DNA of 64,000 nt, from contig CANXME010002068.1 in NCBI GenBank assembly GCA_948144175.1, positions 1,302,001 through 1,366,000 on the forward strand, given 5' to 3'. Position numbers and translations under genes: made by a program. Each line of letters starts with the position of its first letter. Position 1 is the first letter of the stretch. Source of the stretch: Closterium sp. NIES-65. Its lineage: Eukaryota > Streptophyta > Zygnematophyceae > Desmidiales > Closteriaceae. Below the pieces are notes generated by a model, which was not told the DNA's origin, searched no databases, and saw only the letters and a list, made by a program, of their open reading frames with translations. Of this stretch, positions 1-64,000 are shown one piece after another.

Positions 1-169
1 ATGGGATTAGCGTTATTGTGATTTCTGCAAAAAAAACTTTAGTAAATAACTACACATATCACAGCAGCGGTATTTATTCCGAATATTTACAGCCTGAACC
101 TGTTTTCTTTCTTAAAGAATCCAAAGCATTCTTTATACTGAAGTGAAGTTACAAAACATGATGCGGTCT
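1..169. other. Host flank left of gypsy element G1
   Basis: AT-rich sequence outside the left LTR of G1. I see no gene or repeat here. The last five bases (165-169, GGTCT) match the bases after the right LTR (19666-19670, TGTCT) at four of five positions and are the probable target-site duplication. Confidence 0.5.
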
Positions 170-512
170 TGTTACGAGTGCAATCGAGTGAACGAACGAG
201 AATTGCACTATCGAAGCAAGAGTACAATGAGTGAAGGCATGAGCGAAGAAAATATAGCGAAACTACAGTGGTAACGGTAATGGACTGTAATTGTCGCGCG
301 ACGTGCCTGGGACTGAGGTTGGGAAAAAGTGTCGAAGCGGAGGCCCGGAGCGCGGGTTACCCGCCGAGCCGTGAGGTTGGGGTGCGATGTGCGAAGGTGG
401 CGGGCGGATTGTCGATGCGAGGGTTGCGAGTGGTAACGGTGCTGACTGTGGTGCTACAGTGATGTACGCGTTGAGCAGCGATGCGAAGTAAGGAAAAGGA
501 ATTTTCCTTACA
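170..512 (-). repeat. G1 LTR (3' LTR in element orientation)
   Basis: 343 bp starting TGTTACGAG and ending CCTTACA. It is nearly identical to 19323-19665. The flanking 5-mer GGTCT differs from the right-hand TGTCT by one base. Confidence 0.93.
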
Positions 513-530
513 CTACCCCCCCCCCCCTAA
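513..530 (-). other. G1 polypurine tract
   Basis: On the minus strand a run of ten G (C-run at 517-527 on the plus strand) lies directly before the 3' LTR. This is the expected place and composition for the plus-strand primer of reverse transcription. Confidence 0.75.
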
Positions 531-541
531 GGAGGTCCTCC

Positions 542-1108
542 TTACGAAAGTGCGTGTACATCCCTGAAATTTCGGCTGCGCAGATACTCGGTGAGGACGG
601 GGTGATTTTCGATTCTATCCAGGGGAACCCAATTGTCTTCGGTGGGTGTATGGTCCTTCCAGCGGAGTAAGAACTCGATCCTTCGGGCTCCTCGAGGGTC
701 GCGAACTCTGTGACTCAGGATTTTCTCGGGGGTGATGATTGGTTCAGCTGGTGGTCTTGTCATGCTCGCTGGGCGATTGCGTGGCAGTTGGCTTGTGGAC
801 GGGACGTAAGGGCGAAGTAGCCTGACGTGGAATGAGGGGCTGACGTACTAGTCAGCAGGGAGGAGGAGGTGGGCGGTGACGGGTGTAAGCATGTGGCTTA
901 TGCGAAATGGCCCGCAGTATCGGGGGCGGAGTTTCGGGGTGATGGGCAGTCGGAGGTTCTGAGTGTCAAGTAAAACTAAGTCGTCGGGCTGGTAAGTGAC
1001 AGGTCTGCGGTCGCGGTCGGCGTTGCGTTTAGCGATGATGTTCGATTTTTTTATTGCGTCTACTGCCCGGGTCCGTGCTGCTTGTAATATTTCGGCGAAC
1101 TGTTGTGC
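542..1108 (-). pseudogene. G1 chromodomain and integrase C-terminal remnant
   Basis: The 542-763 frame reads as a chromodomain: HRVRDPRG, then FLLRWKDHTPTEDNWVPL, the aromatic-rich strand seen in chromoviral integrase tails, ending near the polypurine tract. The chromodomain of this clade is thought to steer insertion to marked chromatin. Between 764 and 1108 the frames are broken, but pieces of the integrase C-terminal domain can be read. It is the natural continuation of the integrase at 1109-1850 and is separated from it by a stop at 1109. It is not a functional protein. Confidence 0.75.
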
Positions 1109-1850
1109 TCATGGTACTGGGTTGTCGGGATTCGGGGTCATGGGTACTATCGGGTCTTGTCCGTAATTTAGGTAAAATGGTGATTGTTGGGTCGTGGCGG
1201 ATGGCGAGTTGTTGTACGCGAATTCGATTAGTGGCAGTTGCTGTTCCCACGTGGTCGGGTCGTCACATGTGGCCCTGATGAGCTGTTCCATGGTCTGATT
1301 TGTCCGTTCTGTCTGTCCGTCGGTTTCGGGGTGGTATGATGAACTGAACTGCAGTCGCGTGCTGAACTGCTGCCACAGGTTCCGCCAAAAGTTGCTGGTG
1401 GATTTCGTGTCGCGGTCGCTGATGATCGCGGCTGGTATCCCGTGTTGTCGAGCGACGGTGGAGATGAAGAGGCGTGCTTTTTCTTCGGCTGTGATTGATT
1501 TTTTGCAGGCTGCGAAATGTGCCATTTTCGTCAGTCGATCAACGACAACAAGGATCGCGTCGTTCCCACTCGCCCCGGCTGGTAACCCCGTGACAAAGTC
1601 CATCGTCACCTGCTGCCAAGCACGTTCTGGGGGTGGTATCGGCTGCAACTGTCCCGTCGGCCGGTGTCGTGATGATTTCATGAGCTGACAAGTGGGACAC
1701 GATGCCACGTGTCGTTGTACGTCGGTCAACATTTCGGGCCAGTAATAATACCGCTGCAGCTGCTGCCGTGTTTTTTCTACTCCGAAATGCCCCGAGGTAA
1801 CTCCGTCGTGTGCCTCCTGTAACAGTAATTCCCGTAGCAGTGTATACCCA
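1109..1850 (-). pseudogene. G1 integrase core
   Basis: From right to left this encodes the HHCC zinc region end (CPTCQLMKSS), the first catalytic Asp in VTMDFVTGLP, the second in ISDRDTKSTS and the Glu in DGQTERTNQ. The DDE set is therefore present, with a typical gypsy YHPETDGQTERTN context. The frame stops at 1109, before the C-terminal domain. Its upstream part was cut at 1850 by the insertion of N1; the sequence resumes at 3571, where IWVP meets the RNase H-integrase linker. Confidence 0.85.
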
Positions 1851-1981
1851 TGTCAGAATGTTATGTTTGTCTAGCCTGCAGTGGGGTACTCAATAGTGAG
1901 TACAGCCCAATTTAGGGTTTGCTATATGTACTCAACTGCTTGCTAGTGAAACCCCTTCCTTCCATTCCTCATTTCTTCACA
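1851..1981 (+). repeat. N1 5' LTR
   Basis: 131 bp, TGTCAGAATG...TTCTTCACA, matching 3440-3570 with no difference that I can see. It is followed at 1982 by a Met-tRNA-type primer site. Confidence 0.92.
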
Positions 1982-2139
1982 TGGTATAGAGTTGGTTCTC
2001 TAGTGGGAACGCTTCTCAGGGCCCACCACTGAATTTTTTTTTTTCTGACCGAAGCGCGAGTCGCCCCTGCCCGAGGCGCGCCCCGTGGGCCGCCCTCTCG
2101 TCGCGCCCTTCTAGAGGCCCCTCTCACGGCCCCTCGCGC

Positions 2140-2510
2140 CACCCCTAGCGGCCCCGTTGCCGCCCTTAGCGGCCCCGTCGCCACCCTTCGCGGCCCCGTC
2201 GCTGCCCCTAGCGGCCCCGTCGCCGCCCTTCGCGGCCCTGTTGCCGCCCTTCAAGGCCCCTCGCGGCCTCTTCGCGGCCCCGTCGCCGCCCCTAGCGGCC
2301 CCGTCGCCGCCCTTCGCGGCCCCGTCGCCGCCCCTATCGGCCCCGTCGCCACCTCCTGCGGCCCCGTCGCCGCCCCTAGCGGCCCCGTCGCCGCCCCTAT
2401 CGGCCCCGTCGCCGCCTCCAGCGGCCCCGTCGCCGCCTCCAGTGGCACCGTCGCCGCCCCTATCGGCCCCGTCGCCGCCTCCAGCGGCCCCGTCCCCGCC
2501 CCGGCCATGC
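2140..2510. repeat. GC-rich minisatellite in the N1 leader
   Basis: About 18-bp units based on GCGGCCCCGTCGCCGCCC repeat some twenty times with small changes. All reading frames stay open through it because of composition, so the long low-complexity frames here are not genes. Confidence 0.85.
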
Positions 2511-3439
2511 TCCGTCGCCTGTCGCGGCGCACCGGGGACCCGTGCACCGCCCCCCCCTCTTTTCCCGTCGCCCGTCGCGGCTCCCTGGGGGGCCGCGCGC
2601 GGCCCCTTCAAGTCGCCTCGACAGGCGACAGGAGGGGCGACCTTGGGGGGGGGGGGAGCGAGCGTCGCCCCTTCTGCCGCCTGTTTTGGCGCCTTGGGAG
2701 GCCGCGCGTCGCCCCCCCCCCCCCCGTAACCTCCCTACCCGCCGTCCCGCCCTGCCCTGTGTAAGGGTCTGGGGGTGGCGAGTAGGGGGTGGCGGGTGTG
2801 TGGTCTCCCCTGCTCCTCCTCCTCCTCTGTCTCCCACTGCTGCAGCTGCCGCTGAGGGGGGTGGATGTGTGGGAGTTGACGGAGTGGTGCTAGGGGGTGG
2901 GGTGTGAGTGAACCTAGGGTACAGCAGGGGGTGTGTGAAAGGGGGGTGGGATAGTTTGGGGAGGTTGAAGGGGGGTGGCCGCCGTGAAGCCCGCAGCTCC
3001 AGTCGCCCGTGAGACCGTTGCGCCAGTCGCCCGTGAGCCCGTAGCGCCAGTCGCCCGTGAGCCAGTTGCTCCAGTCGCCCGTGAGTCCGTTGCTCCTGCC
3101 GCTCAGAGTTAGCCGCGGAGCCAGTTACTCCAGTAGCCCGTGTGCCAGATGCTCCAGTTGCCAGTGTGCCAGTTGCTCCAGTTGCCCGTGTGCCAGTTGC
3201 TCCAGTTGCGCCGTGTGCCAGTAGCTTCAGCTGCCGTCCACTACCTCCTCTCCTCTCATAGTCCCTCCTCCTCCATACTTGCCCTCGGTGATATCCTCTA
3301 GCTTTGCTTACATTTGTGAACTTTAAACTGTTGCTTCTTGTACTTGTGCTAAGATTGTGTGGTGACATTGTGATCCACCCTGAGCTTGTATTTTGCTTGC
3401 TTGTTGTGCTGATTACACCCCACTTTGGCTATGGGGGTG

Positions 3440-3570
3440 TGTCAGAATGTTATGTTTGTCTAGCCTGCAGTGGGGTACTCAATAGTGAGTACAGCCCAAT
3501 TTAGGGTTTGCTATATGTACTCAACTGCTTGCTAGTGAAACCCCTTCCTTCCATTCCTCATTTCTTCACA
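3440..3570 (+). repeat. N1 3' LTR
   Basis: 131-bp copy of 1851-1981, preceded by the purine-rich CTATGGGGGTG. Confidence 0.92.
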
Positions 3571-4114
3571 ACACAGGCACCCAAATGCGGTAAGTCCCGG
3601 TTTTTACGTAATAGACTCCCTTTGCTGCTGCGAACTGCTGAGAATTTCCTCCTGTGAAGAATGGATCCGTTTGGTACCCGTGGGTGAATAGGCCTGTCAG
3701 TAGCGGGCTTGTCTGGGCGAGTAGTATTGCGTGGATCTGGGCAGTGGGGCGGGTCAGTGCGTCGGCGATGTTCGAGGCTCCCTTTTTGTAAGTGACCGTG
3801 TAGTAAAAGTTGGACTCGAGGAAATCGAGCCAGCGAATCTGTCGTGGATTGAGGTGTGGCTGTGCGCGAAGGTACTGTAGTGATTTATGGTCTCTCCGTA
3901 CTGTCACGTCCGCGCTAGTCAAGTAACAGCGCCATATTTTGAACGCGTGCACGATCGCAAGCATTTCGCGGTTGTGTATCGGGTAATTTTTCTCGGGCGG
4001 ATGCAGTTTTCGTGACTCGTATGCGATAGGCTGTAGGCCATTGCCAAAATCCTGTAGCAGTACGGCTCCGATGGCGATATCGCTTGCGTCGGTAACTACT
4101 TCGAATGGGCGGTG
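3571..4114 (-). pseudogene. G1 RNase H and linker to integrase
   Basis: Minus-strand coding reads FEVVTDASDIAIGAVLLQ (RNase H with the first Asp), then ESRKLHPPEKNYPIHNREML with the Glu, HKSLQYL, and a linker ending in GTYRIWVP. That order is standard for the gypsy RT-RH-IN junction. It was joined to RT at 16515-17035 before copia A landed at 4115, and to the integrase at 1850 before N1 landed. The interior of the RNase H looks intact, but the reading frame is separated from its neighbours by the insertions. Confidence 0.85.
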
Positions 4115-4245
4115 TGTCAGAACATATAGCTTGTGCTTATTGTGTAGGCTATAGTTGGGTAGCCCATAAGGGGTACAACCCAATTAGGGTTAGTACTTGT
4201 ACTCAGTTCATTCATAGTTCAGTCATTCTCGTTTCAGTTTTCTCA
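4115..4245 (+). repeat. Copia A 5' LTR
   Basis: 131 bp, TGTCAGAACA...TTTTCTCA. It is flanked on the left by CGGTG and on the right by the primer site. Confidence 0.93.
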
Positions 4246-4257
4246 TGGAATCAGAGC
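4246..4257 (+). other. Copia A primer-binding site
   Basis: TGGAATCAGAGC directly after the LTR differs by one base from TGGTATCAGAGC, the complement of the plant initiator methionine tRNA 3' end. Confidence 0.8.
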
Positions 4258-4329
4258 AGGTTCCCAAGTGGGAACTGTGCCTAGGGCCCACCAAGTCGAT
4301 TTTTTTTTTTCTGCCCGGAGCGCGCTCAG

Positions 4330-5340
4330 CCCGAGTCGCGCTCCTCTCTCTCATCTCGTCGAGCCGCCCTAGCGACTGCGTCGCGCCGCCCTAGCGGCCC
4401 CGTCGCCCTAGCGGCCCCGTCGCCCTAGCGGCCCCATCGCCCTAGCGGCCCAGGCGCCGCCCTGTCCCGGCCCCGCCGCCCTTCGCTGCGGCCCCGCCGC
4501 CCTTCACTGCGGCCCCGCCGCCCTTCACTACGGCCCCGCCACCCTTCGCTGCGGCCCCGTCGCCCTTCGCTGCGGCCCCGCCGCCCTTCACTGCGGCCCC
4601 GCCGCCCTTCACTTCGGCCCCGCCGCCCTTCGCTGCGGCCCCGCCGCCCTTCGCTGCGGCCTCGCCGCCCTTCGCTGCGGCCCCGCCGCCCTTCGCTGCG
4701 GCCCCGCCGCCCTTCTCTGCGGCCCCGCCGCCCTTCGCTGTGGCCCCGCCGCCCTTCGCTGCGGCCCCGCCGCCCTACTCTGCGGCCCCGCCGCCCTTTT
4801 ACTGCGGCCCCGCCGCCCTTCGCTGCGGCCCCGCCGCCTCTCTCGCTGCGGCCCCGCCGCCTACCTTGTGGCCCCGCCGCCCTTCGCTGCGGCCCCGCCG
4901 CCCCTCTCGCTGCAGCCCCGCCGCCCCTCCCGCTGCGGCCCCGCCACCTACCTTGCGGCCCTGCCGCCCTACCAGCGGCCCTGCCGCCCTACCAGTGGCC
5001 CTGCCGCCCTACCAGCGGCCCTGCCGCCCTACGCCACCGAGCCGCCCGCACCGCTAAGCAGCCCGAGCCGCCCGTTCCGCCCGAGCCGCCTGTTCCGCCC
5101 GAGCCGCCCGAGCCGCCCGAGCCGCCCAAGCCGCCCGAGCCGCCCGAGCCGCCCGAGCCGCCTGAGCCGCTGAGGAGCCGAGCCGCTGGTGCCGTAGAGC
5201 CGCAGTTGCTACTAAGCCGTCCGAGTCGCCCGAGCCGCAGTGTTGCCGAGCTGTTGTGCTGCTCAGCTGCCCGAACCGCCCTGTCTGGTGAGAGCAGCGC
5301 TTCTGTCACTGCACTGCCCCTGTCCTACAATTAGTGCTGC
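4330..5340. repeat. GC-rich repetitive leader of copia A
   Basis: A block of about 1 kb between primer site and gag. From 4470 to 4960 it repeats a roughly 21-bp unit around GCGGCCCCGCCGCCCTTC. From 5040 to 5170 it becomes a 9-bp GAGCCGCCC-type repeat. Open frames through it are compositional. N1, B, C, E, N2 and N3 carry leaders of the same kind. Confidence 0.85.
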
Positions 5341-5355
5341 TAGTCTACTGCTGTC

Positions 5356-6232
5356 ATGGCTACCCCAAGTGTTCTCGCTTTTGACGCTGAGGGTCGAGCC
5401 ATTGACTTTGAGGTCTGGGTAGATGACCTGCAGCTTTTCCTACAGTGCGATAGGGCAGACGGTCTCTCCCTCTTTGACCTCACCTCTGGCGCCTCCCCTG
5501 CCCCTACTGCTGACGCTGACGCCACTGTTCGCTCCCAGTGGGCCACGCGCGACGCTGCTGCACGTCTTGCTGTGCGTCGCCACCTGCCTACCACTAAGCG
5601 TGCGCACTTTAGTCAGTACAAGAGTGCTCAGACCTTGTACGACGCTGTAGTTGCGCGCTACTCCTCCCCTGCCACTGCTGCACTGAGCCGTCTCATGCTA
5701 CCGTACCTCTTCCCTGACCTTACTGCCTTTCCCACAGTCGCTGACCTCATTATACACCTCCGCACTAGTGACACTCGCTACCGCGCTGCGCTTCCTGCTG
5801 ACTTCTGCGCCAAGAACCCCCCCACCCATGTACATCACTCTCTACTACATAGTCATTCGCCTCCCTGACTCCCTTCGCGTAGTCAGGGACCACTTCCTCT
5901 CAGTCTGTCCCACCACTCTCACTGTTGACCTCCTCGAGAAGTCCCTCCTAGCGGCCGAGAAGAGCATAGTCGCTGTAGGGGCCTCTCGTGGTGACCCGCG
6001 CACCCCCATCTTTGAGGGGTGTTCCCCCTCCCCCCTTCTGCCCTTTGTTGCCTCTGCTGCTGCGGCCGACCTCCTTGGTCTTGAGTCGGTCGGTGGGGCG
6101 TCTGCCTCTAGCGGGAGACGCCGCTCTGGCAAGGGCAAGGGGGGTAGGGGCACTGGAGGGGCGAGCGGGGGCGGTGGAGGTGGAGGTGGAGGCGGCGGGG
6201 GGAGTGGGGGTGGCGGTGGGAGTGGTGGTGGG
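5356..6232 (+). pseudogene. Copia A gag, frameshifted, truncated by G2
   Basis: The ATG at 5356 opens a gag of the UBN2/retrotran_gag type: DFEVWVDDLQLFLQCD near the start, a WATRDAAARLAVRRHLP segment, then YDAVVARYSS. After about 155 codons the frame breaks at a C-rich run (5817-5826) and continues in the +1 frame with LPDSLRVVRDHFLSVCP and a basic SGRRRSGKGKGG stretch leading into a glycine-rich tail. Gag forms the virus-like particle in the cytoplasm. The glycine tail is interrupted at 6232 by G2 and resumes at 11112. Confidence 0.8.
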
Positions 6233-6605
6233 TGTGAGGATCTGGGATCGAGCTCAGAAAAGATGATTCAAATTGAATTGAATGATCACCTGGGTACAAC
6301 ACGAGGCTATATATAGGCTCGACACAAGGCCCCGTAACCAGGTGTTACGCGAAGGTTCCGCGGGTCGCGAAGCGTCCCGAACAGATCCTTACCGAATTCG
6401 GTAGAAGGCAATTCGGTGGCAACCGAAAAGCCAGATTTCGGTGCACGCAACCTAGCTCGGTGCTATAACTATAATAAAATATAGGAAAGCACCTAGCCTA
6501 GGAAATGAAGCAATTCATGCATGCATATGATTATCCTATGCTAGAAATAGCATGATAAAGTAGAGGCAAGCAAGCATAGCTGGCATAAGCCGTCGTACTC
6601 TCACA
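6233..6605 (-). repeat. G2 LTR (3' LTR)
   Basis: 373 bp, TGTGAGGATC...TCTCACA, homologous to 10740-11111. It contains a TATATATAGG box-like string near 6308 on the plus strand. Confidence 0.93.
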
Positions 6606-6615
6606 CGTCCCCCCC

Positions 6616-7041
6616 TCAAAGCTGGGTGGCGTGAGATACACCCTGCTTGACAAGATAGTCCTTGAGAGCACGGCGTGCGTTGCCCATATCAGCTTCTGCA
6701 ACCCAACTGTCCTCAGTGGGGTCGTATCCCTTCCAGCGTATCAGGAACTCGAGAGTCTTGCCACCGCGGCGCCGATGAGAGAGAACGCGCTCGATCTCGT
6801 ACTCGGGTTCATCCTGTATGAGAACAGGTGGTGGTGGCAGTAGTTGCCGTCCCTGGAACTGTTGGTTGGGGTCCTTGTAGGGCTTCAGTAGCTGGACATG
6901 GAAAGCGTTGTGAAGCTTCCATGTATCTGGTAAGCGCAAGCGGAATGTAACTGGTGTCACCTGTGCCTCAACGAGAAAAGGACCACAGAAGCGAGGCCAG
7001 AGTTTGGATGGGAGGTGAGACGTCGCTGAGTCTTCTCCCAT
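6616..7041 (-). CDS. G2 integrase C-terminal domain and chromodomain
   Basis: The frame reads KLWPRFCGPFLVEAQVTPV (integrase C-terminal GPY/F-type module), then LHNAFHVQLLKPY, and a chromodomain YEIERVLSHRRRGGKTLE with FLIRWKGYDPTEDSWV. It ends 11 bases before the 3' LTR. It is not continuous with the integrase frame that stops at 6957; the overlap of the two frames at 6957-7041 indicates a frameshift at the integrase C-terminus. The chromodomain keeps the aromatic cage-type residues (Y, W, and a downstream W). It was part of a single polyprotein and probably is not expressed on its own. Confidence 0.75.
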   Translation of the reverse strand: MGEDSATSHLPSKLWPRFCGPFLVEAQVTPVTFRLRLPDTWKLHNAFHVQLLKPYKDPNQQFQGRQLLPPPPVLIQDEPEYEIERVLSHRRRGGKTLEFLIRWKGYDPTEDSWVAEADMGNARRALKDYLVKQGVSHATQL

Positions 7042-8870
7042 AGCTGCTGCATGGTGGTGACGAAGTCATGTGCGGCTTGGACGTATGCCGGTGTGGTTGG
7101 CTGCTGTGGTGTGAGTGGTTCCCGTCCGTAACACAGGAAGAAAGGAGTTTTTCCTGTGGCCGCATGTGATGCGTTGTTGTAAGCGAACTCTAGGGCCGGT
7201 AACTGTGTGTCCCAGTGGCTGACGTCGTCCTTGCAAGCTGTGCGCAGTAACTGTTCAACCACTTGATTGAGTCGCTCTGTCTGTCCGTCAGTCTGGGGGT
7301 GGTATGCTGAAGACATTGCAAGCTTTGTCCCCAACAGTCCCATGAGCTCCTTCCAGAACTTACTCGTGAATTTGGGGTCTCTGTCTGAGATGAGTGTAGC
7401 GGGGATGCCGTGGATGGTGATGATGCGGTCGAAGAAGAGTTGAGCAGTTGCTTCAGCTGTAGCTGTGGCGTTGGTCGGTATGAAGTGACCCATTTTGGAG
7501 AACTTATCGATCACCACGAGGATGGAATCATGTCCCCGTGAGGTTGAAGGAAGTCCTGTGATGAAGTCGAGGCTAACGACCTGCCATGGCTGCTCCGGTA
7601 CGGGTAGAGGCTGAAGTAACCCTGCTTTTTTCTGCTTGCTACTCTTCATCCGCTGGCACGTGTCGCAAGAGGTGACGAACTGCTGCACGTCTGCTGCCAT
7701 CCCGGGCCAGTAGTAATACATTGCTATCCCTGCTAACGTCTTGTTGCTCCCGAAATGTCCCGCGTATGGTACGTCGTGAAACTCCTCCAATAGGATCTGC
7801 CGTAGCGGGGCGTAATTCGGTACCCAAATCTTTCCTGAACCCTTCCTTACAGCTAAGTCCTTCTTCCACTGTAATAGCTTCTTACTGAGGTAGGCGATGG
7901 GCTGCAAACTGCGTTCGTGATGCTGCATCAGTACTGCTCCGACTGCTTGGTCACTAGCGTCTGCTTCCACCACGTAGTCTCTGTCTGGATCCGGTAGGAT
8001 GAGTACTGGCGCTGTAGTCAGTGCTGTCTGTTTGTTCAGTGCGCGGTAGTCGATGCACATCCGTAAACTACCGTCTGGCTTTGGAGTGAAGAGAATTGGT
8101 GCACCGTAGGGAGAGGTGGATGGGCGGATCAGTTGTCTGTCTAGTAGATACTCTATCTGTTTTTTCATGTCTGTCAGTTCAGTCGGACTCAGTCGGTATG
8201 GTGCACGTGAGACGGGTTTCGCACCTGGTTCCTCCACGATCTCGTGCTCGTGGGTGCGTGCTGGAGATACGCCTGTGGGTAGGTCGACGGGCATTATATC
8301 CTTGTACTGCTCCAAGACCTCCTCCTCTGCTGCTGCTATAACCAGTGCTAAGTAGCCCGTGTTACTCTCGTTCACTGTCCGTTCGAACCGTGCCAGCGTC
8401 GTTTCAAGAACGCTCCCTGTATCCGTCAAGCTTCGCAGCTCCACTCGTTTCCCGTTGTTGTAGATGCACACCTTGCTGTTGACCCAATCGATCTCGGGGT
8501 TGAACTGCTTCAGGAAATCTCGCCCCAAGATAAAATCTAATCCCTTGATGTTCGTGATCGGCAACGTCGGCTTCCACCTCAACGCCCCTATCTGCAGCTG
8601 CAGTGTTGACTTTCCGTGGATGGGAAGCTTCGTACCGTCCACCATCGTTGCTGTAAACTGGGTTTCTTCTTAGGATTCTCCAATTTTCTCCAACGTCCCG
8701 CGGTCGCACACCGAGTGGGACGCACCACTGTCCACCAGGGTCTGGAGGCGACGCCCGTTGCAGATCACCTCGAGTACTAGTGGTTGCTGCTGCTCCGAGT
8801 ATCCGTAGATGGTATCGCTTATAGGATCGTAGGGTACGACGAATATGTTATCCCTAGGTCCTGCGCTCAA
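6957..8870 (-). pseudogene. G2 Pol: protease, deleted RT/RNase H, integrase
   Basis: From 8870 leftwards: protease with active-site LVDSGASHS, then an in-frame TAA at 8670-8672, then the rest of protease (FILGRDFLKQFNPEIDW). RT begins normally (PYGAPILFTPKPDGSLRMC, IDYRALNKQT) and then jumps, still in frame, to the RNase H start (VVEADASDQAVGAVL). All RT motifs with catalytic Asp residues, including the YxDD box, are gone. RNase H itself stops after LSKKLLQWKKDLAVRKG. The integrase looks complete: HHCC zinc region, LDFITGL, ISDRDPKFTS and DGQTERLNQ supply D, D and E. The result is a protein with integrase but no polymerase. Confidence 0.9.
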
Positions 8871-8897
8871 AGATGCAGCTTCAGTATCAGTTTTTAA

Positions 8898-9841
8898 CTA
8901 AGAAAGGTTAGAAGGATTTATCCGAGGCCGATTCGGCTTCTCTTGGGCCTGGAACCTTCCACTAAGCCTTTGCAGCTGTGTAGGCTTCATCTGTGGGGAA
9001 CAGGGAGACTTTAAACAGTGCTGCTGGGAGAGAATATTAACTCCTCGGAACGCTCGACCCGTATTAGCGCTCTGGAGTAGGGTCCCCATAATACCCGGTA
9101 CCGGTTTAATTTCTGACTCTCCCTTAATAAAGGCTTGAAACCCACGAGAAGTAATTTTCTTACTTGTCGGGGTATACGGCTGGAGTTTCCCGGTCGGTGG
9201 AGGGTCTTGTTTCGCGGATCCTCCATTAGTCTCGGCGATTTCCCCTGGTGCCGGCTGGTCGTGACGTTTTAAATTCGCGCCACCATATTCTCCTTTTTTC
9301 GCCCTCTCCGAAGTTGCCACGTTGTCCGTTTTCTGCTTCGGGGGTGCCGGACTGTTCTTGTCCTTCAGCTCCGCACACCTTCTATTCATTTTCCAAAACG
9401 CCAAGATACGATGTCCTGTAGCGTCGCAAAATTTGCACGTCTCATTATTTGCTAGCCGCTGCTCCACATCGCCCTCGTCGTTCTCCATCGGGTCGGCAGT
9501 CGTGGGTGGTGCCAATCGCCCCATGCCACTAGTTGGCTCGTTGCGTCGTGTTCCGTAGTAGCTACTGTTCAACGTGTCGAACTGTTCGATCAGTGCTGCC
9601 GGAACCTGCGCCCACGTCCCCTCGCCTTGGACTATTCTGTTGTTGATCCACTCTAGAGCTGGGCCTCGTAACAGTGTTGCTGCGAGCCGTATGCGCATTG
9701 CGTCTTTTGTCGGGGTCGTGCATCTAACGGCTTCGAAGTAAATTTTCGAGTTCAACTACAAATCGACGAACGTCGTTCCTTTTTACTGTAGGATCGAACG
9801 CCTCCGGTAGCCTCAGCTTCACTGCTTCGAGGTTAACTGTA
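8898..9841 (-). pseudogene. G2 gag, main part
   Basis: Gag homology is supported by LRLPEAFDPTVKRNDVRRF and LRGPALEWINNRIVQGEGTW, both typical of gypsy capsid regions, followed by a knuckle-like CKFCDATGHRILAFW. In that knuckle the fourth ligand is Phe instead of Cys, so it should not hold zinc. The tail is Lys/Pro-rich. The N-terminal part lies at 10116-10309 and is separated by the copia fragment. The protease frame follows after 27 bases. Confidence 0.75.
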
Positions 9842-10102
9842 ACTGGCCTCTGGCCCTGCTCTTGTGCTCGGACTGTGTGGTGACTTTGTGATCCACCCTG
9901 AGCTTGCTTTGCTTTGCTTTGCTTGACTGGTCTTGTGACCCCTTGTTCTCCCCCACTTAGCCTATGGGGGTGTGTCAGAGTATTATAGCTGATGCATGTT
10001 TGTAGGCTATAGTGGGGTAGCACATATGGGGTACAGCTTTCTAGGGTTGTATTTGTACCCAACTCTGACTTAGTCATTTCATTCCTGTTCACTTGTTTCA
10101 CA
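9842..10102 (+). mobile_element. 5'-truncated copia 3' end (tail plus LTR) in G2 gag
   Basis: 261 bp consist only of the last part of a copia interior (shared block at 9875-9906, purine tract CCTATGGGGG) and one 130-bp LTR (9973-10102). It is flanked by a 13-bp direct repeat, GAGGTTAACTGTA, at 9829-9841 and 10103-10115. A 13-bp duplication is unlike the 5-bp duplications of the other LTR elements in the window. Confidence 0.85.
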
Positions 10103-10115
10103 GAGGTTAACTGTA

Positions 10116-10309
10116 GCTGCTGCCGTTGTCGCATGTAGAATTGTCGGTGTAGCCGCTGCTGCTGCTGCTACTGTTGTCGCTGCTGCTGTGGCGGTTGCCG
10201 ACTGGTTTGCAAGGAGTTTTTCAAGTCGTGGGAGCGCTGCACGTATTTGCTTATGCTCAGCACGTAACTCCGCGATTTTCTGTACTGAAATATCTCCTTT
10301 TCCCTCCAT
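10116..10309 (-). pseudogene. G2 gag N-terminus
   Basis: Starts at an ATG on the minus strand (10309) and reads GKGDISVQKIAELRAEHKQI, probably a coiled coil, followed by an Ala/Thr-rich stretch. Its TVNL end is duplicated by the copia fragment and continues at 9841. The 5' leader of G2 occupies 10310-10724. Confidence 0.65.
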
Positions 10310-10724
10310 TTGGCGATTTACAGGAAGATGCGCGACGAGAATAATCGAATTCTAGGTGCTGGTCGACTTACTGCGAGTCAAATTGAATGTAAAATCGACG
10401 AGCGCGAATTCTGTAGGTTGCGTAAATCTTCCTTAGACGAAATTCGCGTCCGATCTTGGCCGTTGAGAAGAAAATCGATCCGACGCTCCAAATTCCAACA
10501 TTTTTTGGGCGAAATTCTCTGGGCCGTTGAGATGAAACTCGATCGAACGGTCGAAACTCCAACCTTTCCACCAGTAAATCTGAGGGGTGTTCGAAAACCG
10601 AATCGAGGGGGACTTCGAAAAATTGCGCGGAACTGGATTTACCACCCGTATCGGCGCTTTCGTCGTCGCCCCCGCGGTTTTTAAAGGCCGGAACTAAGCG
10701 GTTGAAGACCTCGCGTGTAAACCC

Positions 10725-10737
10725 GCTCTGATTACCA
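10725..10737 (-). other. G2 primer-binding site
   Basis: On the minus strand TGGTAATCAGAGC follows the 5' LTR after a CT spacer. It is the initiator-Met-type site with one extra A. G1 has the same geometry with an extra T at 19308-19320. Confidence 0.7.
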
Positions 10738-10739
10738 AG

Positions 10740-11111
10740 TGTGAGGATCTGGGATCGAGCTCAGAAAAGATGATTCAAATTGAATTGAATGTCCACCTGG
10801 GTACAACACGAGGCTATATATAGGCTCGACACAAGGCCCCGTAACCAGGTGTTACGCGAAGGTTCCGCGAGTCGCGAAGCGTCCCGAACAGATCCTTACC
10901 GAATTCGGTAGGGGCAATTCGGTGGCAACCGAAAAGCCAGAATTCGGTGCACGCAACCTAGCTCGGTGCTATAACTATAATAAAATATAGGAAAGCACCT
11001 AGCCTAGGAAATCAAGCAATTCATGCATGCATATGATTATCCTATGCTAGAAATAGCATGATAAAGTAGACGCAAGCAAGCATAGCTAGCATAAGCCGTC
11101 GTACTCTCACA
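10740..11111 (-). repeat. G2 LTR (5' LTR)
   Basis: 372-bp partner of 6233-6605, followed by the GTGGG target duplication. Confidence 0.93.
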
Positions 11112-13945
11112 GTGGGGGTGGAGGTGTCGGTGGCGGCACTGGAGGCGGAGGCGGCGGCGGCGATGGCGATGGGAGCGGAGGTGGCAGAGGTGGCGGCAGT
11201 GGAGGAGGCGGCGGAGGCGGCGGTAGTAGCGGAGGCGGCGGATGCGGCGGAGGCGGCGGGGGTGGCGGTGGAGCTGGTCGCGGGTCTACACAGAGGAGTG
11301 GCTCCGGTGGTGGTCCGCGCCACCAGCAGTAGCGCAGTCGTGAGACCCTGTCACCTCAGCAGCTCCGTGAGTGGTACACTGCACGCCAGCGGGGTGTGGG
11401 TTTTGGTCCGTGCACCTACGTCCTGCGCACCGGCGACCATGCCGGTGAGCAGTGTGGGGGTGCGCATCCCACCCAGCGCTGCTTTGGCCGCCTGACGGAC
11501 GCGTGGCGTCACCAGTTCCCGGAGGCCACAGAGATCCCTCGCTGGGGCGAGCTGTCTAGGGCGGGCGTTGCCATCTATGATCTTGATTTTGATGCTATCC
11601 TTTCCGCCACGTATGCTGTGTCTATTAGTGATGAGGGTGACTGTTACCGGTGTTTCCCGCCCGATCCGGGCATTGAGACTGCTGCTCTAGGTACTGGTGA
11701 GGCGGCTGCCCTAGGTGCTTGCGATGCTGCTGCTCTAGGTGCTAGTGCGTTTGCGTCCTCAGGTGCTGGTGAGTCTGCGCTCTCAGGTACTACGTCGGCT
11801 TCGGCCTCCCTCACCTTCACCCTTGACTCTGGGGCTTCTGGCTCCTTCTTTCGGGACCGCACCACACTCACGCCGCTTAGTCGGCCGGTTGCGGTGTCTC
11901 TGGCTGACCCCTCTGGGGGTCCTGTCCTGTCTCACTTCTCCACAGTTCTCCCGTGTCCGGCGTCTCCCTCTGGCACCCTGTCTGGTCTCTACCTCCCCTC
12001 GTTCTCTACGAACCTAGTGAGTGGTGCTGACCTACAGGATGGGGGAGTACACCAGTTCACTCCTGCACGTCAGCGGGTGACGCACTGCACAGAGGCTAGT
12101 ACAGGCCGACACCTGGCTACGTTTACCCGTCGGCCGGGGTCGAGCCTTTACACACTGACCACTCCGTCTCCTCCGCTTGTTGAGTCTGGCATGGTCACTG
12201 CGTCGGGTCTGGTGCTTGCTGCAGCGTCCAGGTCTGGTCCTGAGTCTGCCCCCTGTTTGTGTCGTCTCCTGTCTCACGAGACTCTCCTCTGGCACCACCG
12301 CCTTGGTCACCCCTCTCTGCTTCGGCTCAGAGGCATGGCCTCCCGTCTTCTTGTTTCTGGTCTCCCTTGGTCCCTCCCTCCCCTTCCTCAGGGCCCTGGC
12401 CCTACCTATGTCCCCTATGTCGAGGGGCGCCAGCGGGCTGCCCCTCACTCCTCCCAGTTTCCTCCGGCAGAGGCCCCGTTGCAGACGCTTCACCTAGACG
12501 TGTGGGGCCCAGCCCGCGTCCGTGGACAGGGTCACGAGCGCTACTTCCTGCTTGTTGTTGATGACTACTCGCGTTACACCACAGTCTTCCCCTTGCGCAA
12601 CAAGGGTGATGTCACTGAGGTGCTGATCGACTGGATCCGCGCAGCTCGTCTCCAGCTCAGGCAGAGCTTTGGCTCGGACTTTCCTGTTCTGCGTCTGCAC
12701 TCGGACACAGGCGGAAAGTTTTCTTCTGGCCTTCTGAGAGCCTGCTGTCGCGCACGAGGAATCTGTCAGACCTTCACGCTTACGGACTCCCCGCAGCAAA
12801 AAGTGATTGCTGAGCGCCGCATTGGCATGGTCATGGACGTCGCTCGTACGTCTATGATGCATGCAGCTGCTCCCCATTTTCTGTGGCCGTTTGCGGTGAG
12901 GTACGCGGTGCATCATATCAACCTACACCCCAAGGTCTCCAGGCCGGAGACCTCCCCAGCCTTGCTGTGGACGGGGAAGGTTGGCGATGCGTCGGCGTTC
13001 CGGGTCTGGGGATCTCGGGCGTTTGTCCGCGACTTGTTTGCGGACAAGCTGTCCCCTCGTGCTGCTCCTTGCGTCTTCCTGGGGTTCCCCCCTGACGCGC
13101 CTGGGTGGCAGTTCTACCACCCCACCTCTCGCCGTGTTCTATCCTCCCAGGACGTGACGTTTGACGAGTCGGTCCCCTACTACCGCCTCTTCCCCTACCG
13201 CACTCCGTCCCTCCCCCCGCCACCGCTCTTCCTTGTACCAGGTCCCCCTCCGGTAGACCCCCTCCCCCCCCAGGGTCCGTCCCCTTCAGGTGTGTCCCAG
13301 GTAGACACAGTCGAGCCTGTCGAGGTCACTGGTGACTCTGGTGCTGCTGAGGGTGCTGAGCCTGGGGGTGCTGCGACTGGGGGTGCTGAGCCTGAGGGTG
13401 CTGAGCCTAGGGGTGCTGCGACTGGGGGTGCTGAGCCTGGGGGTGCTCAGCCTGGGGGTGCTGAGTCTAAGGGTGCTGCGCCTGGGGGTGCTGAGCGTGG
13501 GGGTGCTGAGCCTGGGGGTGCTGAGTCTGGGGGTGCTGAGCTTGGAGGTACTCCGCCTGGGGGTTCTCCGGGTGCTTCGTCTCGCCGGGAGCCACTCTCT
13601 CCACGGGAGCTGCGCGAGTGGTTTTCCCGGCGCTGGAGGCGTGCTGCTGGTGCTGGAGGTTCTTCGGCTACTGAGGGTGCTGCTGTCGCGGGTCCCGGAG
13701 GTGCTCGTACTGGGAGTACTGGAGCTGTTGGGCCTGCGGGTTTGCCTGGAGCTGGTACTGCTAAGGGTGTTGGAGCTGAGACTACTGCTGGCGGTACTAC
13801 TACGGGTACTCCTGGTACTACTGGAGGTTCTAGCGCTACTAGAGGTGCAGTTGCAGCGGGTGCTCCTGCTTGGGGTGCTGGTGCTGTCCCTGCTGTGTCT
13901 GGCGTCGCCGCGCGACCTCGACCGTACTTCGTTCTACTCCTGTAG
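11112..13945 (+). pseudogene. Copia A gag tail, protease and integrase
   Basis: After a glycine-rich run and an in-frame TAG near 11330, the frame reads LSPQQLREWYTARQRG, a C-x13-C-x3-H-x4-C cluster (CTYVLRTG ... CGGAHPTQRC), protease TLDSGASGSFF, the pre-integrase zinc region WHHRLGHPS, and integrase with HLDVWGP, LHSDTGGKFSS and VIAERRIGM. D, D and E remain, but SDRGGEF and QQNGIAERR of the relatives are altered here. A run of about 14 GGAEP-type repeats (13340-13570) precedes a second LREW motif. Translation ends at a TAG (13943-13945) where the related element has CAG. Confidence 0.88.
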
Positions 13946-16174
13946 CAGGTTCTTGGTCTTCCGCCTTCTACTGGTCCTCCTCCTTCTTTAGCGTGTCCAC
14001 AGCCAGACCCGTCACAGTTACAGTTGCAGCCTTCCTCCTCTTTGCATGCTCCTTCTCCCTATACTGGTCCTACTTGAGGTCTTACTGAGCGTCGTGAGCC
14101 TGCGTCTCGCCCTGCGTCGCCTGTCCGTGCTGCTCGCGCTAGTGGTCGTGGTTCGCGTCAGCGTCCTCCTCCTGTCCCTGGCACGCACAGGATGTCTCTG
14201 CGTCCGTCCACTGCTCCTCTGCGTGCCCCTTTGCCCTGTCCTTCTGCGTCCTCTCTTCCTGCTTTTGCCGACCCGGAGTCGGACTCTCTTCGTGCTGCTA
14301 GTCCTACTGTCACGCGTCTCCTGGCTACTGTCGTCACTGACCCTTCCTTCGAGTCCACTGCTGCGTCTGCCTTAGTTGCTGAGCTCGTCGACTTTGCTGC
14401 TCGCTGTCGCCTAGACTACGCTGCTAGTCTTGTTGCTGAGTCTGAGTCTGTATGTCCTCCGTCCGTCGGGGGTGAGTGTGCCCTTGGCACGGACGTCCTT
14501 GAGGACAGGTAGGAGGAGTTCCAGTGCTTTGCTACTGCTTCACCTCATCTCGTGTCCGTACTCCTTACCCCTGAGGGAGACCCGGATGTACTTGACAACC
14601 CGACTCCGCGCTCTTACGCGGAGGCGATAGAGGGTCCCTACTCCTCTTAGTGGCATGCAGCTATGGATGCAGAGATGGCTTCCTGGAAGTCCACAGGCAC
14701 CTACGTTGACGCTGTCCCCCCTCCTGGGGCGAACATCGTCAGTGGCATGTGGATCTTCAGGGTGAAGCGGCCGCCGGGTTCTCCGCCTGTCTTCAAGGCG
14801 CGTTACGTGGCTCGTGGCTTCAGTCAGCGGCAGGGAGTTGACTACTTTCAGACCTTCTCTCCCACCCCGAATATGACCACTCTTCGGGTACTGCTGCACG
14901 TTGCTGCTCACCGTGACTACGAGCTGCACTCTCTTGACTTCAGTACAGCTTTCTTGCAGGGCAGCCTGCACGAGGAGATCTGGCTGCGCCGCCCACCTGG
15001 CTTCACTGGGTCTTTCCCTCCTGGTACCCAGTGGAGTCTCCGGCGTCCAGTCTACGGTCTCCGCCAGGCGCCACGTGAGTGGCACGACACACTGAGGACT
15101 ACGCTTGTTTTCTTGGGTTTGCTCCTTCTACTGCCGACCCGTCGCTGTTTCTGCGCACCGACACCTCTCTGCCGCCGTTCTACATCCTCGTGTACGTCGA
15201 CGACTTGGTCTTTGCCAAAGCTGACACTGCTGGACTCGCCTACGTGAAGTCCGAGGTGCAGAAGAGACACACGTGCACAGACCTGGGTGAACTGCGCAGC
15301 TACCTTGGCTTGCAGATCACCCGGGACAGAGCACAACGCACTTACTCTGACTCAGTCACACATGGTGCAGCAGGTCCTTCAGCGCTTCGGCTTCACGTAC
15401 TCCTCGCCTCAGGCCACTCCTCTGTCTACTCGCCACTCGCTCTCAGCTCTGCCTTCGGATGAGTCCGTAGAGTCGAGTGGCCCGTATCCAGAGCTTGTTG
15501 GCTGCCTCATGTACCTGATGACCTGCACACGACCTGACCTTGCATACCCTCTTAGCATTCTCGCACGCTGTGTTGCTCCTGGTAGACACCGACTAGAGCA
15601 CATGGCTGCAGCGAAGAGGGTGTTGTGCTACGTGTGCAGTACGTCGGGCATGGGGCTAGTGCTTGGAGGGCGGAGTCCAGTGGTCCTCACTGGGCACGCG
15701 GACGCTTCTTGGGCTGACGACCAGGCTACGCAGCGGTCGTCACTGGGCTACACCTTCAGCCTTGGTTCCGGCTCTGTTTCGTGGCGGGCTACTCGCTCGT
15801 CTTCTGTTCTCGGCTCCAGTTGTGAGGCTGAGATCTACGTTGGGGCCATGGCTGCACAGGAGCTTCGCTGGCTCACCTACCTGCTGACCGACCTTGGAGA
15901 GTCGCCTCGTTCTCCTCCAGTCCTCTATGTAGACAACAAGGCCATGCTGGCCTTGTGTCGAGAGCAGAGACTGGAGCACAGGACGAAGCACATTGCTCTT
16001 CGCTACTTTCTTGCTTGTGAGCTACAGCAGCGTGGTCAGCTGCGGCTTGCGTACGTGGCCTCTGAGGCCAACACTGCTGATGTCTTCACCAAGGCACTTG
16101 CGCCTTATGATCATCAGCGCTTCTGCACGCAGCTGGGTCTTGTGCCTGTCTTGCCTCACTTGCTCACCTCTTGA
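13946..16174 (+). pseudogene. Copia A reverse transcriptase and RNase H
   Basis: Homology continues past the 13943 stop through further stops at about 14510 and 14648, both TAG for CAG. The RT begins MASWKSTGTYVDAVPPPGAN (14663 on), includes FSTAFLQGSLHEEIW (motif A region) and YVDDLVFAKADTAG, and has frameshifts near 15100-15115 and 15340. RNase H runs GHADASWADDQ ... SSCEAEIYVGAMAAQ and ends with the copia C-terminal tail ADVFTKALAPYDHQ. Together with the upstream damage, A cannot make an active polymerase. Confidence 0.88.
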
Positions 16175-16383
16175 CCTTGCTCGCACTGTTGCATATATAT
16201 ACACGTGCTCTTGCTTGTCTAGTCCTTTATATATATCTACTCCTGCATGTGAACTGCCTTGTGGCCTTGAACTTGTGCTCGGAATGTGTGGTGACTTTGT
16301 GATCCACCCTGAGCTTGCTTTGCTTTGCTTTGCTTGACTGGTCTTGTGACCCCTTGTTCTCCCCCACTTTGCCTATGGGGGTG

Positions 16384-16514
16384 TGTCAGAACATATAGCT
16401 TGTGCTTATTGTGTAGGCTATAGTGGGGTAGCCCATAAGGGGTACAACCCAATTAGGGTAAATACTTGTACTCAGTTCATTCATAGTTCAATCATTCTCG
16501 TTTCAGTTTTCTCA
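16384..16514 (+). repeat. Copia A 3' LTR
   Basis: 131-bp partner of 4115-4245. It is followed by CGGTG, the second copy of the target duplication. Confidence 0.93.
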
Positions 16515-17035
16515 CGGTGTGGGTCGGCGATGCGCAGGACGGGCGGTGAACAAAGAACATTTTTCAGGGCAGAGAAGGCAGCATGCTCTTTCTCCCCCCA
16601 CGTAAAAGCGACCCCCTTCCGCAGTAAATCCGCCAGTGGGACAGTTAACCGTGCCATATCGGGGACGAACCGACGCACATAATTAACGAACCCTAAAAAG
16701 CTCTGCAGCTCTGTGATGTTCGTCGGGGGATGCCACGCTTTTACCGTATCCAGCTTCTTTGGGTCGATTTCAACTCCAGCCTCCGAAATAACGTGCCCCA
16801 AAAATTCTAACCTATCCTGGAAGAACTCGCACTTGGAACCCTTGGTCAGTAATCTGTGCTCGTCTAAAACCTTAAACACTGCTTCCAGATCTGCTAAGTG
16901 CTGCTGCTTATCCCGACTGTACACTAGGATGTCGTCGAGGTAAACTATTACACATTTATTTAAGAGCGGCCTAAATGCATCGCTCATGGTCATCTGAAAA
17001 GTCGCCAGTGTGTTGGTCAGCCCGAATGGCATCAC
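16515..17035 (-). pseudogene. G1 reverse transcriptase, C-terminal half
   Basis: Minus-strand reading gives MMPFGLTNTLATFQMTM, the catalytic box IVYLDDILVYS, FLGHVISEAGVEIDP and the connection region FLGFVNYVRRFVPDMARL, ending at LRIADP where copia A inserted; RNase H continues at 4114. The YLDD pair is intact. The join to the N-terminal half (17032-18279) needs a one-base shift near 17075, where an extra A throws the frame out. Confidence 0.88.
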
Positions 17036-18279
17036 AGTGTACTCGAACGACCCGTACCTAGTCCTGAAAGCTGTTTCGGCGCAGTCCGATGATCGACCCT
17101 AATCTGATGGTAACCTCCCCGTAAATATATTTTCGTAAGAACCCGTGCTGTTCGCAGTTGGTCGATCAGTTCGTCGGCGCGGGGAATGGGGTACCGCGAC
17201 TTGACTGTTACCCTGTTCAGTGCTCTGTAGTTGATACACATGCGAAAACCCCCGTCTTTTTTCGGCGTGAATAGTATCGGTGCGGCGAACGGTGACGAGC
17301 TCGGTCTGATGAATTTTTTCTCTAACAGGTTACCTAACTGCTTCCTTAGTTCGTCAAGCTCGGGCTGTGTCAGTATGAACTGGCGCTGTACGGTTAGCTG
17401 TGCCCCCAGTTCTAATTCGTTTCGTTGGTCATGTGCTCGCTGAGGTGGCACTCCTTCTGGTAAGTCGTCGGGGAAAATCCCGGGGTATCGTTTCAAGAGT
17501 TCCTGTAATTCGGGCGGTACGGCTGCCAGCATTTTCTTGAAATCACTCGGCTGCTCTGCTTCCTCTACTACTACGATGTCTACTGCGTACACGTCAGCTC
17601 CAGTAGCGACAGCCCGTTTCATTGTGATGGTGTTGACGTGTACCGTTGAAGACTCGGGCGACTGCCAGCGAGGTAGCTCGACCCAGTTACCACTACTTCG
17701 CACGGTGCAGCTACCCGTCATCCAGTCAATTCGCGGGTTGTATCGTCGCAGCCAATCACGTCCTAGTAAAATATCGTGCCCATCCAGTGTCGTTGCGAGC
17801 ATTTCCTGTGTAAACCCTGAATTTCCCCCGCAACGGACTTTGAATCTCTCTACCTTCTCCCGTATGGCCAGTGGCGTGCCGTCGACTAAGCGTGCGTCTA
17901 TCTCTGGTAAGCAACGGCTAAGTGTCAGCTGCAGTTTTCGTGCGGTTGCGGTATTAACTAAACTGTGGCTTGCTCCTCCGTCGATAAAAATCTTCACTGC
18001 TGCTCCCTGTATTTTCCCGTGGATCAGTACTGGGCAATCCATTGCTGTACCCTCCTTATTCGTCCGAGTCCGATCGATAGCATGAATTGGTACTGTGACT
18101 CGGTGAGGGTCGGTGGGGTTGGGCGAGCAGGCAGTCTCGTCAGTAGTTGGCCCGATTCCTACTGACTGCTGGCGTTTCCCTGCTTTGGAGACTCCCTCCC
18201 CTGCTCTGCTCCGCGGCGCCTTAGCTCCTCTGGGCATTCGCTCTTGCGATGGCCCGGCCTGTTGCAAGCAAAGCATCAC
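17032..18279 (-). pseudogene. G1 protease and RT N-terminal half
   Basis: The protease shows FIDGGASHSLV, where Gly replaces the usual Ser/Thr after the catalytic Asp, and later DILLGRDWLRRYNPRIDW, typical of gypsy proteases. RT follows: EKKFIRPSSSPFAAPILF, TPKKDGGFRMCINYRALN, then LTKIYLRGGYHQIRV. In gypsy RTs the last motif is normally IDLR, so the catalytic Asp of motif A is Tyr here. The frame ends after a one-base insertion. Even without the nested insertions the polymerase would be inactive. Confidence 0.88.
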
Positions 18280-19205
18280 CCCTTAAACGGTGCGGCAGCT
18301 GAATTCGTCGCATCGGCATGTACAGTGGCGTGCTCGATCGGTCCCCGATGACGATGTCCATAGTAGGACCCCGGTCTCAGACGGCGTAAAATGTCGATTT
18401 TCTCGGCGAGCGCGAGAATCTCGTTGAAGTTCGAGAGCCCGCGTAGCATGATTTCGTGCGAGATGTCCGGCTTCAGCCCTCCGACGTAACGGTCCACCCG
18501 CTCCGCTTCGTGCATGTAGCCGACTTGCTCGCATAATGCGAGAAAACCACTCGTATAGTCTTGAACCGATCCAAGCTGTCGCCGAGTGCGCAATCTCTAA
18601 CGCGCCGAAATAGAAGTCGCGATCGGCTCGAAGCGCGCTCGAAGCCCTGCGCACCACGCATCCCACGTGCTGTATTGGGCAGTCTCGCAGAATGAACTCC
18701 AGGTGACAGCTGGGCCCGTGGGCCCTTCCTCTTGCGACGATGGCTCGTACGCGCGTAGCGACGTTGCGATCACTCGCCACCAGTCCATGGCGGGGCCCCT
18801 TAGCAGCAAAACGACATACCGAATCTTTGCTGCGTCCGACTCGACGTAATTCGCGTCGAAGAAGATGTTCATCGTGGCGCCATCGCTGGCTGCGCCTGAG
18901 CGCTGTCTCACGCTGTTGTTTTGTGTTGGTGTGCCGAACGAGTTGACGATCGGCTCGTCTGATTGTGCAGATGCATTTGTCGGTGCGTGTGGTGGCGCTG
19001 GAGTGTTCATCGTTGATTGCTGACGTGCGGAGTCACGTTCCGCCGTGAGCGTCGCAATTTCGGGCGCCGAATCTTCAAGTTGGCGCACCAGACGGTCGAG
19101 CTGCTCCTGCGACAATGTGGCGAGCGTGAATACGGCCACGGCGGGGGTGTCGGGCGAGCTCAGCGAGAGCCTCGGTCGTGGCCGTGCGTGCTTACGAGAG
19201 AGCAC
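18276..19205 (-). pseudogene. G1 gag
   Basis: Two frames separated by a stop at about 18594-18596 make one gag: a coiled-coil-like LSQEQLDRLVRQLEDSAPEI, capsid-type LLLRGPAMDWWRVIATSL, WDAWCAGLRARFEPI, then QDYTSGFLALCEQVGYM and YVGGLKPDISHEIML. The likeliest start is the ATG at 19010 (MNTPAPP); the frame is open further upstream. I do not find a zinc knuckle in the C-terminal part. A second overlapping frame is a shadow. Confidence 0.75.
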
Positions 19206-19307
19206 TACGAGCGGCGGTGCTGTGTCGCTGAGATACGTCTACCCCCCCCCAAAAATTGAGATAGTGGGGAAGCGAAGGTGTGGGTGCGGTCCGAGAGGAG
19301 ATCGTAG

Positions 19308-19320
19308 GCTCTGAATACCA
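19308..19320 (-). other. G1 primer-binding site
   Basis: TGGTATTCAGAGC on the minus strand, two bases inside the 5' LTR. It matches the initiator-Met-type site with one extra T. Confidence 0.7.
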
Positions 19321-19322
19321 AG

Positions 19323-19665
19323 TGTTACGAGTGCAATTGAGTGAACGAACGAGAATTGCACTATCGAAGCAAGAGTACAATGAGCGAAGGCATGAGCGAA
19401 GAATATATAGCGAAACTACAGTGGTAACGGTAATGGACTGTGGTTGTCGCGCGACGGGCCTGGGACTGAGGTTGGGAAAAAGTGTCGAAGCGGAGGCCTG
19501 GAGCACGGGTTACCCGCCGAGCCGTAAGGTGGGGGTGCGATGTGCGGAGGTGGCGGGCGGATTGTCGATGCGAGGGTTGCGAGTGGTAACGGTGCTGACT
19601 GTGGTGCTACAGTGATGTACGCGTTGAGCAGGGATGCGAAGTAAGGAAAAGGAATTTTCCTTACA
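19323..19665 (-). repeat. G1 LTR (5' LTR), upstream neighbour of TERT
   Basis: 343-bp partner of 170-512. Its right edge lies 328 bp from the chosen TERT start. The LTR drives transcription leftwards, away from TERT, if it still has promoter activity. Confidence 0.93.
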
Positions 19666-19993
19666 TGTCTATACAATTTACGAAACACAAATACCGTTAA
19701 CGCTGTATCTTACGTTCTTGTTCGGCGCTTCAGCGAGGATATAATTGTTTGATGGGGTTGCAAATCCGTGCAGTGATATGTGAGACAGATATCTGCTGTG
19801 TTCGACGGCATTCATCTCAGGCTGGCATTGTGTAGAGCATGTCCGAACTGCTTTTTTCTGCAGGATATCTGCGCATGATAGTCTTTTCAGCGATGCGGGA
19901 TGCTTCTGTTTACTGAGACGACGGGCCGTCTCACTGCGCCCACCTGCTTGCATACCCACAGTAGCAGAGGCGGGTGGCACTGTCGCACACCGC
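19666..19993 (+). promoter_or_regulatory. TERT 5' flank, probable promoter and 5' UTR
   Basis: 328 bp of non-repeat sequence between G1 and the first in-frame ATG of TERT. I see no clear TATA box. The TERT frame is open for at least 100 bases upstream of 19994, so the true start could lie further left. Only this short stretch of native upstream sequence remains next to the gene. Confidence 0.45.
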
Positions 19994-22900
19994 ATGGAAT
20001 GCGACGCACGGGGAGAGGGGCGAGGGGGTGCCAGTGGCGGGTGTGCCAGTGGGGGGTGTGCCGAGACAGGCGGAGGGGGCCTCGTAGCAGCAGGTAGTGA
20101 GGAAGCGGGAGCAGCAGCAGCAGCAGCGGCAGCAGCGGCAGCATGTGGGGCAGCAGGCGAGCAGGTGGGTGTGCGGGTGCTGCGGCGTCTGTACCCCGGC
20201 ATAGCGCCCCTCGCCCACTTGCTCCGCCTCCCACTGCTCGCCCGGGGAGGCGACGCACCCACACCCAAAGGCAGGGCGGCAAAACGCGGAGCACAACGGG
20301 GCGAGGTGGAGGGCAGAGCAGGAGAAGCGTGCGGAAACGAAACGGAACGAAGATGTTTGGAGGAGGAGGCGTGCGAGGGCGAGTGTGACGCGAGAGGCAC
20401 GAGAGTCACGCGAAAGCGGCAGCGGGACACAGACGGTGCCATCGACAACAACAATGCGCGAGGGAGAGGAGGGTGGGCGACAGGAGGAGCGGCGGAGGAG
20501 GAGGAGGATGAGGCGGTGGAGAGTGCGGTGAGGGAGGCCCTGGCGTGGATGCCTGAGGAGCACTGTGCTGCGCTCCATGCACTGCTGCTGCAGGGGGGAG
20601 AGGGGGGGAGGGGGCATGAGGAAGCAGGTGGTGGTGGCGAGGATGGCGAGCAGGGAGGGCGTGGTGGCATGAGGTGGACGCAAGAGGAGGTGCGCTGCTA
20701 TGGGCTGCCATGGCTTGGCATGGCTTGGCAGGCATGGCTGCGGAAAAGAACTGGCACACACCCGTTGTTAGTGGTGTGGGGTGGCATGTTGTGGCAGGGC
20801 AGTGTGCTGTCAGCTGTGCCTGCACTGCACCATGCCTGCCATGCGGGTGGTCTCCTGTCCAGCTTTTGAGGCACCTAAACAGCTGTGCCTGCAATGCATG
20901 CAAGCAATGCCTGTCAAGCCTGCGATGCGTGCCATGCAAACATTGCATCATCTTGGCAGTTGGCAGATGGCAGCAGCCAGCTTGTCAAACGAATGACCGG
21001 AAGAAACAACGTTTCACAAATTCTAGAGAGACGGTATTTCAACACTCTCATTTCCACTCCACCTGAACGGGCTTCTGCTACTGTCCGCCCGTCCCCCTCT
21101 GCACGCGTGCACCAGGTTGTGACACGTGTTGTGCTGCGGCACTTCAGGCGCTCTGCTGCCCTGCCTCAAGGCGCGGGCGGGCGTGGTGGATCAGCGGGCG
21201 TGGCAGCGAGGCAGGGCGCACGGGCAGCTGGGAGGGGCCGTGCGGGCAGGGCGGGCATGCAAGGGCGGCAGCGCCATGGGGGGGAGGCGGATGAGCATGA
21301 GCGCGCTATCCAAGGAAGCGTGCTGGCAGCAGGATTCAGGCGGGTGAGGAGAGGCGTTATGGTGGGTGGGTGAGTAGGTAGGTAGGTGGGCTCGGCTCTG
21401 CATCATTCCTCCTCACGCCTATCCGTATCGCATTTGCATTCTTCCCTCTCTCATCTCCCCCCTCACGTGTCACTGTCCAGTGTGCAGTGCTGTGCGTTGA
21501 CCTTGTGTTCCTCCCTCCTCTGCCCTGCTGCTGTGCTGTGCTGTGCCTGCACGGACCACACCTCCTCGTGCTTGTTACCTGCATACATGGCAGGCTATGC
21601 CCTTCACGTCGCCGCAGAGTGAGCTGCAGTGGGCCACGGCGCCGCCATGCCTTCCCGGCTTGCAGCAGAACCACATTCCCACCCACTCACTCTCGCCCAT
21701 GCCACCAAACAACACTCTCTCCCATCCCTCCTCCTCCTCCGCCTCCAACCCACCCAAGCCCATTGCGCCTGCCACCACCCTGCCAGCTGCTGCGGCGTCA
21801 CCTGTGACCTCGCCTCTCCCGCACAACACGGCGTGGGCCGTTGTCACGTCGCCCCCCTGGCAGCACCTGCTAAACAAGGTGCTCACCTCACCCCACCACG
21901 CGTGCCTGCCTGCCCGCCTGCCCCATGCCTCCTTGCCGTGTGCATGTGTGTGTGCCTCGTCGTCGTGTGGTTGTGACGCTGACGCACGAGCTGCACTGCA
22001 TTCCCTCTTGTCGGCTCAGTCATTCAACCACTCCTCCCTCTCACCACCCTCTCCTGCTGCTTCTTTATCCTCCTGCTTCTCCGTGCCCCTCCCCTCCCCC
22101 GATGATCACACACCCACACCTCGTTCCTGCAGGTGGGCGTGCCAGCAATGGTTCATCTGCTCTCGCATGCCTCCATATTCGTGCCACTTGGAGCCTCCTC
22201 ATTCGTCCAAGTGGCAGGCCCTCCTGTATCCAGCCATGCACTGCAATCGCGCTGCTCTACCTTCGACCGCCTACACCCTCCTGCGTCACCCCACTCCCGC
22301 CCTCCATGCCACTCCCCTGCTCTTGGCACCGCGCACGCCCAGCCATCAGCAGCATGCGTGCCCTCGCGCACGCGCTATGTGGTGGCACGTGTGGCAGTAG
22401 GCACTGGTGGTGGGGGGGGTCTTCGTGGCAGTGCTGCGGTGGGCGGGGTGCAGCACAGAGGGAGAGGCAGGAGGGATGCTGGGAGGAGCAAGGACGGCGG
22501 CACGGGTGTGCATGTGTGGAGTGCAGGACAAGGCCGGGGGAATATGGCGACGGAAAAGGAGGTGGCGGGGAGTACAGGAGGAGAGACTGAGGAAGGGCGG
22601 GGAGGGGAGGGAAGGATGAGGGTGGGGTGGGCGAGGGCAGATGGGTCAGTTGGAAGAAGGGGAGTCGGTGAGGGAGGTGGGGATGGGCGCAGAGGGGAGG
22701 AGAGCAGGCGTGCAGAGCGAGGTGCGGGTGAGGGTAAGGGCGTCCCTGGGTGGCCCAAGGAGGTGGCTGGGGGAGGGGAGCGAGACGCAGAGCAAGCAGA
22801 GGGCGGCTGTGACAGGGAGGGGCAGGTGGGAGATGGTTCAGATGATGGGGTTTACGTGGGTGCAGAGAAGAAGAGAAAGAGGGGGAAGAGGAACAGGGGC

Positions 22901-25900
22901 GGCCGGAAGGTGCAACGGAGTGCGGAAAGGAGAAAGGGAGGGGAAGGTGGGTGTGGTCATGGGCGGGGAAGAGAAAAAGGAGCAGAGGGGAACGGAAGGG
23001 AGGGGGCAGATGGTGGACGGTGCGTGGATGCAGAGGCAGGGAGAGATGCTGCTCGTGGCAGGGGACATGGGTGGAAAGGCGAGCGCGATAGGGAAGGAGA
23101 GAACGGAGAGAACGGGCAGCACCGAAGAGTGGGCGCTGTGGAGAGAGGTGTGGTGGAGGAGGGGGGTAAGCGACAGGAGAAGGCAGGTGAGATAAGGAGA
23201 GAGGCAGATGAGGATGGGAGGACTGCTCGCCAGCATCCTTCTCAGCATCACCGGCACGGCACCTTTCCTTCACCACGACCATCCGTGCTCCCTGCACCCC
23301 ACAGCACGTCCCTGCTGGCAGGCGTGCAGCGGCAGCTTGTGCCGCGCTCCTCGCTCTTCTACTGCTCCAGCTTTGCTCTTCACCCCGGCCTGCCCAAGTC
23401 ACGTAAGCCCACACACAGCAGCAGGGTTCAGGAGGGAGGTCAGGCCAGGCTGTTAGGCTCAGAGTCGAGCTGGTGCAGTAGACGTTTGAATGCAAGTGGA
23501 AGTTTGGCAGTTTGGCAGCTTCGCAGTTTGGCAGGTGGATTGCATGGTATGTGCCCCCAAGAGTGTGTTTCCTTCCAAGAATGTGACCATGCGCATCTAA
23601 GAGAGCATGTCGCCGCCCCCTCCAATCCACCATAACCTGCCATGCCACCACCTCTCCCCGAGCGTGTATGTCAGTCCCATGCCCTCTCTCTCGCTTGTGA
23701 ACTACCCCTGTCATCTACCCCTTCTCTCCGTTCCCCCTTCCCTCCTGCTCCTCCCAGACATTCTGAACCGCCTTCCCGCCACAAGAGAGGGTGCGGGGCA
23801 GCTGTACCAACACGTCTTCCATCAGCCCCTAGAGCGCGCAGCAGCAGCACCTGCTGCATGCGCACAGCAGCACCAAGGGGCAGTCTGTGGGCCCGCCGCT
23901 TACCTGCTCAACGCCCCGCCCTCGCCTGCTCTTCTCGCCCTGCTGCACTCCATGCTCCGCCGTGCCCGTGCATGCAACTTCTCCCGCCTGCTCGCCAAGC
24001 ACTGCCCTCTCCCTGCCGCCTCCTCTCCAACCCCGCTTGCTGCTGCCGCGCCTGTACAGGCCGCTGCTGGAGACGCTTCTACTGCTAAAGCAGCAGCCAG
24101 TGCTGCTGTCGGTTCAGGCAGTGCCCGTGACGTGGTGGCAGGATCAGATGGGGCTGCTGAAGCTGTAGCAGCAGCGCGTGGCAGTAGTACCAGTGACGCG
24201 CCTTGCAATGGCGCTGTCTCCACCAGTGATGCCAGTGAACGTGCACCTGCTCATGCTGTGCAGCCAGCGGCAGTGGACATGCATGGCCGCCCACCCGCCA
24301 TGAGTGCTCCTGCTGCACATGTGAGCGGCACACCCAGAGCGCCATCACCTACACCTGATGCTCATGCACCTGTGCCTGCGGCTGATTCGGCAGTGGAAGG
24401 TGAAGCTGCTGCCACGCCCACTGCAAATTCTGCTGCTGAGGCCGTTGACGCTGGTTTGCCCTCACGCTCACGCGAGCACGCACCCCTTGGGACACTTAAT
24501 TCAGGCAGCAGGAGAAGAGCAGGGAGTGGGAGTGGGAGTGCAAAAGGGCAGGGCATGGGGAGCCTGAGGGAGGTGCCTGTAGAGGAGCTAGTGCAGGCCA
24601 CGAGCAGCCAGCAGCAGGTAGCTAACTTCACATGGGCCGTGATCCGTAGCATCGTGCCTTGCCATCTGCTGCCCTGTGGGAGAGATGAGGGCATAGCAGT
24701 GGTGAAGAAGGGTGGAGCAGGGGGAAGGGGAACAGCAGAGGTTGGAAGGGGAGGAGAAGTGGAGGCGGGAGGGAGAAAAAGGGAAGCGGTTGCTACGGTA
24801 GCAGTTGCAGCAAGGAGGCAAGGCGGACGAGGGGTGGGCGGGGAAGCTGCCTCTAAGGCTGCAAAGCAGCATGGCAAGGGTGGGAGAAAGGGAAGCATGC
24901 GGCGGATGAGACAGTTGATAGGTCGCTTTGTTGGGCTGCGCAGGTTCGACCAGTTCCCCCTGCACGCCGCCATGCACCGCTTGCCCACCGCCTGCCTCCC
25001 CTGGTCCCCTGCCGCAATAACCAAGGCCAGTGGGCGAGGGGGGGGTGAGAGAGAGGGTCAGGGGGGAGAAGCACGGGGAGGGAGTGGACGGAGCAGGAGG
25101 GAGAAAGAACAGGAGAGTGGTAAGAAGCAGGGGAGTTGTGGGATGGATGAGGAGGAAGAGCAAGGTGTGGCGAGCGAGGAGGAGAGGGGGAGAGATGAAG
25201 AGGTGGAGATGCGGAGGGGGGACGAGGGCGAGCAGGCAGGGCAGCAAGAGCAACCGAAGCAGGTGCAATCAGTCTGTGAGGGGCAACAGGAGCAGGGCGG
25301 CGGTGGGAGGGTGGCAGCACGGCATGTGCATGCAGTGCAGGCGCACCGGGTGCTGAGCTGCCTGTGGGTGCAGTGGGTGCTGGCGGAGCTGGTCATTCCC
25401 GTGCTGCGCAGCCACTTCTATGTCACGGAGAGTGAGGTGCAGCGCCACACCGTGTGCTTCTACCGCAAGCCCGTATGGGCCCGCATCAGGTCACCACCGC
25501 TGCTGCTTCCCCTGCCATGCTCTGCCCTGCCGTCCTCTGCCCTGCCTTTTCCTGCTGCACGTGACTGTATGCGCTCGTTGTGCCCCGGTGCCACTGATCT
25601 TCCATGCAGCCATGCTGCGTTCCTTTATCTGACCACCCCTCTATGTGACCACCTCTCGCCTCTCTTCACATCCATGCGTGCACCTACCGTCCTTGCATGC
25701 TGACCTGCCAATGCGTGCACGTGCACCCTTCCCCCCCTGTGTGCTCTGCAGGTACCTTGCACTGCAGCGCCTTGCCTCCTCCGCCACCTTCCACAAGCTC
25801 ACACCTGCTGCTGCCAAGCACCTACTCCTCCCCCCCCGCCGCACCACCGCCCCTGGCCACCGCACAGCTGCAGCCAGCCAAGGCAGCAGCTTCAAGGGTG

Positions 25901-26722
25901 GAGAGGCAGGGGGCGGCGGAGGGGAGGGGCGTGCGCTGGGAGTAGCGCGCGTGCGGTTTGTGCCCAAGGCGCAGACGGTACGACCCATTGTGAACCTCGG
26001 CGCCAGCAGCCACGTGTCCCTCGCTCCCAGAGGAAAACGGACGCGCAAGAGAGCGAGACCCGGGGGACGGGATGGGAAGGGTGGAGGTGCATGGGAGGTG
26101 GAAGAGGGTGGGGAGGAGGAGGTGGGGGGGATGCAAGGGAGAGCAGAGCTGGATGCTCAGTTTCGATCCGCCTTTGGAGTGTTTGCTGCGGCTGCCCCAG
26201 GAGGCGGGGGCGAAAGACAAGGCGGTGGGGGTAGCGTGGGGCAGGGGATTGGGGAAGGTGGGGATAAGGGGAGTGGGGAATGTGGGGAGAAGGGGAGTGG
26301 GGAAGGTGGGGATAAGGGGAATGGGGAAGGTGGGGTTAAGGGGAGTGGGAAAGGTGGGGACAAGGGGAGTGGGAAAGGTGGGGGTAGGGAGGGCGACGAA
26401 GAGGATGAGGGGTGTGCAGTGGGACGTGGTGAGGAGGGGCCACGTGACGGTGCTACTGAACGCCCTGTGGGGGGAAGATCCATGGGTAGAAAGGATGGTT
26501 CTGACTGGCGTGATGCGCATGGTGGGCGTGGTGGGCGTGAGCAGATGCAGCAGAGGAAGGGAGAGGAGGAGCAGGTCTGTAGGACTGCCATAGCCAGAGA
26601 TAAGGGAGTGAGGAAGGTGGTGGTGAGTGAGAGAGAGGGGGGGAGACAGGATCAAGACAGGGATTCTGTGGATGGACAATTGGCGATAGGGCATGGTGTT
26701 GCTGCTGCTCCTGCTGCTCGTC

Positions 26723-26761
<39 letters not shown>

Positions 26762-29700
26762 TTCCCTTGAAGAGCAGGGAGAACGATATCACTTGTGCCA
26801 CTGCTTCCTGTGGCTCCTCTCCTGCTCCACCTGCTGCTGCTCTTTCTGGTGACCGGGGGATGAAGAGCACTGGGGAGGTGAAGGAGGACAGTAGTGCTAA
26901 GCGAGTGGACAACAAGGGCGAGGCAGATGGATCCTCATCCTCATCCACATCCTCATCCACACAGGAAAGCAGGTATGCAGTGGGGGAGATGGCCGAGGCA
27001 GCAACTCAGATGCCACCAGCTCAGTGCTCGTGCTGTGCCATACAGCTGCAGAATCGGAACCAGATGAACAGCGAGCAGCAGCAGAATGAGGGTCATGCAT
27101 CGGTGCCACCGGAAGGGCAAGACCGTAGCCCTGGCATTGCACAAGCACAAGGGGGTGGCTGGGAGACTGCTCCGCCTCCGCCCGCGCCCTGCCTGCACTG
27201 CTTCACTATGCGCCCCACTGGGCCGCGTGCAGCAGCCCGCTTCTGGGAACTCACCCGCAAGAGCAAGCCCGGGCGTGTCGTGGGGCAAGACCGGAACGGG
27301 CAGGGGGCAGTTAAAAGGGATGATGGTGGCGGGCCGGGGAGGTTTGGGTTGCGACGGTGCGAGAAGAGGAAAGCGGTGTATGATGTGTGTGGGCCGAGGG
27401 GTGAGCACGTGGGGAGAAGAGGGATAGGAGAGAGTGAGGGAGAGAGAAAGAGAGTGAGAGTGGGGCGAGTTGCTGAAGGTGGGTGTGACGCTTTGGAAAG
27501 TGGTAGAGAGGGGGAGCGACGGACAGGCGGCAGGAAGAGAAGAGGTGGGGAAGGAGCCAAGGAGCAGCGAGAACCAAATCGCGTGGTTGCTGCTGCTGCT
27601 GCTGCTGGTTCCTCACCAGCAAGTAGCGGTACTGCTCCTGCCGTTGCTGCTCCGAACGTTGCAGGTGCTTTTGGAAATACTAATGCTGCTACTACAACCA
27701 GGGATGAAACCGCAGCCCCCTCGCAATCGCACGTGGCCCCACAGCAGCGCACACAGCAGCCCACGCAGCTGCTGCAGCAGCTCTCCACGGCCTTCCCAGG
27801 CCTCCTGTCAGAAGTGCCTCGCAGTGTGCCCGGGGTTCCAAGGATCTTCCTTGAGGCCCTGCGCATGCGCAATGAGCTTGTGGTGGGGGCGTGTCAGGCC
27901 ATAGGGAGGAGGCGACAGTCACAGCCCAGCCCTGCCACGCTACCTCCAGCAGGAGGCGCCCGCATGCCTGCAGAGGGAACAGCAGGCATGGGCCCCCTAG
28001 AGCTTGCCACGGCAGCAGACGGCGAGGCAGCAGAGGAGTCAGATTCAGAGTCAGAGGACTTTTTTGGGTCCGTGTTGAGAACCGTTCGGCAGGAGAACAG
28101 AGTCGCTGCCGCTGCTGCCAAGGCCGCGAGGGCCCGTGCACGTCCAGGTGCTCAGGTGCGTCAACAGCACAGGGATCTCCTCCGCAACGCAGGGATCTCC
28201 CCAGGGGCCGCTGAAGAGAAGCAGATTTCGCAGGTGGCTGTGGGTGGTGGTGCTGTGGGTGGCACCGGCACCGGCACCCCATGCGCCACTGATCACGTGC
28301 CGACCATCATCTCAGGAGCTGCCCGCACACGGCCGTACAACTTCAAGCCGAGGCCAATCTTCCGGGTATCTCCTCTTGTACTCAGCACTCCCACGCCTCC
28401 AGCTCCTCGTACAACAGTAACTTCTCCTGCCAGCCGTGCTGACACCCCAGGGGCTGCTGCTGCTGCTGCCGTGTGCACGCCTCCCCCTCCTCCTGCGCTG
28501 CCAGATCGCCCAATTCACTGCCCTCCTCTCCCCCCTTCTTGCACCTCCCCGCCCGTATCCTCTGCCCTTCCTGACTCGTGCACGCCTATTCCTGATCCCA
28601 AGCAACCCACAGTCACAGAGCATCGGCAGGCGGCGGCGCAGCAGGCTGGGAAGGCAGGGGAGCAGGAGGAGGGCGAGCGGCGACCGGTGCAGGCAAAGAG
28701 GAGGCGGCAGGTGGTGCGGTTTGGGCCGATCAACAGTGGTTTGAGGAGCATCCACACATGCCTGCAGGTGGAGAGCAGGCGAGGGTGGCATGGCGGAGGG
28801 GGGCACCATGACAGGGCTGCCCAGGATGCTGCATGCTGCCATGGCGCTGAGGCACGTGGTGGTGGTGGTGATGATGGCATGGCATGTGAGGGTTTAGGTG
28901 GTGGTGCCACTGCCACTCAGAGTCGGTACGACAGGGCGATGCAGAGGAGTGGGGATGGGGCGGCGAGGGATGATCAGAGGAGAGAAGCTCAGGGGGAGGA
29001 TGAGCAGTGCGGTGGGGAAGGAGAAGAGCAAGAGGAGGTCGGGGGAGGGGAAGGAGAGGATAGCAGGGAGGAAGGGAGCAGAAAGAGGAGGAAGGAGAGT
29101 GGGCGCACGGGCAGAGGAGAGAGGATCCGCGGGGGTGGCGATGATGGTGCTGCGAGTGGTATGGGGATAGGGAGGAACATTGAGGGGGTGGTGAGTGAGG
29201 GGAAGGAGGACGGTAAGAAGAGGAGGAGCAGTGAGGAGGAGAATCAAGTTGGAGTCGAGGGAAGAGGAATGGGAGGTGCAAACCAAAAGCTGGGAAGTGG
29301 GGTGCGAGGTTGCGTAGGGGAGGCGAGGCAGTGCAGGGAGGGCAGGCTAGGAGCATCTGTGTTTGGATACAGTGATGCGTATGGGCGCTACCGTGCCTTT
29401 GTGCTCCGCTTGAGAGCCCGCCTGCCTGCCATGCGCGGCCCCACTGCGCACCACACTGCCTGCAGCACCCCGGGGCAGCAACAGGGGGAGGTGTGGGATG
29501 GGACGTGTGAGGCGAAGCAGCAAGAACGATGGTTCAATCAGCAGCTGTGTGACTGGTGGCGTGAGAGGGTGACACGTGTACCCCCTGTGTACATGGCAGT
29601 GTGTGACGTGGCACAAGCATATGACACGATTCCGCACGCCAAGCTCTTGGAAATCATGCAGGTGAGAAGTGGTGCAGGTGACACGTGGTGCAGGTGAGGA

Positions 29701-32700
29701 GTAGCGCAGCTATGGCTGATGCGATGACAAGTGATATGAACGAGTGTCTAAAGGGCTCATTCAGAACCCTTGTTCACTCCGAGCCCTCTCCTTCTCTACC
29801 CACCTTCCCCTTTCCACTCCACGGCTGTGAGCAGGAGTTTGTTGAAACGCCAGCCTACATTGTACGACGCTTCTCTGCCATTGCACCACGAGCCAATGGG
29901 CTCATCACTCCCAGGTCCCACAGAGCAGCCATGCCCATGCCCATGCCCATTCCCATGCCCACTCCTATGGCACCTGAACATCCATGTGCTACAGTGACAC
30001 CTGCGGTGACACCTGTGACTGCTGGATCTGGCATGGCAAGACCAGCAGCTGATGAGGTGCGAGGGGCAGGTGCAGCAGCAAGGGAGGCAGTTGAAGCAGC
30101 GGCGATGCTTGCATGCAACAGTGCAGCAGCGGAGCCAACAGCAGCAACACAAGCAACAGCAACGCCATCAGCGACAGCGGCAGCAGTGGTGGCTGTGAGG
30201 CCGTGGCAGCAGCGGCAGCAGCAGCAGCATGCATGTGTGCCATGGTGGTGCATTGTGCAGGCGGGGCAATCAGGGGCTTGCATTGTGGAGGATAAGGTGG
30301 GTGAGATGAGATGCGTTGGTGCCTCTCCCATCTGTGTGCATTGATTGAAATTGTTGGAACAAGGGGCTCCACCTGAGTGCGTGGGAGGTATGGAGCAGCA
30401 GGGGCTGTGAACAAGGCCGGACACACACGCGCGTGCACCTTGGTAGCTGTGCTTGCACGGTCAACACACTCAAATGATGGTGGGGTTGCGGGGAGAGTGA
30501 GGGCTGCTGACAAAGGGGGCAAGAGAGGGCATTCGGCTGGTGGAGGGAGGGTGTGGAGAGAGGAGTATGGGGAGAGGAGGATGGTGAAGGATGGGTTGCT
30601 GCAACTGTGATCAAACGAAACAAGCACGTTTGTTCAATCCCCCTCTTCCACTCTACCACTGAAACACTTGCACTCTATTTTCTCCTTATCCCTCCCCTCC
30701 ACTGCCACGTCAGGGCCTGACTTCCCTGTGGCATCGCGACCACATACTCCAGCTGCTGCGGCGCCACATCAGCTGCCACGTCATCAGGGCTGGGCGGCAG
30801 TTTTTCTTGCAGCGAACAGGAATCCCGCAGGGCTCGGTGCTGTCTGCGCTGCTGTGCTCCCTCTTCTATGCACACCTGGACCGCCACGTGCTCCTCCCCT
30901 CCCTCACACCACTTGCCCTGGGTGCTCCTTTGCCACCGGAGGGTGGGGAGGGCAGGAGTGCAGGGCAGGGCGGGGAGTTGGGAGAACACAGGGGGGACGG
31001 GGGCGAGGAGGGGGCGGGTGAAGGAGGCGAGTGTGAGAGGCGCAAGGAGAGGGAGAAGAGATGGGAGGCAGTGCGGGTGAGGGTAGGGATGGTTGGAGCA
31101 GAGGAGAAGGAAGGAGAGGCTTGTGGGAGTGGTGCCAAGCCAGTGCATCCACCTAGACATAGCAATTCCCAGCAGCAACTCGAGCAGCAGCAGCAGCAGC
31201 AGCAACGTGACTCCCCTCCCCCTCCCCTTGGCGCCCACTCCCTGCTGCTGCGGCTCATAGATGACTCTCTCTTCATCTCCACATCGCAACCCCATGTTGC
31301 TGCTTACGTGGCCGCCATGCACACAGGCTTCCAGGAGTACGGCTGCCGGGCCAACCAGAGCAAGACAGCTGTCAACTTCCCACTGGAGCTGGGGAAGGGA
31401 AAAAGAGAGATAGGTGGGAGTGTGGCTGGTGGGGACATGGACGGATGTGGACGGAAGGAAGGAGAGCGGGTGGCAAGGGATGGAGGAATGCAGGTGGAAG
31501 AGGGCAGTGCAGGTATGGAGCAGCAGGGACAGGAAGGAGCAGAAAGAATGGACGTGGAGGGGGAGAAGAGGATGGGGAATGGAGAGCAGGGCGAGGCAGG
31601 GGAAAGGCAGAGCGACGAGCGGACATTTCAGGAGAGGGTGTATGAGGAGGAGGTTGGGGATGGTGGGGAGATGGTGCAGGGCTTGGAGACGAAGCGGCGA
31701 TTCATGCGGTGGGCAGGGCTGCTGGTGAACTGCAGCACGCTGGAGGTGCAGGCAGACTACACCAGGTGCGCCCTCCCCTCCCTCACTGCCCCTCCCTGCA
31801 CTCCCTCTCATGCCGCCACTGCCCTGCACTTGCTGCTGTGGGTTGCCATCCTCCACGGTTGCTGCCCGAGGAACCTTCCCTCTCATCCTCTCCTCACCTC
31901 GACCACCATCTCTCCTCTTGCCTACCTTGTAGTAACAGCTCCCTTGGATACTTCTGCTCTTTGGCCCATGTCGTCTGCTTGCAAACTCCACGCGAGGCCA
32001 TGAACACCCTGTTGTCCTTCCCACGGCACGGCAGGTACTGGGGCACGGACATGGCCACAGCAGTGACAGTAAGTTTCTGTGACCCCCCTGCAACAGCGAT
32101 ACCCACGAAGCTGCGGCAGTTCCTGCGGCCCAAGTGCAGCGCACTACTCCTGGACCCTGCAATCAACAGTTCCCCCACACTGTTTGTCAACGCGTACCAG
32201 GCGCTGTGCCTCGCCGCCATCAAGCTCACTGCCTACTGCCGTGCGCGCCGCCTCTCCCCCGCTGCTGCCTGCACACCACGCTCTCGCTGCGTGCCTCGCA
32301 CGACTCGTGATCGTACCACGCACAGCATGGGAAAGAGCAAGTCAGGGGAGGAGAAGCCTTGGAAGCGAAAGGACGGTGGGGCCTCTCCTGCTGTGCGAGG
32401 TCGATGTGTGTGCCACGTACAGGCCCAGTTCTTCACCCGTGCGATTATTGACGCTATCAAGTAAGCTGGAGTAATGCTTTGTTCTCTCTTTTTTGCACCT
32501 GTTGAATTCAACCAGCTAACTTAGCTGCATTTGAGGCACTCAGTTCTCAAGCTTACACTCCTGCTCGGATTGTGTTTCCGGAGCAACAGATCTCTTTCCA
32601 TCCCTTCCACTCTCTCGTTCTCCTCCCCCCCCACCCCCCCCCCCCCCTTACCTCTCCCCCTCGCCCTTGCTGCCTGCAGCTACTATGCAAGGCTCATTCG

Positions 32701-32956
32701 ATCGCGGCTGGAAGCAGCATCCAGGGAAGTGGGAGAACCCATCCCATGCCTATTCACCACTGACATAGTCACCTTCTTGGGCCTCTCCGCGTTCACCACG
32801 GTTCTCAATGCAAAGCGCGGTGTATGGAAGGGCGTAGTTGTGAGGCTGCAAGAGCGGCTGCGGTGTAGGCAGATGGCAGCAGTTGGGGATGACCCCGTGG
32901 TTAAGCAGGCCTTGCATCCCAGCAGACACTCTGTCTTTGGACGAATCCTCTTCTGA
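19994..32956 (+). CDS. TERT: Telomerase reverse transcriptase (TERT), ten exons, about 3,445 codons
   Basis: Adds telomere repeats to chromosome ends using an RNA template. Proposed exons: 19994-20689, 21116-21343, 21594-21878, 22133-23402, 23758-25489, 25752-29661, 29835-30296, 30714-31765, 32035-32460, 32680-32956. All introns are GT-AG, phases agree and the total is 10,338 nt. TEN domain: VLRRLYPGIAPLAHLL, RWTQEE/VVTRVVLRHF, WQHLLNK/VGVPAMVHLL. RNA-binding domain: FYCSSFALHPGLPKSH/ILN, FTWAVIRSIVP, FVGLRRFDQFPL; T motif: FYVTESE ... FYRKPVWARIR. RT: motif 1 VRFVPKAQTVRPIVNLG (about 1471), motif A VCDVAQAYDTIP (Asp 2689), B' GIPQGSVLSALLCS (2897), C LLRLIDDSLF (Asp 3044-3045), D YGCRANQSKTAVNFP, E MRWAGLLVN. 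C-terminal extension: KLRQFLRPKCSALL and YYARLIRSRLEA. Nothing is broken and all three catalytic Asp are present. TERTs are usually about 1,100-1,300 residues; the excess is low-complexity insertion. The start and exon 1 are the least certain parts. Confidence 0.93.
22240..23310 (+). repeat. Low-complexity insertion in TERT exon 4
   Basis: About 360 codons between the TEN end (FVQVAGPPV) and the RNA-binding domain (LVPRSSLFYCSSF). They are Gly/Arg/Glu/Lys-rich and purine-rich on the coding strand. The frame stays open and in phase, so I treat it as coding linker, although an unrecognised intron is possible. Confidence 0.6.
26230..26391 (+). repeat. G-rich tandem repeat inside TERT exon 6
   Basis: Units of about 15 bp encode GEGGDKGSGEGGDKG-type protein repeats. 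Four or more GGGG runs occur within short distances on the coding strand, so the DNA or RNA could form G-quadruplexes. Confidence 0.8.
26708..26762 (+). repeat. GCT/CTG triplet microsatellite in TERT
   Basis: An imperfect (GCT)n run in frame, coding for an uninterrupted Ala stretch. Similar shorter CAG runs (poly-Gln) occur at 31180-31205 between motifs B' and C. Confidence 0.85.
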
Positions 32957-32957
32957 T

Positions 32958-33459
32958 CAGGGTTCTCGTTATCAGACCAATTTGGTCTGATGGTCTGCGT
33001 TTAAGACTGGTTTTTTTGTATTCATCTTAATTCTAAGATTTTGTGTTTGTTCTCATCTGATCAGCAAGATTTGACTTTTAAGTTCGTATGATTTTTTCAG
33101 ACGTGTAGAATTTTTTATCTGAGGATACAGATAGCGAGTTCGGTTTCGTCTGAAACCGACAACTTGACCCACTAGGCCATAGGCCCAGTTGACCAGAGGA
33201 CAGGACCACCACAGGTACAGCCGATTGCTGCCTTGTAACTGCACGCGCATTCATTACGCGTGTGTTATACAGCTCTGTAACTGCCTTGTGCAGCCTCGCT
33301 GTAGGCTGACTTGGTTTTTTTTTTCGTCTAGTTTATCAGACTAGGAAAAATATTTCAGCTTATACTGCAGACCACAAAAATTTCGTCGTCAAAGCCTAAG
33401 ACGGGGAAAATGTTTTTGAGGGTACTGTCAGACAGGCCCTAAACCTAGCGAGAACCCTG
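32958..33459. mobile_element. hAT-like non-autonomous DNA element at the TERT stop codon
   Basis: 502 bp with terminal inverted repeats CAGGGTTCTCG (left) and CGAGAACCCTG (right), and an 8-bp target duplication CTTCTGAT at 32950-32957 and 33460-33467. CAGGG-type ends plus 8-bp duplications are the hallmark of the hAT superfamily. There is no transposase frame. The left duplication contains the TERT stop codon TGA (32954-32956), so the stop was copied and the protein end kept. The TERT 3' UTR must lie in, or run through, the element. Confidence 0.85.
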
Positions 33460-33467
33460 CTTCTGAT

Positions 33468-33887
33468 CCATGCATCACTCAACTTACTGTGTGGTTGCTT
33501 GTAAACCAGGGCTGAGTTTATCAGGGTAATTACCCTGATTTCAGGGTGATTTCAAGCTTTCCATTTGGCGGAGACTGAGATTTCAGAATTGCTGAGTCCT
33601 CAACCCTGTTCACATCAGAGTAATAGTTTTCCTATCCCTGATTTTGAGTATAGTGTAACAGATTAGCCTATTAGAGGACCCTGATTTAATAGGGTGTCGA
33701 ATCTGTGGTCCTTGAATTTGACTTATCGAGAGGAAGTTTCTCAAAAAATCCCTTCCGATATCCCCCTTCGGATTGACCGCAAAACAGCCAGCGCGTGAGT
33801 GACAGACAACAGCATGTCTGACAGGTGACTACACTCAATGTTTGTTACTTTCACGAACTGCGAAATGGTCATTCTACTGTCGTAGCG
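33468..33887. other. Intergenic sequence with a small inverted-repeat unit
   Basis: Original TERT downstream sequence. It holds a 102-bp unit (33507-33608) bounded by CAGGGCTGAG and CTCAACCCTG, and a perfect 18-bp palindrome TCAGGGTAATTACCCTGA at 33521-33538. No gene seen. Confidence 0.4.
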
Positions 33888-34297
33888 TGTCAAAGTATAT
33901 GCATGCTATATATGTGTACGCTATAGTGGGGTAACTAATATGGGGTACAGCCCTGTTTAGAGTTTCATACTTGTACCCAACTCTTCCATAGTGCATTCAT
34001 TCCTGTCTCTAGATTCTAACATGGTATCAGAGCGAAGGTCTCGGGTTCGAATCCCAGTGTGTGCACTTCGGGCATCCCAGTGCGGAGGGGTGTCAGAGGT
34101 CCACTGGTGATCCCCGATTGATCATAAGGAAGGGTTACAGGCATGTTGGCCTGGAAGGTTATGGGCGCACTGACCCGCTACTTAACAAGCCCTTGGGGAA
34201 CCTCGTCGATCGCATGTAGATTTTCAGGGTGAAGCGGCTGCCAGGTTCTCTGCCTGTCTTCAAGACTCGTTACGTTGCTCAAGGTTTCAATCAGCGA
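33888..34297 (+). mobile_element. Chimeric relic: copia LTR, TRIM interior and LTR, copia RT piece
   Basis: 33888-34021 is a 134-bp LTR of the local copia type (TGTCAAAG...TCTAACA). It is followed by a perfect primer site TGGTATCAGAGC at 34022-34033. From there to about 34091 the sequence matches the interior of the TRIM at 57383-57759. 34092-34197 matches the start of that TRIM's LTR (ATGGGCGCACTGACCCGC). From about 34198 it turns into copia RT (IFRVKRLPGSLPVFK). None of it codes. Confidence 0.8.
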
Positions 34298-34722
34298 TGT
34301 TGGAATAACCGAAAGGTTGTATAAAGCATTCCCGAAGCTGTTCCACTGTACCAGTACCGCAATAGCTCATATAGAGCATGCGGAATGTCGAGGGTCACCC
34401 GAAGGTCAACCGTCTGAGGAAGTCAACGGTCGTGACCCTTGACAATCCAGTAACCGCGCGACAGTTAATTCACTGCAACATGGTAACTGTCGAGGATAGC
34501 AATAGTCACGGTTACTGTAGCTATGCAATACAGTTAATAAGGGAATGTACCCCTCAGGGTACATGGCTAGCTAGATTTCTATTTAATCTCTTGTACTCTT
34601 ATCTTTCAATCATCTTGTTCTCTTTCAATTATTACTCAACAAGGTCACTACAAAGACTTCATTGTCCCCTCTCAGACTTAACAGATTCTATCCTCTCCAC
34701 TGGATCCTTGGTTATATCAGCA
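34298..34722 (+). repeat. Copia D 5' LTR
   Basis: About 425 bp starting TGTTGGAAT and ending ATATCAGCA, followed by TGGTATGAGAGC (primer site with one change). Its partner LTR is not in the window, so the left edge rests on the TGTTGG motif. The gag of this element lies beyond copia B, at 41695. Confidence 0.7.
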
Positions 34723-34734
34723 TGGTATGAGAGC
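34723..34734 (+). other. Copia D primer-binding site
   Basis: TGGTATGAGAGC, initiator-Met type with C to G at position 7. Copia B inserted at the adjoining CTAGA. Confidence 0.7.
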
Positions 34735-34738
34735 TAGA

Positions 34739-34871
34739 TGTGAGAATAAGCGAACAGGAATGGGTGAACTAGAAGTGAAAATGAGTACAAGTAGTAAACC
34801 CTAGAACTGTGTACCCCCTATAGGCTAACCCACTGTAGCCTACACAAGCATAACATATATAATGTTTGACA
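34739..34871 (-). repeat. Copia B 3' LTR
   Basis: 133 bp; one mismatch against 41470-41602. Confidence 0.95.
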
Positions 34872-35077
34872 CACCCCCATAGGCAAAGTGGGGGAGAACA
34901 AGGGGTCACAAGACCAGTCAAGCAAAGCAAAGCAAGCTCAGGGTGGATCACAAAGTCACCACACAGTCCGAGCACAAGAGCAGGGCCAGAGGCCAGTTCA
35001 CATGCAGGAGTACAGACATATATATAAAACTAGACAAGCAAGAGCAGGTATATATATATGTCACAGTACAAGTAAAG

Positions 35078-38000
35078 TCAAGAGGAGAGCAAGTGAGGCA
35101 AGACAGACACAAGACCCAGCTGGGTGCAAAAGCGCTGATGATCACAAGGCGCGAGTGCCTTGGTGAACACATCAGCAGTGTTGGCCTCAGAGGCCACGTA
35201 CGCAAGTCGCAACTGACCACGCTGCTGCAGCTCACGAGCAAGGAAGTAGCGGAGAGCAATGTGCTTCGTTCTGTGCTCCAAGCGCTGCTCTCGACACAAG
35301 GCCAGCATGGCCTTGTTGTCTACGTACAGCACTGGAGGAGAACGAGGCGGCTCTCCAAGGTCAGTCAGCAGGTAGGTGAGCCAGCGAAGCTCCTGTGCAG
35401 CCATGGCCCCGGCGTAGATCTCAGCCTCACAACTGGAGCCGAGAACCGAAGACGAGCGAGTAGAGCGCCACGAGACAGAGCCGGAACCAAGGCTGAAGGT
35501 GTAACCCTGTGACGACCGCTGCGTAGCCTGGTCGTCAGCCCAAGAAGCGTCCGCGTGGCCGGTAAGGACCACTGGACTCCGCCCTCCAAGCACAAGCCCC
35601 ATGCCCGACGTACTGCACAGGTAGCGCAATACCCTCTTCGCTGCAGCCATGTGCTCTGGTCTGTGTCTCCCAGGAGCAACATAGCGTGCAAGAATGCTCA
35701 GAGGGTATGCAAGGTCAGGTCGTGTGCAGGTCATCAGGTACATGAGGCAGCCAACAAGCTCTGCATACGGACCACTCGACTCTACGGACTCATCCGAAGG
35801 CAGAGCTGAGAGTGAGTGGCGAGTAGGCAGAGGAGTGGCCTGAGGCGAGGAGTACGTGAAGCCGAAGCGCTGAAGGACCTGCTGCACCATGTGTGACTGA
35901 GTCAAGGTAATGGTGCGGCGTGCTCTGTCCCGAGTGATCTGCAAGCCAAGGTAGCTGCGCAGTTCACCCAGGTCTGTGCACGTGTGTCTCTTCAGCAGTT
36001 CGGACTTCACGTAGGCGAGTCCAGCAGTGTCCGCTGTGGCAAAGACCAAGTCGTCGACGTACACGAGGATGTAGAACGGCGGCAGTGAAGTGTCGGTGCA
36101 CAGAAACAGCGACGGGTCGGCAGTAGAAGGAGCAAACCCAAGAGCCGCAAGCGTAGTCCTCAGTGTGTCGTGCCACTCACGCGGTGCCTGGCGGAGACCG
36201 TAGACTGGCCGTCGGAGGCTCCACTGGGTGCCAGGAGGGAAAGTCCCAGTGAAGCCAGGTGGACGGCGCAGCCAGATCTCCTCGTGCAGGCTACCCTGCA
36301 GGAACGCAGTGCTGAAGTCGAGAGAGTGAAGCTCGTAGTCGCGCTGAGCGGCTATGTGCAGCAGTACCCGAAGAGTGGTCATCTTCGGGGTGGGAGAGAA
36401 GGTCTGAAAGTAGTCAACTCCCTGCCGCTGACTGAAGCCACGAGCAACGTACCGCGCCTTGAAGACAGGTGGAGAGCCCGGCGGCCGCTTCACCCTGAAG
36501 ATCCACATGCCACTGATGATGTTCGCCCCAGGAGGGGGAACCGCGTCAACGTAGGTGCCTGTGGACTTCCAGGAAGCCATCTCTGCATCCATAGCTGCCT
36601 GCCACTGAGAGGAGTAGGGACCCTCTACGGCCTCCGCGTAAGAACGCGGAGTCGGGATGTCTAGTGCATCCGGGTCTCCCTCAGGGGCAAGCAGTACAGA
36701 CGCGAGATGAGGTGAAGCAGCCGCTAGACACTGTAACTCCTCCTGTCTGTCCTCTAGGACGTCCGTGCCAAGAGCACACTCACCCCCGACGGACGGAGGA
36801 CAGACAAACGCAGACTCAGCAAGAAGATGAGCAGCGTAGTCGAGACGACAGCGAGCAGCAAAGTCAACGAGCTCAGCGACTAGAGCAGACGCAGCAGTGG
36901 ACTCAAAAGAGGGGTCAGTGACGACAGTAGCAAGCAGACGCGTGACAGTAGGACTGGCAGCACGAAGAGAGTCCGACTCAGGGTCGGCAAGCGCAGGAAG
37001 AGAGGACTCAGGAGGAGAAGGCAAAGGGGCACGCAGAGGAGCAGTGGACGGACGCAGAGACATCCGGTGCGTGCCAGGGACAGGAGGAGGACGCTGACGC
37101 GAACCGCGACCACTAGCGCGAGCAGCACGAACAGGCGACGCGGGACGAGACGCAGGCTCACGACGCTCAGCAAGACCTCCAGTAGTACCAATGTAAGGAG
37201 AGGGAGCAGGCAGAGGAGAGGAAGGCTCCAACAGTGACTGCGACTGGACAGGCTGTGGACACTCTACCGAAGGAGAAAGACCAAGAACCTGCTGTAGGAG
37301 CGGAACGAAGTACGGCCGAGGCCGCGCGGCAGCTCCAGACTCAGCAGGGACAGCACCAGCACCCTCAGCGACAGCACCAGCGCCACCAACACCTCCAGTG
37401 GCAGGACCTCCAGCAGCACCAGCAGCAGAACCACCGCCAGGACAGACAGCAGTAGTCTCAGCACCAACACCCTCAGCAGCTCCAGCTCCAGTAGGACCCG
37501 CAGGCCCAGCAGCTCCGGGACCGGCAGCACCAGCACCCTCGACGGTCGACGAAGCTCCAGCTCCAGCAGCACTCCTCCAGCGGCGAGCAAACCACTCACG
37601 CAGCTCCTGTGGAGAGAGGGGCTCCCGGCGAGACGCAGCAGCAGGAGAAACCCCAGGCTCAGCAGCTCCAGACTCAGCACCCCCAGGCTCAGCAGCTCCA
37701 GACTCAGCACCCCCAGACTCAGTAGCTCCAGCTCCAGTAGGACCCGCAGGTCCAGCAGCTCCGGGACCGGCAGAACCCTCAGCAGGCGAAGAAGCTCCAG
37801 CTCCAGCAGCACGCCTCCAGCGGCGAGCAAACCACTCGCGCAGCTCCTGTGGAGAGAGCGGCTCCCGCCGAGACGGAAGAACCGGAGAGCCCCCAGGTCC
37901 AGCAGGCGCAGGCTCCGCACCTCCAGGCCCAGCACCCCCAGGCTCAGCAGCTCGTGACGTAGCACCCTCCGGCTCAGCACCCCCCGGCTCAGCACCCCCG

Positions 38001-40219
38001 GGCTCAGCACCCGCGCCAGGACCAGACTCAGCAGCAACCTGGACTGGCTCGACCGTGTCTACCTGGGACACACCTGAAGGGGCAGGAACCTGAGGGGGGA
38101 GGGGGTCTACCGGGGGGGGAACTGGTACCAGGAAGTCCGGTGGGGGGGGAAGGGAAGGAGTACGGTAGGGGAAGAGGCGGTAGAAGGGGACTGACTCGTC
38201 GAACGTGACGTCCTGGGAGGACAGAACACGACGAGAGGAGGGGTGGTAGAACTGCCACCCTGGAGCGTCAGGGGGGAAGCCAAGGAAGACACATGGAGCA
38301 GCACGGGGGGACAGCTTGTCCGCAGACAAGTCGCGGACAAACGCCCGAGATCCCCAGACACGGAACGCAGACGCATCGCCGACCTTCCCCGTCCACAGTA
38401 ACACTGGGGACATCGCGGGCCGAGAGACCCTGGGGTGAAGGTTGAGCTGATGCGCCGCGTACCGAACCGCAAACGGCCACAGAAAATGGGGGGCAGCCGC
38501 ATGCATCATGGACGTACGAGCGACATCCATGACCATGCCAATGCGGCGCTCAGCAATCCCATTTTGCTGTGGAGAGTCCGGAAGCGTAAAGGTCTGGCGG
38601 ATCCCCTGTGCACGACAGTAGTCTCGCAGAAGGCGAGAGGAGAACTCCCCACCTCGGTCAGAGTGCAGACGCAGAACAGGAAAGTCCGAGCCGAAGCTCC
38701 TCCTGAGCTGGAGACGAGCCTCGCGGATCCAGTCGATCAGCACCTCAGTGACAGCACCCTTGCTGCGCAAGGGGAAGACTGAGGTGTAACGCGAGTAGTC
38801 GTCAACCACCAACAGGAAGTAGCGCTCGTGACCCTGCCCACGGACGGGGGCCGGGCCCCACACGTCCATGTGAAGCGTCTGCAGAGGAGCCTCTGTCGGG
38901 GGAAACTGGGAGGAGTGAGGAGCAGCCCTGAGGCGCCCCTCGACACAGGGGACACAGGAAGGTCCTGGTCCCGAAGGAAGGGGAGGGAGAGACTGGGGAA
39001 GACCAGAGACAAGGACACGGGAAGCCATGCCCCGAAGACGGGGCAAGGAGGGGTGGCCTAGACGGTGGTGCCACAGAAGAGTCTCGTGAGACAGGAGGCG
39101 ACACGAACAGGGGGCAGACTCAGGACCAGACCTGGACGCAGCAGCAAACACCTGACCCGACGCTGCTACCTGATCGGACGCGGGGACAGGAGGAGACTCA
39201 GTGGTCAGGGTGTAGAGGCTCGACCCCGGCCGACGCGAGAACGTGGCCAGGTGCCGGCCTGTGCGTGCGTCCGTGCAGTGGGTCACCCGCTGACTCGCAG
39301 GAGTGAACTGGTGAACCCCCGCATCCTGTAGGTCTGCACCACTCACCAAGTTCGTCGAGAACGAGGGGAGGTACAGGCCAGACAGGGTGCCCGAGGGGGC
39401 AGCCGGACACGGGAGGACAGTGGAGAAGTGAGCGAGGACAGGACCCCCAGAGGGGTCAGCCAGGGAGACCGCAACCGGCCGACCAAGCGGCGTGAGTGTG
39501 GTGCGGTCCCGAAAGAAAGAGCGAGAAGCCCCAGAGTCAAGTGTAAAGGTGAGGGAGGCCGAAGCCAACGCGGTACCTGAGAGCGCAGCCTCACCCGCAC
39601 CTGAGGAAGCAGACTCACTAGCACCTAGAGTAGCAGCCGCACCTGTACCTGGAGCAGGAGAGTCACTAGCACCCAGAGCAGCAGCCTCACCAGTAGCTAG
39701 AGCAGCAGGTCCTATACCTGGGTCAGGCGGGACGCACAGGTGACCGGCACGGTCAGCACTAGTAGGCAATGCATACATGGCAGTGAGAATAGCATCATAG
39801 TCAAGAGCATATATATCTACCCTCTGCCTAAGCAACTCCACCCAGTCGGGAAGCTCAGCCTCGTCGCCAAACACGGTACGCCAGGCGTCGCTCAGACGGG
39901 CGAAGCAGCGGGACGGTGTATGACTATGTGTCCCACAAGGCTGACCAGTCCGAGTACCAGTGCGAATCACGTAAGAGCAGCGAACAGCACTGAGAGACCC
40001 TCCACTCTGAGCGTACCACTCACGAAGCTGGCGAGGCGTGAGAGACACGCGAGAGGGTCGCGGGAGCTGCATCTGGCCGCCACCACGAGTAGAAGCAGCA
40101 GGAGTGGTAGTAGGAGTAGCGTCGCCACCCCTACAGCCCCAACCAGCGTACCACTCACGCAGCTGCTGGGGCGTGAGGGACTCACGCCGGCGTCGCTGGG
40201 GCTGTATTTGGCTCCGCAA
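35078..40219 (-). CDS. Copia B polyprotein (protease, integrase, RT, RNase H), intact
   Basis: 1,713 codons with no stop. Order: two LREWYA motifs (about 20 and 65), an extended zinc-knuckle-like cluster (Cys81, Cys95, His100, Cys105), protease LDSGAS (Asp228), pre-integrase HHCC (His385, His389, Cys422, Cys425), integrase Asp452, Asp521, Glu557 (DD35E spacing), a Pro/Gly-rich linker with GGAEPGGAE repeats and two more LREWFARRWR motifs, RT with YVDD at 1387-1390, and RNase H (HADASWADD, SSCEAEIYAG) ending with ADVFTKALAPCDHQ. Every catalytic residue I can check is present. The N-terminus lacks a capsid region, so particle assembly would depend on Gag from another element. The GC-rich leader directly upstream has no recognisable capsid. 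Confidence 0.93.
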   Translation of the reverse strand: MRSQIQPQRRRRESLTPQQLREWYAGWGCRGGDATPTTTPAASTRGGGQMQLPRPSRVSLTPRQLREWYAQSGGSLSAVRCSYVIRTGTRTGQPCGTHSHTPSRCFARLSDAWRTVFGDEAELPDWVELLRQRVDIYALDYDAILTAMYALPTSADRAGHLCVPPDPGIGPAALATGEAAALGASDSPAPGTGAAATLGASESASSGAGEAALSGTALASASLTFTLDSGASRSFFRDRTTLTPLGRPVAVSLADPSGGPVLAHFSTVLPCPAAPSGTLSGLYLPSFSTNLVSGADLQDAGVHQFTPASQRVTHCTDARTGRHLATFSRRPGSSLYTLTTESPPVPASDQVAASGQVFAAASRSGPESAPCSCRLLSHETLLWHHRLGHPSLPRLRGMASRVLVSGLPQSLPPLPSGPGPSCVPCVEGRLRAAPHSSQFPPTEAPLQTLHMDVWGPAPVRGQGHERYFLLVVDDYSRYTSVFPLRSKGAVTEVLIDWIREARLQLRRSFGSDFPVLRLHSDRGGEFSSRLLRDYCRAQGIRQTFTLPDSPQQNGIAERRIGMVMDVARTSMMHAAAPHFLWPFAVRYAAHQLNLHPRVSRPAMSPVLLWTGKVGDASAFRVWGSRAFVRDLSADKLSPRAAPCVFLGFPPDAPGWQFYHPSSRRVLSSQDVTFDESVPFYRLFPYRTPSLPPPPDFLVPVPPPVDPLPPQVPAPSGVSQVDTVEPVQVAAESGPGAGAEPGGAEPGGAEPEGATSRAAEPGGAGPGGAEPAPAGPGGSPVLPSRREPLSPQELREWFARRWRRAAGAGASSPAEGSAGPGAAGPAGPTGAGATESGGAESGAAEPGGAESGAAEPGVSPAAASRREPLSPQELREWFARRWRSAAGAGASSTVEGAGAAGPGAAGPAGPTGAGAAEGVGAETTAVCPGGGSAAGAAGGPATGGVGGAGAVAEGAGAVPAESGAAARPRPYFVPLLQQVLGLSPSVECPQPVQSQSLLEPSSPLPAPSPYIGTTGGLAERREPASRPASPVRAARASGRGSRQRPPPVPGTHRMSLRPSTAPLRAPLPSPPESSLPALADPESDSLRAASPTVTRLLATVVTDPSFESTAASALVAELVDFAARCRLDYAAHLLAESAFVCPPSVGGECALGTDVLEDRQEELQCLAAASPHLASVLLAPEGDPDALDIPTPRSYAEAVEGPYSSQWQAAMDAEMASWKSTGTYVDAVPPPGANIISGMWIFRVKRPPGSPPVFKARYVARGFSQRQGVDYFQTFSPTPKMTTLRVLLHIAAQRDYELHSLDFSTAFLQGSLHEEIWLRRPPGFTGTFPPGTQWSLRRPVYGLRQAPREWHDTLRTTLAALGFAPSTADPSLFLCTDTSLPPFYILVYVDDLVFATADTAGLAYVKSELLKRHTCTDLGELRSYLGLQITRDRARRTITLTQSHMVQQVLQRFGFTYSSPQATPLPTRHSLSALPSDESVESSGPYAELVGCLMYLMTCTRPDLAYPLSILARYVAPGRHRPEHMAAAKRVLRYLCSTSGMGLVLGGRSPVVLTGHADASWADDQATQRSSQGYTFSLGSGSVSWRSTRSSSVLGSSCEAEIYAGAMAAQELRWLTYLLTDLGEPPRSPPVLYVDNKAMLALCREQRLEHRTKHIALRYFLARELQQRGQLRLAYVASEANTADVFTKALAPCDHQRFCTQLGLVSVLPHLLSS

Positions 40220-40229
40220 GTAGAAGTAG

Positions 40230-41460
40230 GAGCAGGACTAGCAGCAGGGAGGCAGGCAGCCAGGCAAGCCAAAAGGCAGGCAAGCAGGCAAGCAGGCGAC
40301 GCGCAGCGTGCTAGCAGGGCAAGAGCTCACCAGTGGTGGGAAGAGTAGGCTCGGCGACTCAGCGGCTCGGGCGACTCGGGCGGCTCGGCGGCAGGGCGGC
40401 TCGGCAGCAACTGCAGCTCAGCAGCTCGGTGACTCGGCGGCTCGGCGGCAGGGCGGCTCGGCAGCAACTGCAGCTCAGCAGCTCAGCGACCCGGCGGCTC
40501 GGCGGCAGGGCGGCTCGGCTGCTGGGCGGCTTGGGTGCAGGGCGGCTCGGCGGTGGGGCGGCTCGGCTGCTGCAGGTGAGCGGCTCGGCTGCTGCAGTGG
40601 GAGATGAAGGAGGAGGAGAAGCAGGGGAGGCCACACACCTGCCACCCCTCTGCTGGCCTCTCCCGTCGCCTGTCGAGGCGACCTGAGGGGGCCGGGAAAA
40701 GGGGGGGTGGGTGGTGGGGGGCCGGTAGGTGCAGCGGCGGGGCCAGCAGGTGCAGTTGCGGGGCCGGTAGAAGGGGACGGCAGGAGCCGTCAGGAGGGGA
40801 CGGCAGGAGCCGTCAGGAGGGGACGGCAGGAGCCGTCAGGAGGGGATGGCGGGGCCGTCAGGAAGGGACGGCGGGGCCGTCACGAAGGGACGGCGGGGCC
40901 GTCAGGAGGCAACCGGGCCGCGAAGGGGCGGCTGGGCCGGGATGGGGCGGGGCCGCGACGGAGGCAGGCGGCGGGGCCGCGTAAGGGCCTGGGCGGGGCC
41001 GCGACAGAGCCGTCGGCGGGGCCGCGTGAAAGCCGGGGCGGGGCCGCGTAGAAGCCGGGGCGGGGCCGCGCGAGAGCAGGCGGCGGGGCCGCGAAGGAGC
41101 CGGGGCGGGGCCGCGTGAGAGCAGGCGGCGGGGCCGCGTAAGGGCCTGGGCGGGGCCGCGACAAAGCTGTCGGCGGGGCCGCGTGAAAGCCGGGGCGGGG
41201 CCGCGTAGAAGCCGGGGCGGGGCCGCTCGAGAGCAGGCGGCGGGGCCGTGAAGGAGCCGGGGCGGGGCCGCGTGAGAGCAGGCGGCGGGGCCGCGTAAAG
41301 GCCGGCGGCGGGGCCCCGTCAAAGAGGGCGGCGGGGCCGCGACAGTGAAGGCGGCGGGGCCGCAGGGGAAATGGCGACCCGAGGGGTCGCTAAAAAAAAA
41401 GATCGCGCCTCGGGGGGCGCTTCGGTGGGCCCAAAAAAAAGGGTCCGTAGAAGGACCCGC
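40230..41460 (-). repeat. GC-rich leader repeats of copia B
   Basis: Between ORF and primer site. 40330-40600 is a GGCTCGGCGGCAGGGCGGCTCG-like array. 40740-40900 repeats GGACGGCAGGAGCCGTCAGGA-type units. 40960-41350 repeats GGGGCGGGGCCGCG units, with a higher-order duplication of about 160 bp. Dense GGGG runs lie on the plus strand. Confidence 0.85.
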
Positions 41461-41469
41461 TCTATACCA

Positions 41470-41602
41470 TGTGAGAATAAGCGAACAGGAATGGGTGAAC
41501 TAGAAGTGAAAATGAGTACAAGTAGTAAACCCTAGAACTGTGTACCCCCTATAGGCTAACCCATTGTAGCCTACACAAGCATAACATATATAATGTTTGA
41601 CA
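41470..41602 (-). repeat. Copia B 5' LTR
   Basis: 133 bp, preceding the minus-strand primer site and followed on the right by the CTAGA target duplication. Confidence 0.95.
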
Positions 41603-41694
41603 CTAGAGTGGATTATACGTTCTGTCAAGTCCTCGTTCTTCTCAGAACAATCCCTTTATAAAGTTATTCATTACACCTCAAAGTTTGCAATACT

Positions 41695-42726
41695 ATGGCT
41701 CCTGAAGGAAAAGTTACTGCAGACTCACCGGGGCCACCACCAGCAACGACTAACGCGCCATCAGCGGTGACCTCCGTCAGCGCCGCTGTCGTTGAGGAGC
41801 TAGTCGCACGCATCAACGCCCTTGAAAGTCATCCAGCAATGAGCGTTGACGGCTCAAGCTATGCACGTGGCGTTGCTGGACTTCCTCTCCCTGGAGAAGA
41901 CTGCCGCACCAACTCCGAGAGATCCTTCACCTTCGACAATCGTCAAGGGTCAGCTCCTGCACAAGACAACCCACAGCGCTCACAGTCAGACATTGCTTCA
42001 ATGCAAAGCAAATTTGTATTGACTTCAAAATTGAAGACCTCAAAATTTTTCGACGGAAAGGATTTCTACACGTGGAGTTTCGAATTCGAGCTTCTCGCGA
42101 CAACCGCTCAAATCTGGATGTACTACGACGGAAGCCTACCTTCTCCCTCGGAAGGTACCATCCAGGTTAAGCATCAATACTACCACGAATCCCTCCTCGC
42201 GTACACCGCTCTCCTTCGCAATCTCTCACCTGAAGAGCAGCTCGGCATTCGCCCTTATAAGACGGAGTGGGCTCCCGCGCAAGCCTCCTGGGAACACCTG
42301 TGCAACTCATACATGGCAACAGATCCAGTTACGATGAGCCGTCTACTCAGCCAACTGACTTCGGTTAAAATGAAGCAAGGGGAGAAAGCGGGACCGTATG
42401 TCAACCGGTGCCGCAATCTGCGTGACCAAGTCAAGAAATGCAGTGGGATTGTCCCCGACTACATGTTCATCTCGATGGTCATCTCTGGCCTCGGCCCCGA
42501 CTGGCAACAATGCCACTCACTCCTTCGCACCCGAGCAACCATATCGGAGTCAATTCTGTGCACCATGCTTCTTTCAGAGCAGAAGGAAATCGACCTGTAC
42601 AACGAGAAGAATGTTAAACGGGAGAAATTAGTCTTCTACACAGGAGCATCACAAGGGGAACAACGCGGAAAGAAGGGAGCTTTCTGCAAATACTGCAAGA
42701 AGTATGGCCACTCTATCGACCAGTGC
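41695..42726 (+). pseudogene. Copia D gag, first part
   Basis: The ATG at 41695 opens a gag of the UBN2 type: a disordered N-terminus with MSVDGSSYARG, then FFDGKDFYTWSFEFELL (capsid start), YTALLRNLSPEEQLGI, LTSVKMKQGEKAGPYVNRC and FISMVISGLGPDWQQ, and a zinc knuckle CKYCKKYGHSIDQC whose last Cys lies at the target site. Copia C inserted there (AGTGC duplicated), and the reading continues at 49630 with CYKRQAADERRNASN. It is closely similar to the gag of relic F. Without C the gag frame would be open, but the element loses pol at 49924. Confidence 0.88.
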
Positions 42727-42858
42727 TGTCAGAATCAGCGAACAGGAATGAATGAACTAGAAGTGAAATGAGTACAAGTAGTAAACCCTAGAATTGTGTA
42801 CCCCCTATAGGCTAACCCACTGTAGCCTACACAAGCATAACATGTATAATGTTTGACA
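42727..42858 (-). repeat. Copia C 3' LTR
   Basis: 132 bp, no difference seen from 49498-49629. Confidence 0.95.
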
Positions 42859-43121
42859 CACCCCCATAGGCAAAGTGGGGGAGAACAAGGGGTCACAAGA
42901 CCAGTCAAGCAAAGCAAAGCAAGCTCAGGGTGGATCACAAAGTCACCACACAGTCCAAGCACAAGAGCAGGGCCAGAGGCCAGTTCACATGCAGGAGTAC
43001 AGACATATATATAAAACTAGACAAGCAAGAGCAGGTATATATATATGTCACAGTACAAGTAAAGTCAAGAGGAGAGCAAGAGAGGCAAGACAGGCACAAG
43101 ACCCAGCTGGGTGCAAAAGCG

Positions 43122-46100
43122 CTAATGGTCACAAGGCGCGAGTGCCTTGGTGAACACATCAGCAGTGTTGGCCTCAGAGGCCACGTACGCAAGTCGCAAC
43201 TGACCACGCTGCTGCAGCTCACGAGCAAGGAAGTAGCGGAGAGCAATGTGCTTCGTTCTGTGCTCCAAGCGCTGCTCTCGACACAAGGCCAGCATGGCCT
43301 TGTTGTCTACGTACAGCACTGGAGGAGAACGAGGCGGCTCTCCAAGGTCAGTCAGCAGGTAGGTGAGCCAGCGAAGCTCCTGTGCAGCCATGGCCCCGGC
43401 GTAGATCTCAGCCTCACAACTGGAGCCGAGAACTGAAGACGAGCGAGTAGACCGCCACGAGACAGAGCAGGAACCAAGGCTGAAGGTGTAACCCTGTGAA
43501 GACCGCTGCGTAGCCTGGTCGTCAGCCCAAGAAGCGTCCGCGTGGCCTGTAAGGACCACTGGACTCCGCCCTCCAAGCACTAGCCCCATGCCCGACGTAC
43601 TGCACAGGTAGCGCAATACCCTCTTCGCTGCAGCCATGTGCTCTGGTCGGTGTCTCCCAGGAGCAACATAGCGTGCAAGGATGCTCAGAGGTTATGCAAG
43701 GTCAGGTCGAGTGCAGGTCATCAGGTACATGAGGCAGCCAACAAGCTCTGCATACGGACCACTCGACTCTACGGACTCATCCGAAGGCAGAGCTGAGAGT
43801 GAGTGGCGAGTAGGCAAAGGAGTGGCCTGAGGCGAGGAGTACGTGAAGCCGAAGCGCTGAAGGACCTGCTGCACCATGTGTGACTGAGTCAAGGTAATGG
43901 TGCGGCGTGCTCTGTCCCGAGTGATCTGCAAGCCAAGGTAGCTGCGCAGTTCACCCAGGTCTGTGCACGTGTGTCTCTTCAGCAGTTCGGACTTCACGTA
44001 GGCGAGTCCAGCAGTGTCCGCTGTGGCAAAGACCAAGTCGTCGACGTACACGAGGATGTAGAACGGCGGCAGTGAAGTGTCGGTGCGCAGAAACAGCGAC
44101 GGGTCAGCAGTAGAAGGAGCAAACCCAAGAGCCGCAAGCGTAGTCCTCAGTGTGTCGTGCCACTCACGCGGTGCCTGGTGGAGACCGTAGACTGGCCGTC
44201 GGAGGCTCCACTGGGTGCTAGGAGGGAAAGTACCAGTGAAGCCAGGTGGACGGCGCAGCCAGATCTCCTCGTGCAGGCTACCCTGCAGGAACGCAGTGCT
44301 GAAGTCGAGAGAGTGAAGCTCGTAGTCGCGCTGAGCGGCTATGTGCAGCAGCACCCGAAGAGTGGTCATCTTCGGGGTGGGAGAGAAGGTCTGAAAGTAG
44401 TCAACTCCCTGCCGCTGACTGAAGCCACGAGCAACGTACCGCGCCTTGAAGACAGGTGGAGAGCCCGGCGGCCGCTTCACCCTGAAGATCCACATGCCAC
44501 TGACGATGTTCGCCCCAGGAGGGGGAACCGCGTCAACGTAGGTGCCTGTGGACTTCCAGGAAGCCATATCTGCATCCATAGCTGTCTGCCACTGAGAGGA
44601 GTAGGGACCCTCTACGGCCTTCGCGTAAGAACGCGGAGTCGGGATGTCTAATGCATCTGGGTCTCCCTCAGGGGCAAGCAGTACAGACGCGAGATGAGGT
44701 GAAGCAGCCGCTAGACACTGTAACTCCTCCTGCCTGTCCTCTAGGACGTCCGTGCCAAGAGCACACTCACCCCCGACGGACGGAGGACAGAAAGACGCAG
44801 ACTCAGCAACAAGACCAGCAGCGTAGTTGAGACGACAGCGAGCAACAAAGTCAACGAGCTCAGCGACTAGAGCAGACGCAGCAGTGGACTCAAAAGAGGG
44901 GTCAGTGACGACAGTAGCAAGCAGACGCGTGACAGTAGGACTGGCAGCGCGAAGAGAGTCCGACTCAGGGTCGGCAAGTGCAGGAAGAGAGGACTCAGGA
45001 GGAGAAGGCAAAGGGGCACGCAGAGGAGCAGTGGACGGACGCAGAGACATCCGGTGCGTGCCAGGGACAGGAGGAGGACGCTGACGCGAACCGCGACCAC
45101 TAGCGCGAGCAGCACGAACCGGCGACGCGGGACGAGACGCAGGCTCACGACGCTCAGCAAGACCTCCAGTAGGACCAGTGTAAGGAGAGGGAGCAGGCAG
45201 AGGAGAGGAAGGCTCCAACAGTGACTGCGACTGGACAGGCTGTGGACACTCTACCGAAGGAGAAAGACCAAGAACCTGCTGTAGGAGCGGAACGAAGTAC
45301 GGCCGAGGCCGCGCGGCAGCTCCAGACTCAGCAGGGACAGCACCAGCACCCTCAGCAACAGCACCGGCGCCACCAACACCTCCAGCGGCAGGACCTCCAG
45401 CAGCACCAGCAGCAGAACCACCGCCAGGAAAGACAGCAGTAGTCTCAGCACCAACACCCTCAGCAGCTCCAGCTCCAGTAGGACCCGCAGGCCCAGCAGC
45501 TCCGGGACCGGCAGCACCTGCACCCTCGACGGTCGACGAAGCTCCAGCTCCAACAGCACTCCTCCAGCGACGAGCAAACCACTCGCGCAGCTCCTGTGGA
45601 GAGAGGTGCTCCCGGCGAGACGCAGCAGCAGGAGAAACCCCAGGCTCAGCAGCTCCAGACTCAGCACCCCCAGGCACAACAGCTCCAGACGTAGCACCCC
45701 CAGGCTCAGCAGCTCCAGACTCAGCACCTCCAGACTCAGTAGCTCCAGCTCCAGTAGGACCCGCAGACCCAGCAGCTCCGGGACCGGCAACACCCTCAGC
45801 AGGCGAAGAAGCTCCAGCTCCAGCAGCACGCCTCCAGCGGCGAGCAAACCACTCGCGCAGCTCCTGTGGAGAGAGCGGCTCCCGCCGAGACGGAAGAACC
45901 GGAGAGCCCCCAGGTCCAGCAGGCGTAGGCTCCGCACCTCCAGGCCCAGCACCCCCAGGCTCAGCAGCTCCTGACGTAGCACCCTCCGGCTCAGCACCCC
46001 CCGGCTCAGCACCCCCAGACTCAGCACCCCCCGGCCTCGCACCCCCAGGCTCAGCACCCCCAGGCTCAGCACCCCCAGCAGCAGCACCCCTAGGCTCAGC

Positions 46101-48311
46101 ACCCGCAGCAGGACCAGACTCAGCAGCAACCTCGACTGGCTCGACCGTGTCTACCTGGGACACACCTGAAGGGGCAGGAACCTGAGGGGGGAGGGGGTCT
46201 ACCGGGGGGGGAACTGGTACCAGGAAGTCCGGTGGGGGGGGGAGGGAAGGAGTACGGTAGGGGAAGAGGCGGTAGAAGGGGACTGACTCGTCGAACGTGA
46301 CGTCCTGGGAGGACAGAACACGACGAGAGGAGGGGTGGTAGAACTGCCACCCTGGAGCGTCAGGGGGGAAGCCAAGGAAGACACAGGGAGCAGCACGGGG
46401 GGACAGCTTGTCCGCAGACAAGTCGCGGACAAACGCCCGAGATCCCCAGACACGGAACGCAGACGCATCGCCGACCTTCCCCGTCCACAGTAACATTGGG
46501 GACATCGCGGGCCGAGAGACCCGGGGGTGAAGGTTGAGCTGATGCGCCGCGTACCGAACCGCAAACGGCCACAGAAAATGGGGGGCAGCCGCATGCATCA
46601 TGGACGTACGAGCGACATCCATGATCATGCCAATGCGGCGCTCAGCAATCCCATTTTGCTGTGGAGAGTCCGGAAGCGTAAAGGTCTGGCGGATCCCCTG
46701 TGCACGACAGTAGTCTCGCAGAAGGCGAGAGGAGAACTCCCCACCTCGGTCAGAGTGCAGACGCAGAACAGGAAAGTCCGAGCGAAAGCTCCTCCTGAGC
46801 TGGAGACGAGCCTCGCGGATCCAGTCGATCAGCACCTCAGTGACAGCACCCTTGCTGCGCAAGGGGAAGACTGAGGTGTAACGCGAGTAGTCGTCAACCA
46901 CCAACAGGAAGTAGCGCTCGTGACCCTGCCCACGGACGGGGGCCGGGCCCCACACGTCCATGTGAAGCGTCTACAGAGGAGCCTCTGTCGGGGGAAACTA
47001 GGAGGAGTGAGGAGCAGCCCTGAGGCGCCCCTCGACACAGGGGACACAGGAAGGTCCTGGTCCCGAAGGAAGGGGAGGGAGAGACTGGGGAAGACCAGAG
47101 ACAAGGACACGGGAAGCCATGCCCCGAAGACGGGGCAAGGAGGGGTGGCCTAGACGGTGGTGCCACAGAAGAGTCTCGTGAGACAGGAGGCGACACGAAC
47201 AGGGGGCAGACTCAGGACCAGACCTGGACGCAGCAGCAAACACCTGACCCGACGCTGCTACCTGACCGGACGCGGGGACAGGAGGAGACTCAGTGGTCAG
47301 GGTGTAGAGGCTCGACCCCGGCCGACGCGAGAACGTGGCCAGGTGCCGGCCTGTGCGTGCGTCCGTGCAGTGGGTCACCCGCTGACTCGCAGGAGTGAAC
47401 TGGTGAACCCCCGCATCCTGTAGGTCTGCACCACTCACCAAGTTCGTCGAGAACGAGGGGAGGTACAGGCCAGACAGGGTGCCCGAGGGGGCAGCCGGAC
47501 ACGGGAGGACAGTGGAGAAGTGAGCGAGGACAGGACCCCCAGAGGGGTCAGCCAGGGAGACAGCAACCGGCCGACCAAGCGGCGTGAGTGTGGTGCGGTC
47601 CCAAAAGAAGGAGCGAGAAGCCCCAGAGTCAAGTGTAAAGGTGAGGGAGGCCGAAGCCAACGCGGTACCTGAGAGCGCAGCCTCACCCGCACCTGAGGAA
47701 GCAGACTCACTAGCACCTAGAGCAGCAGCCGCACCTGTACCTGGAGCAGGAGACTCACTAGCACCCAGAGCAGCAGCCTCACCAGTAGCTAGAGCAGCAG
47801 GTCCTATACCTGGGTCAGGCGGGACGCACAGGTGACCGGCACGGTCAGCACTAGTAGGCAATGCATACATGGCAGTGAGAATAGCATCATAGTCAAGAGC
47901 ATATATATCTACCCTCTGCCTAAGCAACTCCACCCAGTCGGGAAGCTCAGCCTCGTCGCCAAACACGGTACGCCAGGCGTCGCTCAGACGGGCGAAGCAG
48001 CGGGACTGTGTATGACTACGTGTCCCACAAGGCTGACCAGTCCGAGTACCAGTGCGAATCACGTAAGAGCAGCAAACAGCACTGAGAGACCCTCCGCTCT
48101 GAGCGTACCACTCACGAAGCTGGCGAGGCGTGAGAGACACGCGAGAGGGTCGCGGGAGCTGCATCTGGCCGCCACCACGAGTAGAAGCAGCAAGAGTGGA
48201 AGTAGGAGTAGCGTCGCCACCCCTACAGCCCCAACCAGCGTACCACTCACGCAGCTGCTGGGGCGTGAGGGACTCACGCAGGCGTCGCTGGGGCTGCATC
48301 TGGCTCCGCAA
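43122..48311 (-). pseudogene. Copia C polyprotein, three nonsense codons
   Basis: Collinear with the intact ORF of B and, by eye, a very close copy. It has the LREWYA pair, the extended Cys/His cluster, protease LDSGAS, integrase HSDRGGEFSS and NGIAERR, RT YVDD and RNase H. Stops: two TAG codons close together at about 46970-47000, each where B has CAG, cutting just before the integrase core, and a TAA at about 43694 where B has TAC (AYPLS in the RT tail). The GGAEPGGAE linker differs in repeat number from B. It cannot yield a full polyprotein without readthrough. Confidence 0.92.
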
Positions 48312-48319
48312 GTAGAAGC

Positions 48320-49480
48320 AGGAGCAGGACTAGCAGCAGGAAGGCAGGCAGCCAGGCAACGCGCAGCGTGCTAGCAGGGCAAGGGCTCAACAGTGGTGGG
48401 AAGAGTAGGCTCGGCGACTCAGCGGCTCGGCAGCTAGGCGGCTCGGCGGCTCGGGCGACTCGGGCGGCTCGGCGGCAAGGCGGCTCGGCAGCAACTGCAG
48501 CTCAGCAGCTCGGTGACTCGGCGGCTCGGCGGCAGGGCGGCTCGGCAGCAACTGCAGCTCAGCAGCTCAGCGACCCGGCGGCTCGGCGGCAGGGCGGCTC
48601 GGCTGCTGGGCGGCTCGGGTGCAGGGCGGCTCGGCGGTGGGGCGGCTCGGCTGCTGCAGGTGAGCGATGAAGGAGGAGGAGAAGCAGGGGAGGCCACACA
48701 CCGCGAGCGGCCCCCTCAGGTCGCCTCGACAGGCGACGGGAAAAGGGGGGGTGGGTGGTGGGGGCCGGTAGGTGCAGCGGCGGGGCCAGCAGGTGCAGTT
48801 GCGGGGCCGGTAGAAGGGGACGGCAGGAGCCGTCAGGAGGGGACGGCGGGGCCGTCAGGAAGGGACGGCGGGGCCGTCACGAAGGGACGGCGGGGCCGTC
48901 AGGAGGCGACCGGGCCGCGACGGGGGCAGGCGGCGGGGCCGCGTAAGGGCCTGGGCGGGGCCGCGACAGAGCCGTCGGCGGGGCCGCGTGAAAGCCGGGG
49001 CGGGGCCGCGTAGAAGCCGGGGCGGGGCCGCGCGAGAGCAGGCGGCGGGGCCGCGAAGGAGCCGGGGCGGGGCCGCGTGAGAGCAGGCGGCGGGGCCGCG
49101 TAAGGGCCTGGGCGGGGCCGCGACAAAGCCGTCGGCGGGGCCGCGTGAAAGCCGGGGCGGGGCCGCGTAGAAGGCGGGGCGGGGCCGCGCGAGAGCAGGC
49201 GGCGGGGCCGCGAAGGAGCCGGGGCGGGGCCGCGTGAGAGCAGGCGGCGGGGCCGCGTAAAGGCCGGGGCGGGGCCGCGACAGAGCCTGCTGCGGGGCCG
49301 CGTGAGAGCCGGCGACGGGGCCGCGTAAAGGCCGGCGGCGGGGCCCCGTCAGAGAGGGCGGCGGGGCCGCATTAGTGAAAGCGGCGGGGCCGCAGGGAAA
49401 ATGACAACCCGAGGGGTCGCTAAAAAAAAATCGCGCCTCGGGGGGCGCTTCGGTGGGCCCAAAAAAAACGGTACGTAGAA
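48320..49480 (-). repeat. GC-rich leader repeats of copia C
   Basis: Same arrays as in B, with a different number of GGGGCGGGGCCGCG-type units (48900-49370). Confidence 0.85.
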
Positions 49481-49497
49481 GGACCCGCTCTATACCA

Positions 49498-49629
49498 TGT
49501 CAGAATCAGCGAACAGGAATGAATGAACTAGAAGTGAAATGAGTACAAGTAGTAAACCCTAGAATTGTGTACCCCCTATAGGCTAACCCACTGTAGCCTA
49601 CACAAGCATAACATGTATAATGTTTGACA
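49498..49629 (-). repeat. Copia C 5' LTR
   Basis: 132 bp, next to the minus-strand primer site TGGTATAGAGC (plus 49487-49497). Confidence 0.95.
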
Positions 49630-49924
49630 AGTGCTACAAGCGTCAGGCCGCTGACGAGCGGCGCAACGCCTCCAACCAACAACCATCGACGCAGACAAAG
49701 CCCTCTGCCACTGTGTCGCCTCCTTCCGTCGCTAGCACTTCACAATCCCCTGCACTCATCACGGCGAAGGACAAAGGAAAAGGAACAAACATAAGCTGCA
49801 TGGCTCGACGCAACAGAGGGTCCCGTTACTGGGATCGAGTAACATTCACTCGCGACAATCCCATCAACCCCATTGCGCCCAGTCCAGGCAATGACCCAAC
49901 AGCTTTTACCTGGTCACTCCCCGC
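49630..49924 (+). pseudogene. Copia D gag, second part, ending in a fusion
   Basis: Continues the D gag after the zinc knuckle with a Gln/Ser/Thr-rich segment and NISCMARRNRGSRYW; the related F has NIISCMARLRD just before its protease. The D sequence stops at about 49924, and GC-rich leader of copia E follows with no LTR between them. D therefore has no protease, integrase or RT in the window. Confidence 0.75.
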
Positions 49925-50554
49925 TAGCTCATCGCGCCGCCCTAGCGGCCGCGTCGCCCTAGCGGCCGCGTCGCGCCGCCCTCGCGGCCCCGATCCGCCG
50001 CCCTAGCGGCCCCGTCGCCTAACGCCGCCCTTCCCGACCCGGCCCCGCCTCTGCTGGCCCCGTCGCCTGCCCCTGCGGCCCCGGCTTTGCCCTTCCCGGC
50101 CCCGGCGCCGCCTTTGTTGGCCCCGTCGCCGCTCCACCCAGCCCCGCCGCCGTCCCCAAGCGGCCCCGCCGTCACCACCGAGCCGCCGGCGCCGCCGAGC
50201 TGCTGCCGAGCTGCCCGAGCCACCCGAGCCACCCGAGCCGCAGCGCCACCTGAGCCGCCCGAGCCGCCGGGTCGCCGAGCCGCCGAGCTGCAGTTGCTGC
50301 CGAGCCACCGTACCGCCGAGCCGCCCGAGCCGCCCGGCCGCAGTTGCTGCCGAGCCGCCGTGCCGCCGAGCCGCCAGAGCCGCCCGCACCGCCGAGTCGC
50401 CGAGTTGCCAAGCCTGCTCTTCCCGCCACTGGTGAGCCCCTACCCTGCTAGCGCGCTGCCCGCCGCCTGCTTGCCTGCCTGCCTGCCTTTCGGCCTGCCT
50501 GGCTGCCTGCCTTACTGCTGCTAGTCCTGCTCCTGCTTCTACTGGCGGAGCCAA

Positions 50555-50950
50555 ATGCAGCCCCAGCGACGTCCGCGTGAGTCCCTCACGCCCGAGCAGC
50601 TGCGTGAGTGGTACGCTGGTTGGGGTTGTAGGGGTGGCGGCGCAGCTACTGCTACCACTACTGCTGCTACTACTACTGGCGGCGGCCAGATACAGCTCCA
50701 GCGACGCCCACGCGCGTCTCTCACGCCCCAGCAGCTTCGTGAGTGGTACGCTCAGAGTATAGGGTCTCTCAGTTCTGTTCGCTGCTCTTACGTGATTCGC
50801 ACTGGTGCTCGGACTGGTCAGCCTTGTGGGACACCTAGTCACACACAGTCCCGCTGCTTCGCCCGTCTGAGCGACGCCTGGCGTACCGAGTTTGGCGACG
50901 AGGCTGAGCTCCCCGACTGGGTGGAGTTGCTTAGATATATTTGCTCTTGA
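50555..50950 (+). pseudogene. Copia E N-terminal region, B/C type
   Basis: Reads MQPQRRPRESLTPEQLREWY, a second LTPQQLREWYAQ, and the cluster CSYVIRTG ... CGTPSHTQSRC (C-x13-C-x4-H-x4-C), then ELPDWVELLRYICS and a stop where B and C read LLRQRVDIYALDYDAIL. A small insertion/deletion shifts the frame at this point; IYALDYDAIL can still be read in another frame before the switch to A-type sequence. Confidence 0.8.
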
Positions 50951-50989
50951 CTATGATGCTATTCTCACTGCCATATATGCATTGCCGCT

Positions 50990-53900
50990 CTGGCAGGGGC
51001 AAGGGGGGCAAGGGAGCGGGTGGAGCTAGCGGGGGCGGTGGCGGGGGAGGTGGGGGCGGCGGGGGGAGTGGGGGTGGCGGTGGGGGTGGTGGCGGGAGTG
51101 GAGGTGCTAGTGGCGGCAGTGGAGGAGGAGGTGGCGGCGGAGGTGGTGGCGGAGGTGGCGGTGGGAGCGGCGGGGGCGAGGGTGGCGGTGGCGGCGGTGG
51201 CGGCGGAGGCGGGGGTGGCGGTGGTGGAGGTGGTCGGAGTGGCTCGTCCCAGCGGAGCAGCACTGGGGGTGGTCAGCGCCAGCAGCAGCAGCAGCAGCAG
51301 CAGCGCTCTCGCGACGTCCCCGCCCCTCAGCAGCTCTGTGAGTGGTACTCGCAGCGTCAGCGTGGTGGGGCGTTTGGTTCCTGCACCTACGTCCTTCGTA
51401 CCGGCGACCGCGCGGGTGAGCAGTGTGGGGGCGCCCACACCGCCCGCCGCTGCTTTAGCCGCCTGACAGACGCTTGGCGCCAGCAGTTTCCGGAGGCCTC
51501 TGAGATCCCCCACTGGGGAGAGCTGTCTAGGGCTGGTGTAGTTATTTTTTATCTTGACTTTGATGCTATCCTTGCTGCCATGTATGCTGTGACTGTTAGT
51601 GATGAGGGTGACTGTTACTGGTGTTTCCCGCCCGACCCGGGCATTGGTACTGCTGCTCTAGGTGCCAGCGAGGCTTCTGCTCTAGGTGCCAGTGCGTCTG
51701 TGCTCTCAGGTACTGGTGAGGCTGCTCTCTCAGGTGCTAGTGAGTCTGCGCTCTCAGGTACTGCGTCGGCTTCGGCCTCCCACACCTTCACCCTTGACTC
51801 TGGAGCATCTCGCTCCTTCTTTCGGGACCGCACCACACTCACGCCACTTAGTCGGCCTGTTGCGGTGTCCCTGGCTGACCCCTCTGGGGGTCCTGTCCTG
51901 TCTCGCTTCTCCACAGTCCTCCCGTGTCCGGCGGCTCCCTCTGACACCCTGTCTGGTCTCTACCTCCCCTCGTTCTCTACGAACTTGGTGAGTGGTGCTG
52001 ACCTACAGGATGTGGGAGTCCACCAGTTCACCCCTGCTCGTCAGCAAGTGACGCACTACACAGAGGCTAGCACAGGTCGTCACCTGGCTACGTTTACACG
52101 TCAGCCAGGGTCGAGCCTGTACACACTGACCACTGCTTCTCCTCCAGTTCCTGAGTCTGGTAGGGTCCCTTCGTCAGGTCAGGTGTTTGCTGCAGCGTCC
52201 AGGTCTGGTCCTGAGTCTGCCCCCTGTTCGTGTCGTCGCCTGTCTCACGAGACTCTCCTCTGGCACCACTGCCTTGGTCACCCCTCTCTGCTTCGGCTCA
52301 GAGGCATGGCCTCCCGTCTTCTTGTGTCTGGTCTCCCCCAGTCCCTCCCTCCCCTTCCTCAGGGCCCTGGCCCTGCCTGTGTCCCCTGTGTCGAGGGGCG
52401 CCAGCGTGCTGCTCCTCACTCCTCCCAGTTTCCTCCGACAGAGGCTCCGTTGCAGACGCTTCACATGGACGTGTGGGGCCCTGCCCGCGTCCGTGGACTC
52501 GGTCACGAGCGCTACTTCCTGTTGGTGGTTGACGACTACTCGCGTTACACCACAGTCTTCCCCTTGCGCAGCAAGGGTGATGTCACTGAGGTGCTGATCG
52601 ACTGGATCCGCGCAGCTCGTCTCCAGCTCAGGCAGAGCTTTGGCTCGGACTTTCCTGTGTTGCGTCTGCACTCGGACAGAGGCGGAGAGTTCTCCTCTGG
52701 CCTTATGCGTGCCTACTGTCGTGCGCGAGGCATCCGCCAGACCTTCACGCTTCCGGACTCACCGCAACAAAATGGGATTGCAGAGCGTCGCATTGGCATG
52801 GTCATGGACGTCGCTCGTACGTCTATGATGCATGCGGCTGCCCCCCATTTTCTGTGGCCGTTTGCGGTCAGGTACGCGGCGCATCAGATCAACCTTCACC
52901 CCAGGGTCTCCAGGCCGGAGACCTCCCCAGCGCTGCTGTGGACGGGGAAGGTTGGCGATGCGTCGGCGTTCCGGGTTTGGGGATCTCGGGCGTTTGTCCG
53001 CGACTTGTCTGCGGACAAGCTGTCTCCTCGCGCTGCTCCCTGCGTCTTCCTGGGGTTCCCCCCCGACGCCCCTGGGTGGCAGTTCTACCACCCCACCTCT
53101 CGCCGTGTTCTGTCCTCCCAGGACGTCACGTTCGACGAGTCGGTACCCTACTACCGCCTCTTCCCCTACCTCACTCCGTCCCTCCCCCCGCCCCCGCTCT
53201 TCTTGGTACCAGGTCCCCCCCCGGTAGCCCCCCTTCCCCCTCAGGGTCCTGCCCCTTCAGGTGTGTCCCAGGTAGACGCGGTCGAGCCTGTCGAGGTCAC
53301 TGGTGACTCTGGTGCTGCTGTGGGTGCTGAGTCTGGGGGTGCTGAGCCTGGGGGTGCTGAGTCTGGGGGTGCTGAGCCTGGGGGTGCTGAGCCTGGGGGT
53401 GCTGGGCCTGGGGGTGCTGAACCTGGGGGTGCTAAGCCTGGGGGTGCTGGGCGTGGGGGTGCTGTGCCTGGGGGTGCTGAGCCTGGGGGTGCTGAGCCCG
53501 GGGGTGCTGAGCCTAGAGGTACTACGCCTGGAGGTGCTTTACCTGAGGGTTCGTCGCCTGGAGGTTCTCCAGGTGCTTCCTCTCGCCGAGAGCCACTCTC
53601 CCCGCAGGAGCTGCGTGAGTGGTTTGCCCGGCCCTGGAGGCGTGCTGCTGGTACTGGAGGTTCTTCGGCTGCTGAGGGTGCTGCTGCCGCGTGTCCCGGA
53701 GGTGCTCGTGGTGGGAGTACTGGAGCTGCTGGGCCTGCGGGTTCTACTGGAGCTGGTGCTGCTGAGCGTGTTGGCGCTAAGACTACTGCTGGCGGTCCGG
53801 CTGGCGGTGCTTTTGGTGCTGCTGGGGGTTCTGGAGCTACTGGAGGTGCTGTTGGAGGTGCTGCTGGAGAGGGTACTCCTGCTGGGGGTACTGGTGCTGT

Positions 53901-54027
53901 ACCTGCTGTTTCTGGCGTCGCCTCGCGGCCCAGACCGTACTTCGTTCCCCTCCTGCAGCAGGTTCTTGGTCTTTCACCTTCTCCTGGTCCTCCTCCTCCT
54001 CCCTTAGAGGGTCCACAGCCTGTCTAG
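50990..54027 (+). pseudogene. Copia E glycine-rich tail, protease, integrase (A type)
   Basis: A long poly-Gly stretch (50990-51240), a CAG/Gln run (51280-51303), a CEWYSQRQRG motif, the cluster CTYVLRTG ... CGGAHTARRC, protease TLDSGASRSFF, WHHCLGHPS (second zinc-region residue altered relative to HHRLGH), and integrase with HMDVWGP, LHSDRGGEFSS and NGIAERR. About 18 GGAEP-type repeats (53320-53530) follow, then LREWFARPWR. It ends at TAG (54025-54027) where relatives have CAG. Confidence 0.88.
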
Positions 54028-56176
54028 TCACAGTCACAGCTACAGCCTGCCTCCCCTTTGCCTGCTCCTTCTCCCTAGGCTGGTCCGACTGGAGGTCTTA
54101 CTGAGCGTCGTGAGCCTGCGTCTCGTCCTGCGTCGCACTAGTGGCCGCGGTTCGCGTCAGCGTCCTCCTCCTGTCCCTGGCACGCACCGGATGTCTCTAC
54201 GTCCGTCTACTGCTCCTCTGCGTGCCCCTTTGCCTTCTCCTCCTGCTTCCTCTCTTCCTGCTCTTGCCGACCCGGAGTCGGACTCTCTTCGTGCTGCCAG
54301 TCCTACTATCACGCGTCTCCTTGCTACTGCTGTCACTGACCCTTCTTTCGAGTCTTCTGCTGCGTCTGCCCTTGTCACTGAGCTTGTCGACTTTGCTGCG
54401 CGCTGTCGTCTAGACTACGCTGCTAGTCTTGTCGCTGAGTCTGAGTCTGCCTGTCCTCCGTCCGTCGGGGGTGAGTGTGCCCTTGGCACGGATGTCCTTG
54501 AGGACAGGTAGGAGGAGTTCCATTGTCTGGCCGCCGCTTCACCTCATCTCGCGTCTGTACTGCTCGCCCCTGAGGGAGACCCGGATGCACTAGACATCCC
54601 GACTCCGCGCTCTTACGCGGAGGCGATAGAGGGTCCCTACTCCTCTCAGTGGCAGGCAGCTATGGATGCAGAGATGGCTTCTTGGAAGTCCACAAGCACC
54701 TACGTTGACGCTGTTCCCCCTCCTGGGGCGAACATCGTCAGTGGCATGTGGATATTCAGGGTGAAGCGGCCGCCGGGTTCTCCGCTTGTCTTCAAGGCGC
54801 GTTACGTGGCTCGTGGCTTCAGTCAGCGGCAGGGAGTTGACTACTTTCAGACCTTCTCCCCCACCCCGAAGACGACCACTCTTTGGGTACTGCTGCACGT
54901 TGCTGCTCACCGTGACTACGAGCTCCACTCTCTCGACTTCAGCACTGCTTTCTTGCAGGGCAGCCTGCACGAGGAGATCTGGCTGCGTCGCCCACCTGGC
55001 TTCACTGGGTCTTTCCCTCCTGGTACCCAGTGGAGTCTCCGGCGTCCAGTCTACGGTCTCCGCCAGGCGCCACGTGAGTGGCACGACACACTGAGGACTA
55101 CGCTGGCGGCACTTGGGTTTGCTCCTTCTACTGCCGACCCGTCGCTGTTTCTGCGCACCGACACCTCTCTGCCGCCGTTCTACATCCTCGTGTACGTCGA
55201 CGACTTGGTCTTTGCCACTGCTGACACTGCTGGACTCGCCTACGTGAAGTCCGAGCTGCAGAAGAGACACACGTGCACTGACCTGGGTGAACTGCGCAGC
55301 TACCTTGGCTTGCAGATCACCCGGGACAGAGCACGCCGCACCATTACCCTGACTCAGTCACACATGGTGCAGCAGGTCCTTCAGCGCTTCAGCTTCACGT
55401 ACTCCTCGCCTCAAGCCACTCCTCTGCCTACTCGCCACTCGCTCTCAGCTCTGCCTTCGGATGAGTCCGTAGAGTCGAGTGGTCCGTATGCAGAGCTTGT
55501 TGGCTGCCTCATGTACCTGATGACCTGCACACGACCTGACCTTGCATACCCTCTTAGCATTCTCGCACGCTATGTTGCTCCTGGAAGACACCGACCAGGG
55601 CACATGGCTGCAGCGAAGAGGGTGTTGCGCTACTTGTGTAGTACGTCGGGCATGGAGCTAGTGCTTGGAGGGCGCAGTCCAGTGGTCCTCACTGGGCACG
55701 CGGACGCTTCTTGGGCTGACGACCAGGCTACGCAGCGGTCGTCACAGGGTTACACCTTCAGCCTTGGTTCCGGCTCTGTTTCATGGCGGGCTACCCGCTC
55801 GTCTTCTGTTCTCGGCTCCAGTTGTGAGGCTGAGATCTACGCCGGGGCTATGGCTGCTAAGGAGCTTCGCTAGCTCACCTACCTGCTGATCGACCTTGGA
55901 GAGCCGCCTCGTTCTCCTCTAGTCCCGTACGTAGACAACAAGGCCATGCTGGCCTTGTGTCGAGAGCAGCGACTAGAGCACAGGACAAAGCACATTGCTC
56001 TCTGCTACTTTCTTGCTCGTGAGCTACAGCAGCGTGGACAGTTGCGACTTGCGTACGTGGCCTCTGAGGCCAACACTGCTGATGTCTTCACCAAGGCAAT
56101 TGCGCCTTGTGATCATCAGCGTTGCTGCACGCAGCTGGGTCTTGTGCCTGTCTTGCCTCACTTGCTCACTTCTTGA
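54028..56176 (+). pseudogene. Copia E reverse transcriptase and RNase H
   Basis: The 54662-55873 frame holds RT (MASWKSTSTYVDAVPPPG, FSTAFLQGSLHEEIW, YVDDLVFATADTAG) and RNase H (GHADASWADD, SSCEAEIYAG). It ends at TAG (55871-55873) where relatives read Trp (ELRWLTYL). Another TAG for CAG lies at about 54508. The last piece, 55946-56176, carries the C-terminal HIALCYFLARELQQRG and ADVFTKAIAPCDHQ. The catalytic residues are kept, but the reading frame is broken in at least three places. Confidence 0.88.
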
Positions 56177-56388
56177 CCTTACTTGTACCTTGACCTATAT
56201 ATACACTTGTTCTTGCTTGCTTGACTCTTGTATATCTCTATATATGATCTTGCATGTGAACTGGCCTTGTGGCCCTTGAACTTGTGCTCGAAATGTGTGG
56301 TGACTTTGTGATCCACCCTGAGCTTTGCTTTTCTTTGCTTGACTGGTCTTGTGACCCCTTGTTCTCCCCCACTTTGCCTATGGGGGTG

Positions 56389-56520
56389 TGTCAGAACATT
56401 ATAGCTTACTTATTTGTGTAGGCTATAGTGGGGTATCCCATAAGGGGTACAACCCAACTAGGGTTTCCTATTTGTACTCACTTCGTTCATAGTCATTTCA
56501 TTCTCGTTCTAACTTTCTCA
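56389..56520 (+). repeat. Copia E 3' LTR
   Basis: 132 bp, TGTCAGAACATT...TTTCTCA, followed by ATGGTAT, which resembles the start of a primer site. Confidence 0.88.
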
Positions 56521-56582
56521 ATGGTATATGAATACCAAAAGCCTTCCAGACAGAAGTCTGGATCAAGATCTGGAGGGTGTGT

Positions 56583-57377
56583 CTAGCCGGCGAAGTTCAC
56601 GATGGCGTCGCTTTCTGCGGTGCCCATGTCTGGAACAAAGTCGATGACGAAGACGTTGTTCTTCAGGACCGCCTTTCCGATATAGAGTCCGCCCTTCCCG
56701 TGGTACAGCTTGAACTCCTGGGTGGTACTGTCGGCTTCCAGGTGTATGCCTTTCGCCATCAGCTGACTGACGCTCATTAAGTTGTAGCCAAGTCCCTCTG
56801 GGATTAGTACCTTTGACATCTGTAGTATAACATTTGTCTCTCGTGACTGATGTTGCACAATTCCCTGTCGTCGTGTGCGCAGATTCTGGTTGTTGGCGAC
56901 TGTGATGACAACCTCTCGTTGAAGTCGGTGCTCACGTTGAACGAAGTGTCCCGAGGAGCACATGTGTTGTCCGCAGCAACTGTCCAAGAACCACGTGTCT
57001 TTCTCGGACGGCTCGCTTTGAGTGATGGCGGCGTACGTCGGGTTCGGTTGAAGTGACTCACGGCGAGGCATGCTGTTGTCGAGTTGTTCTTCTGGTGAGT
57101 AATGTGGTGGTGACTCAGTTACGCAGGAGTCGCGTAATCTTGCCATGCAGCTGATGATGTTTCTTGTTTCCTTTGCAGATTGTCCCGTTGATGTTGTTGA
57201 GACTTGTACTGAGGTTGTCGGACTTGCTTGCGTTGAGGCAACTTGACTGCTTGAAGGGCGAAGTTGGCGTTGCGGCGACGTTGACTGTTGTCGATTCGGG
57301 CAGTGTGTACGAGGATGCCCTGAAGTCTTGCAGATGTGGCAGAACGGAGGTACTGGCTTCGGTTGTTGCTGCCGGTT
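56583..57377 (-). pseudogene. Copia F gag C-terminus and protease
   Basis: Contains a canonical zinc knuckle CHICKTSGHPRTHC (C-x2-C-x4-H-x4-C), the NIISCMARLRD segment shared with D, protease WFLDSCCGQHMC (LDS/LDSG-like, with Cys in place of Gly) and a pre-integrase start KGGLYIGKAV. It ends in a stop soon after. Codons from 57378 upstream belong to the TRIM that split the gag. Confidence 0.82.
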
Positions 57378-57382
57378 GTTGT

Positions 57383-57759
57383 TGTCAGAATCCCAACCAC
57401 TAGACCATTGGGATAAAAGGGCTTGTTTCAGTAGCGGGTCAGTGCGCCCATAACCCCCCAGGCAAACGCGCCTGTAACCCCCCCTAGGATCGATCGGGGA
57501 TCTCACAGTGTAGCTCTACTGACACCCCCCCACACTGGGAGGCCCAGGACTGAGCACAGTGGCAACGGCCAATATGTGCATACACCGGGATTCGAACCCG
57601 AGACCGCTCTGATACCATGTCAGAATCCCAACCACTAGACCATTGGGATAAAAGGGCTTGTTTCAGTAGCGGGTCAGTGCGCCCATAACCCCCCAGGCAA
57701 ACGCGCCTGTAACCCCCCCTAGGATCGATCGGGGATCTCACAGTGTAGCTCTACTGACA
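57383..57759 (-). mobile_element. Complete TRIM, 377 bp, in copia F gag
   Basis: Two identical-looking 142-bp LTRs (57383-57524 and 57618-57759, TGTCAG...CTGACA) flank 93 bp. The target duplication GTTGT is perfect (57378-57382 and 57760-57764). On the minus strand the interior starts with TGGTATCAGAGC (57606-57617), runs into GGGTTCGAATCCC, and ends with a GGGGGGG purine tract at 57525-57531. No coding capacity. It is therefore a minimal LTR retrotransposon that depends on enzymes supplied in trans. Confidence 0.95.
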
Positions 57760-57764
57760 GTTGT

Positions 57765-58848
57765 TGTTGTAGTTGTAGCGTCGCTGAGTGTGGAACGCGA
57801 ATTCGGGTACTGATGCCCTTTTCTTGTGTGGTTCTTCTTGCAGGTCCATGTCTTGCTGCTCAGCATGAATTTCGGCGCAGAGCTCTGCTTCTGAGATTTT
57901 CCCGTGTGCTCGTAGTATGGCCCGAGTGGAGCGCCAGTGAGGACCAAGACCGCCGATGACAACCGTGACGAAGGCATCTTCTGAAATCGATCCTCCACAT
58001 CGAAGAAGCTTGTCGCGCAGCTCGCGGCAGCGACTGATATACGCCATTCCTTTCTCGCTTGGTTTCATTTCGATTGTTGTAAGCTGCACCATTAACCGAC
58101 TTTGGTTTACGCTGTCTGTTGCTTGATACAGGTTCTTCAAGTGGTTGTACGCGAGCTCCGCGGAGTTGCCATATCCTCGGTAAGTCCTTATGTTCTGCTG
58201 TTGAGTCGGGGTGATGTTCCTCAGTAGTATCGTGTACGCCATTATTGATTGATAGGTGTACTGCTGCTTCTCATACTGTGTGCCGTTTGTTGGGTATGGC
58301 AGGGACCCGTCAAAGAAGCCAAGGATTTGCGCTCCTTCCATCATCAGCTCGAATTTGAACGACCAGGTAAAGAAGTCTTTCCCGTCGAAGGGTTTTGTCG
58401 TTTGCAGTTTTAGAACGTGCGCGAACTGCGACTGAACTTGTAGTGCGTCCAGCGCTCTTTCTTGTCCCGGTGTAGGTTGTGGTTGTGGCATGAAGCTGAC
58501 GGAGCCGCGCTGGGGCTCGTACGGAGCGAAGGTAGGTTGTTGTTGTTGATTCCCGCGTGCGTAGGATGAGCCATCGAGACTCATGGGCGTCACGTTGTTG
58601 TTGTTGTTGCTGTTGTTTGATTGCGCAGGTACTCCTTGCTGGTGCTGCTCGTAGAAGGACATGAAGGAGAAGAATTTCTCCATCATGCTTGGGTCGAAGA
58701 CCGCGCCTTGGTTCGCGGGTGTTTCAGTAGACCCAGCGGCCGGTCTCGTTGTTGTGCCTTCCTCTGTCTGTAGGCCAGAGGCAGGAGGTAGAGTAGGAGT
58801 AGTACCAGGAGAGCCGTTGGAAGAGCTTCTCTCCTTTCTCGTAGACAT
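57765..58848 (-). pseudogene. Copia F gag, N-terminal and capsid part
   Basis: The ATG at 58848 opens a UBN2-type gag: Ser/Thr/Pro-rich start, MSLDGSSYARG, FDGKDFFTWSFKFELM, YTILLRNITPTQQQNI, LTTIEMKPSEKGMAYISRC and FVTVVIGGLGPHWRS, then an Asn-rich end at the TRIM target site. Before the TRIM arrived it ran on into the zinc knuckle at 57377. Aside from the TRIM the gag frame is open. Confidence 0.87.
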
Positions 58849-58905
58849 GTCTCTTGGTGTAATTGTAGGAGAAATAGAGTTTTACCCTAACCTGCTCTGA
58901 TACCA

Positions 58906-59583
58906 TGTTGGGCTGAGTGCCCCTTAGGATCTTTTGTAGGGTTGAACTCTGAGTAAAGTGATACAATAGCGGAAGCGTTTTAAGGAGAAGATTCTGAACC
59001 ACCTTGCGCTGGTATGTGAGGGCAAAGTAAGTTGATTAAAGCAAACAAGTGCAAAGGCTTATATAAGAGTACAAGGAATACGAAGGGATATGAATGACAG
59101 CTGTCTTTCTGTTTGCGGTTCGATACAGTGCGACTCGGGCAACTGCTCAATATCGAGTCAGTTGTGTGTCCTTGCTGTCGCGCTGCATTTGTCAAGTCAA
59201 AGGTCGCTGACCTTTGACCTGTCAAGAATAATATATATTTCTATATATTGTTTTTGTAACTGCCTGTAGTGTAGACTAGTGTAGTTATATAATGTTCTGT
59301 TTTGGTGGTGCACCTTTCATTTTGCCTATATGTACTGCTCGCTCTATAGTGAAAACCCTTCTTCTTCTCTTTTCAACTTTCTCGACTCTAGCTCAACTCA
59401 CTCGAACTCAACTAGCTATGGCTCCTTAGCCTAGCTTAAGTTTTCACATGACCTTCGCGTAACCTCCGGCTGTTACTTTCAACCTCCGAGGGTTGACTCG
59501 CTGGTGCCTCGATATGATCTGCTTCGCTTGTCCCTTGTTGTTTCGACACAATAGAAGCGCTTTAGGCCCGATTGTTTCCAACA
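58906..59583 (-). repeat. Copia F 5' LTR
   Basis: About 678 bp from TGTTGGGCTG to TTTCCAACA on the plus strand. On the minus strand it starts TGTTGGAAAC, like the LTR of D. It is next to a perfect primer site (58894-58905). With no second copy the outer edge is an estimate. Confidence 0.65.
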
Positions 59584-60289
59584 AGATTCACGGGCAAAAC
59601 GGAAATTTGTCGCACACGGAACCTCCAACCTGACAAAATTAGAAGAAAGAAAGGGGGCTTGACTAGCAAGAATGCGGATACAAATAGCAAACCCTAACAG
59701 GGTTGTACTCGCTATGGAGCACCCCACTACAGGCTAGATAAGAACATTCTGACACACCCCCATAGCCAAAGTGGGGTGTAATCAGCAGAGCAAGCAAAGC
59801 AGTACAAGCTCAGGGTGGATCACAATGTCACCACACATTCTGAGCACAAGTTCAAGAAGCAATAGTTTAAAGTTAAGAATTATGAGCAAAGCTAGAGGCT
59901 ATCGTAGAGGGCAAGTGAGGAGGAGGAGGCGAGAGTGAGAGGAAAGGAGATAGGAGGCGACGGATGAAGCTGCAGACACACGGGCAACAGGAGGCAGACT
60001 GGCACAGCGGCTACCGGACGAAGCCCCCGGACTACAGGGGTAACTGGCCCCGCGGCTAAAGTAGCGGCAGACGAGCAACGGACCCACGGGCGGCTGGCAC
60101 AGCTGGCTACGACTGAGCTACCGGGCGAAGCCCCCGGACTACAGGTGCTGCTAGCGACACATCGGCAACCTCCGTGCAACTTCCCCAAACAGTCCCACTC
60201 CCCCCGACACACACCCGCTACTACACCCCTAGCTCCACTCCCACGCACCCCCCTTAAACCCTAAACCCCAGTCTCCCATACATCCACCC

Positions 60290-61020
60290 CCCTCAGCGAC
60301 AGCTGCAGCAGTGAGAGACGAAGGAGGAGGAGGAGCAAAGGGAGGAATGAGGAAGTGCCACCCCCATACTCGCCACCCCCTGCTTGCCACCCCCAAACCC
60401 TAACACAGACAGGGTGGGATGGCGGGTAGGCAGGGTGGGATGGCGGCGCTCGCCCCCCTCCCCCAGGTAAATCCTCCCGTCGCCCGTCGCGGCTCCCTCG
60501 GGGGCCGGCGCAAGGAGGGCGACGGGGCCACGGGTGTAGGGCGGGGGTGGGGGGGGGGGGGGGGGGCGAAGGTGAGGCGGCGGGGCCGCGACAGACGGGC
60601 GGCGGGGCCGCGAAGGAAGGCGGCGGGGCCGCGGAGGTGGGGCGGCAGGGCCGCGACAGAAGGGCGGCGGGGCCGCGAACGTGGGGCGGCGGGGCCGCAA
60701 TCGTGGGGTGGCGGGGCCGCGAAATGAAGGCGGTGGGGCCGCGACGTGAGGCGGCGGGGTCACGAAGCGGGGCGGCGGGGCCGCGACGGGTCCCCGTCGC
60801 CCGTCGCGTCGCCTCCAGAAGGCGACGCGGCGAACGACGGGGCAGAAGCTCGCCGCGCGCCTCGGGGCGCACAGCGGGCAGAGAACCGCCGCGCGCCTCG
60901 GGGCGCACGGCGGGCAGAAAACAACCGCGCGCCTCGGGGCGCACGGCGGGAAGGAAAACCGCCGCGCGCCTCGGGGCGCACGGCGGGAAGGAAAAGTTGC
61001 AGCGGAAGCGAGGGGGTGGT
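60290..61020. repeat. GC-rich repeats in N2 leader
   Basis: GGCGGCGGGGCCGCGA-type units followed by at least four copies of a roughly 36-bp unit around CCGCGCGCCTCGGGGCGCAC. Long frames on both strands here come from composition. Confidence 0.8.
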
Positions 61021-61157
61021 AACCCACCCACAGGATCGATCCAAGGGGATCGACCTGCTCCGATAGCATGACAAAATTAGAAGAAAGAAAGGGGGCTTGA
61101 CTAGCAAGAATGGGGATACAAATAGCAAACCCTAACAGGGTTGTACTCGCTATGGAG

Positions 61158-62242
61158 TGACAAAATTAGAAGAAAGAAAGAGGATTGAACTAGCAGGAAT
61201 GAGGATACAAATAGCAAACCCTAGAAGGGTTGTACTCGCTATAGAGCACCCCACTACAGGCTAGAACATAAAATAACATTCTGACACACCCCCATAGCCA
61301 AAGTGGGGTGTAATCAGCAGAGCAGGCAAAGCAGTACAAGATCAGGGTGGATCACAATGTCACCACACATTCTGAGCACAAGTTCAAGAAGCAATAGTTT
61401 AAAGTTCACAATTATGAGCAAAGATAGTGGTAGTCACAACGGGTAAGTGAGGAGGAGGAGAGTGAGTGAGAGGAGAGGAGATAGGAGGCGACGGCTGAAG
61501 CTGCAGACACACTGGCACAGCGGCTACCGGGCGAAGCCCCCGGACTACTGGAGTAACTGGCCCCGCGGCTAAAGTAGCGGCAGACGAGCAACGGACCCAC
61601 GGGCGGCTGGCACAGCTGGCTACGACTGGGCTACCGGGCGAAGCCCCCGGAATACATGTGTTGCTGACGACACGACGGCTACCGCGACGGGTAGGGCGAC
61701 GGGCAGCGAAGGAAAAGCGGCGGGGCCGCGATGATGGGGCGGCGGGGCCGCGACAGGTCGGTGGCGGGGCCGCGACAGAAGGTGGCGCGGCCGCGACCGG
61801 AGGCGGCGGGGCCGCGACAGGTCGGTGGCGGGGCCGTGACCGAAGGTGGCGGGGCCGCGAAGGAAAGCGGCGGGGCCGCGAGAGTGGGGCGGCGGGGCCG
61901 CGACGGGTCCCCGTCGCCCGTCGCGACGCCTCCAGAGGGGTACGTGACGAACGACGGGGCAAAAAGCCCGCCGCGCGCCTCGGGGCGCACGGCAGGCAGA
62001 AAACCGCCGCGCGCCTCGGGGCGCACGGCGGGAAGAAAAAGTTGTAGCGGAAGCGTGGAGGTGGTAACCCACCCACAGGATCGATCCAAAGGGATCGACC
62101 TGCTCTGATAGCATGACAAAACTAGAAGAAAGAAAGAGGATTGAACTAGCAGGAATGAGGATACAAATAGCAAACCCTAGAAGGTTTGTACTCGCCATAG
62201 AGCACCCCACTACAGGCTAGAACATAAAATAACATTCTGACA
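61158..62242 (-). mobile_element. Non-autonomous GC-rich copia-type element N3, inside the N2 LTR
   Basis: LTRs of 129 bp (61158-61286 and 62114-62242) differ at about three sites. The target duplication is TGGAG (61153-61157) versus TAGAG (62243-62247). The primer site is TGCTATCAGAGC on the minus strand (62102-62113), and the 32-bp block is at 61337-61368. The structure is the same as N2, at 1,085 bp. It is a close relative of its host and landed in the host's LTR. Confidence 0.9.
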
Positions 62243-62287
62243 TAGAGCACCCCACTACAGGCTAGATGAGAACATTCTGACACAACC

Positions 62288-62830
62288 CAACCACTCAATT
62301 TCGCCTACACAAACAGGGTGACTCGAGCTACAAGTGTTTTGCAATTGAAGCCGATTTCTCTTACTTGAGAGCCTGGCTTTAAGAATTTGGTACACCTGTG
62401 GTATCGAATCGAAATGTTCGGTTGACCGAAATCGCTCGTCTCTTCCCTGCGCTAAAATGTATAGATAATGACCACTTTGTGAAATTAAAGGGGTAGAAAT
62501 TAGCGCTTTCAAAGTGTGCGCAAACCACAGAACGCAGTCTTTAAGAAGAGCAATACCTTTTCCCCAGTAACAAAGGGCGGGTTACAACTAGGATCTTTGA
62601 TTTTCGACCCTGAACAATCTGAGTTATATATTTTTCAACCCCGGGCAATCAGGGTAGCATCATTCTGAAAAATGTGCACTCATAATAGAGGGGAAAGAAA
62701 TTCCCCGTGATCAGGGAGGCCTAATGTGAAATGTAAGCCCTGTTGTAAACTCGAGCAAGGCACAGCGCATGCAAACAAGCTGGTGAGCATTGCAGTTACA
62801 GAATATGATAGACAATGTTCCAGCTTGTAG
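62288..62830. other. Intergenic, no gene seen
   Basis: AT-richer sequence to the right of N2. Short frames only; no motif or repeat that I recognise. Confidence 0.4.
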
Positions 62831-63278
62831 GTGCCCGTATTTACCCGGGTAATAAACCCGGGGGTCTAATCCTACACCGGGGAAAAAAAGGGGGGTGGGT
62901 CTATTAAGTGGGTGTAAATTTAAGACTCGGGGTCTAATCCTATGTGCATTTATATTTTCTAAGTCATCTAAAATACAAGTGTTCCAGCCCCAGAAACGAG
63001 GATTCCAATGTTGCGTCAGGGAAATTTTGACCACAGCCTGACGCGAGGCACGCGCGCGTCAGATTCTGCAGTCAAGTCAGTCAAATTTTGCCACAGCAAG
63101 CTGTCCCTTCTCACAGTCTCGCTAAAAATAGAAGGATATACAGTCAGGGGGGTCTAATCTGGATTTGTTAAAACAAAGGGGGTTTATTACGAAAGTGCAT
63201 AGCATTAGAACCCCCCTCATTTAACGACCCGGGGGTCTATAACTTTGGGGGGTCAATTACCAGGGTAAATACGGTACC
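62831..63278. mobile_element. MITE-like element with inverted terminal repeats
   Basis: Left end GCCCGTATTTACCCGGGTAA and right end, reverse complemented, ACCGTATTTACCCTGGTAAT pair over about 20 bases. Inside, GGGGTCTAAT-like strings recur at about 62872, 62938 and 63150, and as GGGGGTCTATAA near 63233. There is no coding frame and I found no clear target duplication, so the superfamily is open. Confidence 0.6.
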
Positions 63279-63620
63279 ATTTCTCTACTTCTTGTGGACC
63301 CAGGAATAGGACAGCCAGGAGGAAACACACTTCAGAAGATGTAGCAACAGTAGGGCACGGCACAAGCATGATTATAAAAAACACTACAAGAAGCCACTAA
63401 AACATATATCCACTGATATAAAAAGCAAACAGATTTGCCCAGATTCTGTCAAAGTTGCTACTCTGCTGGCAACTAGTTCAACGTTTGAAGCCTACCCCTT
63501 CACATGCATACCCTAATACGGTATCATATGCCACTCATGTAATCTAGAAAAATATGGGTATCATATGGAGTGTCTTCTCCAGTATCTCCTAGACTGCGCT
63601 GCTGCTGTGGGCTAGGAGTT
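63279..63620. other. Intergenic, 3' side of the cysteine-rich gene
   Basis: No repeat or gene recognised. It may contain the 3' UTR of the minus-strand gene to its right. Confidence 0.35.
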
Positions 63621-64000
63621 TCATACTTTCACCGCTGGTGCTGCTTTGGGCTCGCACGCAAACGCGTTCCCTGGTTTCAATGCGTAACCATTGTCGCACA
63701 CGCACGAAAGCCGCCACCGAACTTTCCCACCCACAGCTGTTGGTCGACAGGTGCCATGCCCTGCACAGGGTCCGAATCTACCGTTCGCACCGCAGAAAGC
63801 CGCGCATGAATTAGTCCTGCGTTGCGATGTAACCATGCAACCAGGCACCTGTGAAAGGCAGTTACGAGCTACAGTGAGGTACACAGTTTCGTCATCGCCG
63901 GGTTTCTCCGTCTGCCCTTCGATCGGGCAGACCTTATTTCCCCACGCCCGTATCTCCGGTCTGCCCGAGAAGAAATTGCCACGCACATCTAGATTGTATT
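63621..64000 (-). CDS. Cysteine-rich EGF-like protein, last exon (partial)
   Basis: The minus-strand frame is open from the window edge to a stop at 63621, about 125 codons. It contains KVCPIEGQTE, then NCLSQVPGCMVTS, and a C-terminal module CAAFCGANGRFGPCAGHGTC ... LSCVCDNGYAL, with the Cys spacing and the G-x-C / CxCxxGY pattern of an EGF-like domain. Such domains are extracellular and disulfide-bonded, so a secreted or cell-surface protein is likely; the signal peptide would lie outside the window. It ends with a short AAPAVKV tail. I do not recognise the gene. The exon's 5' end may be a splice site near 63990 or lie beyond the edge. Confidence 0.6.
   Translation of the reverse strand, partial: YNLDVRGNFFSGRPEIRAWGNKVCPIEGQTEKPGDDETVYLTVARNCLSQVPGCMVTSQRRTNSCAAFCGANGRFGPCAGHGTCRPTAVGGKVRWRLSCVCDNGYALKPGNAFACEPKAAPAVKV

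Follow-up and report, generated by a model that had tools for sequence, protein, structure and literature searches.

Organization of the locus

The window, which is the whole stretch of 64,000 nucleotides analysed here, contains a single complete gene for telomerase reverse transcriptase (TERT). This gene lies on the plus strand at positions 19994-32956 and consists of 10 exons, separated by introns that all follow the GT-AG rule (9/9). It encodes a protein of 3,445 aa, followed by a stop codon, with a predicted mass of 360 kDa, and not a single stop interrupts the 3,445-codon frame. The start, stop and exon phases proposed in an earlier note on this DNA match those of the final 10-exon model. 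The proposal that the protein has about 3,445 codons and roughly three times the usual length also holds, given that 17 of the 18 compared TERTs have 1,016-1,670 aa. By our own insertion boundaries, which may be off by a few residues, the protein is composed of 969 core residues, 56 N-terminal residues and 2,420 residues distributed over 16 insertions. The exons and insertions are listed in Table 1.

Table 1. Exons of the TERT gene and stretches inserted into its product (positions in the window)
Feature	Position	Strand	Content	Support or remark
Exon 1	19994..20689	+	N-terminus, first TEN blocks, i1 (84 aa), i2 (32 aa)	start and exon-1 end identical in P0093
Exon 2	21116..21343	+	TEN, i3 (45 aa)	junction as in P0093; acceptor common to P0095; P0094 model skips the exon
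Exon 3	21594..21878	+	TEN, i4 (65 aa)	ends identical in P0093, P0094 and P0033
Exon 4	22133..23402	+	TEN end (QVAGPP), linker i5, start of CP region	human TERT alignment
Exon 5	23758..25489	+	RNA-binding domain (CP, QFP, T) with i6, i7, i8	Telomerase_RBD 1.3e-19; AlphaFold model, PDB match
Exon 6 (3,910 nt)	25752..29661	+	end of T region, motifs 1 and 2, i10, pre-A blocks, motif A with Asp 2689
Exon 7	29835..30296	+	A-to-B' region, i13	flanks conserved, align to human TERT
Exon 8	30714..31765	+	motifs B', C (Asp 3044, 3045), D, E; i14, i15	RVT_1 4.6e-06, under cut-off
Exon 9	32035..32460	+	thumb/C-terminal extension, i16	TERT_C 5.3e-07
Exon 10	32680..32956	+	end of C-terminal extension and stop	P0093-P0095, P0001 and P0002 end alike
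i1, i2, i3, i4			84, 32, 45 and 65 aa, within TEN
i5			347 aa, after TEN	in exon 4
i6	24015..24563	+	183 aa, RNA-binding region	low pLDDT
i7	24675..24893	+	73 aa, RNA-binding region	mostly low pLDDT
i8	25014..25316	+	101 aa, RNA-binding region	mostly low pLDDT
Insertion before motif 1			29 aa
i10	26014..28704	+	897 aa, the longest; motif 2 to pre-A block	mean pLDDT 35.5
Minisatellite in i10	26243..26383	+	in-frame, 24 bp, 5.9 copies	Tandem Repeats Finder
i11	28777..29340	+	188 aa, before motif A	conserved island at residues 2499-2551
Insertion immediately before motif A			27 aa
i13			97 aa, between A and B'	in exon 7
i14			103 aa, between B' and C	in exon 8
i15			96 aa, between D and E	in exon 8
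i16			53 aa, in C-terminal extension	in exon 9

An alternative acceptor of exon 2, with which the model becomes 52 aa longer, is ruled out by homology to plant TERTs and by the junction of the deposited P0093 model. With the acceptor used here, the exon-2 sequence reads WTQE-EVVTRVVLRHF, for which the alignment shows a counterpart in moss TERTs (WSQ..VVER). This acceptor is the sole difference between our first and final models. The Markov test of exon 6, the residue alignment of i10 and the comparison with NIES-54 were done on the first model, and the main counts were redone on the final one.

The gene is flanked by mobile elements. A direct repeat of 343 bp (170-512 and 19323-19665, 96.5% identical) flanks minus-strand frames for a protease/reverse transcriptase (17035-18282) and an integrase (6960-8669). 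The repeat and these frames suggest that an LTR element ends upstream of the TERT gene, approximately 330 bp before its start codon. Copies of Copia-type retrotransposons are located at 34739-41602 and 42727-49629, and at 11111-16514 and 51067-56520. They are 82-97% alike in long BLAST pieces and flank the TERT gene on either side, with direct as well as inverted orientations among them.

Identity of the protein as TERT

The Pfam profiles Telomerase_RBD (PF12009) and TERT_C (PF21399) match the protein at 1.3e-19 and 5.3e-07 respectively, the latter above cut-off. RVT_1 matches exon 8 at 4.6e-06, which is below cut-off, and is likewise below cut-off in P0095, whereas in P0093 and P0094 it narrowly exceeds the cut-off. 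The sole NCBIfam match is that of a group II intron reverse transcriptase, far below its cut-off. The TERT core aligns with human TERT at 3e-64. In the human TERT alignment, which covers core residues 314-908, the reverse transcriptase motifs 1, 2, A, B', C, D and E are arranged in order. All catalytic Asp residues are kept, as D2689 in motif A and D3044 and D3045 in motif C. This result bears out the earlier statement that every major TERT motif is present in order with three catalytic Asp.

The RNA-binding domain with its CP, QFP and T regions is present. The C-terminal extension is also present, as indicated by the PF21399 match and by the spacing from WAGLLVN to LRPKC, which is 41 as in 17 of the 18 other TERTs. 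The TEN domain is indicated, weakly when taken alone, by a human TEN stretch that scores 19 bits and by the SPPWQHLLNKVG...FVQVAGPP block, which aligns to plant TEN; a profile search gives no Pfam TEN match in the window TERT or the deposited Closterium models. The A-to-B' region (IFD) is longer in TERT than in other reverse transcriptases. This region spans 202 residues between anchors in the window TERT, as compared with 101-163 in the 18 other TERTs and 101-114 in 17 of them.

In a tree of 24 TERTs based on 819 columns, with support values taken from its unrooted form, the window TERT belongs to a Closterium group (100), which is joined by Spirogloea (92) within the streptophytes (99). Horizontal transfer and a reverse transcriptase other than telomerase are ruled out by this tree together with the RNA-binding and C-terminal domains. 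A search of the 874-Mb assembly, in which only the best candidates are scored, places its single PF12009 match and its single exon-8 match at this locus and gives no second TERT. A plasmid search with exon 8 gives no match. A search of the same assembly for family-B DNA polymerases gives 45 matches, some of which form pairs of loci that have equal or similar scores (C1977/C1734, C2337/C1809 and C1687/C1637); the TERT locus is single.

Size and position of the insertions

The insertion sizes estimated in the earlier note stand when our own boundaries are used (347 aa after TEN; 183, 73 and 101 aa in the RNA-binding region; 897 aa after motif 2; 188 aa before motif A; 97 aa between A and B'). 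Its list did not contain the insertions of 84, 32, 45, 65, 29, 27, 103, 96 and 53 aa. The distance between the motif-2 anchor and the pre-A anchor is 1,127 residues in the window TERT and 24-169 residues in the 18 other TERTs, where, as in all spacings given here, single values in rows with a few misaligned anchors (such as Ricinus, Calypogeia and Trebouxia) are unreliable. The distance from B' to C is 137 residues in the window TERT, 29 in those of fish, sponge and fungus, 232 and 240 in those of Chlorella and Trebouxia, and 523 in P0096, a protein of 2,194 aa from a JGI metagenome of unnamed source. The distance from QVANF to FVGLRR is 94 residues in the window TERT versus 24 in 15 of the 18 TERTs, and that from FYVTESE to RFVPK is 85 versus 48-53 in all 18, while the C-D spacing is 26 in the window TERT and in 18/18 TERTs. 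As judged from these spacings, most of the added length is at junctions that are already variable in green TERTs, and part of it is at junctions that are nearly fixed elsewhere.

Tandem expansion is rejected as the main source of the insertion length, because Tandem Repeats Finder gives short arrays only, the top-scoring one being the 24 bp x 5.9 minisatellite. P0094 has one 8-aa unit more than the window TERT in this minisatellite.

Open frame and coding signal

The insertions contain no in-frame stop, versus 37 and 97 stops in the other two frames. In Markov sequences of like composition made for exon 6 (first model), approximately 27 stops occur per 1,303 codons, and the frame is open in 0/400 sequences at order 2 and 0/400 at order 4. 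Thus, the 3.9-kb open frame in exon 6 far exceeds what chance would give, in line with the argument of the earlier note. However, openness of a frame alone does not prove coding, because a pyrimidine-rich, intron-like stretch in a family-B polymerase gene (L010) also reads open in frame. A tblastn comparison of introns read through in deposited models gives many low-complexity matches.

The period-3 signal is 2.2-25.0 in the 11 insertions of at least 60 codons and 0.2-2.7 in the nine introns. This separation is not clean, since the top-scoring intron overlaps with the two insertions that score lowest, seven core segments score 0.8-4.5, and the measure grows with length. Six of the insertions measure 219-309 nt; the signal is 4.2-14.3 in five of these and 2.2 in the sixth. 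The signal agrees with translation of the insertions and is supportive, though not clean.

Predicted structure

Structure prediction had been proposed in the earlier note as a check. The AlphaFold model of exon 5 folds as a TERT RNA-binding domain, with a PDB match, and its loops are of low confidence. In the model of i10, which is based on an alignment of four sequences only, the mean pLDDT is 35.5 and 857 of 896 residues are under 50. These values argue against a folded domain hidden within this 897-aa insertion, but only weakly given the four-sequence alignment. The content of ILVFMYW is 12.4% in the insertions versus 34.3% in the core. The loops are probably disordered, because their content of these residues is low and the structure models agree with it.

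Five basic clusters are found in the protein, all inside insertions, and they could be candidate nuclear localisation signals. The island at residues 2499-2551 in i11 is kept at 43 of 53 positions in the diverged copy B of Naga37s-1. A predicted helix pair at residues 2073-2124 is kept in NIES-53 and is missing from the copy B model. With these two segments as candidates, some insertions might act in cis as a conserved, disordered arm for the recruitment or regulation of telomerase, a task that falls to separate accessory proteins elsewhere, but we regard such a role as unlikely.

Conservation of the insertions in related strains

The best protein relatives of the window TERT are from Closterium, a zygnematophyte alga. 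P0093, an unnamed product of 3,250 aa from Closterium sp. NIES-65, is identical to the window TERT at 943/944 aligned core residues and 2,198/2,198 aligned insertion residues. As judged from this match, the window very probably derives from NIES-65. Its model lacks 167 aa inside exon 6 (in i10) and 80 aa of exon 7, and has an additional 52 aa from intron 4. Naga37s-1 has two deposited giant TERTs, of 3,235 aa (P0094, copy A) and 3,097 aa (P0095, copy B), as compared with one locus in the genome of the window. Copy A is identical to the window TERT at 2,196/2,233 insertion residues and 891/902 core residues (98-99%), and its model skips exon 2 (76 aa), lacks 42 aa of exon 6 and 133 aa of exon 7, and has an additional 24 aa from intron 8. 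Copy B is identical at 1,188/1,833 insertion residues (~65%) and 731/860 core residues (~85%). Several inserted stretches and part of the RNA-binding region are absent from the copy B model, which has no PF12009 match and only sub-cut-off matches of RVT_1 and TERT_C. The absence of these inserted stretches may reflect either deletions or choices in gene modelling.

The 1,595-aa fragment of NIES-53 keeps 849/1,032 insertion residues and 458/490 core residues, and its 12 insertion indels all consist of whole codons. The whole-codon indels are suggestive but not decisive, because any deposited model is built to have an open frame. Against our first model, the NIES-54 fragment is 72.2% identical in the core (406 residues), 62.5% in the insertions (664 residues) and 36% over 44 CP residues. 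The Yama58-4 model (624 aa) jumps over motif C. When i10 of the first model is compared, 852 of its 897 residues are aligned in P0094, 533 in P0095 and 493 in P0001, a fragment. These comparisons, which are made between proteins and over aligned residues only, suggest that the insertions evolve faster than the core, and largely in frame. The comparison with related algae that the earlier note had called for thus shows that a large part of the inserted stretches is retained in frame in the models from Naga37s-1 and NIES-53.

Discussion

It is very probable, as judged from the sequence and the structure models, that this locus encodes a working telomerase with a giant TERT of approximately 3,400 residues that carries long disordered loops. 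Of the two readings offered in the earlier note, tolerated disordered loops are favoured over in-frame splicing, because 2,420 inserted codons are open, relatives conserve the frame, the deposited models have 3,097-3,250 aa, and exon 5 is predicted to fold as an RNA-binding domain. The insertions would be translated and would project from the core as long, disordered loops on its surface. The enzyme would bind template RNA and extend telomeres like other members of the family. The insertions may have grown by lineage-specific expansion under a constraint weaker than that on the core, probably for the most part at junctions that vary in length among green TERTs, and in part at junctions of almost constant length in other TERTs.

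If the low-complexity blocks were in-frame introns (exitrons), removed either constitutively or in a regulated manner, the main protein would be much shorter. Pieces bounded by GT and AG are indeed removed in deposited models (27343-27843 and 30057-30713 in NIES-65, 27403-27528 and 29862-30260 in Naga37s-1, those in exon 6 conforming to GT-AG only when shifted, one of them by one base and the other by two), and RNA-seq was used for the annotation of NIES-65, as reported in the genome paper (PMC10407611). That paper covers NIES-65, and the name Naga37s-1 is absent from its text. However, the removed pieces differ between NIES-65 and Naga37s-1 copy A, although the two strains are 98% alike here, and those in exon 7 delete conserved TERT blocks, namely RRFSAIAPRANG in Naga37s-1 and GACIVEDK in NIES-65. 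In addition, the four removed stretches have T contents of 0.13-0.17 and no pyrimidine tracts of at least 8, whereas the true introns (9/9) have T contents of 0.22-0.31 and one to seven such tracts. Even after such removals, the proteins still have 3,235-3,250 aa. We therefore consider that this explanation is improbable; the removed pieces are probably prediction errors, with real splicing as a possibility.

The giant chain might alternatively be translated and then cut into pieces that reassemble, such that the working enzyme is split. Plasmodium berghei TERT gives two blot bands, which its authors read as suggesting processing (PMC4183507). Closterium TERT shows no sign of a cut, and this possibility seems quite improbable. 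That the locus is a decaying pseudogene is barely conceivable. Retrotransposons lie on either side of it, but all 3,445 of its 3,445 codons are open, the catalytic Asp residues are kept, core identity to three relatives is 85-99%, and it is the sole TERT match found in the 874-Mb assembly.

A giant TERT with tolerated loops, if translated as read, would exceed in length the 18 compared TERTs and P. berghei TERT. It would mark the junctions of the TERT fold that are able to carry tens to hundreds of extra residues, as well as those without extra residues, which are the C-D and WAGLLVN-LRPKC spacings. The tolerance of telomerase to loops would become testable by trimming, combined with in-frame comparisons among congeneric strains. 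The deposited models also call for caution, in that two almost identical genomes may receive different gene models for exons of this kind. Proteins of giant size are not typical of these strains, because the mean transcripts of four strains are 2.0-2.2 kb (PMC10407611). Closterium TERT is not named in the titles or abstract starts that our searches of open-licence literature returned. The gene is already deposited as an unnamed product, and it is an extreme form of an oversized TERT.

Giant TERTs have precedents in Plasmodium and in a doubted model of Chlamydomonas; the earlier note mentions neither these precedents nor the genus of the alga. P. berghei TERT has 2,312 aa (PMC4183507). It is giant too, but belongs to another lineage, and Closterium TERT is longer still. 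The Chlamydomonas model CrTERT (Cre04.g213652) has 5,019 aa, and insertion mutants have short telomeres; according to its authors, the model is probably incorrect, with gaps and with motifs A, D, 1 and 2 not clear (PMC6549138). Closterium TERT resembles CrTERT as an oversized predicted TERT of a green alga with recognisable RNA-binding and catalytic ends, but differs from it in that the frame is intact and motifs A, D, 1 and 2 are present. The nearest relative outside Closterium in the tree is the TERT of Spirogloea muscicola (P0003, 1,474 aa; P0004, 1,340 aa), which has extra length at some of the shared junctions, such as 142 residues between motif 2 and pre-A as compared with 1,127 in the window TERT, and yet is of nearly normal size. 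P0096, which returns itself and two weak relatives when used as a protein query, is a large TERT that groups with Chlorella (support 90), and its largest insertion is at a different junction from that of Closterium. Provided that the gene model of P0096 is correct, green algae have evolved oversized TERTs on more than one occasion.
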